Source: Terriglobales bacterium (GTDB taxonomy: Bacteria > Acidobacteriota > Terriglobia > Terriglobales > Acidobacteriaceae). Taken from it: 49,543 nt of DNA. Position 1 is the first letter of the stretch. Every line of letters starts with the position of its first letter. The translations under genes and the position numbers were made by a program. The stretch covers positions 1 through 49,543 of the forward strand of contig JASHOU010000043.1 of NCBI GenBank assembly GCA_030038475.1, in the 5' to 3' direction. Shown piece by piece: positions 1 to 49,543 of this stretch. Below the pieces are notes generated by a model, which was not told where the DNA came from, did not search any database, and worked only from the letters and a program-made list of their open reading frames with translations.

Positions 1-292
1 TGTCGCTGGCAAAACTCCGGCTCGGTACCATGACAAAACAATTTAGCAGATGCCCAAATTCCCGGGAGCCTGGGGCGCTTCGAGTGAATCTATATGTATG
101 ATCTGATATGTTTTCTGACTGGAGCGTCCGCTGAATAGCTCTACGTTGCCACTAATGGGAAGGGCACGAGTTCCACTCATGCCGTTAAGTCGCCGAAAAT
201 CGCGGGTGCTCTGCGGGCGGGCTCCCTGCGCTGCACTTGTATTACTTTGTCGTTAGTTGTCGTTAATTGGTCGGAGATTCTGATAGAAAAAT
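1..292. other. Non-coding leader before the efflux operon
   Basis: I see no convincing gene here. The only structure I can point to is a pair of near-identical 10-bp units, TGTCGTTAGT and TGTCGTTAAT, at 248-267. It belongs with the GTCGTTA-type short repeats found again near 49275 and 49385. The stretch presumably carries the promoter of the adaptor gene that starts at 293, but no clean -35/-10 pair stands out. Confidence 0.5.
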
Positions 293-1405
293 ATGGGGCC
301 GTTTTTCAAAAAAATATCACCTGTGATTCTGGCGAGCGCGATTACCGCCCTACTTCTTTTCGCTACGGCATGCGGCAGCAGCAAGGCGGCGAGCGATTCG
401 GCGCCGCAAGCTATGCCTGTGAAAGTTCATACGGCAACGGCGGAAACCATCGACGATACCAGCGAGTATGTCGCCACCGTGAAATCGCGCGATTCGGCGG
501 TGGTGATGCCGCAGGTCGAAGGGATCGTTACGCAAATTTTTGTGCATTCGGGAGAACACGTAGCGGATGGTGCGCCGATGATGCAGATCGATCCCGCCAA
601 ACAGCAGGCGACGGTGAGCAGCCAGGAGCATGCGCGGACGGCGCAACTCGCGCAACTGAATTGGGCGAAGCAGAATTACGACCGCGTCGCCGGCCTGGCG
701 AGCGCGGGCGTGGTCAGCAAGCAAGACCTTGACCAGGCGCGAGCCACTCTCGACTCGGCACAGTCACAGTTGCGTTCGCTCGATGCGCAGGTCAGCGAGC
801 AGCAGGTACAGTTGCAGTACTACAGGGTAGTTGCGCCGCGAGCCGGCATCGTTGGCGATGTTCCCGTACGTGTCGGCGACCGGATTGTCACCACCACTAC
901 TCTGACCACGGTCGACCGTCCCGGCACTCTTGAAGCATACATTTATGTTCCGATCGAAAAATCGGCAGAGCTGAGGTTGAATCTTCCCGTCCAGATCGTC
1001 GACGATTCCGGAAAGATGCTGGCTGCGAGCCGCATCACGTTTATTTCGCCGCAGGTGGACAACTCCACGCAGACGGTTCTGGCCAAAGCGACGATCGCAA
1101 ACTCAAACGACAGTTTACGGACAGCTCAGTTCATTCGCGCGCGCGTTATTTGGGACACCAAGAAGAAGCCGGTGGTTCCCGTCACGGCGGTGTCGCGAAT
1201 CGGGAACCAGTATTTCGCTTTTGTCGCCGAGCCCGATCAAAAAGGCGGATACGTGGTTCACCAGAAGCCGCTCCAAATCGGGCAGATCGTGGGCAACGAC
1301 TATGTTGTGCTTGACGGCGTAAAACCGGGGGACAAAGTTGTCGTCTCCGGCACGCAGTTTCTGGTCGATGGGGTACCGGTAATTCCGCAAGAGAGCAGCA
1401 GCTAA
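293..1405 (+). CDS. RND efflux periplasmic adaptor (AcrA/MexA family lipoprotein)
   Basis: This is a membrane-fusion protein that bridges an inner-membrane RND pump and an outer-membrane channel in tripartite drug or solvent efflux. The N-terminus is a lipoprotein signal: lysines at 6-7, a hydrophobic stretch at 8-24 and a lipobox TAC with Cys27, so the protein should be anchored to the periplasmic face. A biotinyl-lipoyl-like half follows (about 60-100), then an alanine/glutamine-rich alpha hairpin (about 103-170), the second lipoyl half (VVAPRAGIVGDV) and a beta-barrel region. The length of 370 residues is normal for the family. The next gene encodes the pump, 100 bases downstream in the same direction, so the two form an operon. 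No TolC-like channel gene lies in the window; the pump probably borrows one encoded elsewhere. The substrate cannot be read from the sequence. Confidence 0.93.
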   Translation: MGPFFKKISPVILASAITALLLFATACGSSKAASDSAPQAMPVKVHTATAETIDDTSEYVATVKSRDSAVVMPQVEGIVTQIFVHSGEHVADGAPMMQIDPAKQQATVSSQEHARTAQLAQLNWAKQNYDRVAGLASAGVVSKQDLDQARATLDSAQSQLRSLDAQVSEQQVQLQYYRVVAPRAGIVGDVPVRVGDRIVTTTTLTTVDRPGTLEAYIYVPIEKSAELRLNLPVQIVDDSGKMLAASRITFISPQVDNSTQTVLAKATIANSNDSLRTAQFIRARVIWDTKKKPVVPVTAVSRIGNQYFAFVAEPDQKGGYVVHQKPLQIGQIVGNDYVVLDGVKPGDKVVVSGTQFLVDGVPVIPQESSS

Positions 1406-1470
1406 GTCCAGAAGAAAGTTCTCAAAAAATCAGTCCCAGGGAAACACCGAGCGATATCGGGCGAAAAACG

Positions 1471-1498
1471 GAGAACTGACAACTGAGAACTGAGAACT
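1471..1498. repeat. Four 7-bp units between adaptor and pump genes
   Basis: The units are GAGAACT, GACAACT, GAGAACT and GAGAACT, in exact 7-bp register, ending seven bases before the pump start codon. They occupy the position where a ribosome binding site would be expected, and the sequence between them and the ATG is T-rich. The same heptamer type recurs at 39361, 40243, 41678 and 48487. Confidence 0.85.
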
Positions 1499-1505
1499 TT
1501 TTTAA

Positions 1506-4500
1506 ATGGTCGATTTTTTTATTCATCGCCCGGTATTTTCCAGTGTCTGCGCGCTGATGATTATTCTCGCTGGCGCGGTCTGCATTCCAACCCTGCCCAT
1601 CGCCCAGTTTCCCGACCTCGCGCCGCCGCAGGTCGGTGTCACTGCCGTTTATACCGGAGCCAGTTCGCAGACAGTCGAGTCGGCCGTCACCCTGCCACTG
1701 GAGCAGCAAATCAATGGCGCCGAGGGCATGAAATACGTCACTTCCTCGAGCACCAACGATGGCGTAAGCACGGTCACCGCTACCTTCGATATCACGCGCG
1801 ACCCCGACTTGGCGACGGTTGACATCGAGAATCGCGTGAACACGGCTTCCGGAAGGCTTCCCGCCGCCGTCAAGCAAATCGGAATCACTGTCGCCAAAAC
1901 CTCACAAAACTTTGTATTTGGCGGCGCCGTGTTTTCGCCGGATGGCCGATATTCCACGATGTTTATCAGCAATTATCTCGACGTGTATGTGCGCGACACG
2001 CTCAAGCGCGTTCCCGGCGTCGCCGACGTTCTCATCTTCGGCGAACGCAAATACTCGATGCGCCTGTGGCTCGATCCGGTGCGCATGGCCGGCCGTGGTC
2101 TCACTGCCGACGATGTAGTGAACGCTCTCGGGGAGCAGAACGTAGAAGTCGCCGCTGGACAAGTCGGCGCGCAGCCCTCCATCCCTGGCCAGCACTTCCA
2201 GATCAGCGTCCGCGCCATCGGCCGTCTCTCTGAGCCCGCGCAGTTCGATGACATCATCCTCAAAAGCAATGCCGACGGCACTCTAGTCCGCCTGAAAGAC
2301 GTAGGCCATGCCGAACTCGGCGCCGAAGATTACACGAGCGACCTCGATTACAACGGACGCGAAGCCGTTGGCATCGCTGTCACCCAGCTCTCCACCGCCA
2401 ACGCACTTGATGTTCGACGACGCTGCGCCGTCGAACTCGATCGGCTTTCCAAGCGCTTTCCTCCTGGCATGAAATATGAGATCGCATTCGACGTCACCGA
2501 TGCCGTCGGCGAATCCATCCGCGACGTGCTTTTTACAGTGGGTTCCGCGATCCTGCTGGTCATCCTGGTGATCTTCGTTTTTCTCGGCGACTGGAGGACT
2601 ACGATCATTCACTTCATCGCCACTCCAGTTTCGCTCATCGGGACATTCACTTTCGTAAAACTACTCGGCTTTTCCATCAACACGCTCACGCTTTTCGGCA
2701 TCACGCTGGCGACGGGCCTGGTTGTCGACGACGTGATTGTCGTGATTGAAAACATCGAGCGCCATCTGCACGAGGGCGAGCACAGCGCAGCCAAAGCCGC
2801 CTCCGCCGCCATGCGAGAAGTCACCGGCGCAGTCGTCGCCACCTCGCTCGTACTCGTTGCGGTGTTCGTGCCGGTTGCATTCTTTCCCGGCACCACTGGC
2901 ATCCTGTTCCGTCAGTTCGCGCTCACCATCGCCTTCTCCATTACCATCTCCGCCTTCAACGCTCTGACCTTGGCGCCCGCGCTCGCATCGATCCTGCTCG
3001 GCCGCATCGAACACAAAGAAAAGAGCTGGTTTTTCAGACAGGTTGATCGTTTTCTTGCCGCTACCAACCGAGGTTACGTGCACACTCTCCGCACGTTCTT
3101 GCGCTTCGAGATCCTCGCTTTGATCTTGTTCGCGACTGGCCTCGGTCTCGCTTATGTTGTCTTCAAAAAAGTGCCGCAAGGCTTCGTTCCCACCGAGGAT
3201 CAGGGCTATCTCATCGTCGCCATCCAGGCTCCCACCGGAGCTTCCCTCGAATACACCCGCGACATCGGCCGGCAGATCTCCGCCATCACAAAAAATATCC
3301 CGGAAATTGAAGGTACCTTTTCGGTTGCCGGCTTCAGCTTCGGCGGAGCCACTCCCAACGCTGGCCTTGTCTTCCTGCCCCTCCGCGCTTACGGTAAGCG
3401 CCAGGGCGAAGAACATAGCGCCTCCGCCGTCCTGAACCGTCTCCGCGGTCCGCTCTTCGGAATCTCCGGCGCCATCGTCATTCCCTTCGAGCCACCCGCC
3501 GTCCAGGGTCTCGGCCAGTTCGGGGGCTTCCAATACGAACTCCTCGATCAGGGATCTCATACTCTTCAGGATCTCGACAAAACCACCCACGACCTCATTC
3601 GCGCCGCCGGCGAGCGTCCGCAAAAAGATCTGACCGGACTCTTCAGCACCTACACCGCAAACGATCCGCAATACGTCGTTACCATCGACCGCGAAAAAGC
3701 CAAGAGCCTCCACCTCCCGCTTGGCCAGATTACCGACACCCTCGGCGTCTACATGGGTTCGTCCTATGTGAACGATTTCGATTTCAACAACCGCTCCTAC
3801 CGCGTCTACGTGCAGGCCGACAAACAATTCCGCTCCCACCCGCAAGATATCGGCCAGTACTACGTCCGCTCCGATTCCGGAGCCATGATCCCGCTCGAAA
3901 ACCTCGTCACCGTTACGCAAAGCAGCGCGCCCCAGGTCATCAACCACTACAATCTCTTCCGCTCAACGGAAATCGACGGCTCGGCCGCGCCCGGCTTCAG
4001 CTCGGGACAGGCCATCGACGCCATGCAACAGCTTTCGGCGAAGATCTTGCCCCAGGGCTACACCTACGAGTGGTCGGGCATTTCGCTGGAAGAACTCGCC
4101 TCTGGCTCGACCGTGTTGATCCTCTTTGGCCTCGGCGGTCTCGTCGTCTATCTCACGCTCTCCGCGCTATATGAAAGCTTTGTTCTGCCCTTCATCATTA
4201 TGCTTGCCGTGCCCATGGCTCTGCTCGGCGCGCTCGGAGGGCAATGGATTCGCGGCTTGCAGAATGACGTTTACTGCCAGGTAGGCTTGGTTATGCTGAT
4301 CGGTCTCGCCTCCAAAAACGCTATCTTAATCGTGGAATTTGCCGAGCAGTTGCGCCACCGGGGCATGACCATTTTCGACGCCGCCGTCGAAGCAGCCCGC
4401 ATACGCCTGCGCCCCATCCTCATGACGTCGCTGGCCTTCATCCTCGGAGTCGTTCCTCTGGTCGTTGCTACCGGAGCGGGAGAAAACGGCCGTCATTCCG

Positions 4501-4622
4501 TAGGTACGACCGTTTTCGGCGGGATGATTATGAGCACGATTCTGAATTTGTTTTTTATTCCGGTGTTGTATCTGCTGATCGAAAGCTTCCGCGAGCGGCG
4601 GCGGCAACCAAAAACCGCATGA
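1506..4622 (+). CDS. RND multidrug efflux pump, inner-membrane permease (AcrB/MexB family)
   Basis: This is a proton-driven RND exporter of the hydrophobe/amphiphile efflux-1 type. Its 1038 residues match the usual length. It starts with a cytoplasmic helix (VDFFIHRPVFSSVCA), then a hydrophobic first membrane segment and a large periplasmic porter loop. The proton-relay pair Asp-Asp is present in GLVVDDVIVVIENIE (about residue 404), and the relay lysine lies in GLASKNAILIVEFAEQ (about 939-954). Both periplasmic loops and twelve membrane spans are consistent with an intact trimeric pump. It follows the adaptor gene at 293-1405. The ATG at 1506 has no good Shine-Dalgarno because a heptamer repeat array occupies the space just upstream; translation may depend on the adaptor cistron. 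Confidence 0.95.
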   Translation: MVDFFIHRPVFSSVCALMIILAGAVCIPTLPIAQFPDLAPPQVGVTAVYTGASSQTVESAVTLPLEQQINGAEGMKYVTSSSTNDGVSTVTATFDITRDPDLATVDIENRVNTASGRLPAAVKQIGITVAKTSQNFVFGGAVFSPDGRYSTMFISNYLDVYVRDTLKRVPGVADVLIFGERKYSMRLWLDPVRMAGRGLTADDVVNALGEQNVEVAAGQVGAQPSIPGQHFQISVRAIGRLSEPAQFDDIILKSNADGTLVRLKDVGHAELGAEDYTSDLDYNGREAVGIAVTQLSTANALDVRRRCAVELDRLSKRFPPGMKYEIAFDVTDAVGESIRDVLFTVGSAILLVILVIFVFLGDWRTTIIHFIATPVSLIGTFTFVKLLGFSINTLTLFGITLATGLVVDDVIVVIENIERHLHEGEHSAAKAASAAMREVTGAVVATSLVLVAVFVPVAFFPGTTGILFRQFALTIAFSITISAFNALTLAPALASILLGRIEHKEKSWFFRQVDRFLAATNRGYVHTLRTFLRFEILALILFATGLGLAYVVFKKVPQGFVPTEDQGYLIVAIQAPTGASLEYTRDIGRQISAITKNIPEIEGTFSVAGFSFGGATPNAGLVFLPLRAYGKRQGEEHSASAVLNRLRGPLFGISGAIVIPFEPPAVQGLGQFGGFQYELLDQGSHTLQDLDKTTHDLIRAAGERPQKDLTGLFSTYTANDPQYVVTIDREKAKSLHLPLGQITDTLGVYMGSSYVNDFDFNNRSYRVYVQADKQFRSHPQDIGQYYVRSDSGAMIPLENLVTVTQSSAPQVINHYNLFRSTEIDGSAAPGFSSGQAIDAMQQLSAKILPQGYTYEWSGISLEELASGSTVLILFGLGGLVVYLTLSALYESFVLPFIIMLAVPMALLGALGGQWIRGLQNDVYCQVGLVMLIGLASKNAILIVEFAEQLRHRGMTIFDAAVEAARIRLRPILMTSLAFILGVVPLVVATGAGENGRHSVGTTVFGGMIMSTILNLFFIPVLYLLIESFRERRRQPKTA

Positions 4623-4778
4623 GCACGTCCGCTTGTGTCGATGCAGCGACTGCAGTTCGAGCGAGACCGCGCAGGTCTTGAAGAAAGACCACCTTATCGG
4701 GCTTTCTTGGCGCCTGACAGGTGCGCGGGTTTCGCGCTCGGGTGTATCCTTACCCAAATCAATTGCGAAGGACATCCT

Positions 4779-5366
4779 ATGAAAAAATCAGTGCGCGCGT
4801 TTTTCGCTCTACCATTGATTTTCTGCATGGCGGCGCTCGCCAGTCCCGCCCCACAGGATAACCAACCGTCTGGCGCGCTCGATCAGAAGAGCCTGGCGCG
4901 CATTTACAAGGAAGTCCGGCACCAACTCGTTCTGCTTCCCTACTACAACGTTTTCGACAACCTCGCTTACAAGGTCGACCCCGATGGCACCGTGACTCTG
5001 CTCGGCCAGGTTGTCAACCCGACCCTCAAATCGGATGCCGGAAATGCGGTAAAGGGTATTGAAGGCGTGGAAAGAGTCGTCAACAATATCGAGGTGTTGC
5101 CCAACTCTCCCAATGACGATCGCATCCGTCGCGCCACTTACCGCGCCATCTACGGAAATCCGCAGCTTAGCCAGTACCAGTTACGTGCCGTGCCCCCGAT
5201 TCACATCATCGTCAAAAACGGAAACATCACCCTCGAAGGTGCGGTTGCTACCGAGATGGATAAGACCGTTGCTGGCATCAAGGCCAATGGCGTCTCCGGA
5301 GCCTTCTCAGTGACCAACAACCTTGCAGTTGACCAACCGTCGAAAGACGATAAGAAAAAGAAGTAG
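4779..5366 (+). CDS. Secreted BON-domain protein
   Basis: This is a small exported protein of 195 residues. The start at 4779 is chosen because GAAGGA lies eight bases upstream and because it begins a clear signal peptide (MKKSVRAFFALPL, hydrophobic core, cleavage near ALAS-PA). Longer upstream readings lack these features. Two BON-type units can be seen: AYKVDPDGTVTLLGQVVNPT followed by a helix with GIEGVERVVNNIEVLP, and IIVKNGNITLEGAV followed by a shorter repeat. BON domains in proteins such as OsmY/DolP bind membranes and occur in osmotic-shock and envelope-maintenance proteins, so a periplasmic envelope role is inferred. The lysine-rich tail (DDKKKK) is unremarkable. The gene stands between the efflux operon and tsaC, with its own ribosome binding site. 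Confidence 0.85.
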   Translation: MKKSVRAFFALPLIFCMAALASPAPQDNQPSGALDQKSLARIYKEVRHQLVLLPYYNVFDNLAYKVDPDGTVTLLGQVVNPTLKSDAGNAVKGIEGVERVVNNIEVLPNSPNDDRIRRATYRAIYGNPQLSQYQLRAVPPIHIIVKNGNITLEGAVATEMDKTVAGIKANGVSGAFSVTNNLAVDQPSKDDKKKK

Positions 5367-5475
5367 CGCGCGAGGGGGGCTTCCCCTGAATCGCTCACCA
5401 CGATTTCACCCACTCTCGATTTATGCATGCAGCTCGCAGACAGCAACTCTGCTGTCGCGCAATCTACAATCAAGT

Positions 5476-6453
5476 ATGTTCTCTGGCCCAAGCGTCTTCT
5501 CAGGTTTAGACCCGAGCCTGATCGAGCGCGCGGCTACGTTCATCCGCTCGGGCCGGCTCGTCGCGTTCCCTACCGAAACCGTCTATGGTTTGGGGGCGAA
5601 CGCGCTCGACGCCGAAGCCGTGGCCCGTATTTACTCCGTCAAAGGGCGCCCACCGTCGAGCCCCCTGATTGTGCACGTTGCATCGATCGAGATGGCGGAG
5701 TCACTGGCTGCGGAGTGGCCGCCACTGGCCGATCGACTGGCGCAGAAGTTCTGGCCCGGGCCTCTAACGCTGGTTGTAAAAAAACAAGCCGCGATTCCCG
5801 CTATTGTCACAGCCAATCTTGCGACGGTTGGTCTGCGCATGCCGGCGCATCCGATCGCGCTTGCGCTCATACAAGCGGCGGGCGTTCCGCTCGCTGCGCC
5901 CAGCGCCAACCGTTTCACCGAACTCTCTCCCACTACGGCCGATCACGTTCGGCGCAGTCTGGCTTCCAGTTCCAGCTCAGAAGTCGGCCTCATTCTCGAT
6001 GGTGGCCCGTGCCAGGTTGGGATCGAATCGACAGTGCTCTCGATCGTCGGGCCGGGAGCGGTTCTGCTTCGCCCAGGCGGAATTTCACGGAGCGAACTGG
6101 AGTCGGTTGCGGGACCAGTCGCTGCAGCGCAGGAAGTGCAAGCGGGACCCCATCTCGCGCCGGGCATGCACCCGCGGCACTACAGCCCGCGCACCAGTTT
6201 GTATCTGCCGGAAAATGGCAACGTACCTGAGCGGGGACACGGGATTTATTTACAATATCGGTGTCCGGCTCACCGCGCCGACGTAGCGATTCGCCAGATG
6301 CCGCTCTCGGCGGTTGAATACGCGGCGGCACTTTATGACGCTCTGCACCAGGCCGACGAGGAAAATTACGACTGGATTGCCGTGGACCTTCCGCCCGACG
6401 GCGCCGAATGGGAAGCGGTGCGCGATCGGCTGAAGCGCGCGGCCACGAAGTAG
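5476..6453 (+). CDS. tsaC: L-threonylcarbamoyladenylate synthase (TsaC/Sua5 family)
   Basis: This enzyme makes threonylcarbamoyl-AMP from threonine, bicarbonate and ATP, the first step of the universal t6A37 tRNA modification, in the cytoplasm. The start at 5476 opens the conserved domain (FIRSGRLVAFPTETVYGLGANA). Upstream in-frame codons read through low-complexity sequence overlapping the BON gene and are unlikely to be used. The YrdC-like fold shows KGRPPSSPLIVHV (about residues 56-68), KFWPGPLTLVV and the SANR segment. The protein (326 aa) continues into a C-terminal domain after the LAPGMHPRHYSP linker, as in Sua5-type rather than short TsaC-type members. The downstream neighbour is convergent, ending at 6504. 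Confidence 0.93.
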   Translation: MFSGPSVFSGLDPSLIERAATFIRSGRLVAFPTETVYGLGANALDAEAVARIYSVKGRPPSSPLIVHVASIEMAESLAAEWPPLADRLAQKFWPGPLTLVVKKQAAIPAIVTANLATVGLRMPAHPIALALIQAAGVPLAAPSANRFTELSPTTADHVRRSLASSSSSEVGLILDGGPCQVGIESTVLSIVGPGAVLLRPGGISRSELESVAGPVAAAQEVQAGPHLAPGMHPRHYSPRTSLYLPENGNVPERGHGIYLQYRCPAHRADVAIRQMPLSAVEYAAALYDALHQADEENYDWIAVDLPPDGAEWEAVRDRLKRAATK

Positions 6454-6503
6454 CGTGCTGAAAGCGCGCCTGACTCTGGCGCATACTCTCGCAACCGCCG
6501 AGA

Positions 6504-8282
6504 TTACTCCAGCTCTAATTCAATCTGTTTGCCGGCGGGGTCCAGCCTCGCGATGCGAAATTTGCGAATCTGGCCGGCATGCGCTGCCTCTGGCGTCGAT
6601 TCTTTCGCAGGTGCGCCAGACTTCCACCGCGCTTGCAGCATGGAACCTAAAGATGAGAGATCGGGCTTAGTGGAGGATGACGCCGAAGAGGACGCGCCCG
6701 AACTAATTTCTGCTGATTTGCCTTCTTGCGCGGCAAGCTCTTCTTCGGAACTCCGGCGCATGTGGCACGTTGCCATAACGCCTCCTCCAAGTTCCACGCG
6801 AGCGCTTCCCTCGGAAACATCCGTAATCCGCCCAGTGACGATGTCGCCTACCTCATGTTCGGCAAGGTATTCGTCGAGGCCGGTCGGCACGAGCTGCTTC
6901 ATGCTTAGTCGGATGATGCGTTTTTCGCTATCGAGCGCGAGTACCTGCGCCTTGACCGTCTGTCCCGGCCGCAGCACATCTTGCTGGTGATTGATGCGCT
7001 TTTCCGCGCTGACTTCGCTCACGTGAATCATTCCCTCAACTCCCTCCGCAAGCTGCACGAAGGCTCCGAATTTCGTCAGATTGGTGACCAAACCTTCAAC
7101 GACCGTGCCGGGCGCGAATTTTGTTTCAGCTCCAGCCCAGGGATCGCCCAGCGCTTGTTTTAGGCCGAGAGAAATGCGGCGTTCGGCAACGTTCACTCCA
7201 AGGATGACGGCTTCGACGGTTTCTCCCAGCTTTACGACGTCGGCCGGGGTTCGCACCCGTTTCGCCCACGACATTTCCGAGATATGAATCAGGCCTTCGA
7301 TGCCGGGTTCGATTTCGACGAAGGCTCCGAAATCGGCGATGCGGGTGACGCGGCCGCGCACGCGTTCTCCCGGGCGATATTTTTCGCCGACTGCCTTCCA
7401 CGGATGCGGCTGCAACTGCTTCATGCCGATAGCCACGCGGCGTTTCTCCGCATCGATCTTCAGGATAACGGCATCGATCTGCTGGCCGACTGAGAGCACG
7501 TCGGACGGCTTGTTGATGCGATGCCAGGAAATTTCGCCGACGTGAAGCAGCGCGTCCGCGCCGCCGATATCAACGAAGGCTCCATAATCGGTGAGGCTGC
7601 GAACCTCGCCTTGCACCCTGTCGCCTTCTTTGAGTTCGGAAAATCGCCGCTCCTTGCCCGCGCGTTCTTCGTCCTCGGCGATGATTCGCCGATCCACCAC
7701 GACGTCTTCGTCATCGACGTCGAGCTTGATGATGCGGCAGCGGATTTCCTGCTCGACGAGTTTCTCCAGTTCGGCGGCATCATGCGTTCCGCTGCGCGAA
7801 GCAGGCATGAACGCGCGCACTCCAATATCGACGCTCAACCCGCCTTTGACCACGCCCGTCACGGTGCCCATGATGGTGGATTTTTCGGCGAAAGCTTTTT
7901 CGAGCGAAGCCCAGTCAGTTGGGCGCTCGACTTTTCCGCGCGTGAGTTGGTAGTAGCCTTCAGGATCGCGGCTTTTGATCGTAACCGAAACTTTCTCGCC
8001 GGGCTTCGGGAGTTTGTCAGGCGCGAACGCATTGAGCGGCAGAACGCCTTCAGTTTTGAATCCAACGTCGAGGATGATGGAGTCGGCGGTGACGGCGATG
8101 ACCGTGCCTTCGCGCGAGCCGGTTTCGCTCTTGCGCGATCGATTCCGTTCATAGGCGGAAAAGATCTCTTTGAAAGATTCGGTAGATTCAGCGGCGAAAG
8201 ATTCAGTGGATTCAGCTCCCGGCGCGGCTTTTGGTATGCCGGTATTAGGTGTACCGGTATTGGGCGTGTTCGGGTCGGGCAT
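6504..8282 (-). CDS. rpsA: 30S ribosomal protein S1
   Basis: This is an RNA-binding ribosomal protein that helps mRNA docking and unfolding. At 592 residues it carries five good S1 (OB-fold) repeats at about 57-118, 137-200, 219-288, 304-375 and 391-462, each with the typical G-(A/F)-F-V-(D/E) and H-(V/I)-S-E signatures, for example LTDYGAFVDIGGADALLHVG. A sixth, degenerate repeat (about 477-515) is followed by a Ser/Ala-rich insert and a final strand pair at the C-terminus. The N-terminal 40 residues are low complexity and built from DNA tandem repeats (15-bp and 24-bp units, listed separately). The stretch before the ATG has no Shine-Dalgarno sequence, as is also known for E. coli rpsA. The gene follows the patatin gene on the same strand. 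Confidence 0.92.
   Translation of the reverse strand: MPDPNTPNTGTPNTGIPKAAPGAESTESFAAESTESFKEIFSAYERNRSRKSETGSREGTVIAVTADSIILDVGFKTEGVLPLNAFAPDKLPKPGEKVSVTIKSRDPEGYYQLTRGKVERPTDWASLEKAFAEKSTIMGTVTGVVKGGLSVDIGVRAFMPASRSGTHDAAELEKLVEQEIRCRIIKLDVDDEDVVVDRRIIAEDEERAGKERRFSELKEGDRVQGEVRSLTDYGAFVDIGGADALLHVGEISWHRINKPSDVLSVGQQIDAVILKIDAEKRRVAIGMKQLQPHPWKAVGEKYRPGERVRGRVTRIADFGAFVEIEPGIEGLIHISEMSWAKRVRTPADVVKLGETVEAVILGVNVAERRISLGLKQALGDPWAGAETKFAPGTVVEGLVTNLTKFGAFVQLAEGVEGMIHVSEVSAEKRINHQQDVLRPGQTVKAQVLALDSEKRIIRLSMKQLVPTGLDEYLAEHEVGDIVTGRITDVSEGSARVELGGGVMATCHMRRSSEEELAAQEGKSAEISSGASSSASSSTKPDLSSLGSMLQARWKSGAPAKESTPEAAHAGQIRKFRIARLDPAGKQIELELE
8172..8219. repeat. Tandem 24-bp duplication in the 5' part of rpsA
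   Basis: Two 24-bp units (8172-8195 and 8196-8219) share the pattern GAAAGATTC(A/G)GT(A/G)GATTCAGC. They encode the 8-residue duplication ESTESFAA/ESTESFKE at the S1 N-terminus. Inside each unit GATTC recurs with 9- and 15-bp spacing. They adjoin the 15-bp array at 8233-8292. Confidence 0.8.
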
Positions 8283-8292
8283 GGTGACGGAG
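8233..8292. repeat. 15-bp degenerate tandem repeat across the rpsA start codon
   Basis: Units on the plus strand are GGTATGCCGGTATTA, GGTGTACCGGTATTG, GGCGTGTTCGGGTCG and a weaker GGCATGGTGACGGAG. The first three encode the PNT-GTPNT-GIPKA pentapeptide pattern of S1; the fourth contains the start codon (8280-8282, minus strand). Units resemble those at 42542-42631 (GGNGTACCNGNA). Confidence 0.75.
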
Positions 8293-8409
8293 GGCCAAGG
8301 CCTCGGCGACGTGAATGGTTAGGATAACATCGCACGAGCCTGGCACGCGGCATCGCCCCGTTCTGGGTGGCGTACCGGTTTGATCTCCGCCGATTTGTCT
8401 GACGCTGGA

Positions 8410-9333
8410 TTAGTCCGCAAGTATCGGCGCGGGTGAGGTCACCAGCGTAGGTGCTGACAGGGGCGAGGTCGCTTGCGCTGGAGTCTCCACCCATTTTCGC
8501 ACTTCGGGCAGTGCCTTGCGCATGGCCGTTTCGCCTACCCGGATCAATTCGTCCGCGCGTTTGAAGTCGTCATAATCGAAACCGGCAACATCGGGCTCGA
8601 TCACAATATCGGCGGCGTTTCTCCAGACTTCGCTCGCCATATCCTGCGCAATCGCAAACGATTGCCCGATGACGTCGAAAAAATGCCGGGGCGCGTTCGT
8701 TTTCGACCACTGGCCTTTGAGATGGACGGCCAGCACCCGCTCCGCGCCCATTTCCCGCAGCGGACGACTCGGAACCGGATAGGAGAGCATGCCATCGACG
8801 AGCCAACTTCCACGAATCGCAACCGGGAGAAACATACCCGGGTAGGCGCAGCTTGCGCGCACCGGGTCAATGATCGGGCCGGAACTGAAAACCGTTCCCC
8901 GGCCGGTGTTGAAATCGGTGGCCGTAACGCCGAGCGGTATGCGAAGCTCCTCAAAAGTGTGCACTCTTAAAGTCTGCTGCAGAAACGCAGTCATACGGTC
9001 ATTGGAGGCAAAGCCGTATCGCGAAAGCGTCCAGCGCGCAAACGTGGTAAAGCGAACTTTATGGGCAATGTCGATCAGTTCATCGGGAGTGAGGCCGCTG
9101 CAATAGGCGGCGCCCATGATGGCGCCAACACTGGTGCCGGCAACCATGCGAATCGGAATGCCTTCCTGCTCCAGGACTCGCAGAACGCCGATGTGTGCGA
9201 TGCCGCGGGCAAAGCCGCCACCCAGCGCCACTCCGATTGCGGGCAAACGCTGGGCCGTGGCTGGCGTCGAACGGCCGGATAGTTCGCGGCTAAAGGCCTG
9301 TACCGACCGAAGAACCTTGCCCAGACGCTTCAT
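8410..9333 (-). CDS. Patatin-like phospholipase (RssA/NTE-type serine hydrolase)
   Basis: This is a cytoplasmic or membrane-associated lipid acyl hydrolase with a Ser-Asp dyad. The patatin signatures are present: an oxyanion-hole glycine loop GVALGGGFARGIAHIGVL, the nucleophile elbow GTSVG, and the second active-site Asp in WLVDGMLSYPVP. The chosen ATG at 9333 gives 307 residues and has a GTGGGG five bases upstream; an alternative GTG at 9399 would add 22 residues with no ribosome binding site. The fold covers about residues 30-235, and the remaining C-terminus (WRNAADIVIEPDVAGFDYDD) resembles RssA/YchK-type bacterial proteins. It precedes rpsA on the same strand, separated by 127 bases. The natural substrate is unknown. 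Confidence 0.88.
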   Translation of the reverse strand: MKRLGKVLRSVQAFSRELSGRSTPATAQRLPAIGVALGGGFARGIAHIGVLRVLEQEGIPIRMVAGTSVGAIMGAAYCSGLTPDELIDIAHKVRFTTFARWTLSRYGFASNDRMTAFLQQTLRVHTFEELRIPLGVTATDFNTGRGTVFSSGPIIDPVRASCAYPGMFLPVAIRGSWLVDGMLSYPVPSRPLREMGAERVLAVHLKGQWSKTNAPRHFFDVIGQSFAIAQDMASEVWRNAADIVIEPDVAGFDYDDFKRADELIRVGETAMRKALPEVRKWVETPAQATSPLSAPTLVTSPAPILAD

Positions 9334-9533
9334 AGGAACCCCACGTTCCCCGTTTTTTGCGCAGTCCGCAAAAACTACATCTGCTATGTAAGATGCCACG
9401 TGGAGGGTTTCGGTAACAGACCACGTTGGTGCTATCTGTTAGTTACAGTGGGATTTATACCAAGTTACTGGAAGTAATGTAGGTGACGCCAAGAAACTGC
9501 CTAACTCCTTTCACCCTTATGGGTTACCGCATG

Positions 9534-9551
9534 ATTACCAGATCTGGTGAT
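9534..9551. promoter_or_regulatory. 18-bp near-palindrome upstream of glpK, candidate operator
   Basis: ATTACCAGATCTGGTGAT is a dyad with a perfect 12-bp core (ACCAGATCTGGT) and one mismatch in the outer arms. It lies about 280 bases before glpK, immediately before the 15-bp repeat array. Its shape suits a dimeric regulator. Whether it controls glpK or the divergent patatin gene cannot be told from sequence. Confidence 0.35.
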
Positions 9552-9558
9552 ATCTGAA

Positions 9559-9633
9559 GGACACGGTCTGCATGGCCATGGTCTCGCATGGACTGGTCTG
9601 CCAGGACATGGGATGCAGGGACAGGGTATGCTC
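9559..9633. repeat. 15-bp degenerate tandem repeat upstream of glpK
   Basis: Five units in exact 15-bp register: GGACACGGTCTGCAT, GGCCATGGTCTCGCA, TGGACTGGTCTGCCA, GGACATGGGATGCAG, GGACAGGGTATGCTC. A weaker sixth unit may follow. The array is non-coding; a frame through it would read a pentapeptide pattern ([10 protein letters not shown]) but lies before the real glpK start. Confidence 0.85.
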
Positions 9634-9828
9634 TGCTCCGGCTGTCCCGTGCGGCATTTCGACGCTGCAAACCAGATCGAGACTGGCAGATTCGATTCCG
9701 CCAGATCCCGCTGCCCGACAGGTAAACACATCCCGCGTAGAATGACCAATGACTACGGAAGTTCAGAACAACGACAGCCAGAACGAGGAAATCAGAAACA
9801 AAAAGCAGCATCATGGGAAGCAACAATT

Positions 9829-11352
9829 ATGACCAGTTATATTGGTGCCATTGATCAAGGGACGACAAGCTCGCGATTTATCGTGTTCGATCGTTCCGGT
9901 CGCATCGTAAGTGCTGCGCAAAGCGAACACGAGCAGATTTATCCCGCGCCCGGATGGGTGGAACACAACCCTAATGAAATCTGGCGCCGCACGGGTGAGG
10001 TGATTCAGGAAGCGATGGAACGTGGAGGATTGCGGCCGAAAGACCTGGCCGCCATCGGGATCGCCAATCAACGGGAAACGACCGTGGTTTGGCACAGAAA
10101 GACCGGAAAGCCGGTTGGCAACGCCATTGTCTGGCAGGATATGCGCGTCGCCACTGCGGTCGCCGAATTCGCTCGAGACGGTGGACAGGATCGTTATCGC
10201 TCCCGCACCGGGCTTCCGCTGGCGACCTATTTTAGCGGGCTTAAGATTCGGTGGATTCTTGAAAATGTTCTGGGCGCGCGTGCTGGCGCCGAAGCCGGCG
10301 ATTTGCTGTTTGGCAACATCGATACATTTCTCATTTGGCACCTCACCGGCGGAACGAGTGGGGGCATCCACATAACCGATGTGACTAATGCCAGCCGCAC
10401 GCAACTGATGAATCTTTTCACCTTACAGTGGGACCGGGATATCTTGAAAGAGTTCGATATTCCAATCGAAATGCTGCCGCAGATTGTTTCCAGCAGTGAG
10501 GTCTATGGCGTGGCGCAGTTGCCGGCCATCGCGGGCGTTGCCATCGCAGGCGACCTAGGTGATCAGCAAGCGGCTCTGGTTGGCCAAGGTTGTTTTCATC
10601 CGGGAGACGCAAAAAATACTTACGGGACCGGATGTTTCATGCTGATGAACACAGGATCGAAGCCGGTATTTTCTAACTTCGGGTTACTAACTACCGTGGC
10701 CTACAAACTCGGCCATACTTACCCAGCATGTTATGCGCTGGAAGGCAGCATCGCCATTACCGGCGCTTTGGTGCAATGGCTTCGCGATAACCTGGGACTC
10801 ATTGCGAAGAGCTCGGACATCGAAACCCTGGCGCGTACCGTAGATGATAACGGGGGTGTCTACTTCGTCCCCGCTTTTTCAGGGTTGTACGCGCCATACT
10901 GGAGAGAGGATGCACGTGGAGTAATTGCCGGCTTGACTCGCTATGCCAACAAAGGCCACATTGCGCGCGCGGCGCTGGAGGCGACGGCGTTTCAGGTACG
11001 CGAGGTCGTTGATGCCATGGCAAAGGATTCCGGTATCGCGCTCGATGCGCTGCGCGTTGACGGCGGCATGGCGAAGAACGATCTGTTGATGAACTTCCAG
11101 GCCGACATCCTGGGCAAGCCGGTGGTACGCCCGGTGGTATGGGAGATAACCGCTCTTGGCGTGGCCTATGCTGCTGGATTGGCTGTCGGTTTCTTTAAAG
11201 ATACCAACGAACTCGTCGCCAATTGGGCAATCGACTGCCGCTGGGATCCCAGCATGAATGTCGAAACGCGCGAGCGCCTTTGTCGCTATTGGAACAAGGC
11301 AGTGACGCGCTCGTTCGATTGGGTGGAACCAGCCGGAGCGCAGACCTTCTGA
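9829..11352 (+). CDS. glpK: Glycerol kinase
   Basis: This cytoplasmic enzyme phosphorylates glycerol with ATP to sn-glycerol 3-phosphate. At 507 residues it has normal family length and matches the FGGY kinase fold throughout: the N-terminal phosphate loop [12 protein letters not shown], the glycerol-binding [10 protein letters not shown] and NQRETTVVW segments, the metal/ATP region [12 protein letters not shown], and the C-terminal signature [19 protein letters not shown]. The start is set at 9829 because the conserved fold begins at its third residue and GGGAAG precedes it by eight bases; the reading frame stays open further upstream only through the non-coding 15-bp repeat. glpD follows 131 bases later, so the pair forms a glycerol-use unit feeding electrons to the respiratory chain. 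No glycerol facilitator gene is visible next to it. Confidence 0.97.
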
Positions 11353-11417
11353 GGGAAGATTGGCCGAGCGAAGATCGGCCGAGAGAAGACAGATTAAAAG
11401 AAACACTAGAGAAGAAT
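11343..11417. repeat. 15-bp degenerate tandem repeat spanning the glpK stop codon
   Basis: Five units in register: GACCTTCTGAGGGAA, GATTGGCCGAGCGAA, GATCGGCCGAGAGAA, GACAGATTAAAAGAA, ACACTAGAGAAGAAT. The first includes the last codons and stop of glpK (TGA 11350-11352); the rest fill the glpK-glpD gap. The two central units differ at only three positions. Confidence 0.88.
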
Positions 11418-11483
11418 GAGAGAAGCATCCGCAACTTACTCCGCGCATCAACAGCGCTATTCTGTGGATCGGAAAAGTCAGCC

Positions 11484-13070
11484 ATGAATCGAAACGAAAT
11501 GTGGCGGCGCTTCAACGCGCAGACCCAACCCTGGGATATGGTAGTCGTGGGCGGCGGCGCAACCGGAGTTGGCGTCGCAATCGATGCGGCCTCGCGCGGC
11601 TATGCGGTGCTACTGCTTGAGCAGAGCGACTTTGGCAAAGGCACTTCGAGCCGCAGCACCAAGCTGGCGCATGGTGGCGTTCGCTACCTCGAGCAGGGAA
11701 ATATTGGCTTGGTCATGGAAGCGCTCAAGGAGCGCGGCCTGCTTCTGGAAAATGCGCCTCATATTGTTCACGACCTTGCCTTCGTCGTGCCTAACTACGA
11801 TTGGTGGGAAGCTCCATTTTACGGGCTCGGCCTGAAGCTCTACCAGTTACTCGCGGGTAAGTACGGCTTTGGCTCATCGCGCATACTTTCCAGAGAGGAA
11901 ACGTTGAAGTATCTACCAACTTTAAAGACCGAGGGCCTGCGTGGTGGCGCAATCTACTACGATGGACAATTCGATGACGCGCGCCTGCTCATCCACATGG
12001 CAGTTACTGCCTTCGAGCAGGGAGCGACGTTGCTGAACTACGTGCGGGTCACCGGACTGACCAAAGACGCCCAGGGATTTATCGATGGGGTGACTGCGCG
12101 CGACGGAGTAACTGGCAATGAATTTCGCGCCCCAGCGAAAGTTGTTATCAACGCCACCGGCGCGTTCAGCGATCTGCTGCGGCTGACCGCAGAGCCAACC
12201 GCTGCCACCATGATTGCATGCAGCCAAGGTGTTCATCTGGTATTCGAGGCTAGTTTTCTTCAGGGTGAAAGCGCGATTTTGGTTCCGCATACAAGCGATG
12301 GGCGCGTGTTATTCGCGATTCCATGGCAAGGACACACGCTGGTGGGAACTACCGACACGCCGGTTGCAGCCGCCGCGCTCGAGCCGGTTGCGATGGAGCA
12401 GGAGATCGATTTTCTTTTGAACACCGCCGGGCAATACTTGAGGAAAGCGCCGACACGCGATGACGTGCTGAGCGTATTCGCGGGCATTCGGCCACTGGTG
12501 CGGGCTACGGGCGCAACTTCTGGCACGGTGGCGACCGCGGCATTATCACGCGATCACGTTGTTCACATCGATCGCTCGGGCTTGGTAACGGTATGCGGCG
12601 GAAAGTGGACGACCTACCGCCATATGGCCGAGGACTGTGTCGACCAGGCGGCAACGCTCGGCCAGTTGCCAGAAAGCCCGTGCACGACCCAGCATCTGCA
12701 CATACATGGCTTTCACGAAGCGGCGAAACAGTTTGGTCCGTTGGCGGTGTATGGTTCGGATGCGCCTGAGATTCGCAAGCTCATCGAAAATGATGCACTG
12801 CTTGGCCAACGCCTGTATCCTGCGCTTGCCTACGTGCAGGCCGAGGTGGTTTGGGCAGCCAGGCACGAAATGGCTCGAACCGTCGAAGACACGCTCGCCC
12901 GACGCACGCGTGCGCTGTTCTTGAATGCACGCGCCGCGCTCGAAATGGCGCCCACAGTCGCGGACTTGATGGCTGAAGAACTGGATTGGAGCGACTCCGA
13001 GCGCACGAAGCAATTGGACGGATTTAGAGAAGTGGCACAGAGCTATTTGCTGGCTCGTAGGTCGTCCTAA
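11484..13070 (+). CDS. glpD: Aerobic glycerol-3-phosphate dehydrogenase (FAD)
   Basis: This membrane-associated flavoenzyme oxidises glycerol 3-phosphate to dihydroxyacetone phosphate and passes electrons to quinone. The 528-residue protein opens with a Rossmann FAD site, VVVGGGATGVGVAIDAASRG (about 20-40), then the family signature GTSSRSTKLAHGGVRYLEQG. The middle region includes the VGTTDTP motif and the FAGIRPLVRA segment, and the C-terminal helical DAO_C domain includes ARHEMARTVEDTLARRTR. The start at 11484 begins right before the conserved fold. It sits downstream of glpK with a 131-base spacer that is mostly 15-bp repeat. The end lies six bases from the convergent STAS gene. Confidence 0.96.
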   Translation: MNRNEMWRRFNAQTQPWDMVVVGGGATGVGVAIDAASRGYAVLLLEQSDFGKGTSSRSTKLAHGGVRYLEQGNIGLVMEALKERGLLLENAPHIVHDLAFVVPNYDWWEAPFYGLGLKLYQLLAGKYGFGSSRILSREETLKYLPTLKTEGLRGGAIYYDGQFDDARLLIHMAVTAFEQGATLLNYVRVTGLTKDAQGFIDGVTARDGVTGNEFRAPAKVVINATGAFSDLLRLTAEPTAATMIACSQGVHLVFEASFLQGESAILVPHTSDGRVLFAIPWQGHTLVGTTDTPVAAAALEPVAMEQEIDFLLNTAGQYLRKAPTRDDVLSVFAGIRPLVRATGATSGTVATAALSRDHVVHIDRSGLVTVCGGKWTTYRHMAEDCVDQAATLGQLPESPCTTQHLHIHGFHEAAKQFGPLAVYGSDAPEIRKLIENDALLGQRLYPALAYVQAEVVWAARHEMARTVEDTLARRTRALFLNARAALEMAPTVADLMAEELDWSDSERTKQLDGFREVAQSYLLARRSS

Positions 13071-13075
13071 GTATC

Positions 13076-13921
13076 TTAAAACGACTGCAAGGCGCTGGCC
13101 TCGTCAGCTTCTATGTCGAATACCGCATATAACTTAGTTAGCTGAAGTAGATCATGGATGCGCTTGCTAAGATTAACCAACTTCATCTGACCGCCCTGGT
13201 TGCGCACCGTCGTATAAGACTTCACAAGTTCCCCGAGGCCCGAGCTATCCACATAGCCCACATCGCGTAAGTTAAGGAGGATTTTTTTACTTCCCTTGTC
13301 GAGCACGGCTCGAAGCGCGTCGCGAAGCATAACGTTGCCTTCGCCGACCGTAATTCTGCCACTTACATCGACGATAGTAATGCCCGATATCTCACGAATA
13401 GCCGTCTGCATCTTCATCGGAGTGCGGCCCTGAATGCCGAGGCCGAGGCGATCGAGAATGCCGCAGGCGGCGGCTGCGGTGTCGTGCGATTCGGTACGCA
13501 CCACAATCAAGCTGCGACCCTCTTTGAGCACCTCGCGGAAAAATGCCACGTCCTCGGAGGCACTTTCGTCCGCAGCAGGCACTGGTCCAGCTTTATGTTC
13601 GGCCGCGGCCCCTCCGACCGCAGAGCCAGCGCCTGCGCCGGCTAATCCCAGAAGAGCGGCTGCGCCGAACCCCAGCGCGAATACCTGGCCGATTCCCGGA
13701 ACAACCAGGAGCGTGGCCGCGACTACGCCCGCTGACATGCCGGTAGCGGCGCCCATGAACCCGCCAACCGTTGCGCCAAATCCTTTGCCCACGCTCTTAG
13801 CCTCGGTCTCGGATAAGGTGAGAAACGCAATCGATTCTTTGGGAACTTTGGCGGCCAATAACTCTTTCACAGCCTCTTCCGCGCGGTCACGAGAAGAAAA
13901 TACTCCAATGGCAGTCTCCAA
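13076..13921 (-). CDS. Fusion of a general-stress/glycine-zipper domain with a STAS domain
   Basis: This is a 281-residue protein with two parts. Residues 1-170 start with METAIGVFSSRDRAEEAVKEL, a ferredoxin-like stress-protein fold (GSP17M/DUF1269-like), interrupted by a long Gly/Ala-rich hydrophobic segment (about 45-105) that could insert in or span the membrane, and closing with a second half (RSLIVVRTESHDTAAAACGI). Residues 171-281 form a STAS domain of the anti-sigma-factor antagonist type, with the phosphorylatable-serine motif YVDSSGLGEL (Ser226/227). The start is a TTG preceded by AGGAGG at five bases. STAS antagonists bind anti-sigma kinases when dephosphorylated, so a membrane-tethered stress sensor is inferred. 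No partner kinase or phosphatase gene is nearby. An internal ATG at residue 169 or 171 could give a free STAS domain. Confidence 0.8.
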   Translation of the reverse strand: METAIGVFSSRDRAEEAVKELLAAKVPKESIAFLTLSETEAKSVGKGFGATVGGFMGAATGMSAGVVAATLLVVPGIGQVFALGFGAAALLGLAGAGAGSAVGGAAAEHKAGPVPAADESASEDVAFFREVLKEGRSLIVVRTESHDTAAAACGILDRLGLGIQGRTPMKMQTAIREISGITIVDVSGRITVGEGNVMLRDALRAVLDKGSKKILLNLRDVGYVDSSGLGELVKSYTTVRNQGGQMKLVNLSKRIHDLLQLTKLYAVFDIEADEASALQSF

Positions 13922-13992
13922 GGTTTCCTCCTGATTTCCGACGACGACTGCAATGTTGGCTCACAAGCGCGATCCGGAAATATTCTCCGCGG

Positions 13993-14301
13993 CTACCAAT
14001 TCCGCTCAGAGTGAGAAGCGGAGTCTTCTCTGAACTGGTTGCGCTTGCGATACACAATAAAAATCATGCCCACCGACATCAAAGTGGGAGGGACGATCAA
14101 AATCAGAATCCCGATCTGCAGCGCCTGAATCATTCGATTACCGGCAGAAGCAGCCGAAGTATAGCAGAGAGCGCAACTCTGTGAGAAGGCTGGGACGGGC
14201 ACAACAAGCAGCGCCAAGCTTACGACTGCAACAGCAGCCAGCAACGGACTGAAAATCCGAATCCTTTTTTGTAAGAGCGCAGATAACGTTTCTCTTAACA
14301 T
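13993..14301 (-). CDS. Small membrane protein at the end of the cytochrome oxidase operon
   Basis: A 102-residue protein whose ATG at 14301 has GGAG five bases upstream; a GTG two codons earlier overlaps that site. It has an N-terminal signal-like hydrophobic segment ending near PVPAFSQ, a short external motif SCALCYTSAASAGN with a CxxC pair, and one membrane helix (QIGILILIVPPTLMSVGMIF) followed by a basic tail. Orientation with the CxxC in the periplasm is inferred from the signal peptide. It is the last gene of the cox cluster, 22 bases after subunit IV. I do not recognise a named family; an assembly or copper/haem handling role is possible because of the CxxC but is not shown. Confidence 0.75.
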   Translation of the reverse strand: MLRETLSALLQKRIRIFSPLLAAVAVVSLALLVVPVPAFSQSCALCYTSAASAGNRMIQALQIGILILIVPPTLMSVGMIFIVYRKRNQFREDSASHSERNW

Positions 14302-14323
14302 CTTCACTCCTGACTACACTAAC

Positions 14324-14644
14324 TCACATAGGTGGCCTGGAAAATGGTGCGCCGCGTAACATGCGCGAGCTATCCGTCCAGCCAAATTGCAGCCCGAGAA
14401 GCACAGCAATCGTAAAGACGGCGACAAACAAAAGAAAACCCCGCTTTTCGGTCCCGAGGTGCATAAAATACAGAGCAGCCAGTCCAGCCTCGATAAAAGC
14501 GACCACCAACATGCGCATGAGCATTTGCGCGGCGTCGATATTTTGATAGGCGATCACGAATTGCAAAGCCGCCAATCCCAACAGGCAAATGTAGATGACA
14601 ATGTCTTTCCCGATTCCGTCATTCTTGCGCGCATCCGTCGTCAT
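14324..14644 (-). CDS. Cytochrome c oxidase subunit IV
   Basis: A 106-residue protein with three hydrophobic helices, the shape of the bacterial subunit IV (CoxD/CtaF) of aa3-type oxidases. A charged N-terminus is followed by IVIYICLLGLAALQFVIAYQ, then a helix containing AFIEAGLAALYFMHLG, and a third helix (FLLFVAVFTIAVLLGLQFG). The segment with FMHLG is typical of the family. AGGAG lies nine bases upstream. It follows the second subunit III gene by 26 bases on the same strand and precedes the small CxxC protein. In the family this subunit stabilises the complex and has no catalytic centre. Confidence 0.85.
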   Translation of the reverse strand: MTTDARKNDGIGKDIVIYICLLGLAALQFVIAYQNIDAAQMLMRMLVVAFIEAGLAALYFMHLGTEKRGFLLFVAVFTIAVLLGLQFGWTDSSRMLRGAPFSRPPM

Positions 14645-14670
14645 AGCATTCTGCTCCTAAGCGTTCCGGT

Positions 14671-15291
14671 CTAGTGAGTGAGATTCAAAAGGTAGACCAA
14701 AGGCACGACGAACATCCAAACCAGATCGACAAAGTGCCAGTATAGGCCCAACACCTCGATATCGTCGGCATTGTAGCGGCCGCCATTGTAACGCACGCCG
14801 ACCGCGAGCAGGGCAATTATGCCGCAGGTAACGTGAGTAAGATGCAAGCCGGTAATACTAAAAAACGATGCTCCGAACAACGGTGTTCCCCATGGATTTT
14901 TGAAAAGGGTCATGCCTTCACCAATAAGGCCCAGCCATTCGCGAATGTGCAGGAGAGCGAAAACGATGCCCAGAACCGCTGTAATGAGTATCCAACGAAA
15001 GGCGCCTGCTTTGTCTTGAGCTTTTGCCGAACGCAGACCGCAGAGCATGGTCAAGCTGCTGGTTAAAAGGACGAAGGTCATCAGGGCGACATTAGTGATG
15101 CTGTGGAACGGCCGCGGCCAGTCAGCGGTGCCATGGCGTAGAAATCCGTAGGCCACCAGGCAACCGGCAAAAGTCATGGTGTCGGCGATAATGAACAGCC
15201 ACATCGCGAACTTTTTCGTGGGAATCGAAAACGCTGGTCCTAAGGTAAGGCCGGTCGTGTGTCCTTCCATGGTCAAATCCGCCTGGCTCAC
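14671..15291 (-). CDS. Cytochrome c oxidase subunit III, second copy
   Basis: A 206-residue, mostly membrane-embedded protein of the haem-copper oxidase subunit III family, with about five helices, including KKFAMWLFIIADTMTFAGCL, a helix with TGLHLTHVTCGIIALLAVGV and the terminal YWHFVDLVWMFVVPLVYLLN. The last segment, (Y/L)YWHFVDLVW, is the family hallmark. The start is set at the GTG at 15291, because GGAGGAGGA lies directly upstream and because an ATG at 15357 would overlap the previous gene by 40 bases. It is the second of two adjacent and distinct subunit III genes. Known subunit III proteins bind lipids and guard proton uptake. Confidence 0.87.
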   Translation of the reverse strand: MSQADLTMEGHTTGLTLGPAFSIPTKKFAMWLFIIADTMTFAGCLVAYGFLRHGTADWPRPFHSITNVALMTFVLLTSSLTMLCGLRSAKAQDKAGAFRWILITAVLGIVFALLHIREWLGLIGEGMTLFKNPWGTPLFGASFFSITGLHLTHVTCGIIALLAVGVRYNGGRYNADDIEVLGLYWHFVDLVWMFVVPLVYLLNLTH

Positions 15292-15317
15292 GGCTCCTCC
15301 TCCGACGGTCGCTTCGG

Positions 15318-15986
15318 TTACAGTTTCATCAAAAGCAGCAAAAGCAGGTATATCCAAAGAACGTCCATAAAATGCCAGTAACGCGCGCTCGCAACCAACT
15401 GGTTGCGACGCAGAATACCCCTATGCAACTTACTAAGTATGTAGATAATCCCGCCCAAACCTCCCAGCACGTGCAGGGCGTGGGTAACGGTTAGCAAGTA
15501 GAAAAAAGAACTGCTGGGGTTGGTGGCGAGATACAGACCCTCAGCCCGTAACTGGAGCCATGCCACATACTGGCCCGCCACGAAGACCAGACCAAGAAAC
15601 AAGGTTACATAGAGCCAGCGCGCGGGATTCTCAACTCCAGTCTGAAAGCCGCGCATAAAAGCCGTGATGCGGCGCCGTGCAATTTCCAGAGTAACGCTAC
15701 TGGCGATAAGCACAAGAGTGGTGAAATACAGAATGGACGGCAGGGAGAAGGATTGCCAGTCGAGCGATGAGCCTTTGCGGACGAAAAGAGCGCTGGTGAA
15801 CGCCGCGAACATCATACTGACGGCAAAGACCACAACCCAGATGGCGGACGAAGTGGGTGGCGGCGAGTGGTCGATAGTTAATCGAAGGTCTCCATCCGCG
15901 GGAATCAGGTTGCGCCCACCACCGTTGCTGAAATCATCGGTATGCGGGTGATCGATCTGCGGCGGTTCGTGAATTGTGGTCGCCAT
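15318..15986 (-). CDS. Cytochrome c oxidase subunit III, first copy
   Basis: A 222-residue membrane protein of the subunit III family with a 45-residue soluble N-terminus and five helices. Recognisable segments are VVVFAVSMMFAAFTSALFVR with the following KGSSLDW, the ATNPSSSFFYLLTVTHALHVLGG region, and the closing ARYWHFMDVLWIYLLLLLL, which is the family hallmark. It follows subunit I by 59 bases and is followed by the second subunit III after 26 bases. The two copies are clearly diverged, so they probably occupy different positions or replace the missing helices of a full-length seven-helix subunit III. Confidence 0.88.
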   Translation of the reverse strand: MATTIHEPPQIDHPHTDDFSNGGGRNLIPADGDLRLTIDHSPPPTSSAIWVVVFAVSMMFAAFTSALFVRKGSSLDWQSFSLPSILYFTTLVLIASSVTLEIARRRITAFMRGFQTGVENPARWLYVTLFLGLVFVAGQYVAWLQLRAEGLYLATNPSSSFFYLLTVTHALHVLGGLGGIIYILSKLHRGILRRNQLVASARYWHFMDVLWIYLLLLLLMKL

Positions 15987-16045
15987 TAAGAATTTAGACT
16001 CCGGTTGGTACGAAGGTGTTGTCGGCTCGCTCCTAAAGGGTCGGG

Positions 16046-17830
16046 TTACTGTTCGTCGTTCTCCGTCTTAACTTGCTCTGGAGAAGCCTGCATCACATAG
16101 TCGCCGACCGAACTCTCCACGCCGTACTGATACGGATCGTGGTAAACCACGGGCAGCTTTCCTCCCCAATTATCAAAAGGCGGCGGCGTGGTCGTGCTCC
16201 ACTCGAGCGATGTGCCTTCCCAGGGATTATCGGACGCCGGTTTACCCCAAAATCGTGTATGAATCAGGTTGTAAAGAAAAATCGCCTGGGCTGCGCCAGT
16301 GAGTAACGCCGCGACAGTGATAAATTTATGCACCGGGAGCAGCGGCTGCAGATAGTCGTCAACAAAGACCGAGTAACGGCGCACATTGCCAACAATTCCC
16401 AGGTAATGAAAAGGCATAAAGATGCAATAGGCGCCAACAAAGCTGAGCCAGAAGTGAATCTTACCCAACGTCTCGTTCATCATTCTTCCAAACATCTTAG
16501 GAGCCCAGAAGTAGGTGCCGGCAAAAATGCCGAACATGGCCGCGACCGCCATCACCATGTGGAAATGGCCAACCACAAAGTAAGTCGCATGAAGCATGAT
16601 ATCGATGGAGGGCTGAGCCAGGAAGAAACCGCTGACGCCGCCACTGACAAACATGGAAATGAAGCCCAAGGCAAATAGCGACGCCGAGTTAATGCGCAGC
16701 TTGGAGCCATACAGACTGAAGATCTGGATCAGCACTATGATGGTCGCGGGGATGGTGATGATCAGCGTGGGGAAAGAGAATGCCAGCGCGGAATACGGAT
16801 TCATGCCGCTGACGAACATATGGTGGCCATAGACCATGTAACTAAGAACGGCAAGCGCTCCCATGGAATAGATAATTACTCTGTGACTCAGCAGCGGCCG
16901 TCGCATGTTCGTGATCAGGATATGCGAAACGATTCCGATGCCGGGTATGATCGCGATGTAAACTTCCGGATGTCCGAAGAACCAGAAAAGGTGTTGCCAG
17001 AGGAGAGTCGAACCGCCGGAGTGCTGCTGCAGTTGATCGCTTATGACTAGATTCGACGGCACAAAGAAGCTGGTGCCAGCCACGTGATCGAGAATGGCGA
17101 GGATACATGCCGGCATGAGAACCGCAAATGCCGTCAAACCCATGCATGAAGTAATGAACCACGCCCACGTTGTGAGGGGCAAACGCATGAGGCTCATGCC
17201 CTTGGTACGCAGATCAAGTGTGGTGGGGATGAAATTCAATGACCCTAACAACTGTCCGACGCAGAACAAGGCAATCGATGCCATCCACAAAATCACACCC
17301 ATACCCTGGCCCGGGCCGGCAATGGCTCCGACTGCGTTGAGCGGCGCATACTGCGTCCAACCGCCCAGGGTGGGACCATCGCTCACGAAGAACGACGCCA
17401 GCAGAACGATGAAACCGGTAAAGGTCACCCAGAATGACATCATGTTGAAGTGCGGGAACGGCATATCCTCGGCGCCGACCTGAATGGGCAGAAAGAAATT
17501 ACCGAAGGCCGCGAAGGGCGCAGTGGTGAGCACAAAAAACACCATGATGGTGCCGTGCATGGTCATTAACTGCAGGTAGTACTCCGGCGTCAAGACTCCA
17601 CCGGGAGCACCCGTCTTGGAAAGCAATTGTAGGCCGGGGATCGCGGCATTCGTCCAAGCCAGGTGGATGCGCATGATCCAGGAAAGGATCATTCCGATAA
17701 TCGCGGCCACCAGGGCCATGTCGTAGTACTGCTTGCCAATGACCTTATGGTCCAGACTGAAGACGTGCTTCCGAATGAAACTTGTCGGAGGAGCGTGATG
17801 GTGCACTGCGGGTGCTGACATATCATGCAT
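16046..17830 (-). CDS. ctaD: Cytochrome c oxidase subunit I (aa3-type, A family)
   Basis: The catalytic subunit, which reduces O2 to water and pumps protons across the inner membrane. At 594 residues it has twelve or more helices and all metal ligands: low-spin haem ligand His92 (MTMHGTIM), HPEVY at 287-291 carrying the CuB histidine, the gating glutamate and the cross-linked tyrosine, the CuB pair YGHHM (His336-His337), and the haem ligands in VVGHFHMVM (His422, His424). HPEVY places it in the A1 subgroup of proton-pumping oxidases. The GAEDMPFPHFNMMSFW loop is also conserved. Subunit II lies 48 bases upstream and subunit III 59 bases downstream, all on the minus strand. The N-terminus is histidine-rich (AVHHHAPP). 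Confidence 0.97.
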   Translation of the reverse strand: MHDMSAPAVHHHAPPTSFIRKHVFSLDHKVIGKQYYDMALVAAIIGMILSWIMRIHLAWTNAAIPGLQLLSKTGAPGGVLTPEYYLQLMTMHGTIMVFFVLTTAPFAAFGNFFLPIQVGAEDMPFPHFNMMSFWVTFTGFIVLLASFFVSDGPTLGGWTQYAPLNAVGAIAGPGQGMGVILWMASIALFCVGQLLGSLNFIPTTLDLRTKGMSLMRLPLTTWAWFITSCMGLTAFAVLMPACILAILDHVAGTSFFVPSNLVISDQLQQHSGGSTLLWQHLFWFFGHPEVYIAIIPGIGIVSHILITNMRRPLLSHRVIIYSMGALAVLSYMVYGHHMFVSGMNPYSALAFSFPTLIITIPATIIVLIQIFSLYGSKLRINSASLFALGFISMFVSGGVSGFFLAQPSIDIMLHATYFVVGHFHMVMAVAAMFGIFAGTYFWAPKMFGRMMNETLGKIHFWLSFVGAYCIFMPFHYLGIVGNVRRYSVFVDDYLQPLLPVHKFITVAALLTGAAQAIFLYNLIHTRFWGKPASDNPWEGTSLEWSTTTPPPFDNWGGKLPVVYHDPYQYGVESSVGDYVMQASPEQVKTENDEQ

Positions 17831-17878
17831 ACGTTTTGCCTCAAAACGAATCCACCCGCAAAACAGAGTGGGAGGGAG

Positions 17879-18682
17879 TTATTGCGCTGCCGCTTGCTGC
17901 TTTAACCACTTATCGAAGTCGTCCTGGGACATCACCTCAAGGTAAGCCTTCATGTTGTAGTGTCCCAGACCACAAAGCTGAGTGCAGACAATTTCGTACT
18001 TGCCAATTTTCGTAGCGGTGAAATGCAGAGAAACATCCAACCCCGGAACAAAGTCCTGATGCACGCGTAACTCACGCACATAGAAGGAGTGACCGAGATC
18101 CTTCGAGTGCATAAGGAGATGGATTTCCTTGTTCACCGGAATCGCAAACTCGGCGGTCACAATGTCGTCCTTGGCATCCGGATCGTTAGTGGTGTCGATA
18201 CCAAAAAAATTCTCCGTGCTCTCGTCGATAAGATTGGGATGAATGGCAGCGAATTTTCCGTCGGGCCCGGGATAGCGGAAATAGAACGCGAATTGCCCGG
18301 CCTGCACCTGAACCGGCATAGCGTTGGCCCCGGGCGGGCTAAGATACACGTCAGCCCAAACTTTTGCGCCAAAAACGCCGAGAGCCAGCACTTCTATACC
18401 GACAATGAGAAATGCGCCAATCACCAAGCCCGTGGCCCCGCCGGGGAACTTCTTGATCTTGCCGCCGGGATTGGGTTTGGCAAACATCCAGATGAAAATT
18501 GCCAGGACGAACTGCGCAGCGAGAAAGGCAATGCCTGCCTCGGCCATGGTCTCCGACATCTGATCGTCGATAATGGGGCCATGAATCGAGATGTCCTCGG
18601 GAGCCGACCAGGTGTGCATGATTATTGGAATCGCGGATGCGATCGCAATAACGATAATGGTGACCGCAAACAGTTTTGCCAT
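17879..18682 (-). CDS. ctaC: Cytochrome c oxidase subunit II (CuA)
   Basis: The electron-entry subunit, receiving electrons from a periplasmic carrier. It is 267 residues long, with three hydrophobic N-terminal helices (about 4-24, 46-67 and 83-108) rather than the usual two, followed by a periplasmic cupredoxin domain. The binuclear CuA ligands are complete: His198 (DLGHSFYV), Cys233, Cys237, His241 and Met244 within IVCTQLCGLGHYNM. The glutamate common in the CxExC loop is replaced by glutamine. There is no fused cytochrome c domain, so a separate carrier is needed; the dihaem cytochrome and cupredoxin genes upstream are natural candidates. GGGAG precedes the ATG by seven bases, and a GC-rich hairpin lies just before it. 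Confidence 0.95.
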   Translation of the reverse strand: MAKLFAVTIIVIAIASAIPIIMHTWSAPEDISIHGPIIDDQMSETMAEAGIAFLAAQFVLAIFIWMFAKPNPGGKIKKFPGGATGLVIGAFLIVGIEVLALGVFGAKVWADVYLSPPGANAMPVQVQAGQFAFYFRYPGPDGKFAAIHPNLIDESTENFFGIDTTNDPDAKDDIVTAEFAIPVNKEIHLLMHSKDLGHSFYVRELRVHQDFVPGLDVSLHFTATKIGKYEIVCTQLCGLGHYNMKAYLEVMSQDDFDKWLKQQAAAQ

Positions 18683-18693
18683 CTTAGCTCCCG

Positions 18694-18710
18694 CCGGACC
18701 ACCCGTCCGG
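18694..18710 (-). promoter_or_regulatory. GC-rich hairpin in the leader of the oxidase subunit II gene
   Basis: A perfect 6-bp stem (CCGGAC/GTCCGG) with a 5-base loop lies 11 bases before the subunit II ATG, between the cupredoxin gene and the oxidase genes. In the minus-strand transcript it sits immediately before the ribosome binding site and lacks a following U-tract, so it looks like an mRNA processing or stability element rather than a terminator. On the plus strand it is followed by TCGTTTT. Confidence 0.4.
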
Positions 18711-18773
18711 TCGTTTTAGCTTGCCTTACATAGCCCGTAGTTGTCTTAAATGCTTTCTGAGCAGTTCAATTCG

Positions 18774-19535
18774 CTACTTAGCTTTGAAGGTAAAGTCAGC
18801 CTTGGCCGATTGGCCGCCCGCGACTGTTACCTTGGCCGTTTGATTACCGTAGGTTTCCTGCCAGGCTGTCACTGTGTAACTTCCAGGCGGCACATTCTCG
18901 ATGGTGTAGGAACCATCTTCACCGGTAATTGCGTAGGGGCCCTTTACCACCGCGAAATACCCGCTCATCCAGGGGTGAATGTTGCACTTCACATGGATCA
19001 TTTCCACCGCTTTCCAGCTCTTGGTGACGGGCGGCGCTCCGGGCGGCTGCGACTGGTTCCACGGAATATTTCCAGTCAAAGGATTAGGCTCCGGGTGGAT
19101 ATTGTGAGCCGTCTGATCGCTGGTCTCGACCTTGAATTCCTGGCCCACGTCCATCGCTAGAACGTGCGGCGTATACAGGCAGTTTTTCTGATCGAATACG
19201 GGCACAGCCGTCGGCTTCGCGTTCAACGCGTCGCCCGATAATCCCTCGGAAATATAAAGAACAACGTTGCCCAATCCGTTGTCCTTGCCCACAACCACAA
19301 GCTCGAGGTGGGCTGGATCGTTGGCATGTTGCTTCACGCACCAGGGATCCTTCGACATGTCGATGCCCTTCATGTGCGGAGCCGTGCCATCGAGCTTAAC
19401 CGTACCGGTAATTTTGCCTTCCGGCGCCGCGCTCACCTCCCAGTTCGTCAATGACAGACTCAGACCGGCCACCACCAGACAGAGCAACAAACAGACCGAG
19501 ACCGCAGCCAACTTGCTATTGTCCTGACGCTTCAT
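18774..19535 (-). CDS. Periplasmic cupredoxin-like protein with a carboxypeptidase-regulatory-like domain
   Basis: A 253-residue exported protein. The N-terminal hydrophobic segment (about 9-30) is a signal peptide or anchor. The middle part has the ligand pattern of a type 1 copper site: histidine in QTAHNIHPEP (His144 or 147), then Cys184, His187 and Met190 in HVKCNIHPWMSGYFAVV. The final 50 residues (TGEDGSYTIENVPPGSYTV) are a beta-sandwich of the carboxypeptidase-regulatory type. AGGAGA lies five bases before the ATG. It occupies the third position of the respiratory operon, between the dihaem cytochrome and oxidase subunit II, so I infer a copper electron carrier, functionally comparable to rusticyanin although not obviously homologous. 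Similar proteins are sometimes named methylamine-utilisation-like, but no such pathway is present here. Confidence 0.75.
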   Translation of the reverse strand: MKRQDNSKLAAVSVCLLLCLVVAGLSLSLTNWEVSAAPEGKITGTVKLDGTAPHMKGIDMSKDPWCVKQHANDPAHLELVVVGKDNGLGNVVLYISEGLSGDALNAKPTAVPVFDQKNCLYTPHVLAMDVGQEFKVETSDQTAHNIHPEPNPLTGNIPWNQSQPPGAPPVTKSWKAVEMIHVKCNIHPWMSGYFAVVKGPYAITGEDGSYTIENVPPGSYTVTAWQETYGNQTAKVTVAGGQSAKADFTFKAK

Positions 19536-19571
19536 TTTCTTCTCCTAGTTGCGGAAGGCTTACCCTCCGGA

Positions 19572-20459
19572 TCACTGAGCGGGATTTGGATTTACCGGCT
19601 TCAACCCCAGTTGGTTGGCAATTTGCCGTTCTTTTTCGTTGTAGGCGTTGTGGGGCTGCAAACTGCGCAGATAAAATACCAAATCCCACGCCTCATCGGG
19701 TTTAATGTTATCGGCAAACGACGGCATCGGCGTGCCATCTAAACCGGTCATAAAGATTCTGTAGATATCAACGTCGGTGCTGCCGCACTTCGGCCGCGAA
19801 CCATCGGTGAAGTTGAAGGGCGCAATAGGCTGGCTGAGGTCGTCGGTAAGCGTAGAGGCCGAGGGGCCATTGGCCTTACCTTGCACGCCGTGGCACTTGA
19901 AGCACTGCATCCTGGCGAACACGTCTTGCCCGGCCTTCACCCGCTCCGGCGTGATTTCCGGCTCGGGTGGGATTTGAATGGGAGTGCCGGCCTTCTCCGT
20001 CTGCCAGCGCGGCGAGTAGTGCTTAATCCACGCAACCAAATCCGCCCGCTCCTGCTTTGATAGCGGAATCCACGCCGGCATATTCGAGCGGTCCATCCCC
20101 CGGCCAATCGTATCGTAGAGATCCTGGTCCGTGGGCAAAGTTCCGGTCGGAGTGGATCGGCACTTGAAAATCGCCAACTGGAAATTGCGCGGCTGGGCGT
20201 ACAGAGGGGTTAAAAACCACACCGCATTCTCGCCGTTACCGTCTCCCAGTTCACCGTGACAGCCTACACAGAACCGCCGGTAGGGCAAGGCCGCGGCTTT
20301 GGCATTGCCGGTGATATCGCCAACGTGGCTGCTCGCCGCCGGCGAATTCAGCCAATCCTGCAGTTGATACGTCGTGAGTTGTGCGTACGCGGCAGTAGAG
20401 AAACAGAGAGCGACAACCACGCTCAACAACAACGGCCACTTCAGTAAATTCGTATGCAT
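19572..20459 (-). CDS. Periplasmic dihaem cytochrome c
   Basis: An exported electron carrier with two c-type haem sites, CVGCH (about residue 64) and CFKCH (about 186), each in a class I cytochrome c domain. Probable axial methionines lie in MDRSNMPAW and DGTPMPSF. The signal peptide has a clear core (LLLSVVVALCFSTAAYA). Of two possible start codons I choose the ATG at 20459, which has AGAGGG at seven bases; the ATG two codons earlier touches that site. The protein (295 aa) is longer than a simple c4 cytochrome, having a linker between the domains (WQTEKAGTPIQIPPEPE). It sits between the Cyc2-like gene (15 bases) and the cupredoxin gene, the same position that cyc1 (a dihaem c4) occupies in the A. 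ferrooxidans rus operon. Confidence 0.9.
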   Translation of the reverse strand: MHTNLLKWPLLLSVVVALCFSTAAYAQLTTYQLQDWLNSPAASSHVGDITGNAKAAALPYRRFCVGCHGELGDGNGENAVWFLTPLYAQPRNFQLAIFKCRSTPTGTLPTDQDLYDTIGRGMDRSNMPAWIPLSKQERADLVAWIKHYSPRWQTEKAGTPIQIPPEPEITPERVKAGQDVFARMQCFKCHGVQGKANGPSASTLTDDLSQPIAPFNFTDGSRPKCGSTDVDIYRIFMTGLDGTPMPSFADNIKPDEAWDLVFYLRSLQPHNAYNEKERQIANQLGLKPVNPNPAQ

Positions 20460-20474
20460 TGTCATCCCTCTCTT

Positions 20475-21959
20475 TTAGAAGTCGAAGTCAATTCCGAACA
20501 GCAATTCGTCGGTATTTGTGTTGGTTGGAGCGCCAGACGGGCTGGTCGGTCCCGTCCCGTTTTGGTGGAATACGTTGAACTCGCCGTGGTAAGCAAAGCC
20601 GGCGCGGCTCGTCATAAACGGGTTATAGCGGTACGCAATTGTCCAGTTGTTGATGTTGCCCAGGTTGCCCGGAGTTCCGGGCGTCGCCTGCTGCGACATG
20701 CGTTCCGCCTCATAAACGCCCAGGATCATAAACTGCGGACTAACCACGTAACGCGCTTCGAAGGTGTAGCCGTTCCAGGTCGGCGCACGTGATCCCGGCG
20801 GAAGTGTTGTTCCCGGCACATTGTCCAGCGGGCAGCCGATGGCCGGGTCGTTAATGCAGGTCGCGGTCGCCGCTCCATTTCCGTTCGTGGCCACTGCATT
20901 GCCGTAACCCTGCCCAAACCACGCGTTATCTTCGCCGTGTTGCGTCACCACATTGAGATCAAAGTGCGGTCCCAAGTACAACTGTCCTGTGAAGCCCACA
21001 CGACTGAATCCCTTGTTGCCAATTCCCGAACCCGGGATGGGCACTCCTCCAGACGTCCGGTAGTATGTAGCAGCTTCTCCCACGAAGGCGTAGGCGCCAA
21101 CACGCTGCACCCCTAGTTTCCCCGCGTCGATACCTTGGTCAAAGGTAAAGAATCCGCTATAGGAGTTCGATCCCATAATCAGATTCACGTTTCCATCGCT
21201 CGAACTAAGCAACGCCGCTGAGATTCGCGTCCGATCATCCGCCGAGTGTCCCAGGTACTCCATCCCCAGCTGGTTGTCTCCCATCTGCCCGAAGATGTTT
21301 CCGTCTCCGACTGGAATGAAGTGATAGGTTTGATAGATTCCGCCGTTGGCCGTGAGCTGGACCATGCGCTTTTCGGAAAGCAGGTTGTTGAGCTCGAATC
21401 GGCCCAGCTTGACGTTCAACCAAGGGCTGTTGCCGATGTTATCCAGGCGGGCCATAACCGTTTCAAAGTGGAACGCTGCCGTGGAATCCGACGACGGGAG
21501 CACATAGAACGAGATGTTCTTCTCCAGAGTTCCGCCGGTATGGAAATCGAGCCCGCTCAGGTCAAAACCGGAAGACTCGATGCGAGTGACCGCCGTATTC
21601 GTTCCGGTCAATGTCCCGCCGGAGTACGTGTCTGTGTTGCTCAAGGCACTGTACCGGTGCCAAATCGGCGTGATGCGGAAGGTCACCGGCCAATACGCGG
21701 GATTTTGCCAGATCGGAGCATCCCGATCGTTCATCAACTGATAGCCGTTGTCTCGAAACTTCAGTCCGAAATTGTTCAGGATCGGCCACGACTCATGGCA
21801 CGCCGAGCAGCGAAGCCCGTATTTTCTGGCGAAGGCTGGCAACGCGCTCGCCGACTGGCTGGCGCTCAGAATCAGAAAGATTAACGTGAAAGCAGCGGCG
21901 AGGATGGAACTTGCCTGCGGCGGCTTCTGACAGAGATGAGACTGCGCCCATATACGCAT
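20475..21959 (-). CDS. Fused one-haem cytochrome / outer-membrane beta-barrel (Cyc2-like)
   Basis: A 494-residue protein with a signal peptide (cleavage near SASA, residue 38), then a single haem-binding motif CSACH at 51-55 inside PAFARKYGLRCSACHESW and the following LNNFGLKFRDNGYQ. The remaining 420 residues are rich in aromatic and alternating polar/non-polar residues, with periodic short strands and Gly/Asn turns, and end in LLFGIDFDF with a terminal phenylalanine, the outer-membrane barrel signature. One N-terminal haem plus a barrel is the architecture of Cyc2, the outer-membrane iron oxidase of A. ferrooxidans and marine iron oxidisers. I infer electron transfer across the outer membrane; the substrate is unknown. 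GAGGAG lies six bases before the ATG. It is the first gene of the operon leading to the cytochrome oxidase. Confidence 0.78.
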   Translation of the reverse strand: MRIWAQSHLCQKPPQASSILAAAFTLIFLILSASQSASALPAFARKYGLRCSACHESWPILNNFGLKFRDNGYQLMNDRDAPIWQNPAYWPVTFRITPIWHRYSALSNTDTYSGGTLTGTNTAVTRIESSGFDLSGLDFHTGGTLEKNISFYVLPSSDSTAAFHFETVMARLDNIGNSPWLNVKLGRFELNNLLSEKRMVQLTANGGIYQTYHFIPVGDGNIFGQMGDNQLGMEYLGHSADDRTRISAALLSSSDGNVNLIMGSNSYSGFFTFDQGIDAGKLGVQRVGAYAFVGEAATYYRTSGGVPIPGSGIGNKGFSRVGFTGQLYLGPHFDLNVVTQHGEDNAWFGQGYGNAVATNGNGAATATCINDPAIGCPLDNVPGTTLPPGSRAPTWNGYTFEARYVVSPQFMILGVYEAERMSQQATPGTPGNLGNINNWTIAYRYNPFMTSRAGFAYHGEFNVFHQNGTGPTSPSGAPTNTNTDELLFGIDFDF

Positions 21960-22086
21960 GCTGCACTCCTCAGACGAAGGTCACAAGTTTTTGAAAAACG
22001 AGAATTCCACACCACAAAACGCGCAAACGAGAGCGCCGAGCACGCTGGGCAGCTCTGCAAAATAATTCACAAATTTTGCGGTTAAG

Positions 22087-22097
22087 TGGTCCTACCA
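22087..22097. promoter_or_regulatory. TGGTCCTACCA dyad, candidate GntR/FadR-type operator
   Basis: The sequence matches the TGGTNNNACCA half-site arrangement known for FadR/PdhR-subfamily GntR regulators, extended by one base pair on each side (GTGGT-CCT-ACCAC). It lies 128 bases before the Cyc2-like start codon, a plausible promoter-proximal distance. No GntR gene is in the window. Confidence 0.4.
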
Positions 22098-22230
22098 CCC
22101 CACAGGGCGTGGATACTACTACCTTCGCAAAGGAAGTGCAAGAGGATTGTGAAATTTTTTTTGCAATTTTTTTAGATCACTTTCGTAGAGTCTTTGGATT
22201 TCTGCGATTAGGTGGCGCACAATGGCATGA

Positions 22231-22246
22231 GTTGACAGCGGTCAAC
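22231..22246. promoter_or_regulatory. GTTGAC-N4-GTCAAC dyad
   Basis: A perfect inverted repeat with 6-bp arms and a 4-bp spacer, 76 bases before the first SH3-domain gene. The left arm contains TTGACA, a consensus -35 box for plus-strand transcription, but the matching -10 (TAAGAG region) is poor. It may be a repressor site overlapping a promoter. Confidence 0.35.
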
Positions 22247-22321
22247 CGAGCGTAAGAGACTCTTGCAATCGGACCAGCGGAGCCAGTTGTGATCTGCGAA
22301 TGGAGTTGTGGGAGTGAGGGA

Positions 22322-23311
22322 GTGAAAGGCGGCGCTTCGTTTCACTGCAAAAGGTTTCATCTCGCGCAGTGTCTCCGCGTGACCGTCCTGTTGTTATTGT
22401 TGTGGGGCGCTGCGATTCCCTCGCACGCCCGCGACAAAGACGTCCTTGCCTACGGCGAGGGTCTGATCGTCAATATTCCGCTGCCCGAGCCGGAAGTAGC
22501 TCTGGCAGTAGAAGACGTGGCCGAGAGCACGATTATTCGGGGAACCAAGGAATACGATAAGGACCCGTATGTGACCGGGGCCGCCGCGGTCAATTCGACC
22601 CCGGTTTTTCCCGAATGGACCGAGGGTGGCAAGGTTTTTTACAAGGTTAAGAAGCACGCGCTCGATCCGCGCAATTTCAAAGATAGCGGCGATCTTGGGA
22701 CGCTGGCGGTGCGTTACATCGTGCAGCCACAGGGGTTCGGCAACACCGTCCTTCGCATTGATGCTCTATTCGTAGAGGATTCCCGCCATAGCGTTCATCA
22801 GTCGAGCGGGGTGGTGGAAAGCGCCGAATACCAGGACATTCAGGAACACCTCAACCAGATCGAACTGATGAAAAAGGAAACCGCTGAAGCCTTGCGGGCA
22901 AAGCAAGAGAAACAGGCGAGGGACAATTTTGGCTTGGGCACTGACAATACGATCCTGCTCAGTACGCCACCTTCGAGCAGCAGCGACAGCACCAGCAGCC
23001 AGTCTGGGTCGGATTATGCGCTGCAATCCTCTGCCCTGCAATCCTCTGCCGCATCCGCGCCCGAGGAGGATCAGCAGCCTGAAACTTTGGAGCAGCACGT
23101 CGCAAAGTTGCGCCAGCAAGTGGAACGGCGTGTCAAAAAGCCCGGCGCTCCACTGCAATCGGCTCCGTTCCACAGCGCCAGCACGCTAACATCTCTGGAC
23201 CCGGGCGTCGAAGTTCTGATTCTGATCTCGACGCCCTACTGGTACGGAGTGGAGACCCACGAAGGCCAGCATGGCTGGATTCGAAAGGACGAACTGGAGC
23301 AGGTGCCATGA
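22322..23311 (+). CDS. Exported protein with a C-terminal bacterial SH3 domain
   Basis: I do not recognise a named family. The start is set at the GTG at 22322, which has GGGAG at seven bases and opens a signal peptide (VTVLLLLLWGAAIPSHA); a GTG eleven codons earlier is the alternative. The mature protein has a conserved-looking domain (about 40-170) ending in SSGVVESAEYQDIQEHLNQI, a short coiled-coil segment (LMKKETAEALRAKQEKQ), a Ser/Gln-rich linker containing two identical 15-bp repeats, and a C-terminal SH3-like fold (GVEVLILISTPYWYGVETHE, then GWIRKDELE). SH3b domains often bind cell wall. Its last codons overlap the next gene (ATGA), so the two are translated together. It faces away from the respiratory operon. 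Confidence 0.75.
   Translation: MKGGASFHCKRFHLAQCLRVTVLLLLLWGAAIPSHARDKDVLAYGEGLIVNIPLPEPEVALAVEDVAESTIIRGTKEYDKDPYVTGAAAVNSTPVFPEWTEGGKVFYKVKKHALDPRNFKDSGDLGTLAVRYIVQPQGFGNTVLRIDALFVEDSRHSVHQSSGVVESAEYQDIQEHLNQIELMKKETAEALRAKQEKQARDNFGLGTDNTILLSTPPSSSSDSTSSQSGSDYALQSSALQSSAASAPEEDQQPETLEQHVAKLRQQVERRVKKPGAPLQSAPFHSASTLTSLDPGVEVLILISTPYWYGVETHEGQHGWIRKDELEQVP
23021..23050. repeat. Two identical 15-bp units in the SH3-protein linker
   Basis: CTGCAATCCTCTGCC occurs twice in tandem, encoding LQSSA-LQSSA. A related pair with 15-bp spacing (APLQS-APFHS codons) follows at 23146-23175. Being exact copies, these are the least diverged of the 15-bp arrays in the window and so probably the youngest. 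Confidence 0.8.
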
Positions 23312-24744
23312 TCGGGCAGATGATTGCGCTGAGGATCGGGCTGAGTTCTGACACAGCGCTTCGCCGCACATCTGCGTTCCTGTTTCTGCTCGCAACTACG
23401 CTGCTGGCGGCGGCCGCACAGGAAGGCGACAGTGTCGGCAAAAAAAGTGCGCCCGCGCAGCAGCCTTCGGGCTCGTATGAGCGCACTTTCACTCAGCCCA
23501 AAAGCGCGGTGGAAAAAGCTCTGAAGGATTTGCTGCCCTCGATGCACGGACGCTTGCCCGTGCTTGAAGGCTTCGCCTCGCCCGGCGAACATCCCTTGAG
23601 CCAATACCAGCGTGCTTATTACCAGGCCTCCGTGCAGGTCAGTTCCACCGCTTCAGGCGGATCCGTCGTGCGCGTGCACGCCGAGGTAACGGCGTGGTAC
23701 GAGGATCCAACCCCATCTCATTCCGGCTACCGGGTGCTGACTTCGAATGGCCGCCTCGAGTCGGACCTGCTCGATCAGCTAAGCGATCGGTTAGGCGTCT
23801 CCAGCGCAGCCAATACGAGTTCGAGCGGACTTTCGAGCATGAGTTTTCCCTCGGTAGCTCATGCCACCAAGCCGGCAGAGCAACCGCCGGCGGCAGGAAA
23901 AGACGCTGCTGACAAGGCTGCAACCGAACCTTCGATTTCAGCCCCGATGCCGCAGTTGCCACAGGCCGGGCGCACGCTTTCGTCATCTTTAGCTCAGGGC
24001 CTGCCGGCCGCGAAACCGGCGGACGTGAAAAGCTCGCCCGGCGACGCCGACAAAAGCAAAGCCGACGACGCCTCCTTGCGTGAAGAAGCGGCAAGTTTGG
24101 AGGAAGTGCTCAAGAACCAGGCGCATCCCAGGAATCTGGTTGCGATCAAGAAAAATGGGACTCCGGTGGTTTCGTCTCCGAGTTTGAGCGCCAAGACTCT
24201 GTTTTTGGCGAGCGCACACGATGAGTTTGAAATGCTCGATTTTAACCAGGACTGGGTTCATGTTCGAATTTCCGGCCTGTCGCGGGGATGGATCTGGCGT
24301 ACCAGCCTGGAGATGCCCGAGGGGATTTCGGACGTTCCCACCACAAATGCGAACGGCACCCCAGTAGCCGCCGACCTGTTTCAGGTGACGCGCGAGGAAA
24401 CCGCGCCCTTCCCGGGAGATTGGACGCCTTTGCGCGGCAAGAACGTGAAAATCATTTCCGTGCAAAAGATTCAGGAAGATGAGCGCAACAGCGGTGCGCA
24501 GGCCAAGCTGGAATATGCGAAATCCTTGCTCGACAAAAACTACGCTGAATTGGCCGGAAAATCTCAGGAGCTCGCCGGAGTGGTGTTGATCTTTGATTCG
24601 ATCGATGGGGGCATGATCGCCGTAACCTCGCCCACGGTTCAGCAATGGAAAGCGGGCAGGTTGAACGACGCCGCGCTTTGGCATCACTGCTATTTCGATC
24701 CACCGGAGACGTTCACCGTTTCCACTCCAACCAGCAACCCATAG
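23308..24744 (+). CDS. Second exported SH3-domain protein, paralogous to its upstream neighbour
   Basis: A 478-residue protein whose ATG overlaps the upstream stop codon (ATGA), indicating translational coupling. The N-terminus is a signal peptide (RTSAFLFLLATTLLAAAAQ). The region at about 50-160 (VEKALKDLLPSMHGRL through SNGRLESDLLDQLSDRLG) shares the layout of the first protein, with a strand-rich segment ending in GRLES/GVVES followed by a helix. A long Ala/Ser/Pro linker follows (about 170-250), then an acidic helix, an SH3-like domain (VAIKKNGTPVVSSPSLSAKT with RGWIWRTSLE) and a further domain of about 110 residues with a basic helix (EDERNSGAQAKLEYAKSLLD). Function unknown; an envelope role is inferred from export and SH3 content. 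Confidence 0.72.
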   Translation: MIGQMIALRIGLSSDTALRRTSAFLFLLATTLLAAAAQEGDSVGKKSAPAQQPSGSYERTFTQPKSAVEKALKDLLPSMHGRLPVLEGFASPGEHPLSQYQRAYYQASVQVSSTASGGSVVRVHAEVTAWYEDPTPSHSGYRVLTSNGRLESDLLDQLSDRLGVSSAANTSSSGLSSMSFPSVAHATKPAEQPPAAGKDAADKAATEPSISAPMPQLPQAGRTLSSSLAQGLPAAKPADVKSSPGDADKSKADDASLREEAASLEEVLKNQAHPRNLVAIKKNGTPVVSSPSLSAKTLFLASAHDEFEMLDFNQDWVHVRISGLSRGWIWRTSLEMPEGISDVPTTNANGTPVAADLFQVTREETAPFPGDWTPLRGKNVKIISVQKIQEDERNSGAQAKLEYAKSLLDKNYAELAGKSQELAGVVLIFDSIDGGMIAVTSPTVQQWKAGRLNDAALWHHCYFDPPETFTVSTPTSNP

Positions 24745-24812
24745 CGCGTTGAAACTGCTCGGGAATTGCGGGCATGGTGAGAGTGAAGTGGGCTGCCATT
24801 TTCGGTTTTGGC

Positions 24813-24842
24813 TTGACATCGCAACCGGCGACGCGGTACCAA
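24813..24842 (+). promoter_or_regulatory. Possible sigma-70-like promoter for ctaB
   Basis: TTGACA at 24813-24818 is a perfect -35 box; TACCAA at 24837-24842, after 18 bases, is a weak -10. It would give a leader of roughly 200 bases that includes the 15-bp repeat array. Confidence 0.25.
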
Positions 24843-24860
24843 TGCTTTCTCTGAAATAGT

Positions 24861-24935
24861 TTTCCCGATTTTCGGAGTTTCGGCCTGCGCAGGTTCGGCT
24901 GGCAGAATTTCGCTTTCAAATAATTGCCACTTTTC
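24861..24935. repeat. 15-bp degenerate tandem repeat before ctaB
   Basis: Units in register: TTTCCCGATTTTCGG, AGTTTCGGCCTGCGC, AGGTTCGGCTGGCAG, AATTTCGCTTTCAAA, TAATTGCCACTTTTC. The shared element is (A/T)NTTTCGG. The units are strongly diverged; the period is clearest over the middle three. Confidence 0.65.
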
Positions 24936-25045
24936 AGGTCAACACCGGCATCAATAGCATCGATGGATTGAATTCGATAAAGATTGGACTCGGATGTTTT
25001 CTGCTTGAAGTGCAATCGCGGCAAGAGGGGAGTGTGGGGTTCACA

Positions 25046-25945
25046 ATGCGGGAATTTGGATTACGGCTGCGCGATTACGCTGAATTGACCAAGGCACGCA
25101 TTACCACGCTGATCGTACTCACGGCTTGGTGTGGCTATTTTTTTGGCGCACAGCGGATGGGCGTATCGTCGTGGTCGATGGGATTGTTTCACGCGCTGCT
25201 CGGCGTAGCTCTGGTTTCGAGCGGAACCGCTGCGCTCAATGAAGTGCTCGAATCAGGCGTCGACGCCCGCATGCGACGCACTGCGCGCCGTCCGTTGCCC
25301 GCAGGACGCATGACCAGAACCCACGCTGCCGTGGCTGGCTTGGCGCTCACTCTTGGCGGCTCTCTCTATCTGGCAGCTTATGCCAACTTACTAACTGGGT
25401 TATTAGTGTTCCTCACCTCGCTCGTGTATCTCGCGGCTTATACGCCGCTGAAGAAAGTTTCTCCGCTGTGCACTTTCGTAGGCGCATTCCCCGGAGCAAT
25501 GCCGGTAGTGCTCGGTTGGACGGCGGCGCGCGGAAAACTGGAAATCGAGACGCTGATTCTTTTTGCCATCATGTTCGTGTGGCAGTTCCCGCATTTTCTT
25601 TCCATCGCCTGGCTCTATCGGGAAGATTACGCGCGCGGTGAAATTCGCATGTTGCCGGTGGTGGACTCTAACGGAAAGTCGACCGTATGGCGCATTCTGG
25701 CCTACTCCGCGGCATTGATTCCGGTGAGCATTATGCCCGTAGCATTGGGAATGGCAGGGCGCGTATACCTGGTTGGCGCCGTCCTCATGGGGGCGGCGCT
25801 CTTCCGCGTTTCGCTGGGCATGGCTTATCCGCATTTGCCGGCCACTGCCGCCGCATCGAAACCACACGCTCGCCGCTTGCTGCAGGCGACCATCATCTAC
25901 CTGCCGGCGTTGTTTGCGCTCATGATGGCTAACTCAGGCAGTTAG
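25046..25945 (+). CDS. ctaB: Protohaem IX farnesyltransferase (haem O synthase)
   Basis: This inner-membrane enzyme of the UbiA prenyltransferase superfamily converts haem B to haem O, the first step toward the haem A needed by the aa3 oxidase encoded 8 kb away. The start at 25046 follows GGGG-rich sequence and begins directly before the conserved LRDYAELTKARITTL. The Asp-rich prenyl-diphosphate motif is NEVLESGVDARMRRTARRPL (about residues 64-83), and the second one lies in FLSIAWLYREDYARGEIRML. About eight to nine helices; 299 residues is normal. A haem A synthase (ctaA) gene is not in the window. The next gene follows after 45 bases and is unrelated. Confidence 0.95.
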   Translation: MREFGLRLRDYAELTKARITTLIVLTAWCGYFFGAQRMGVSSWSMGLFHALLGVALVSSGTAALNEVLESGVDARMRRTARRPLPAGRMTRTHAAVAGLALTLGGSLYLAAYANLLTGLLVFLTSLVYLAAYTPLKKVSPLCTFVGAFPGAMPVVLGWTAARGKLEIETLILFAIMFVWQFPHFLSIAWLYREDYARGEIRMLPVVDSNGKSTVWRILAYSAALIPVSIMPVALGMAGRVYLVGAVLMGAALFRVSLGMAYPHLPATAAASKPHARRLLQATIIYLPALFALMMANSGS

Positions 25946-25990
25946 TTGTAGCGGCCGACTGTTTTTCGGAGTTTGTCCAGAGTTAGTCCA

Positions 25991-27055
25991 ATGGACCCCG
26001 CTTTCGCCATAAACAGAAAAGACGAAAGCAGCGCAATTGTTTTTCGCGCCGATCTACTTGCCGCAAGATTTGTTTTGCCCGATGGATCTCAGACAACAAA
26101 GGCGCTTGAGGTTCGATTCGATCCGCTGCTGAGCACGTCGTCCCGTATCGCCGAGGGCGTCGTTCTCTCCAAAGCGGACGAACAGGCGCTCGCTCCTCTT
26201 CAAGCATCGAATTCCAATTGCCCCTTCTGTCCCGATAGCATCGCGCGCGTCACTCCCAAATTCTTGCCGCCAATTCACGAGAACGGACGTTTACAGCAGG
26301 GAGAATCGGTTCTGTTCCCGAACCTCGTTCCCTATTCGCAGTACGCTGCCGTAGTGGTGTTTTCGCCACGACACTGGCTTCCACTGAATGAGTTCACTCC
26401 CCAGCGAGTGTTCGACAGCCTTTCGGTTGCGGTTGACTACATTCGCCGAGTACATAGTTTCGATCCCCGAATCCAGCACTGCTCCTACAACATAAATTAC
26501 CTCTATCCTTCTGGCGGTTCCTTGCCACATCCCCACGCACAAGTCTTTCTCGATCCTCACCCCACAACTCTTATGCGCCTGCAAGCGGAGGCCAGTTTCA
26601 GGTACTGGACCGCGCAAGGCCGCTCCTACTGGGAAGACCTGGCAAAAGTCGAGGAGGCGCGAGCCGAACGATTTGTGGCTCGAACCGGTTCGACCATGTG
26701 GATTACCGCTTTTGCTCCTATCGGCTTCAATGAAGTGCGGGCAATTGTTTCCAATCGAGAAAACTTGCTCGACCTCACTGAGGATGATTTGAATGCCCTT
26801 TCCCTTGGCATTTCACGCGTTCTGCGGTGGTATGAGTCGATTGGTTACAACAGTTTCAACCTTGCTCTTTACTCAGGTCCATTGAACATCTCCAGTGGTT
26901 GGCGGGTGCATCTCTCCATGATTACTCGAACAGCGGTGTTGCCCTATTATCGAAGCGATGCGATGCACATGGAGCGGTTGCACTGGGAGGCTGCCGTGGA
27001 TCGCTTACCGGAAAAGATCGCGGCCGATCTCCGCGCCTATTGGGCGACTCTTTAG
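25991..27055 (+). CDS. GalT-like nucleotidyltransferase of the HIT superfamily
   Basis: A 354-residue protein related to galactose-1-phosphate uridylyltransferase. A zinc-type pair CPFC occurs near residue 76, an NxxxxxSGGSLPHPHAQVF segment gives the HxHxQ active-site motif (PHPHAQ, the first His after the proline being the usual nucleophile neighbourhood), and a C-terminal half repeats the fold (YNSFNLALYSGP, then WRVHLSMITR). The ATG at 25991 is preferred over an upstream TTG at 25973. No galK, galE or other Leloir gene is adjacent, so the sugar phosphate used is unknown; ADP- or GDP-hexose phosphorylase-type activity is equally possible. Its stop codon overlaps the stop of the convergent amidase gene by a few bases. 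Confidence 0.8.
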   Translation: MDPAFAINRKDESSAIVFRADLLAARFVLPDGSQTTKALEVRFDPLLSTSSRIAEGVVLSKADEQALAPLQASNSNCPFCPDSIARVTPKFLPPIHENGRLQQGESVLFPNLVPYSQYAAVVVFSPRHWLPLNEFTPQRVFDSLSVAVDYIRRVHSFDPRIQHCSYNINYLYPSGGSLPHPHAQVFLDPHPTTLMRLQAEASFRYWTAQGRSYWEDLAKVEEARAERFVARTGSTMWITAFAPIGFNEVRAIVSNRENLLDLTEDDLNALSLGISRVLRWYESIGYNSFNLALYSGPLNISSGWRVHLSMITRTAVLPYYRSDAMHMERLHWEAAVDRLPEKIAADLRAYWATL

Positions 27056-28482
27056 CGGCGTCTTCCGCTCAACCGTGAGTGCCAATCTGTTGCCCGTTCG
27101 TAGGCGTGTGCGGCTTGCAGCAGCAATTCCTCGCGCCACGCAGCGGCGGCCAATTGCAGGCCAATCGGCAGGCCATCGTCTGTAACTCCGCACGGAACTG
27201 AAATCGCCGGAATCCCCCATACGTTGAATGGCCTTGTGTTGCGCAGCATTAGCAGTTCCTGCTGCCGCAGGCTCTCGGGATGCTCGCGCAGATCGGCAAC
27301 AGCAGGCGGCGGGATCGGAACCGTCGGCGTCAGTAGCACGTCTACAGTATCGAATGTCTTGCTGATCGCATGACGGCAAGCCAGCAGCTCGCGGCTGGCG
27401 CGGAGTGCGCTCGCGGTGGAAATCTTCGCTCCAGATTGGATGCGAGCCAGCGTTGCTGGCTGGTAAAGATTTGCCGAGTTGGCCAGGTATTGCTCGTGAT
27501 AGGCGTAAGATTCGGCGCTCGAAAGAGTGCGGTCAGTGGGAACTTCGAGCTTGATTTCCCGAATCTCGACCTCCCGAATTTCGGTTTTTAGCTGGCGGAA
27601 GACTTCGATTGCTTTTTCGGTCGCATCAGCGATCTCGGGATGTAGATCGTCGAAGAAGAATTCCCTCGGCACGCCGATTCGTAGTTTCGGCGGGAATTCG
27701 GCGATGCCGATGGCAAAATTCTCGGCGGCATTTAAAGGAACTGAGTCGGTGCTCGCTGGTTCAACGATAGCTCGATCGGCTGAGTCGTAGCCCGCCAGCG
27801 CTTGTATCATCAGCGCCGCATCGTAGACCGAGTTTGTGATTGGCCCAACGTGGTCATACGACCATGACAACGGAATCACTCCGCGCGCGCTCACCCGGCC
27901 ATAGGTTGGCTTGAATCCAACCACTCCGCAATATGCTGCCGGCAGGCGCACAGAACCCGCAGTGTCGGTGCCAACGGCAGCGCTGCCAAGACCGGCGGCA
28001 ACACTCGCCGCAGATCCTCCCGAAGATCCGGCCGCGATGCGCGACGTGTCCCGGGGATTATGAATTTCTCCAAAAAAGCTGATCATTGAGCTGCCGCCGT
28101 AAGCGAACTCGTGCAGGTTTTGTTTCCCTAAAACGATGGCTCCCGCGGATCGCAGCCGACGTACAACCTCCGCGTCTTCTGTGGGAATGCGATCTTTGAA
28201 AAGCGCGCTGGCAGCGGTCGTGCGGACTCCGGCCGTGTCAATAATGTCCTTCAGTCCGATGGGAATCCCGTGCAGCGGCCCGCGGTCGTCTCCGCGGAGG
28301 ATTTCCTGCTCGGCTCGCACGGCATCGGCCATAGCGGAATCGGCCATCACCGTGATGTAGGCGTTGAGCGTGGGGTTGCGCTCGTCGATGCGTGCCAGGC
28401 AGTCGCGTGTGAGTTCAACGGGAGAGACTTCGCGGTCCCGGATTTTCTGACTTAGTTCCTGTATGGTGGTGGTGACAGGCAT
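27052..28482 (-). CDS. Amidase (amidase-signature family, GatA-like)
   Basis: A 476-residue hydrolase with the full Ser-cisSer-Lys triad: Lys78 in IPIGLKDIID, Ser153 in AAGSSGGSAAS and Ser177 in GTDTAGSVRLP. The sequence resembles GatA of the tRNA-dependent amidotransferase, but no gatB or gatC gene is near and the neighbours are a permease and Ogt, so a free amidase acting on a small amide or amino-acid derivative is as likely. The central region contains an insert rich in Ile-Arg-Glu-Val (TEIREVEIREIKLEVP) made by a 15-bp repeat in the DNA. The upstream APC permease ends 17 bases before it on the same strand, suggesting uptake followed by hydrolysis. Confidence 0.88.
   Translation of the reverse strand: MPVTTTIQELSQKIRDREVSPVELTRDCLARIDERNPTLNAYITVMADSAMADAVRAEQEILRGDDRGPLHGIPIGLKDIIDTAGVRTTAASALFKDRIPTEDAEVVRRLRSAGAIVLGKQNLHEFAYGGSSMISFFGEIHNPRDTSRIAAGSSGGSAASVAAGLGSAAVGTDTAGSVRLPAAYCGVVGFKPTYGRVSARGVIPLSWSYDHVGPITNSVYDAALMIQALAGYDSADRAIVEPASTDSVPLNAAENFAIGIAEFPPKLRIGVPREFFFDDLHPEIADATEKAIEVFRQLKTEIREVEIREIKLEVPTDRTLSSAESYAYHEQYLANSANLYQPATLARIQSGAKISTASALRASRELLACRHAISKTFDTVDVLLTPTVPIPPPAVADLREHPESLRQQELLMLRNTRPFNVWGIPAISVPCGVTDDGLPIGLQLAAAAWREELLLQAAHAYERATDWHSRLSGRRR
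27540..27584. repeat. 15-bp repeat inside the amidase gene
   Basis: Three units on the plus strand: GAACTTCGAGCTTGA, TTTCCCGAATCTCGA, CCTCCCGAATTTCGG. They encode the IREVE-IREIK-LEVPT pentapeptide pattern of the amidase, in a region where family members vary in length. Confidence 0.6.
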
Positions 28483-28499
28483 CCGTGCTCTCGTTCATC

Positions 28500-29885
28500 T
28501 CAAACGGCTTGCCGCGCCGCGCGTCCGGCGAACCATTTCACCACAAAATAAACCACCGGGCCCACGGCAAGCGCCCACGGTCCCCAGCGCAGAGCGATCG
28601 GATCGCTGTAACGCAAAACGATGTAGGTCATCGCCAGCGGAGGCACGATCACATAGATCAGTCCTAAATCTCCTCCGGGGATGCGGAACGGTCGCGGCAA
28701 CTCCGGTCGTTTGCGGCGCAATCCCCAGGCGGAGAGCACGGTCAACACCGTAGTCGCCACGCGCAACCAGACATAAATGCTGATCAATTCGCCGAGCGAG
28801 CGCACGGCGAGCGATGCGTAGATGGCAGCGGAGATCAGAATGGCGAGCGCAGGCGTGCCATAGCGCGGATGACGGCGGGTAAGGAATGGCGGAAGGTAGC
28901 CATCTTCAGCGAGCACGAATGGCATGCGCGTGCTGGTCAGCACGGTCGCGTTGAGCAGCGCCACGTTGCAGATCATGGCCGCAATCGTCATCAGGCTGCC
29001 AAGCCATCTGCCAAGCCAAGGACCACCGATAACCACGGCGGCGGTAGGGAAGTATCCATCATGCCATTGCTGCCAGTTGTCGGCAGCAGTCAGCGCGGCC
29101 AGCGTTGGCAGAAAATACGCGGCGACGGAAAGCGGAACCACCAGCGCCAGCGCGCGTGGATAACTGCGTTGTGGATCTTCCACCTCTTCGGCCACACTGG
29201 AAAGTTGCTCATATCCGGAATAGGACCAAATGACGAGAGCCAAACCAACTCCAAATACTTTGGAAAAACTCTGGTTCGGCGGCACCAGCGGGACAAATGG
29301 ATTATGACTCCAGTGAGCGAGGCCGAGCGCGATCATGGCGATCACGGGGATGAAAACAGATATCTCCAGGATCGTCGCGGCTCGGCCGACCATCTGAATC
29401 CCGCGAACGTTGATCCAAGTAATGAACGCAATCAGCGCAAAGGAAACGAGCCAGTGCTTCCAGCCGGCGATGCCGGGGAAGTAGAAAACGAGGTAATCGG
29501 TGAAGAGCACCGCATAAGAGCCACCAAGAAGAAATGAAGCGGACCAGTTCCACCAACCGGCCAGAAACCCCCAGAAATCTCCGAAGGCGGCGCGGCTCCA
29601 GCGGTAAAACCCGCCTTCAACCGGAATGGCCGTGGTAAGTTCGGCGGAGACAAGCGATACCGGAATGCTCCAGACGATGGGGACCAACAGCAGATAAAGC
29701 AGCGACATGCCGGGGCCGCTCGTCGACACCATCCCTTCGAGTCCAAAGGGTCCTCCTGTGGTGTAGGAGAACATCACGAACACCAGATAGAAAAGCCCGG
29801 CCTTGCGAACAGTGGGGGTCGTACTTCTCGAGAGCGGGGATGCCACCGGTCCGCGAATTATGCGCCGATTTCCAGCGCCAGACAA
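28500..29885 (-). CDS. APC-family amino acid permease
   Basis: A 461-residue inner-membrane transporter with about twelve helices. The first helix (GLFYLVFVMFSYTTGGPFGLE) contains the unwound glycine-rich substrate site typical of the amino acid-polyamine-organocation fold. The second region reads VSAELTTAIPVEGGFYRWS, the standard loop after helix 2, and GYEQLSSVAEEVEDPQRSYPRAL matches the loop after helix 6. The cargo is unknown. The start used here is a TTG that overlaps the end of ogt by 28 bases; a GTG at 29846 would avoid the overlap, and neither has a strong ribosome binding site. It lies between ogt and the amidase gene in one minus-strand run. Confidence 0.87.
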   Translation of the reverse strand: MSGAGNRRIIRGPVASPLSRSTTPTVRKAGLFYLVFVMFSYTTGGPFGLEGMVSTSGPGMSLLYLLLVPIVWSIPVSLVSAELTTAIPVEGGFYRWSRAAFGDFWGFLAGWWNWSASFLLGGSYAVLFTDYLVFYFPGIAGWKHWLVSFALIAFITWINVRGIQMVGRAATILEISVFIPVIAMIALGLAHWSHNPFVPLVPPNQSFSKVFGVGLALVIWSYSGYEQLSSVAEEVEDPQRSYPRALALVVPLSVAAYFLPTLAALTAADNWQQWHDGYFPTAAVVIGGPWLGRWLGSLMTIAAMICNVALLNATVLTSTRMPFVLAEDGYLPPFLTRRHPRYGTPALAILISAAIYASLAVRSLGELISIYVWLRVATTVLTVLSAWGLRRKRPELPRPFRIPGGDLGLIYVIVPPLAMTYIVLRYSDPIALRWGPWALAVGPVVYFVVKWFAGRAARQAV

Positions 29886-30433
29886 GCGCCAAGAGTCCGC
29901 CGCTCAAGATCGAGCAGCTTGCGCTTGAGATCGAGCCCGCCGCCGTACCCGCAAAGCGAACCGCTCGACGCAATCACGCGATGGCAGGGAACCACGATCG
30001 CGACCGGATTCCGGTTGTTCGACATGCCGACCGCGCGATACGCGTACGCGTGACCGATGGCTTCGGCAATGTCGCGATAGCTGCGTGTCTCGCCGTAAGG
30101 AATTTTCAGCAACTCATGCCAGCACGCCAGTTGGAACGCGGTTCCGCGCAGGTCAAGCGGGCAGCTGAATTCACGGCGCTCGCCTGCGAAATACTCGTCG
30201 AGCTCGTAGAGATACGGCGCAAGGGCGGATTTTGATTCGCGCAGTTGAATCTGGCTCGGATTCAACTTTTGCACGCGCGATTCGAATTCCAGCCGCACCA
30301 GGCCCTTTTCCGAGGCGGCGAGAAAAAGTGGTCCCGCAGGCGAAGACGTGCGGTAGAAAAATAAAGTTTCCTTGTTTATCGGAAACTCGGTGATCCGAGA
30401 CTTGACGGCCGGAGAAATGTTTATCGGAGACAT
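29858..30433 (-). CDS. ogt: Methylated-DNA-protein cysteine methyltransferase
   Basis: A suicide DNA-repair protein that removes methyl groups from O6-methylguanine. At 191 residues it has the short Ogt form. The active site is VVPCHRVI (Cys150), preceded by the helix-turn-helix recognition region YRDIAEAIGHAYAYRAVGMSNNRNP and followed by GYGGGLDLKRKLLDLE. The N-terminal domain shows SPAGPLFLAASEKGLVRLEF. The ATG at 30433 lies inside a 15-bp repeat array, so the first 20 residues (SPINI-SPAVK-SRITE) are repeat-encoded and the ribosome binding site is not recognisable. Confidence 0.95.
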   Translation of the reverse strand: MSPINISPAVKSRITEFPINKETLFFYRTSSPAGPLFLAASEKGLVRLEFESRVQKLNPSQIQLRESKSALAPYLYELDEYFAGERREFSCPLDLRGTAFQLACWHELLKIPYGETRSYRDIAEAIGHAYAYRAVGMSNNRNPVAIVVPCHRVIASSGSLCGYGGGLDLKRKLLDLERRTLGACLALEIGA

Positions 30434-30445
30434 GATGACCGGAGA
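30371..30445. repeat. 15-bp degenerate tandem repeat across the ogt start codon
   Basis: Five units in exact register: CTTGTTTATCGGAAA, CTCGGTGATCCGAGA, CTTGACGGCCGGAGA, AATGTTTATCGGAGA, CATGATGACCGGAGA. The last carries the ogt initiator (CAT on the plus strand at 30431-30433). Most units end in (T/C)CGGAGA. Weaker units may continue to about 30490. Confidence 0.88.
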
Positions 30446-30514
30446 ATAGCACAGGGTTTGGTCCGAGCGAGACTTTGGTCGGGGAGATCGAATCCGCGCT
30501 CAAATCCTGCAAAT

Positions 30515-30541
30515 AAAAAGCCTCCGGCTTGCGCGGGAGGC
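30515..30541 (-). terminator. Rho-independent terminator of the OmpA-family gene
   Basis: Read on the minus strand: a perfect GCCTCC/GGAGGC stem with a 10-base loop followed by TTTTTATTT. It begins 21 bases after the stop codon of the OmpA-like gene and separates it from ogt. Confidence 0.85.
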
Positions 30542-30562
30542 GTTCAGGGGAAGGGTGTGCAG

Positions 30563-31447
30563 TTATTGTTGTGGCTGATTCTGGGCGTTGCTGGTCGAAG
30601 CCAACTGCTCGAGATTGTTCTTCAGCAAGCTCACTTCTACGCGGCCGCCGGTGATGCGCTTGGGCTTCGCTTCACCCGACTGGTCCGCCGATGGGAGTGG
30701 GGCGTTGCCCATTCCGACCAGGTAGATGCGATAGACAGGAATGTCGTGATTCAGCACCAGGTAGCGGACGACCGACTCGGCCATCTTCTGCGAATTGGAA
30801 ATCGCCACCTGTCCGTGGCCTGAGGCAAAGCCCTGCACTTCGATCACGTAGCCGCGTTGATCCTTCAGCGGCGTAGCCATATCGTCAAGCGCGCCCTTGG
30901 CCTTTTCGCTCAAAACGGTTTGTCCCGAGCGGAACAGAATTTCGGTTTGCGTCGCCGGCTGATATTGATCGATATTCGTGACCACCTGCTCGACCGTCGT
31001 TATCCGGGTATTGGCCTGATTGGCGGTTTGCTGAGCGGCCTGCGCCTTGTTGCCGGCGTCGACGGCATGCTGATCGGCTTCACTGGCTTTGCTCGAAGCC
31101 AGCTGAATTCCCTGCTGCGCGCGCGCGTCGACATCTTTGATCTGCTTGCTGTTCGCGGCGGTCAGTTCGTCGAGCTCGTTGATACGGTCGCGGATCGGCT
31201 GCGTCTGCCGCTGAACATATTTCTTGCGCGCAAACGGATTCACGTGACCCCAGAAGCCTTCGCGAGTCTGCGGTTGCAGCGGCTCTTTACCCGTGGCCGT
31301 GGTGGTCGCGCTCGATTGCGCCGCCGGCTGCGACTGCGATGTGGAATTGTCTTGTGCAAAAACTGGTGTTGCCAGGATCAGGGCAACGATCACGGCAAGC
31401 ATCAGTGCGGTAACACCAACCCTAACGAAGATGGTGCGGTTTTTCAT
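30563..31447 (-). CDS. OmpA-family peptidoglycan-associated outer-membrane protein
   Basis: A 294-residue envelope protein. The start at 31447 is fixed by GGAGGAAG just upstream and by the signal peptide (MKNRTIFVRVGVTALMLAVI with cleavage near VFAQ). A Gln/Ser/Thr-rich linker is followed by a helical, coiled-coil-like stretch (RDRINELDELTAANSKQIKD through QTANQANTRITTVEQ, about residues 80-165), then a C-terminal OmpA-like domain (about 175-275) with ILFRSGQTVLSEKAKGALDD and GYVIEVQGFASGHG and the QKMAESVVRYL helix that in the family holds peptidoglycan. No beta-barrel is present, so it resembles Lpp/Pal-like anchors. It is monocistronic, with its own terminator. Confidence 0.85.
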   Translation of the reverse strand: MKNRTIFVRVGVTALMLAVIVALILATPVFAQDNSTSQSQPAAQSSATTTATGKEPLQPQTREGFWGHVNPFARKKYVQRQTQPIRDRINELDELTAANSKQIKDVDARAQQGIQLASSKASEADQHAVDAGNKAQAAQQTANQANTRITTVEQVVTNIDQYQPATQTEILFRSGQTVLSEKAKGALDDMATPLKDQRGYVIEVQGFASGHGQVAISNSQKMAESVVRYLVLNHDIPVYRIYLVGMGNAPLPSADQSGEAKPKRITGGRVEVSLLKNNLEQLASTSNAQNQPQQ

Positions 31448-31706
31448 ACGTAACTTCCTCCAAGTGGAAGTGGGGGAGCCACTCCGAGCGCCTTCAGCGC
31501 GATTTTTATTGCGTCGATTCACCAGCAAAATTTCTCGGATATCGGAGGCAAACGCCAACGCAACGGTTGCCTCAAAAACAGGCCCATCACGGCCACGGTA
31601 ATCTATTAACAGTTTGGGTGCCAAATGCATTGACCCTGCATAAAGAATTTAAATGCTTTATTTTCATAGATATTGTATCCCATCCGTCACAAAAACCCGC
31701 TTCCGG

Positions 31707-31737
31707 TTGACGGTAATTTTGTGGCAATCGGTATAAA
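31707..31737 (+). promoter_or_regulatory. Possible promoter of the sugar dehydrogenase gene
   Basis: TTGACG (31707-31712) and TATAAA (31732-31737) are near-consensus boxes, but the 19-base spacer is longer than ideal. It would place the transcript start about 140 bases before the gene, with the 15-bp repeat array in the leader. Confidence 0.3.
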
Positions 31738-31782
31738 AACTGCTTTTTTCGACACGATGCCGGCAAACTGAGCAAACGACAA

Positions 31783-31842
31783 ACTTGGGTAGCGAAAAAT
31801 TGGGGTACGCCGGAAAATGGGGCAACGAAAAAAATTCGCCAA
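31783..31842. repeat. 15-bp degenerate tandem repeat before the dehydrogenase gene
   Basis: Units: ACTTGGGTAGCGAAA, AATTGGGGTACGCCG, GAAAATGGGGCAACG, and a decayed AAAAAAATTCGCCAA. The common core is A-TTGGGGTA-CG. Non-coding. Confidence 0.65.
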
Positions 31843-31883
31843 AGGCCAGACGAAAATCATCCAGTGAATTAAAGTCAATAATT

Positions 31884-33029
31884 ATGCGAACTGCAAGTAT
31901 GCGTCGTTTTCTTTTGCTCTCGTTTTGGCTGCCGTCTTTCGTTCTGCCCGAATTGGCTCACGCCGCGAATACCCCTTTCGACCTCGGAAAGTTGAAAGCG
32001 CCCCCGGGATTTCACATCTCGGTTTTCGCCGACAATATCGACAGCGCACGCATGTTGATCTTCACTCCCGGCGGAGTGCTCCTGGTGAGCGAATCGGGCG
32101 AAGGCAAAGTGGTCGCGCTGCCCGATCCCAAACACACCGGCCATGCCGCTCGAACCGTTACCATTCTCTCCGGACTGAATGAACCGCATGGCTTGGCGTT
32201 TTACGAAGGCAAATTGTACGTCGCCGAAAACGACAAGGTTCGCCGTTACGACTGGAACGAGGCGACTCTGCGCGCCACCAATCCGGTTACGCTCGCCGAT
32301 CTGCCCGATGGCGGCGGCCACTCCACCCGCAGCATCTTGTTTCACCAAGGCAAGATGTATGTATCGGCGGGATCGAGTTGCAACGTCTGTGTCGAAAAAG
32401 ATCCGCGCCGCGCCGCCGTCATGGAATTCAATCCCGATGGCAGCGGCATGAGAATCTTTGCTCACGGATTGCGAAACGCCGTGGGGATGGCGGTGAATCC
32501 CAAGACCGATACCATCTGGGTCACCGTCAACGGACGCGATTGGCTGGGCGACGATCTGCCGCCCGAAACCATCTACGATCTGGGAAAAGATGGCGGCGAC
32601 GGTGGCTGGCCATACTGCTACGGCGATCGCGTGCCCGACGCGAATTTCGCCAAGCCCGATGAGAACCGCTGCGTGAGTGTGCTCGAACCCAAGGTGCAAA
32701 TGCAGGCGCACTCGGCTCCGTTAGGATTGGCTTTTTATGCGGGATCTCAGTTTCCGCCCGAATATCGGAACAATATTTTTGTCGCCTTTCACGGATCGTG
32801 GAATCGCAGCGTTCCCACCGGATACAAGGTCGTGCGCGTGAAAGTCGACGACAAAGGCGAGCCGGTGGGCGGCGCCGAGGATTTCATCACCGGTTGGCTC
32901 GCGCCCGGCGAGACCAGGCACGGCCGCTGGATGGGCCGTCCCGTCGGAATTGTGTTCGCGAGCGATGGCGCGATGTATCTAAGCGACGACTCGGCGGGCG
33001 TCGTCTACCGCATTACCTACGCCAAGTGA
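31884..33029 (+). CDS. Periplasmic PQQ-type sugar dehydrogenase (sorbosone dehydrogenase family)
   Basis: A 381-residue exported six-bladed propeller protein of the soluble glucose/sorbosone dehydrogenase family, which in characterised members uses PQQ to oxidise sugars or aldehydes in the periplasm. A signal peptide (RRFLLLSFWLPSFVLPELAHA) is followed by LKAPPGFHISVFADNI. Blade signatures include NEPHGLAFYEGKLYVAENDK, GGGHSTRSILFHQGKMYVSAG, AHGLRNAVGMAVNP and WVTVNGRDWLGDDLPPE. The cysteine pair in SSCNVCVEK is usual for this subgroup. Two start codons (31884, 31899) are possible; neither has a good ribosome binding site. No pqq biosynthesis gene is in the window. Electron acceptor unknown. 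Confidence 0.85.
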   Translation: MRTASMRRFLLLSFWLPSFVLPELAHAANTPFDLGKLKAPPGFHISVFADNIDSARMLIFTPGGVLLVSESGEGKVVALPDPKHTGHAARTVTILSGLNEPHGLAFYEGKLYVAENDKVRRYDWNEATLRATNPVTLADLPDGGGHSTRSILFHQGKMYVSAGSSCNVCVEKDPRRAAVMEFNPDGSGMRIFAHGLRNAVGMAVNPKTDTIWVTVNGRDWLGDDLPPETIYDLGKDGGDGGWPYCYGDRVPDANFAKPDENRCVSVLEPKVQMQAHSAPLGLAFYAGSQFPPEYRNNIFVAFHGSWNRSVPTGYKVVRVKVDDKGEPVGGAEDFITGWLAPGETRHGRWMGRPVGIVFASDGAMYLSDDSAGVVYRITYAK

Positions 33030-33046
33030 ACGACCCGAAGTCAACC

Positions 33047-33706
33047 TCATTTTATGTCTTCCACCGTAATCTTTTGCTTCGCCCGCTCGATCAGACTTTT
33101 GTCGATTTCTGGCCAGCGAGCGCGGGCTTTGCCGCCTTCTCCGAGTTCGGCCGCGCTGAGGCCGATAGGCGTGAGGTCTTCTCCGTAGATGATCATCAGC
33201 TCCTGGCGTTTCTCTTTGTCCAGCAGGTGTACGAAGCGCACGTACATCATGCCGTAGGGCATCGTGTAGCCGTTTGCGCGAATGAGTTGCTCGATATGCT
33301 CGCGGTCGGAACCCGCCTCGATAGCGGCAGTACGCGATCGCACCCATGTGTCCACGTAAAAATCCAAGCCGCCAATTAGCGCGTGGCGGGGCGAATCGTA
33401 AGTGTGATGCAGGTCCGGCTTGCTCGGAAGATACTGCTCGAACTGCACCCAATATAATTTCTTGACGTTCCTCCCAGCGTCCGCTTCGACGAACGCGTGC
33501 AACTCGCAATCGGCATTGCCGTAGAGTACCCACCGGTCCGCTCCCAGATAATACGCCTCTTGGGGCAAGCTAATCCGCGCCTTTGGATCGCGATCCGAAG
33601 TGATGACATTGCCATGCACAGTGCGCTCGGGAACGGTACTTTGAGCCGCGAGCAGGCTGCAGATTGCGAACAGACATACGACCGTCAATTTTTGCGGATC
33701 AATCAT
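33047..33706 (-). CDS. Exported protein of unknown function
   Basis: A 219-residue protein with a signal peptide (KLTVVCLFAICSLLAAQS). I do not recognise the family. The mature sequence is soluble with conserved-looking blocks: RISLPQEAYYLGADRWVLYG, HAFVEADAGRNVKKLYWVQF, a histidine-containing DLHHTYDSPRHALIGGLDFY, and RFVHLLDKEKRQELMIIYGED. It is convergent with the dehydrogenase gene (17 bases apart) and stands alone upstream of the VOC gene. No catalytic motif can be named. Confidence 0.7.
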   Translation of the reverse strand: MIDPQKLTVVCLFAICSLLAAQSTVPERTVHGNVITSDRDPKARISLPQEAYYLGADRWVLYGNADCELHAFVEADAGRNVKKLYWVQFEQYLPSKPDLHHTYDSPRHALIGGLDFYVDTWVRSRTAAIEAGSDREHIEQLIRANGYTMPYGMMYVRFVHLLDKEKRQELMIIYGEDLTPIGLSAAELGEGGKARARWPEIDKSLIERAKQKITVEDIK

Positions 33707-33795
33707 TTACTCGGCCCATAATCGGATCGCGATCACCACGCGGCTTCCGGCATTACGCTAACTCGGTGCGGAATTAATTCGCTCAGGACTAGAGT

Positions 33796-34113
33796 TTACT
33801 CCGTTAAGTTGTAAATTAGGCCGTTCGGATCCTTGATGTAAACTCTCGGAACATTGGGTTCGTCTTTGATGATCGTGCAGCCCTTTTTCTGCAGATTCGC
33901 TTTCGCTTCTTTGACGTTTTTGACAGTAACTTCTAAAACAGGGCCGAGAACAGGGCCCGGCTCGATGAAAAGATTGATGTGTTTTCCGTGAAGGCCGATC
34001 ATTTTCGGGTTCCTATCGGTAATCTCAAATCCGAGAGCGTCGACATAGAATTCAGCGGCTTTCATCGGATCCTTAGCTTGAATGAGAATATCGGTACCGA
34101 ATGTATTTGCCAC
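33796..34113 (-). CDS. VOC-superfamily (glyoxalase/bleomycin resistance-like) protein
   Basis: A single-module vicinal-oxygen-chelate protein of 105 residues. The paired beta-alpha-beta-beta-beta units are visible: DILIQAKDPMKAAEFYVDALGFEI, INLFIEPGP, LEVTVKNVKEAKANLQKKGC and VYIKDPNGLIYNLTE, the last with the C-terminal metal-ligand glutamate. The GTG at 34113 is chosen because GGAGGGAG precedes it by a normal distance; a GTG five codons earlier overlaps that site. Substrate unknown; the family includes isomerases, dioxygenases and binding proteins. Confidence 0.83.
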   Translation of the reverse strand: MANTFGTDILIQAKDPMKAAEFYVDALGFEITDRNPKMIGLHGKHINLFIEPGPVLGPVLEVTVKNVKEAKANLQKKGCTIIKDEPNVPRVYIKDPNGLIYNLTE

Positions 34114-34200
34114 AAATGCTCCCTCCACTGCTAATGCCGTTCTACGCTGCGCGGATTATAGACCGATAGCGGAATCAAGTTGTCGGCCTCGGGCGCCGGC

Positions 34201-35316
34201 TTACTCAGAACAATACTTCTCGTACTGCTGGTAAATAAACGGGTCAGTCATCCCGGCGATGTAGTCGCAGATCACGCGCGGCAGCGGCTCGTGGGCGGCT
34301 TTTTCGCGGTAGTTGTGCGGCAGGTCACCGGGTTCTTCCATCCAGTGGGCAAAGAGCTCTCCCGTGATGCGTTCCGCGTCTTCCTTCTCGGCAGCCAAAG
34401 CCGGACTGTAATAGAGGTTCTCGTAAAGAAAGTTCTTCAGCCTCCGGCGTTGCTCTTCGACGGGCGGACTGAAAGCTGCCAATCGTTCTTTATGCCGGCG
34501 AACATCTTGCACGGAATGCACGCCGGCGATCTCCACTCGCTGCGCTGTGTTTGCGATCAGATCTCCCACAAAGACGTCAAAAATACTTTTCAATGCCTCG
34601 TTAAAGATCAATTTCTCGGCAACATTCGGATAACGGCTCTTCGCTTCGGCGTAGTGCCGCGCAAACAAATCGACCTCGTCCGCTACCTGCTCAATGGTCA
34701 ACAGCCGCGCTTCATAACCGTCGTCGAGATCGGCGGTGCTATAAGCAATTTCGTCGGTCAAGTCGATAAGCTGCGCTTCGAGCGGCGGGCGCTCCTCGAG
34801 CAGATACTCGGCCAGATCAGGATGATCGCTGGCGCTGTAGTCGCGCGAATGTTTGATGATGCCTTCCCGCACTTCGAAGGTCAAATTCAGCCCTCGAAAA
34901 GCGGCGTAGCGGAGTTCGAAGTCTTCCACAATTCGAAGCGCGTGCAGGTTGTGATCGAACGATAAGCCATGTTGCCGCATGGCGGCATCGAGTGCTTTTT
35001 CTCCCGAATGTCCAAACGGAGGATGGCCCAGGTCATGCACCAACGCCAGCGCCTCGACCAGATCGGCGTTCAGGCCAAGTTGCGCGGCAATGGTGCGTGA
35101 AATCTGCGCGACCTCGATGGTATGCGTTAGGCGATTGCGGAAGTGATCGGAATAACGGCGCGTGAAAACCTGAGTCTTCGCTTCAAGACGCCGAAAGGCG
35201 CGGGCGTGAACCACGCGGTCGCGGTCACGTTGATAATCATTGCGATAGGGATGCGCTGGTTCGCGATGGCGCCGTCCGCGAGAGTCCTCCACGCGCACGG
35301 CATAATCGACGAGCAT
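34201..35316 (-). CDS. dgt: dGTP triphosphohydrolase (HD domain)
   Basis: This enzyme hydrolyses dGTP (or dNTPs) to nucleoside and triphosphate, controlling dNTP pools. At 371 residues it is the short bacterial type. The HD metal site is complete: His65 in NRLTHTIEVAQISRTIAAQL, His-Asp at 94-95 in LVHDLGHPPFGHSGE, and a later Asp in LTDEIAYSTADLDDG. The N-terminus (RNDYQRDRDRVVHARAFRRL) carries the family signature. It ends 32 bases past the VOC region and is transcribed from 35316; the TPR gene upstream ends about 90 bases before it on the same strand. Confidence 0.92.
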   Translation of the reverse strand: MLVDYAVRVEDSRGRRHREPAHPYRNDYQRDRDRVVHARAFRRLEAKTQVFTRRYSDHFRNRLTHTIEVAQISRTIAAQLGLNADLVEALALVHDLGHPPFGHSGEKALDAAMRQHGLSFDHNLHALRIVEDFELRYAAFRGLNLTFEVREGIIKHSRDYSASDHPDLAEYLLEERPPLEAQLIDLTDEIAYSTADLDDGYEARLLTIEQVADEVDLFARHYAEAKSRYPNVAEKLIFNEALKSIFDVFVGDLIANTAQRVEIAGVHSVQDVRRHKERLAAFSPPVEEQRRRLKNFLYENLYYSPALAAEKEDAERITGELFAHWMEEPGDLPHNYREKAAHEPLPRVICDYIAGMTDPFIYQQYEKYCSE

Positions 35317-35408
35317 GGGAAAAGTTTAGCAGCCCTGTTCGCCAAAAAGGTTTGTTAAAGAAGATGCTCTCGGCGATCTCCGCGTCTCGGCGTGAAAATC
35401 CCCGTCGA

Positions 35409-37502
35409 CTATTTCGTCGCTTCTTCTTTGGCCAGCTTCATCTTTGCCGAATCCAGTTTTTTCTGCACTCGAGCCTGATCCGCCGGATCGACCTCAGCCG
35501 AGATGCTGCGGTTCCACTCGGTGAGCGCGCGTTCCCAGTTGGTTGCGGCCAGCTTCAGCCGTCCAGTCTTCTGATACAAATCGCCAAGGTGGTCCAGTAC
35601 CGTCGGATCGGAATTGATTTTTTGCGACGCTTTCAGCAGATTGTCTTCCGCGAGCTCATACTTGCCCAGACGGAAGTAAGCCCACCCCAGAGAATCGAGA
35701 TAAGCCCCGTTGGCGGGATCCAGATCGACCGCGCGCTTGATGTAACCGAGCGCTTCTTCCAGCTTCATGTTCTGGTCGGCGAGCATGTATCCGAGATAAT
35801 TCAGCGCCGAAGCATGCCCGGGATCGCTGGCCAGCACCTTCTTGAATTCTGTTTCCGCATCGGAATAGCGATGCTCGCGCTCAAACGTCGATCCGCGCAG
35901 AAACCACACATACTCCTTGTCGTCCGTCTTGGTCGAGATCTGCTCGGCTTTGTCGAGATCCTGTTCGGCGTCGCTGAACCTGCGCAGTCGCGTGTTCATT
36001 TGCGCCAGCGTGATGTAGACCTGGCGGTCTTTTTCCGGATCGCCGGTCAGCATCGCGTGCACGTCTTTGAGCGCCTTGTCGGCTTGCCCCATATCGGCCT
36101 GTTGCGCCGCCAGCACCATCTTCAAATCGCGGCTGGTAGGCAGTTTCCGCACCGCCTCCTGCGCCACGTCGGTCGCCTTTTGCCATTCCTTGGCGTCGCG
36201 CCAGGTATCGATAATCTGCTGATAGCCTCGCTCGATGTTTTCGTCGCCGCCGAGCGCAACAATTTCTCGGAACTTTTCTACCGCAGCTTGGTTGTTGCCC
36301 TGGTCGCGATAGATCGTGCCCAGCCGCTCCAGAAACACGGCGCGATTGCTCTTTTCGCCATTCGAATACTTGCCGTCAGGCTTCTCCGATTTCTTGAGCA
36401 GATCGAGCATGATCGGAATAGCGTCGTCATACCGTCCCTGCGCCTGATAAATGGCGGCAATGTTGTAGGGAACCTCGACCGAGTCCTGCACCATGGATTC
36501 GGCTTTTTTCAAATTCTCCAGCGCTAAATCGAACTTGCCCTGCTTGCGATAGATTTCTGCGATGCGAACGTAGGTTTGCGCGTCTTCCGGATTCGCGTCG
36601 GCGATGACCTTGTACTGTTCAAGCGCGGCATCCGCCTGGCCATCGTTCAGCAGGTTTTCCGCCAGGCCGCGAATCGCATCCAGATTGTCGCGATCCAGTT
36701 CGATGGCATGGCGATAGGCGTCGACGGCTTTCTTATATTCCTTTTGTTGCTCGTAGGTGTAGCCGAGCGCCGAATAGAGCTTGGCTGAGCGCTCCGTGTT
36801 CGGCACCGAGCTCAGCACTTCAGCCGCGCGCGCCGTGTCGCCCAGTTCGTTGTAGAGATAGGCCAACGTCGTGACGGCTTCCTCGGAATCGGGGTCGAGC
36901 TTCACCGCCGTCTTGAATTCGCTCTCCGCTTTTTGCAGATCGTTGTTCAGGCGGTACAGGCGACCAAGCAGCAGGTGGTCATCCATGCTGTCCGGTTGCA
37001 GCCGCACGATCTGTTCGTACTGTTCGATGGCCAGTTTAAGAATGCTGTCCGAACCGCTGCCCGCCTGCATGTCGCCGAGCGAGCGCAGATAGATCCTTCC
37101 CAGCAGACGCCGGGCTTCAAGATTATTAGGATTGCGCTTGATGATATCCTGGGCCTCGACCACCGCATCCCGAATGCGCCCAGTCTTAGCGTAGAGCTCG
37201 GCCAGACCCGCGGTCAGGTATGCGGAAGTCGGGTCGGCATCGATGGCGGCGCGGTATTCCTCAATCGCTTTGTTGGCTAACTCACTGCGACCGTAGGTTG
37301 CCACCTGTTCCTCATACATGTGCGCGAGGGTGAAATGGTAATAGGCGGCGGCGCGATCGGGCGTTTTAGCCTTCGTCGCGGACTCAGTGGTGGCGGGCTG
37401 AGTGTCGGAATTCGAACCCGAATCACGAGCCGGCTGATCTTGGGAGAGTAAAGTGCCGGCAAAAAGTAAGCTAAGACTGATAACGCAAAACAATTTTTTC
37501 AT
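35409..37502 (-). CDS. Exported tetratricopeptide-repeat protein
   Basis: A 697-residue protein with a signal peptide (MKKLFCVISLSLLFAGTLLS) followed by an acidic, Thr/Ser-rich segment and then about fifteen TPR units to the C-terminus, for example AIEEYRAAIDADPTSAYLTA, AESEFKTAVKLDPDSEEAVT and YIKRAVDLDPANGAYLDSLG. TPR arrays are protein-docking scaffolds; export suggests a role in envelope assembly, secretion or polysaccharide handling. The start is the ATG at 37502 with AGGA upstream; a TTG two codons earlier is unlikely. No enzymatic domain is present. It lies between purH and dgt, with 170 bases to purH. Confidence 0.87.
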   Translation of the reverse strand: MKKLFCVISLSLLFAGTLLSQDQPARDSGSNSDTQPATTESATKAKTPDRAAAYYHFTLAHMYEEQVATYGRSELANKAIEEYRAAIDADPTSAYLTAGLAELYAKTGRIRDAVVEAQDIIKRNPNNLEARRLLGRIYLRSLGDMQAGSGSDSILKLAIEQYEQIVRLQPDSMDDHLLLGRLYRLNNDLQKAESEFKTAVKLDPDSEEAVTTLAYLYNELGDTARAAEVLSSVPNTERSAKLYSALGYTYEQQKEYKKAVDAYRHAIELDRDNLDAIRGLAENLLNDGQADAALEQYKVIADANPEDAQTYVRIAEIYRKQGKFDLALENLKKAESMVQDSVEVPYNIAAIYQAQGRYDDAIPIMLDLLKKSEKPDGKYSNGEKSNRAVFLERLGTIYRDQGNNQAAVEKFREIVALGGDENIERGYQQIIDTWRDAKEWQKATDVAQEAVRKLPTSRDLKMVLAAQQADMGQADKALKDVHAMLTGDPEKDRQVYITLAQMNTRLRRFSDAEQDLDKAEQISTKTDDKEYVWFLRGSTFEREHRYSDAETEFKKVLASDPGHASALNYLGYMLADQNMKLEEALGYIKRAVDLDPANGAYLDSLGWAYFRLGKYELAEDNLLKASQKINSDPTVLDHLGDLYQKTGRLKLAATNWERALTEWNRSISAEVDPADQARVQKKLDSAKMKLAKEEATK

Positions 37503-37672
37503 GAACAATCCTGCAATCTCTTAATCGCAGCCCACACCTGTTTTGGATGCTGAACCATGGCCATACGGATTTTACTATTCTACCCTTGGCGCGACTTTTG
37601 CGTGGAAAGAAAGGTTGGGGATGAAGCCTAAAGTACAGGGGCTTTGGAATGTTTTGTCAAAAAAAGTAAAGG

Positions 37673-39238
37673 CTAATGCCGGAAATGCCGGACTCCGGTA
37701 AATATCATCGCCAACCCAAGACGATCAGCCGCCTCGATGACCTCGCGGTCCCGCACCGACCCTCCCGGCTGAATGACGGCGGTCGCGCCCGCCTTGGCGA
37801 CTTCCTCGACGCCGTCAGGGAAGGGAAAAAAAGCGTCGGATGCCACCACACTCCCTTTCAGCGGCAGTTGCGCCTTCATGGCGCCCACCTTGCAGGAATC
37901 GACGCGGCTCATCTGTCCGGCCCCGACGCCTACGGTTTGCCCGTCGCGGGCGTAAAGAATGGCATTCGATTTCACGTGCTTGCAGACCTTCCAGGCAAAG
38001 AGCAAAGCCCGTTTCTCTTCCGCAGTCGGCGGGCGTTGGGTAACCACCTTCAGATCGGCTTCACTCAGCTGGTGCCGATCCGCATCCTGCACCAGCATGC
38101 CGCCGGAGATATTTTTCAGCACCCAGTTTTGCTCGCCGGCTGGCACCTCAACCAGGCGCAGGTTTTTCTTTGCCGCAAATATGGCTTTCGCGTTTTCGTC
38201 GAATGCGGGAGCGGCGATGACCTCGAGAAACAGCTTGCCCATCTCCGCCGCGGCTGCGCCATCGACCGTGCGGTTCACTCCGATCACGCCGCCAAACGCC
38301 GAGACCGGATCGCATTCGAGCGCGCGCATATAGGCTTCCGCCAGCGTCTTGCCGGTCGCCGTTCCGCACGGGTTGGTGTGTTTGATGATTGCACAAATCG
38401 GCTCATCGAATTCCTGTGCCAGATCCCACGCGGCTTGCAGATCGACGATGTTGTTGTAAGAGAGTTCTTTTCCTTGCACCTGCCGCGCATTGGCTACGCC
38501 CGCACCGGATGCGTCTTTGTACATCGCTGCTTTCTGGTGCGGATTCTCTCCATAGCGGAGATCAATCACCTTCTCAAAGGACAACCGCAAGGTTTGCGGA
38601 AAATCCTCCGCAGGCTTTAATTCCAAACCATGCGAGTCGGATCCGCTGCCCACTCGTTCGAGCGTCGATGCGATCGCGGAATCATATGCAGCGGTGGTAG
38701 CGAAGGCTTTCTGCGCCAGCCGCCATTTTGTTTCCTTCGATAACGAACCGCCCGATTGGGTCATTTCCTCGGCGATCGCGGCGTAGTCGGCCGGTGAGGT
38801 CACGATCGCGACATCCTGAAAATTCTTCGCGGCGGAACGGATCATCGACGGCCCACCGATATCGATGTTCTCGATCAGCTCTTCGAACCGCACGCCCGGC
38901 TTGGCCGCGGTCTTTTCGAAGGCGTAAAGATTGACCACAACCATGTCGATCGCTGGAATGCCATGCTCCGCGACGGCAGCGCGGTGCGCGCTGTTTTCCC
39001 GCCGGTGCAGAATGCCTCCGTGAACCTTGGGATGCAGCGTCTTGACGCGCCCATCAAGCATTTCAGGGAAACCCGTCAGCTCGGAAATATCCTTCACTGC
39101 GATGCCGGAATCACGCAGCAGCTTGGCCGTGCCACCGGTAGAAATCAATTCGACCCCCAGTGCGGCCAGTTGTCGCGCAAAATCCACCAGTCCAGATTTA
39201 TCGGTGACACTGAGTATGGCGCGCTGAATCTTCGACAT
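37673..39238 (-). CDS. purH: Bifunctional AICAR transformylase / IMP cyclohydrolase
   Basis: This enzyme catalyses the last two steps of purine synthesis, AICAR to FAICAR to IMP. At 521 residues it has normal length. The N-terminal cyclohydrolase (MGS-like) domain shows [35 protein letters not shown] and [15 protein letters not shown]; the transformylase domain has [11 protein letters not shown], the catalytic KHTNPCG and the terminal [20 protein letters not shown]. All hallmark motifs are intact. It stands alone, with no other pur gene next to it. Confidence 0.97.
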
Positions 39239-39360
39239 GAAGCCTCGGGAGCGAAAAGAGATTTTAGCAGTTTGGGAAGGAGTTCAGTTCTCAGCGAAAC
39301 ACGATTCAGGCTTCGATGTCTGAAGAAAGGAGGGCGGGTAACCAAATCCCACCGATCAAA

Positions 39361-39381
39361 ACCTGAGACCTGAGACCCGAG
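39361..39381. repeat. Three 7-bp units 8 bases after a stop codon
   Basis: ACCTGAG, ACCTGAG and ACCCGAG in tandem. They lie directly downstream of the minus-strand gene that ends at 39390; in that transcript they read CTCAGGT-type heptamers. Confidence 0.8.
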
Positions 39382-39389
39382 AATCGCCT

Positions 39390-40037
39390 CTAGCTCTTCG
39401 CCTTCGCTTTGAGTTTGACCTGCCCGCCCTGCATCTCCACCGAGTATTCAACCGCATCGCAGCCGTGCTGTTTGCGCAATTCGCTGGTCTTTTTCTTGAC
39501 GAAGGCGGCGAATGAATCGAGATCGCCGGAAACCTTTTCTCCCGATTTTTGCTTTGCTCCAATCAGTGCCTTGTAGAGCGATTCTACTTGCCTGCGCTCG
39601 TCGGCCGCGCCTGAGCACTGGATCGAGAATGGCTGATCGTCTTCATGGTTGCCCCCGGATGTCCCTGCACCCGCCGCTTGACCGGCGTGGCTTAGGCCGT
39701 ACGCCGGATGGTGCTTGGCTTCCCGCTCCTCAACCACGCGCACGCCTTGCACCGCCAGCAGCGCATCCTGTGGACGGCGGAAGCCCTCCTCGCGAATCCG
39801 CAATTTCTTGCGCCACAGGTCGCTTTGGATCGCGTAGCGCTGTGCCATCTCGTTGTAGCGGAAGCGCTGCGAAAAACTCATCCGCGTGCCATCGCTGAAT
39901 TTTCGGATTAACGAGACAACCTTCCATTCCACATCCGTAGGAGGGCGTTTGGCGGGATTGTTGAAGAATATTTCATATTCGATCTTCAGTCGGCGCAGTT
40001 GCTGATCGAGCAGATTCAGTTCTTCATCAATCGTCAC
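39390..40037 (-). CDS. Conserved hypothetical protein (MXAN_5187-like C-terminal domain)
   Basis: A 215-residue cytoplasmic protein with no signal peptide or membrane segment. The N-terminal half is a helical module, TIDEELNLLDQQLRRLKIEY followed by EIFFNNPAKRPP and RMSFSQRFRYNEMAQRY, which resembles the C-terminal domain of the Myxococcus MXAN_5187-type proteins. A flexible Gly/Ala/His-rich linker (about 118-150) leads to a second part (RRQVESLYKALIGAKQKSGE to VKLKAKAKS). It starts with GTG, with GGGGA about six bases upstream. Function unknown. Its stop codon is followed by a heptamer repeat. Confidence 0.7.
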   Translation of the reverse strand: MTIDEELNLLDQQLRRLKIEYEIFFNNPAKRPPTDVEWKVVSLIRKFSDGTRMSFSQRFRYNEMAQRYAIQSDLWRKKLRIREEGFRRPQDALLAVQGVRVVEEREAKHHPAYGLSHAGQAAGAGTSGGNHEDDQPFSIQCSGAADERRQVESLYKALIGAKQKSGEKVSGDLDSFAAFVKKKTSELRKQHGCDAVEYSVEMQGGQVKLKAKAKS

Positions 40038-40291
40038 AAGGATTCCCCGTCAACAGCTTAGCGTCTAAACAACACCTTGACGAGGTTCCTCTGGACACGG
40101 GAGTTATAGTACGAAAGTACCTGAAACCGGCAGTCAAGTCTTAGTCGTCAGCCCTCACCGAACACTGATCAGTGGAACGCCCCATCCAGCAAATGCAACG
40201 AGTGGAGATCTCCGTCTCTCCGCTCACGAGATGGATGCAGTTGACTGAGATCTGACAGCTGAGAACTGGCAACTGACAACTGAGAACTGCC
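40038..40291. other. Intergenic region holding a seven-unit heptamer array
   Basis: No gene is visible in these 254 bases. The right end (40243-40291) is entirely heptamer repeat. The left part must hold the promoter of the gene starting at 40037; no clear boxes were identified. Confidence 0.5.
40243..40291. repeat. Seven 7-bp units abutting the stop codon of the XRE gene
   Basis: GACTGAG, ATCTGAC, AGCTGAG, AACTGGC, AACTGAC, AACTGAG, AACTGCC, ending one base before the TGA of the minus-strand regulator gene. The consensus is AACTGAG. This is the longest heptamer array in the window. Confidence 0.88.
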
Positions 40292-40636
40292 TCACTTCGA
40301 ATTCGAGGCCATCTTCTTAACCATCGCCAGCACCAGCTTGCGGTCGCTGTCGTTCAGGTTGGCCGAATAGCGCCGCATCTGGCTGAGAAAGCGGACTTCA
40401 TCGTCAGACAGCGGCGGCAATCCCTTGGGCCCGTTGTTATGGCCCTCGGCAAAGAATTGCGACAAGGCCAAATCCATCGCCCCGGCGATTTTGGCGAGCG
40501 TATCGAGCGAAGGAATAGTGTGCCCGTTCTCAACCCGCGACAGGTAGCAGCGTAACAAGCCGGTGCGTTTCTCGATATCGCCCTGGGACATGCTGCGCTG
40601 CAGCCGAAAATTGCGGATGGTCTCGCCGATATTCAT
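40292..40636 (-). CDS. XRE-family transcriptional regulator
   Basis: A 114-residue DNA-binding protein with an N-terminal Cro/C1-type helix-turn-helix: IGETIRNFRLQRSMSQGDIE, KRTGLLRCYLSRVENGHTIP and SLDTLAKIAGAMDLALSQFF. The C-terminal 50 residues (LPPLSDDEVRFLSQMRRYSA and the basic end KLVLAMVKKMASNSK) are helical and have no recognised ligand domain. It stands alone between two intergenic stretches, so its target cannot be guessed from context. Confidence 0.88.
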   Translation of the reverse strand: MNIGETIRNFRLQRSMSQGDIEKRTGLLRCYLSRVENGHTIPSLDTLAKIAGAMDLALSQFFAEGHNNGPKGLPPLSDDEVRFLSQMRRYSANLNDSDRKLVLAMVKKMASNSK

Positions 40637-40823
40637 ATCGAAGGGTCACTAACTGACGTCGAAAGAAAAGATGCGACATAGTAACCAGTGCGGTACCTTC
40701 TGGCAAGTGGAAATTCCTGAGCTTCGGCCCGAACCGATTCAATGATTATTTTCAGCAGGATGCTGCGAGCGCCAGAGTCCTAAAGAGCCTTGACCGGCAC
40801 GGGTTCGGGAGCTCTGCTCCATC

Positions 40824-41570
40824 TTACTTCTTCAACGTCGCCCCCAGAAAATCTACTGTGCGCCGCCACGCATCGGCGGTGTCTTCAGCCCGATATCCTT
40901 GCTTGTTGTCAGGATTTTCAAACGCGTGCCCCGCATCCGGATAAATCTTCACATCGATCTTCTTGCCCAACTGCTCCATGGCTTGCTGAAACTTCTTCAC
41001 ATCGTCAGGAGTGATGCCGCGATCCTGCCCACCGAACAGTCCAAGGATCGGAGCATTGATCCTTTTCAGCTCCGCCGGATCGGTCGCCAGGTGGCCGTAA
41101 TTGATCACCGTGGCCGCCAGATGCGGCTCTCCGAGCGCCACATCGAGCGCGTAGCCCCCACCCATGCACCAGCCGATCGAGCCGATCCGACTTTTCTTCA
41201 CGTCCGGCTGCGTTGCCAAAAAATCGTACGCTGCCTTCAAATCACGCGTCGCCCGGTCTTCCGGTACGCCGCGCATCAGTTCGTGCGCCATATCCGGAGT
41301 ATCCGCAACCTTGCCGCGATACAGGTCGATGGCCAGCGCTTCATATCCCTGACCGGCAAGCTTCGAGCCCTGTTCTTTTACCCAATCGTTCAATCCCCAC
41401 CACTCATGAATCACGATCAGCGCCGGAAACGGCCCTTTGCCCGCCGGTGTGTAGAGAATCCCATGAACCGTCTCGTCGCCCGATTTGTACGACACATCCT
41501 TGCCATCGGCCGCAAAAACGCAAGCAGACAACGCAATACAAAAAATCAGCGCCAGAAGAACAGTTTTCAT
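40824..41570 (-). CDS. Exported dienelactone-hydrolase-family protein
   Basis: An alpha/beta hydrolase of 248 residues with a signal peptide (LLALIFCIALSACVFAA), so it acts in the periplasm, unlike classical cytoplasmic dienelactone hydrolases. The catalytic triad is Cys135 in SIGWCMGGGYALDVAL, Asp183 in LFGGQDRGITPDD and His215 in YPDAGHAFENP. The first strand-turn (IHEWWGLNDWVKEQ) matches the family. Its substrate is unknown; the neighbours do not suggest an aromatic degradation pathway. Confidence 0.88.
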   Translation of the reverse strand: MKTVLLALIFCIALSACVFAADGKDVSYKSGDETVHGILYTPAGKGPFPALIVIHEWWGLNDWVKEQGSKLAGQGYEALAIDLYRGKVADTPDMAHELMRGVPEDRATRDLKAAYDFLATQPDVKKSRIGSIGWCMGGGYALDVALGEPHLAATVINYGHLATDPAELKRINAPILGLFGGQDRGITPDDVKKFQQAMEQLGKKIDVKIYPDAGHAFENPDNKQGYRAEDTADAWRRTVDFLGATLKK

Positions 41571-41677
41571 GCAGCCACCTTGTCAAACTCAAATGTCGGA
41601 CTGAAATGTGAGGAAGAAATTGTAGAACGGAACCGTAGCAAGTGTCAGCTCAAAGGAAAACCACCACGCGCGGACAT

Positions 41678-41698
41678 ACCTGAGACCTAAGACCTGCT
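41678..41698. repeat. Three 7-bp units 2 bases after a stop codon
   Basis: ACCTGAG, ACCTAAG, ACCTGCT. They end next to the TGA (41701-41703, minus) of the Pro/Ser-rich protein gene. Confidence 0.75.
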
Positions 41699-41700
41699 CT

Positions 41701-43263
41701 TCACGGTGTTCCCTCGAACAGCGGCCACAGGCCATCCGCCGTCACGCGATAGATAGCATAAGCGCTGCCGCCGTCGAACGTTCGCCGGAAGAGCAACTCG
41801 CCGCGCCCATCGCCATCCGCATCCACAGCATCAATCAGTTCCATGCGTGGAGTCAGGTCGAGATGCTTCGTGTCCGTCTGCGAAAAATACAGCTTCTGCA
41901 GCTCGCCTTCGAGGTTGGTGCGGGCAATCAGCGTGATCTCCTTCGGCACCGCCGCGCTTCCATTCGCTGTCCCATCCGAGTTAGTGGCCGGTTCCATCTT
42001 CGCCGAGAACACCAGCACAGGCTCGTTCGAACTGGAGAGATCGAAGATCCGCAAGCTCAGATCGTCAAACATTGGCTCCGGCGTTTTGCTGGCGGCTTTC
42101 GCAGAGACCCTTTTGCTCGTCGGCGTGGCTGGCTTTGGTGCAGCGGCCGCCTGTGGCTGAAGTTGCGCCGTAGCCAGCGCCAGCATTCGGTTGCGATACA
42201 TGGCTTCTTCCGCCGGCTTCAAATCGTAGGTATAGGGACGCGCATCGGGCCCGCTCGCATCCGAGATTGCCGGGATCAAAACCACGGCCGGCGAATCGCT
42301 GGCGCTGGCTGTAGCTCCCGGCTTCGCCGCGGCCGAATTCACCAGCGACGACGATGCACCTGCCAGCGCATCTGTCGCGCCGAACGTGGCGAACGGTTCT
42401 TCGTGCTGCGTCGTGGGCGGCTTGCCTCGGCGCAGCCGCGGCCGATTCGGATCGGCGATCGGCTCGTCATCGGAAGCGCTGGATGCCTTCGCCGTTTCAG
42501 TAGAAGCAGGAGCAGCAGGAGCCTTGGCCGTTTGCGGAGCCGGTGTACCAGAAGTTGGAGTGCTGGAACCGGGGTTACCGGAACCTGGGGTACCTGAACT
42601 TGGTGTGCTGGCGTTCGGCGATGCTGTTCCAGTACTCGGCGGAGTCGACGAAGTTGGCGCCGGAGCCGTCGCCGGTTTCGACTCGTCCTTCTTATCTTTA
42701 CCCGCGCCGCTATCGGAGTCGGTTTTCGGAACGCGCCGGTGCAGCACCGGCTTGTCGCCTTCGTCGTCCGCGATTACCGGCTCGGAGTACTTCTTGTGCG
42801 TCTCCGGAGGCTTCGTTCCCGCCGGAAACCACGTGCCTTCCGCGATCCACGTGTGATTGAGTTGTCCCGGCTGGCTAATGGTGAAGAGGCCTTGCGAAAT
42901 GCCGGTGCGAAAGCCTTCGTAGACAATCCCGAAGTCGAGCGCCATCGGAACCGGATTAGCTTTGTATGCGCTCGCATCGTAAAATTTTCCATCCAACATA
43001 ATGGCAATCGGAAGGATGCGGCCCTTGTCGCCTTTCGGCGAAAGTTGGATCAATCCCAACGCGCGCGGGCCCTTATCGGGGGCTGGCTTGCGTCCGTACT
43101 GGGGGTAGGGACTCTGTGCCCAAAGCAGCGAACAGCCGCCAATCGTCGAAGCCGCCAGCATGACGATGACGACGAAGATGACGATGACGGCGAGCGCTCC
43201 CTTGCGATATAACGAAGGTCGATGCCCCGAAAGATGAATCGAAGATCGAGGAGAAAATTTCAT
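41701..43263 (-). CDS. Membrane-anchored Pro/Ser/Thr-rich protein of unknown function
   Basis: A 520-residue protein, starting at the ATG at 43263 (GGAG a few bases before it); an earlier in-frame codon would run into bcp. One membrane helix (about residues 23-45) with a cysteine after it anchors an extracytoplasmic body. The first soluble domain (PRALGLIQLSPKGDKGRI through GQLNHTWIAEGTWFPAG) is followed by a long low-complexity linker whose GTPGSGNPGSSTPTSGTP part is a 15-bp DNA repeat, then a C-terminal domain with an acidic loop VDADGDGRGELLFRR that resembles the DxDxDGxGE calcium/FG-GAP motif. Function unknown. Its start codon overlaps that of bcp on the other strand. Confidence 0.72.
   Translation of the reverse strand: MKFSPRSSIHLSGHRPSLYRKGALAVIVIFVVIVMLAASTIGGCSLLWAQSPYPQYGRKPAPDKGPRALGLIQLSPKGDKGRILPIAIMLDGKFYDASAYKANPVPMALDFGIVYEGFRTGISQGLFTISQPGQLNHTWIAEGTWFPAGTKPPETHKKYSEPVIADDEGDKPVLHRRVPKTDSDSGAGKDKKDESKPATAPAPTSSTPPSTGTASPNASTPSSGTPGSGNPGSSTPTSGTPAPQTAKAPAAPASTETAKASSASDDEPIADPNRPRLRRGKPPTTQHEEPFATFGATDALAGASSSLVNSAAAKPGATASASDSPAVVLIPAISDASGPDARPYTYDLKPAEEAMYRNRMLALATAQLQPQAAAAPKPATPTSKRVSAKAASKTPEPMFDDLSLRIFDLSSSNEPVLVFSAKMEPATNSDGTANGSAAVPKEITLIARTNLEGELQKLYFSQTDTKHLDLTPRMELIDAVDADGDGRGELLFRRTFDGGSAYAIYRVTADGLWPLFEGTP
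42542..42631. repeat. 15-bp degenerate tandem repeat coding a Pro/Ser/Gly linker
   Basis: Units on the plus strand: GGTGTACCAGAAGTT, GGAGTGCTGGAACCG, GGGTTACCGGAACCT, GGGGTACCTGAACTT, GGTGTGCTGGCGTTC and a weaker sixth. On the coding strand they give the (S/T)xGxP pattern. They resemble the rpsA-start array. Confidence 0.85.
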
Positions 43264-43729
43264 GCAGCTCCAGATTAATGATAAATCCCCTGCCTTTAGT
43301 ACGACGGACGAGAATGGCAACCAGGTTGCCCTAAAAGACTTCCGCGGCAAGACCGTGGTGCTTTATTTCTATCCCAAGGCCGATACCCCAGGATGCACCA
43401 AAGAAGCCTGCAGTTTTCGCGACAGCTATTCCGCAATCAAAAAGACCGGCGCAGTCCTGCTCGGCATTTCCAAAGACACCTCGGCCTCGCAGAAAAAATT
43501 CCAGGATAAATTCAGCCTGCCTTTCCCGCTCCTCGCCGATCCTGACAAGAAGATCGCCAATCTCTTCGGCGTGGTCAAAGAAAAGAACATGTATGGCAAG
43601 AAGGTCAAGGGCATCGCCCGCACGACCTTCATCATCGGTCCCGACGGCAAGATCCAGCACATCTTCAACAATGTGAAGCCCGAAGGTCACGCCGACGAAG
43701 TGCTGGCCTATCTGAAGAGCGCCGCGTGA
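43262..43729 (+). CDS. bcp: Peroxiredoxin Bcp (thioredoxin-dependent thiol peroxidase)
   Basis: A cytoplasmic thiol peroxidase that reduces H2O2 and organic hydroperoxides. Its 155 residues are family length. The peroxidatic Cys45 and the resolving Cys50 lie in YPKADTPGCTKEACSFRD, five residues apart as in the atypical 2-Cys BCP group. Other conserved parts are YSAIKKTGAVLLGISKD and PFPLLADPDKKIANLFGV. GAGGAG precedes the ATG at a normal distance. The start codon overlaps the start codon of the opposite gene (43261-43264 reads CATG). mpg overlaps its stop codon (GTGA), so the two are coupled. Confidence 0.97.
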   Translation: MQLQINDKSPAFSTTDENGNQVALKDFRGKTVVLYFYPKADTPGCTKEACSFRDSYSAIKKTGAVLLGISKDTSASQKKFQDKFSLPFPLLADPDKKIANLFGVVKEKNMYGKKVKGIARTTFIIGPDGKIQHIFNNVKPEGHADEVLAYLKSAA

Positions 43730-44400
43730 GCACTCTTCCCGCAGCGCGAACGACCATTGACCAACGACGAGCGACTCTACTCACACCAGACTTCTTCAAT
43801 CGCGATCCGCGCCGCGTGGCGCGTGCCCTGCTCGGAAAATTGCTTATCCGCAAAACACCCGGCGGAACCCTCGCTGGCCGAATTGTCGAAACTGAAGCCT
43901 ACCTCGGCACAGGCGATGCGGCCGCGCATTCCGCAGCCGGCCGCACCGCGCGGAATTCCGTTCTCTTCGGCCCTCCCGGCTACGCCTACGTTTATTTCAT
44001 CTATGGCAATCACTACTGTCTGAATGTTTCCTGCCTGCCCGATGGAGTTGCCGGCGGCGTGCTCTTCCGCGCTTTCGAGCCAATTGCCGGCATTGAGCAG
44101 ATGGCGAAAGCCCGGGGCATCGCGATCTCGCCCAAAATCGATCTCAACAATATTTCCTTTCTCAAAAATCTTTCTTCCGGCCCAGGACGCATGTCCGAGG
44201 CTCTTGGAATCACGCGCACACGCGACAACGGCAAAAGCTTCGTCGGCAAAAAGTCCGATCTTCAGCTCGCCGACGATGGCTACCACGTGCGTCGCGTCAT
44301 GGTTACACCGCGCATCGGCATCGTAAAATCCGCCGACGAACCACTGCGTTACTATATCGCCGGAAATCCCTTTGTCTCCAGACGAGGGCCGACGGTTTAG
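43726..44400 (+). CDS. mpg: DNA-3-methyladenine glycosylase (AAG/MPG family)
   Basis: A base-excision repair enzyme that removes alkylated purines from DNA. At 224 residues it is of the single-domain human AAG type: ARALLGKLLIRKTPGGTLAG, the catalytic glutamate in GRIVETEAYLGTGDAAAHSA, GRTARNSVLFGPPGYAYVYF, IYGNHYCLNVSC and FKNLSSGPGRM-like SSGPGRMSEALGI. The start is a GTG overlapping the bcp stop. The first 16 codons are a heptamer repeat (43748-43775), so the extra N-terminus (TTIDQRRAT) is not conserved family sequence. Together with ogt elsewhere in the window it indicates alkylation-damage defence. Confidence 0.94.
   Translation: MSTLPAARTTIDQRRATLLTPDFFNRDPRRVARALLGKLLIRKTPGGTLAGRIVETEAYLGTGDAAAHSAAGRTARNSVLFGPPGYAYVYFIYGNHYCLNVSCLPDGVAGGVLFRAFEPIAGIEQMAKARGIAISPKIDLNNISFLKNLSSGPGRMSEALGITRTRDNGKSFVGKKSDLQLADDGYHVRRVMVTPRIGIVKSADEPLRYYIAGNPFVSRRGPTV
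43748..43775. repeat. Four 7-bp units in the 5' end of mpg
   Basis: GAACGAC, CATTGAC, CAACGAC and GAGCGAC in exact register; the consensus CAACGAC recurs at 49385. The array is translated, giving the non-conserved N-terminus of the glycosylase. Confidence 0.8.
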
Positions 44401-44468
44401 GACAGTCTTCATCTTGATCTTGGAGCTTCTCGGTGATGATGATCGCAGAATGCCCGCAAATCGGCCTT

Positions 44469-44506
44469 GGTAGTGGGCTACTTTGAAATCAAAGTAGCCC
44501 ACTACC
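44469..44506. repeat. 38-bp perfect palindrome downstream of mpg
   Basis: GGTAGTGGGCTACTTTGA, two bases (AA), then its exact reverse complement, giving an 18-bp stem. It lies 68 bases after the mpg stop and 120 bases before the next gene; no T-run follows on either side. It could act as a bidirectional terminator, an mRNA-end barrier or a repetitive palindromic element. Flanking CGGCCTT occurs on both sides as a short direct repeat (44462-44468 and 44508-44514). Confidence 0.9.
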
Positions 44507-44626
44507 TCGGCCTTCTAAGCATTGACACGAACAGCGGTTTGAGGGGATAATCGAAGCCTTTCGTGGGCCAAGAAAGAGATTCCCCGCAAGGTCCCCGCTA
44601 ACAATTCTCAATCAAAGGAGTAAACC

Positions 44627-45652
44627 ATGAAGCGGAATATGGGTGTACAGGGTGTGATCCGGATCGCAATCGCAGCCGGTCTTCTGAGTGCTGCCTGGCT
44701 TTCCTTGACCGTGGCCGCGCAAGCGGCAGATGATGCCGAAGCTCTTGCTCAACAGGCCTGGCGCGAGGCCATTGCACAAACCGAAGTACCTGCGGCGGGA
44801 TGCTTTCATGCTTCCTACCCCAACATGGAGTGGATCCAAGTCGAGTGTGTCGAGGCGCCGCACATCCCAATGAGAGGGCTGAGGCAGAGCACTGGGCCGG
44901 TTGGTGAAGCCGTCGGTAATGGCGACGGGCCGATCAGTGAAACGGTCGGCGATGGCAACGACTACGTGGCCGAAGTCACCTCGGGCTTGATCAGTAAGAC
45001 CATCGGCTCTTTCCCGAAGGTCAAGGGTGTGACGAGCGAGACGGGCGAAGGCCTCGCAAACAGTTACACCCTGCAGCTCAATTCCAACTTTATGAACACA
45101 CAGACCTGCGATGGTGCCTCCAATCCGGCGCAATGCTTGGACTGGCTGCAGTACGTCTATGCCTCCACCCCTTATGAAGTGGGATTCATGCAGTATTGGC
45201 TGATCAATTGGAATAACAAATGCCCAACTGGATGGTACAGCTACGCCAACGATTGCTACACCAACAGCAACGGTGTGAACATACCCCAGGAGGACGTTTC
45301 CGAACTTAAGACCATCAAGCTATCGGGCTCAGCCGTGGCAGGCGGTCTGGATACGCTGATCATGACCGTCGGGAAGGAGGCCTATAGCACGACGGGCGAG
45401 GACAGCGTCGTTTACCTCGCCACTGCCTGGACCGAGTCGGAGTACAACATCTTCGGCCCCGGTGGCGGGTCGGAAGCAATTTTTAACACCGGCTCCTCGA
45501 TCACGGTGAAGGTCGCGGTGACCAACGGGACCAAGAACGCACCGGCGTGCGTCAATAACGGCACCACGGGGGAAACCAACAACTTGAACCTGGGCAGCTG
45601 CGCCGGCAAGGGCGGCGCGACTCCCAATATCAAATTCACCGAGTCGAACTGA
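44627..45652 (+). CDS. Secreted protein of unknown function
   Basis: A 341-residue exported protein with a strong ribosome binding site (AAAGGAG seven bases upstream) and a signal peptide (GVIRIAIAAGLLSAAWLSLT with cleavage near AQAAD). I do not recognise the family. Features visible: an 11-residue duplication, GPVGEAVGNGD / GPISETVGDGN; a cysteine-containing block QTCDGASNPAQCLDWLQYVY; an aromatic core YEVGFMQYWLINWNNKCPTG followed by YSYANDCYTNS; and a beta-rich, Gly/Thr/Asn-rich C-terminal half with two more cysteines. Six or seven mature cysteines suggest disulfides. It is monocistronic, with a terminator downstream. Codon choice (more balanced third positions and the cysteine-rich extracellular look) differs somewhat from its neighbours. 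Confidence 0.75.
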   Translation: MKRNMGVQGVIRIAIAAGLLSAAWLSLTVAAQAADDAEALAQQAWREAIAQTEVPAAGCFHASYPNMEWIQVECVEAPHIPMRGLRQSTGPVGEAVGNGDGPISETVGDGNDYVAEVTSGLISKTIGSFPKVKGVTSETGEGLANSYTLQLNSNFMNTQTCDGASNPAQCLDWLQYVYASTPYEVGFMQYWLINWNNKCPTGWYSYANDCYTNSNGVNIPQEDVSELKTIKLSGSAVAGGLDTLIMTVGKEAYSTTGEDSVVYLATAWTESEYNIFGPGGGSEAIFNTGSSITVKVAVTNGTKNAPACVNNGTTGETNNLNLGSCAGKGGATPNIKFTESN

Positions 45653-45700
45653 GGCGGCTGCCGCCGGACGGGCGTTGACAAGGAGTTAAGACCAGGAGTG

Positions 45701-45729
45701 AAGGCCAAGGTAACCCTTCGGCCTTTTTT
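45701..45729 (+). terminator. Rho-independent terminator of the secreted-protein gene
   Basis: AAGGCCAAGG, a TAAC loop, then CCTT-C-GGCCTT (10-bp stem with one bulged C) and a run of six T. It starts 48 bases after the stop codon. Confidence 0.85.
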
Positions 45730-45782
45730 GTGTGCCCGGCACAGCGGACCGATGCCATCGTTTGCCAGAATTATTTAGGTTC

Positions 45783-45810
45783 ATTGTTGTTCTCAGATTG
45801 TTGTCCTCAG
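45783..45810. repeat. Duplicated 14-bp unit before panC
   Basis: ATTGTTGTTCTCAG and ATTGTTGTCCTCAG in tandem, equivalent to four 7-bp steps alternating ATTGTTG and T(T/C)CTCAG. It lies 28 bases beyond the panC stop codon; the CTCAG element matches the heptamers found after other genes. Confidence 0.7.
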
Positions 45811-45838
45811 TCGGCGAAACGCGGATTTCGGTTTGGGT

Positions 45839-46699
45839 CTAAGGATTAAGGACCTGAGGATTCAGAAGAAGATTGTCGATCAGTCGCGTCGATCCGACGT
45901 AAGCAGCAACCGCGACCAGCGTTTTTTGCGAGACTTGTTGCATCGGATCGAGCGTCTCAGGATCGACAATCTCGACATAATCCAATCGCACCTGCGGCTC
46001 GCTGGCAAAAACATCCCTCCCGGCAGCGATCAGCTTGGCCGCGTCTCTCTCTCCGGCTTGGAAATGTTTTCGAGTTTCCTGTAACGACCGCTGCAGCACG
46101 AGCGCGCGTTCCCGTTCCTCTCGATTCAGGTAGGCATTGCGCGAACTCATTGCCAGGCCGTCGGGCTCGCGCACAATCGGGCACGCCACAATTTCTACGG
46201 GAAAATTTAGATCACGTACCATGCGCCGGATCACCGCCAGCTGCGCGGCATCTTTTTGTCCGAAAAACGCCACATCGGGCTCGACGATGTGAAATAGCTT
46301 CGCCACAACCGTCGTTACTCCCCGGAAATGGCCCGGACGCGAACGGCCATCCAGCTTCTCGCTCAGGCCATCGACCGCCACCCAGGTAACCGCTCCAGCG
46401 GGATAGATCTCTTCAACCGGCGGCGCGAAGAGAATCTCAACACGTTCTTTTTCCAGCAACTCGCAGTCGCGTTCGAATGGCCGCGGATATTTCGATAAAT
46501 CTTCCGCCGGTCCGAATTGCGTCGGATTCACAAAAATAGAAACGGCGACCGCATCGCACTGCGCTTTGGCCTCGCGGATGAGCGACAAGTGCCCTTCATG
46601 CAGAGCCCCCATCGTCGGGACGAGCCCTAAACGCCGTCCCCTGTCGCGTGCAGCCCGGCACGCAGCGCGGGTTTCTGTAATTGTGCTGAATATTTTCAT
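45839..46699 (-). CDS. panC: Pantothenate synthetase
   Basis: This cytoplasmic enzyme condenses pantoate and beta-alanine with ATP, the last step of vitamin B5 synthesis. At 286 residues it is complete, with the nucleotidyltransferase motif VPTMGALHEGHLSLIREAKA near the N-terminus, VSIFVNPTQFGPAEDLSKYP, GQKDAAQLAVIRRMVRDLNF and the AMSSRNAYL (KMSKS-like) loop. The C-terminal nine residues (LLLNPQVLNP) are encoded by CTCAGG-type repeat-like sequence. panB lies upstream on the same strand with an unrelated lipoprotein gene between; panD is not in the window. Confidence 0.96.
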   Translation of the reverse strand: MKIFSTITETRAACRAARDRGRRLGLVPTMGALHEGHLSLIREAKAQCDAVAVSIFVNPTQFGPAEDLSKYPRPFERDCELLEKERVEILFAPPVEEIYPAGAVTWVAVDGLSEKLDGRSRPGHFRGVTTVVAKLFHIVEPDVAFFGQKDAAQLAVIRRMVRDLNFPVEIVACPIVREPDGLAMSSRNAYLNREERERALVLQRSLQETRKHFQAGERDAAKLIAAGRDVFASEPQVRLDYVEIVDPETLDPMQQVSQKTLVAVAAYVGSTRLIDNLLLNPQVLNP

Positions 46700-46777
46700 G
46701 CTTGATGCAGGCCGCGGCTTGTCGCATCTTTCGCAGTGGCTTTGGAACAGAACGAAAGCTCACGCATCCAGCGAAAT

Positions 46778-47278
46778 TCAGGGCGCTTCGCGGAACTGAA
46801 CATCCAACTCTTTGAGTGTTCCCAGAAGCAGCGCGCGATTCTTCCGCACCTCCGCTTTCGCCTGCGCAGTAGGATTGCTGGGAGCCGCCTCCGCCACCAG
46901 CACCACGCGACCATAAGGCCATGCGTCGAATGGCAGCGCGGCAAGTTCGGCCGGGATTTCTTCGACCTTGAGGATGTGGATTTCGTGATTCGAAAGATCG
47001 ACGATGCCAATGCCGTCATCGCGCACCACGAAGTATGGATTCTTCCACTCGCTCATGTTGCTTAACCGCGGATATTTTGCCGGGTTCGCCATGGGAATGG
47101 ATTCGAGGCCAGTAGGTTGCCGCGTTTCGGTGACCGTCGGCGTAGGCTTCGACTTCGAACAGCCGACCATCGCCCCGAGCAGCATGATGGTCACGATCAT
47201 GATTGTTCCGATCATGATGGTCACGATCTTTGGCCGTGTCGCCCAGCCTGATTTCGCCCAAGCTGCCTTCGCCCACAT
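46778..47278 (-). CDS. Small lipoprotein between panB and panC, with repeat-derived signal peptide
   Basis: A 166-residue lipoprotein of unknown function. The ATG at 47278 opens a pentapeptide-periodic n-region (WAKAA-WAKSG-WATRP) and a hydrophobic core (IVTIM-IGTIM-IVTIM-LLGAM), ending at a lipobox cysteine in GAMVGCSKSK; a GTG twelve codons earlier is an alternative. The mature part is soluble: PMANPAKYPRLSNMSEWKNP, YFVVRDDGIGIVDLSNHEIH and a C-terminal helix (KAEVRKNRALLLGTLKELDV). The whole signal peptide is encoded by a 15-bp tandem repeat in the DNA (47166-47285). It sits between panB and panC on the same strand, but nothing ties it to pantothenate synthesis. Confidence 0.68.
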   Translation of the reverse strand: MWAKAAWAKSGWATRPKIVTIMIGTIMIVTIMLLGAMVGCSKSKPTPTVTETRQPTGLESIPMANPAKYPRLSNMSEWKNPYFVVRDDGIGIVDLSNHEIHILKVEEIPAELAALPFDAWPYGRVVLVAEAAPSNPTAQAKAEVRKNRALLLGTLKELDVQFREAP

Positions 47279-47285
47279 TACTCGT
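47166..47285. repeat. Eight-unit 15-bp tandem repeat encoding a lipoprotein signal peptide
   Basis: Plus-strand units include AGCATGATGGTCACG, ATCATGATTGTTCCG, ATCATGATGGTCACG, ATCTTTGGCCGTGTC, GCCCAGCCTGATTTC, GCCCAAGCTGCCTTC and GCCCACATTACTCGT. Two sub-families are visible: ATCATGAT-type (three units, hydrophobic core) and GCCCA-type (three units, n-region). It is the longest of the 15-bp arrays. Confidence 0.9.
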
Positions 47286-47333
47286 CGGGTTTGCAGTCGC
47301 CAAGCCTGCCGCACCAGGAATTCTCCGCCGCCA

Positions 47334-48239
47334 TTATCGCTGCAATGCCTGCTTGCGGTGGAGTACCGTTTCGAGTGCGGCCTGCGTTTCCTTCGGCAGG
47401 TGGTACGACTCAGAATCGCTGGGGAACTGATGCGAAACCACGTCTGCCTTAAAAGCTAGCACCGATTCCGTGATCAAAGCCGCCGCGTCTCCGTAGCGCC
47501 GGACAAACTTCGCCGGATGTCCGAACGTCAGGTTGACGAGATCGTGAAACACCAGCACCTGCCCATCGCAATCCGGGCCGGCGCCAATCCCGATCGTCGG
47601 CGCGTCGACCTCCGACGTAATCATCGCGGCAACTTCGCGCGGAATGCCTTCCAGATAAATGCAGGCAACACCGGCGCGATCGAGCGCAACCGCATCGCGC
47701 ATCAGTTGCTCAATGGCGTTCAGCGTTTTGCCCTGAACCTTGTACCCCCCCATCACATTCACCGATTGCGGAGTCAGCCCGATGTGCCCGGCCACCGGAA
47801 TCTCCGCGTCGATCACGCGCCGGATCACCTCCGCGCGCTTCTCGCCGCCTTCCATCTTCACCGCCTCAGCGCCCGCTTCTTTCACAAAGCGCGCAGCGTT
47901 GTGAACGGCTTCGGTCGCATCCGCCTGATACGACCCGTAAGGCATGTCGGCGATGAGCAGCGCGTCTTTCACCCCGCGCCGCACCGCCTTCACATGATGC
48001 AGCATCTCGTCGACGGTGACCGAGAGCGTGTTCTCATACCCCAGCATGGTCATAGCGAGCGAGTCGCCGACCAGAGCAATGTCAATGCCAACTTCGTCGA
48101 TCAGGCGCGCAGTCGCGTAGTCGTAAGCGGTGAGGCAGGTGATAGGTTCGTGGAGCAGCTTCTTTTCGCGAATCGTAGCAGTTGTGATTCTGCGGCGTGC
48201 GCCCCCGAAACGGGGTTCGCCGATAGGTGTGAGACTCAC
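47334..48239 (-). CDS. panB: 3-Methyl-2-oxobutanoate hydroxymethyltransferase
   Basis: The first committed enzyme of pantothenate synthesis, transferring a hydroxymethyl group from methylene-tetrahydrofolate to ketoisovalerate. Motifs: LTAYDYATARLIDEVGIDIA, the metal/substrate loop LVGDSLAMTMLGYENTLSVT, VKMEGGEKRAEVIRRVIDAE, GHIGLTPQSVNVMGGYKVQG and GIGAGPDCDGQVLVFHDL. The start at the GTG at 48239 has GGAGG five bases upstream and gives 301 residues; an upstream ATG (48293) would add an unconserved segment with a CAVCGG motif. It is the first pan gene; the lipoprotein gene and panC follow on the same strand. Confidence 0.95.
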   Translation of the reverse strand: MSLTPIGEPRFGGARRRITTATIREKKLLHEPITCLTAYDYATARLIDEVGIDIALVGDSLAMTMLGYENTLSVTVDEMLHHVKAVRRGVKDALLIADMPYGSYQADATEAVHNAARFVKEAGAEAVKMEGGEKRAEVIRRVIDAEIPVAGHIGLTPQSVNVMGGYKVQGKTLNAIEQLMRDAVALDRAGVACIYLEGIPREVAAMITSEVDAPTIGIGAGPDCDGQVLVFHDLVNLTFGHPAKFVRRYGDAAALITESVLAFKADVVSHQFPSDSESYHLPKETQAALETVLHRKQALQR

Positions 48240-48326
48240 ATTGTCCTCCAGTGCCCCTCCGCAAACCGCGCAGATAGAGCCTGTCCGCGTCATCTTTCTA
48301 TAGGGTATAAATGACGCTGAACACAT

Positions 48327-48517
48327 TATATCTGGGGAAGAGTCGTTGGTCGATAGGCCGTCGACAGGACTACGCCAAGCGAGTTTCCGAATTTCCGGGC
48401 TTGAGCTTAACCATAACAGCGTCAGGCGTGTAGAGCGGACACTCCTGTCCGCTGCCTTTGATTTGATCTTGTTTTTGGATTTTCGGAGACCTGAAACCTT
48501 AAGACCTGCGACCTGCC
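48327..48517. other. Intergenic region between panB and the deoxynucleoside kinase gene
   Basis: No gene. Two GTCGTTG/GTCGATA heptamers lie at 48342-48355, and heptamer-like units AGACCTG, AAACCTT, AAGACCTG and CGACCTG occupy 48487-48515, two bases from the stop codon of the kinase gene. Confidence 0.6.
48487..48515. repeat. Heptamer-type repeat immediately after the deoxynucleoside kinase stop
   Basis: AGACCTG, AAACCTT, A-AGACCTG and CGACCTG: three 7-bp units and one with an extra base. It ends two bases from the TAG (48518-48520, minus). Confidence 0.7.
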
Positions 48518-49183
48518 CTACGCACTAGCCGCATTCTCACTTCCCAGCGGCAGAAAATACTGCGTGCCCTTGATCGGCGCGGACACTTTTCTCAGCAACT
48601 CCTGCAGGTCTTCATTGCGATCGACGAAGTCAATCTCGCTCGTGTTCACAATCAGCAGGTCCGACTGCGTGTAGTGAAAGAAAAAGTGCTCGTAGGCCTT
48701 CACCACCTCCAGCAGGTAATCCTCGCTGATGGCTTTTTCGCCGGCTGCGTTCTTTTTCTTCAGCCGTTTCTTCAGAACTTCAGGCGTCGCCTGCAGATAA
48801 ATCACCAGGTCGGGTGTGGGAACTTGCTCGCGGAAATAATTGAAGTAGCGATTGTAGATATCGAGTTCCTGATCGTTAAGGTTCAGGCAGGCAAAGAGTT
48901 TGTCTTTTTCAAAAATGTAATCCGACACGACCGTCTTATTCGACCGCGCGCCCAGATCGAGCGCCCGCAGCTGCTCGAACCGGCGAATCAAAAATGCCAG
49001 CTGCGTCTGGAAAGCTGCGCCGCGCTCGCCTTCGTAAAACGCCCTCAGAAACGCATTGTCTTCCGGTTCCACCACCCGCTGCGCCGCCAGACGTTCGGCC
49101 AGAACCCGCGCCAGCGTGCTTTTGCCAACTCGTATCGGACCTTCAACCGCAATATAACGGGGAAGCTCGAAAAGCTTGGCCAT
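48518..49183 (-). CDS. Deoxynucleoside kinase (deoxyadenosine/deoxyguanosine kinase family)
   Basis: A cytoplasmic salvage enzyme that phosphorylates deoxynucleosides. At 221 residues it shows the P-loop VEGPIRVGKSTLARVLAERL (about 13-32), a substrate-binding EPEDNAFLRAFYEGE segment, the VSDYIFEKDKLFACLNL region that includes the Asp of the DRS-like motif, and the LID-type basic stretch EVLKKRLKKKNAAGEKAI. The C-terminal part resembles bacterial dGK/dAK rather than thymidine kinase. Substrate preference cannot be read. It is upstream of panB on the same strand, with a 191-base gap. Confidence 0.88.
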   Translation of the reverse strand: MAKLFELPRYIAVEGPIRVGKSTLARVLAERLAAQRVVEPEDNAFLRAFYEGERGAAFQTQLAFLIRRFEQLRALDLGARSNKTVVSDYIFEKDKLFACLNLNDQELDIYNRYFNYFREQVPTPDLVIYLQATPEVLKKRLKKKNAAGEKAISEDYLLEVVKAYEHFFFHYTQSDLLIVNTSEIDFVDRNEDLQELLRKVSAPIKGTQYFLPLGSENAASA

Positions 49184-49274
49184 GGGTGTTTAAGTCTTGC
49201 GCGCTCGCGGGAACTGCACAGCAGAATATATGGCTTCGCGTGCCTGCGCAATTGTGAGAAAAGTTAACAGGAAG

Positions 49275-49316
49275 TCGCTGGTCGTTAGTCGTCCTTCGCT
49301 GGTCGTCCGTCGCCGG
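49275..49316. repeat. Six 7-bp GTCG-type units
   Basis: GTCGCTG, GTCGTTA, GTCGTCC, TTCGCTG, GTCGTCC and GTCGCCG in exact register. They are the reverse-complement type of the units at 49385-49405, so the two arrays can pair to form a large stem with a loop of about 90 bases. Confidence 0.85.
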
Positions 49317-49384
49317 GCGCTCGACTGTCGGCTGCCTGCGATGTCGTCGTGGCTAATCCTTGCCGTCTAACAATGGGCTTTTGC

Positions 49385-49405
49385 CAACGACTAACGACTA
49401 TCGAC
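49385..49405. repeat. Three 7-bp AACGAC units before the last gene
   Basis: CAACGAC, TAACGAC, TATCGAC, 17 bases before the ATG at 49422. Same consensus as the array in mpg (CAACGAC). Confidence 0.8.
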
Positions 49406-49421
49406 CAGCTAGAATCTCGTC

Positions 49422-49543
49422 ATGCTTCCCGCACTCATCGGACTCACCGCCGCGGCCGCCGCAGCAACCGCCGCCGGCTACCAGACCATGTCGCCCACCG
49501 GCCAATGGTATGGCCGCACGTTCTGTCGCGGCATCGCAGGAAG
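49422..49543 (+). CDS. N-terminal part of a gene cut by the window edge (possible polysaccharide deacetylase)
   Basis: The first 40 codons of an open frame running off the window. It begins MLPALIGLTAAAAAATAAGY, a hydrophobic alanine-rich segment that looks like a signal or membrane anchor, followed by a QTMSPTGQWYGRTFCRG segment. That segment recalls the N-terminus of some acidobacterial polysaccharide deacetylase-family proteins, but the catalytic part is missing, so this is a guess. No good ribosome binding site precedes the ATG; a heptamer array takes the space. Confidence 0.45.
   Translation, partial: MLPALIGLTAAAAAATAAGYQTMSPTGQWYGRTFCRGIAG

Follow-up and report, generated by a model that had tools for sequence, protein, structure and literature searches.

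A conserved acidobacterial operon with rus-like gene order and a putative electron route from the outer membrane to oxygen

Introduction

In the rus operon of Acidithiobacillus, Acidiferrobacter, and Acidihalobacter, the genes follow the order cyc2-cyc1-cup-coxBACD, with rus placed after them (PMC10654088; this and the other articles are cited from excerpts). Cyc2 proteins are defined by the motif AXPXFAR[Q/K][T/Y] upstream of the haem site, a single CXXCH, then PXL, and a length of at least 365 residues. The members with verified activity named there, from A. ferrooxidans, Leptospirillum (Cyt572), and Mariprofundus PV-1, are all Fe(II) oxidizing, and the function of divergent Cyc2 clusters has been called uncertain (PMC8406198). 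In A. ferrooxidans, the cupredoxin AcoP is reduced by the dihaem cytochrome. The proposed copper ligands of AcoP are H85 and C159-X6-H166-X4-M171 (PMC4059628).

Cyc2-type homologues in Acidobacteria were known before, those of the Cyt572 type having been noted as putative donors (PMC10654088). Leptospirillum Cyt572 and its neighbours from Acidobacteria and Nitrospira (Cluster 3) are cytochrome-porins like the protein studied here, a likeness by description and not by sequence, and the excerpted passage on these neighbours mentions no oxidase operon (PMC10654088). In cultured Acidobacteria, caa3 oxidases of the A1 and A2 types are encoded beside bc1 or ACIII genes, and single extra homologues occur too (PMC8407424). 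In the excerpts returned by our searches on acidobacterial Cyc2 or iron oxidation, no account of an operon such as the one described below was found, nor were the Acidobacteriota that carry it named as iron oxidizers; a search on Acidoferrum returned nothing pertinent. Here, we analyzed a stretch of 49,543 nucleotides from a Terriglobales bacterium (GCA_030038475.1, contig JASHOU010000043.1), referred to below as the window.

Results

Gene content and surroundings of the operon

Nine open reading frames on the minus strand are arranged in the order cyc2-like, cyc1, cup, coxB-coxA-coxC-coxC-coxD, and a gene for a CxxC protein. With GTG 15291 as the start of the second coxC, the intergenic gaps measure 9 to 91 bases. 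The cyc2-like gene (20475 to 21959) encodes a fused cytochrome-porin of 494 residues with a signal-peptide-like start (judged by eye), one CXXCH (the haem site CSACH), and a C-terminal Phe. It is followed by the gene for a dihaem cytochrome c, here called cyc1 (19572 to 20465), with two CXXCH sites and two Cytochrom_C stretches, and by a cupredoxin gene, here called cup (18774 to 19535), with a plastocyanin-like domain and T1 copper residues. The oxidase genes are coxB for subunit II (17879 to 18682; COX2 match), coxA for subunit I (16046 to 17830; COX1), coxC1 for a subunit III-like protein (15318 to 15986; COX3), coxC2 for subunit III (14671 to 15291; COX3), and coxD for subunit IV (14324 to 14644; COX4_pro). 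Last in the set comes the gene for the small CxxC membrane protein (13993 to 14307), whose sequence matches no family significantly in Pfam, NCBIfam, or PHROGs. For coxC2, GTG 15291 is the likelier start than the listed TTG 15357, since GGAGGAG stands ahead of it. All of these components had been described in an earlier note on this DNA, and each was found again: the porin with its signal peptide, CSACH site, and terminal Phe, the dihaem cytochrome in second place, the C184/H187/M190 residues of the cupredoxin, and the tightly spaced oxidase and CxxC genes on one strand. The nine genes are presumably co-transcribed. A sequence scan gave 4 promoter-like sites (6.1 in shuffles) and 13 terminator-like sites (11.2 in shuffles), numbers that speak neither for nor against a single message.

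A STAS-domain gene (13076 to 13921, minus strand; PF01740) lies 71 bases downstream of the operon. On the other side, two plus-strand genes (22289 to 23311 and 23308 to 24744) encode divergent proteins with SH3_3 matches below the cut-off, and both are neighbours of the operon in 20 of 20 fetched relatives. They are followed by a gene for a UbiA-family prenyltransferase (24968 to 25945, plus strand; PF01040), found near the operon in 13 of the 20 relatives, which is probably ctaB, encoding haem O synthase.

Conservation in relatives

A scan with two short patterns of the window's Cyc2 clade yielded 265 stretches, the best 80 of which make up the named acidobacterial loci counted here. In 54 of these 80, cyc1, cup, coxB, coxA, coxC2, coxD, and the CxxC gene were all present after cyc2; the count records presence of the listed genes, coxC1 lies outside it, and their order was taken from gene listings rather than by script. 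In 24 further loci of the 80, less than 8.2 kb of contig remained after cyc2. The complete set was likewise found in 17 of the 20 fetched relatives, which overlap with the 80 loci, and the remaining 3 were cut by a contig end. The CxxC gene closes the set in the fetched relatives and acidobacterial loci, too. The survey of gene order in related genomes that the earlier note had proposed thus came out in favor of conservation: the operon is real and conserved, not a chance arrangement, because the set recurs in 54 of 80 loci and the contig ends early in 24 more. Two of the best 80 of 265 loci, L100 and L147, had no cox genes within 10 kb; another departure is L149, with a contig end at 1.7 kb. 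A STAS gene was found between cup and coxB in L033, L035, L072, L087, L089, L091, and L099, the last with its contig end there. Twenty loci with remote Cyc2-like genes were also fetched. Among four additional members of the phylum, L172 and L173 have cyc2-cyc1 with no cox near, and L174 and L175 have no other operon gene beside cyc2.

The Cyc2-like protein

At the level of sequence, the first protein of the operon fits the published definition of Cyc2. The defining stretch, ALPAFARKYGLRCSACHESWPIL (residues 39 to 61; 21777 to 21845, minus strand), carries the published motif, and its columns are conserved in 58 rows of an alignment of 57 of 77 proteins plus the window's. The upstream motif reads ALPAFARKY (residues 39 to 47), and the only CXXCH stands in CSACH-ESW-PIL, with P as the fourth residue past it; at 494 residues, the protein exceeds the lower length bound. 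Together with its porin-type barrel model, it shares these features with the Cyc2 family, and its clade is set apart by its occurrence in Acidobacteriota, by FARKY in the motif, and by its clustering with an oxidase (compare PMC8406198, excerpts).

No family in Pfam, NCBIfam, or PHROGs matched this protein significantly, and PDB sequences gave no match, either with the single sequence (E up to 1) or with a profile (E up to 10). MtrB_PioB was not found in the operon's own genome; 1 of 14 control genomes matched, under the cut-off. As a stand-in for the FeGenie Cyc2 HMM, we built a reference profile from six proteobacterial plasmid Cyc2-type proteins, leaving out the window's clade. No plasmid sequence matched the window's protein itself at E up to 0.01, and the six were reached through an acidobacterial FARQTG-type relative, which led to 9 plasmid records (7 examined, 6 used); 3 of the 6 proteins have the complete upstream motif. 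The profile matched the window protein with an E value of 1.2e-12, covering residues 20 to 82 only, while the next best of 425 window frames reached 0.6 and the best of 200 shuffles 0.53. In a tree, a branch of 2.44 changes per column separated the window clade from the FARQTG-type and plasmid proteins; as placed by this tree, the protein belongs to a distant Cyc2 clade, far from the sampled proteobacterial proteins.

This distance bears on the electron donor. Two barrel histidines, H213 and H238, occur without exception in the aligned cox-linked Cyc2-like proteins (58 of 58), and the aligned positions lack His in 15 of 15 other proteins, in a part of the alignment that is weak. Clade-specific histidines would fit a substrate other than Fe(II), as would the long branch and the many isolate names of palsa, bog, and fen origin, and the electrons entering the same conduit might then come from humics or phenolics in reduced form, from a different metal, or from a mediator that the cells secrete. 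Palsa, bog, and fen are rich in humics. Fe(II), however, is plentiful in peat as well. The verified Cyc2 proteins (A. ferrooxidans, Cyt572, and Mariprofundus PV-1) oxidize Fe(II) (PMC8406198, excerpts). On this balance, we regard a natural donor other than Fe(II) as possible and rather unlikely, and Fe(II) as the likeliest one.

Structure prediction, called for in the earlier note as a check of the barrel, gave a porin-like model with a pLDDT of 77.9 and 18 listed strand elements. The count is inexact, because one element is long enough for two strands and some are short, and the model is thus consistent with a porin barrel of approximately 16 strands. In Foldseek, OprP (2o4v; E = 1.9e-11) ranked first and OprO (4rjw; E = 2.6e-11) fourth, with loose superpositions (TMq about 0.5, rmsd about 9); both entries have also been named for Mariprofundus Cyc2 (PMC8406198, excerpts). 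Structure comparison gave a Z score of 24.3 for PorB 3a2s (rmsd 3.3, 306 aligned) and 22.8 for OprP 2o4v (rmsd 3.6, 319 aligned). The haem region (model residues 1 to 48), on which the haem placement in the pore proposed in the earlier note depends, was predicted with a pLDDT below 50. Barrel likeness was not accepted as proof of function.

The dihaem cytochrome and the cupredoxin

The dihaem cytochrome has haem sites at C66-C69-H70 and C188-C191-H192. M129 and M247, invariant in an alignment of 24 of 71 proteins plus the window's, are likely to be its further haem ligands. Its nearest solved relative in a PDB profile search (E up to 0.01) was 6h5l_B, with an E value of 2.9e-70. By entry name, none of the 21 sequences found in that search is a cytochrome c4, 6h5l_B included. 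The designation Cyc1 in the strict sense was rejected.

In the cupredoxin, a plastocyanin-like domain (about residues 110 to 197) is enclosed from both flanks by a carboxypeptidase-regulatory (transthyretin-like) domain (residues 40 to 253). H144, H147, C184, H187, and M190 are the same in all 59 aligned proteins (58 of 69 plus the window's), and the protein is probably membrane anchored via an N-terminal hydrophobic helix. With AcoP of A. ferrooxidans it shares this helix and the link to an oxidase (PMC4059628, excerpts). It differs in its ligand loop, C184-X2-H187-X2-M190 in place of C-X6-H-X4-M, and in the regulatory domain around the copper domain; among its Foldseek matches, only 10 of which had E values up to 0.001, AcoP ranked 48th, with a TMq of 0.14.

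The oxidase and its second copy

The CuA, haem, and CuB ligand residues and the D-channel residues are kept in 18 to 19 rows. H198, C233, C237, H241, and M244 of CoxB, which we take to be the CuA ligands, are invariant in 18 rows (17 of 59 proteins plus the window's), and N111, D122, N129, N199, and E289 of CoxA, presumably the D-channel residues, in 19 of 19 (18 of 53 proteins plus the window's). In the wider set of CoxA sequences, GHPEVY and GA[EP]D each occur in 52 of 53. In contrast to these conserved positions, the K-channel lysine is absent from 53 of 53 (V in 20, I in 16, L in 9, M in 7, and A in 1); the window CoxA has I365 at what we assume to be this site, and PTGIK of the best solved relative aligns with PATII-type residues. 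Our literature search on K-channel loss in oxidases found nothing relevant, and as K-channel variants of COX1 are discussed in the excerpts of PMC8239418, the loss of the lysine may already be described. The A1 and A2 caa3 oxidases and the window oxidase are all A-type haem-copper enzymes, whereas the latter is encoded beside cyc2-cyc1-cup and lacks the K-channel lysine (compare PMC8407424, excerpts).

With the lysine missing in 53 of 53 sequences, coupling could be altered, which would suit a protective rather than energy-yielding system that oxidizes Fe(II) or another reductant at the cell surface or scavenges O2. RuBisCO, too, was not found in the operon's own genome, while 5 of 14 control genomes matched over the cut-off. 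A proton pump, on the other hand, needs the D-channel residues, and all five are invariant here (19 of 19), so that we consider a protective role improbable.

The same genome holds a second cluster, cup-coxB-coxA-coxC-coxD-coxC, on contig C88, where no cyc2 or cyc1 lies within the 15 kb read and the CoxA is 62% identical. The oxidase type is therefore not tied to Cyc2. With 516 and 551 bits, both cup-linked CoxA proteins stay below the CoxA equivalog cut-off of 670.75 bits, which the genome's two other oxidases exceed (683 and 700 bits). These findings would agree with cup-coxBACCD being an alternative oxidase of general use that receives most of its electrons from ordinary periplasmic carriers, with Cyc2 and the dihaem cytochrome as one optional input. 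However, cyc2, cyc1, cup, and cox occur together in 54 of the 56 loci that are not cut short (best 80 of 265), which argues for one pathway and makes a general oxidase an unlikely reading.

Discussion

Compared with the published rus operon, the first seven positions match by kind of protein, from the cytochrome-porin through coxD, and a probable haem O synthase gene lies nearby. The third place of the copper protein, listed in the earlier note as a difference from rus, is instead a likeness, because cup is the third gene of the published operon (PMC10654088, excerpts). In contrast to rus, the window operon contains two coxC genes and the extra CxxC gene, and no rusticyanin. TIGR03095 matched nothing in the genome (98.4% complete) at E up to 1; among 14 control genomes 6 matched, none over the cut-off, so this search had no true positive control. 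The view that a complete rus wire is encoded here could not be upheld: rusticyanin was found neither in the operon nor in the genome, the nearest solved relative of the dihaem protein, 6h5l_B, is not called c4, the cupredoxin lacks the ligand loop and architecture of AcoP, and the Cyc2 clade lies well apart from the sampled proteobacterial proteins. The label rus operon was rejected for want of rusticyanin, and in our best reading, the operon works like rus, yet is not a rus operon.

We consider it fairly probable that this gene set specifies a conduit for electrons from the outside of the outer membrane to oxygen, with Fe(II) as the most likely candidate donor. The Cyc2-type porin, with its N-terminal haem, would take single electrons from a small donor entering the pore, with Fe(II), in dissolved or chelated form, as the most likely one. 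The dihaem cytochrome would carry them across the periplasm, the cupredoxin would pass them to CuA of CoxB, and CoxA would reduce O2, conserving energy through the D-channel. We infer this order and direction of transfer. As sequence does not reveal direction, electrons might instead flow outward through porin and cytochrome to an external acceptor, which is highly improbable given the terminal oxidase in the same gene cluster. The earlier proposal that the operon links an outer-membrane donor to a proton-pumping oxidase stands in that a Cyc2-type protein shares its operon, arranged in rus order, with a dihaem carrier, a cupredoxin, and an oxidase of the A type. The term proton-pumping needs care: although the D-channel residues are retained, none of the 53 CoxA sequences has the K-channel lysine. 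Since no RuBisCO was found, the conduit more likely supplements heterotrophic growth than supports Calvin-cycle autotrophy.

Soil and peat bacteria with this operon may be capable of respiration with iron, or with some other source of electrons outside the cell. If Fe(II) is oxidized, they would take part in the iron cycle, which influences how carbon is buried and released in palsa, bog, fen, and soil. Tentatively, soil Acidobacteriota might have put together, independently of Acidithiobacillus, a second complete respirasome for iron oxidation, with the same order and different parts; if so, the ability to respire Fe(II) facultatively would be inherent in bacteria recurring among palsa, bog, and fen genomes. 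The parts that differ are the Cyc2 clade, the dihaem cytochrome, the copper protein, and an oxidase that would work without the K-channel lysine. Equal gene order with different parts makes it possible to test cleanly which components a chain from the outer membrane to oxygen requires, and the oxidase is a natural example of an A-type enzyme lacking this lysine. Among carriers of the operon, many isolate names refer to palsa, bog, and fen, and also to soil, and 15 of the 80 loci (best 80 of 265) bear the name Candidatus Sulfotelmatobacter.

Operon layout and conservation

The operon (13993-21959, minus strand) comprises nine genes in the order Cyc2-like protein (494 aa), dihaem cytochrome c (cyc1), cupredoxin (cup), coxB, coxA, coxC, coxC, coxD and, in last place, a small membrane protein with CxxC. 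Intergenic gaps are 9 to 91 bases, with the start of the second coxC set at 15291. The tightly spaced one-strand gene set described in the earlier note was confirmed as nine ORFs. Pfam domains backed all seven middle genes, from the dihaem cytochrome through coxD; for the cupredoxin gene, Pfam supported the carboxypeptidase-regulatory part, and the copper domain was assigned from a structure model. A STAS-domain gene starts 71 bases beyond the operon end. Also beyond the 3' end, the other strand (9547-13070) carries ordinary FGGY-kinase (glycerol kinase-like) and DAO (glycerol-3-phosphate dehydrogenase-like) genes. Upstream of cyc2 and divergent from the operon lie genes for two proteins with sub-cut-off SH3_3 matches (22289-24744) and a UbiA-family gene, which is probably ctaB. 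The two SH3_3-like proteins adjoin cyc2 in 20/20 fetched relatives, and at loci L150 and L172 such genes are positioned between cyc2 and the later genes.

Two short patterns, scanned against the GTDB species genomes, picked up 265 related stretches. The best 80 were examined, all of them acidobacterial by title and 15 from Candidatus Sulfotelmatobacter. At 54 of these 80 loci, cyc1, cup, coxB, coxA, coxC2, coxD and the CxxC gene lie downstream of cyc2 on the same strand, bearing out the gene set, whose conservation the earlier note had proposed to survey in related genomes. Less than 8.2 kb of contig remained downstream of cyc2 at 24 loci, including two with no room beyond cyc2 (L119 and L128) and one whose remaining 1.7 kb holds SH3 genes without cyc1 (L149). 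Two further loci (L100 and L147) had only cyc1 and cup within 10 kb downstream. The operon is real and conserved.

The genome itself contains one Cyc2-like match of the operon kind (E up to 10). Together with 60 relatives (61 genomes), matches were present in 49 at E up to 1e-5 and in 29, this genome included, at E under 1e-100. In an even sample of 199 genomes across the phylum, 6 (own one included) had a match at E up to 1e-30; the trait is therefore restricted to particular lineages. Four of the six were read further: L172 has cyc2-cyc1, SH3 genes and cup, without cox; L173 has cyc2-cyc1 and nothing else within 6.7 kb; in L174 and L175, no other operon gene was seen.

Identity of the first protein

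Cyc2 has been defined by a CXXCH preceded by AXPXFAR[Q/K][T/Y] and followed by PXL, together with a porin, proteins of <365 residues being left out (excerpted from PMC8406198). The corresponding stretch of the 494-residue protein reads ALPAFARKYGLRCSACHESWPIL, and at the sequence level the protein fits this definition. Acidobacterial homologues of Cyt572 have already been reported (part of PMC10654088). A profile built from six plasmid-borne proteobacterial proteins, of which three have the complete upstream motif, matched the protein with E 1.2e-12 (next of 425 window frames, 0.6; best of 200 shuffles, 0.53). Structure prediction, suggested in the earlier note, returned a barrel (pLDDT 77.9, 58 sequences) with the haem end modelled without confidence. 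Foldseek superposed it loosely on OprP (rank 1, TMq 0.52) and OprO (rank 4, TMq 0.49), and VIA aligned it with PorB (Z 24.3, rmsd 3.3, 306 aligned) and OprP (Z 22.8, rmsd 3.6, 319 aligned).

A tree of 47 proteins places the 21 cox-linked ones together on one side of a branch (98, starred). The 13 FARQTG-type and plasmid proteins are distant from them (branch length 2.44, with a warning from the program that joins of such length may be spurious). Barrel residues His213, His238 and His341 are kept in 58/58, 58/58 and 57/58 cox-linked proteins, and histidine is absent at the places aligned with 213 and 238 in 15/15 other Cyc2-like proteins; the three histidines are a possible metal or substrate site.

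Electron carriers and oxidases

The dihaem protein retains C66-C69-H70, M129, C188-C191-H192 and M247 in 25/25 sequences. Its top match among solved structures is 6h5l_B (E 2.9e-70), a Kuenenia dihaem cytochrome. In the cupredoxin model (pLDDT 91.4), residues ~110-197 form a plastocyanin-like domain (7pcy, Z 11.0, rmsd 2.1, 87 aligned), flanked on both sides by residues forming a carboxypeptidase-regulatory fold (1qmu, range 40 to 253, Z 11.5, rmsd 2.1, 79 aligned). The Cys184, His187 and Met190 noticed earlier are invariant in 59/59 sequences, as are C66, C119, H124, H144 and H147.

CuA residues of CoxB are invariant across 18 rows, and CoxA N111, D122, N129, N199 and E289, which are D-channel positions, are invariant across 19 rows together with the GHPEVY site. 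In a wider CoxA set, GHPEVY and GA[EP]D each occur in 52/53 proteins, and 53/53 have V, I, L, M or A in place of the PTGIK lysine. The "proton-pumping oxidase" of the earlier note calls for caution: D-channel residues are retained, but the K-channel lysine is missing. Four COX1 genes are present in the genome. The one on contig C162 has PTGIK intact and lies beside a cytochrome b gene; contig C88 carries a second cup-coxB-coxA-coxC-coxD-coxC-CxxC-ctaB cluster without cyc2 (L157 3595-9963), whose COX1 also lacks the lysine. Both K-less copies score below the CoxA equivalog cut-off, and the other two above it. Near the C88 cluster, the opposite strand encodes a protein with 8 CXXCH (L157 12342-13688).

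In cultured Acidobacteria, A1 caa3 oxidases are described next to bc1 and A2 caa3 oxidases next to ACIII genes, along with some additional solitary homologues (PMC8407424, in part), whereas the operon oxidase neighbors cyc2-cyc1-cup. The cyc2-linked cluster looks like a further type beside A1 and A2.

Comparison with the rus operon

Published accounts of A. ferrooxidans give the route Cyc2, rusticyanin, Cyc1, oxidase, and have a dihaem cytochrome c4 reducing the cupredoxin AcoP. The "complete rus-like electron wire" of the earlier note was not supported: rusticyanin was not found in the genome, the ligand loop of AcoP differs from that of the operon cupredoxin (PMC4059628, in part), and none of 21 solved-structure matches of the dihaem protein was named cytochrome c4. 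The name "rus operon" was rejected, as no rusticyanin was found. Surprisingly, gene order is identical to that of rus but the parts are different, reflecting either convergence or replacement in place.

From its genes, the operon is predicted to work like the rus system. Since rusticyanin was not found, an external donor would pass electrons to the Cyc2-like protein, which would reduce the dihaem protein, then the cupredoxin, CuA of the oxidase and oxygen. The donor would most likely be dissolved or chelated Fe(II), because it has to enter the pore (argued in part of PMC8406198). As neither RuBisCO nor rusticyanin was found in the genome, Acidithiobacillus-like autotrophic growth on iron by way of RuBisCO, the carbon-fixation route searched, is unlikely.

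Remote Cyc2-like genes

In two remote acidobacterial loci, the Cyc2-like gene is followed by a same-kind cupredoxin and a Pyr_redox_2/Fer4 protein (L052, 7373-11680), in one case also with a Rieske protein (L063, 7368-12106); such loci perhaps represent a Cyc2 branch sending electrons uphill. A cup-like match adjoins the remote Cyc2-like gene in 16/20 fetched loci (L051-L070; exceptions L059, L065, L067 and L068), and Cyc2 with an operon-type cupredoxin may be the basic unit. A further Cyc2-like gene, annotated as hypothetical, lies at 49686-51053 of CP084173.1 (L162), a plasmid record filed as A. ferrooxidans. Its match is the same in score, identity and matched part as that of an Acidiphilium cryptum plasmid, so the organism assignment of this record may be worth checking.
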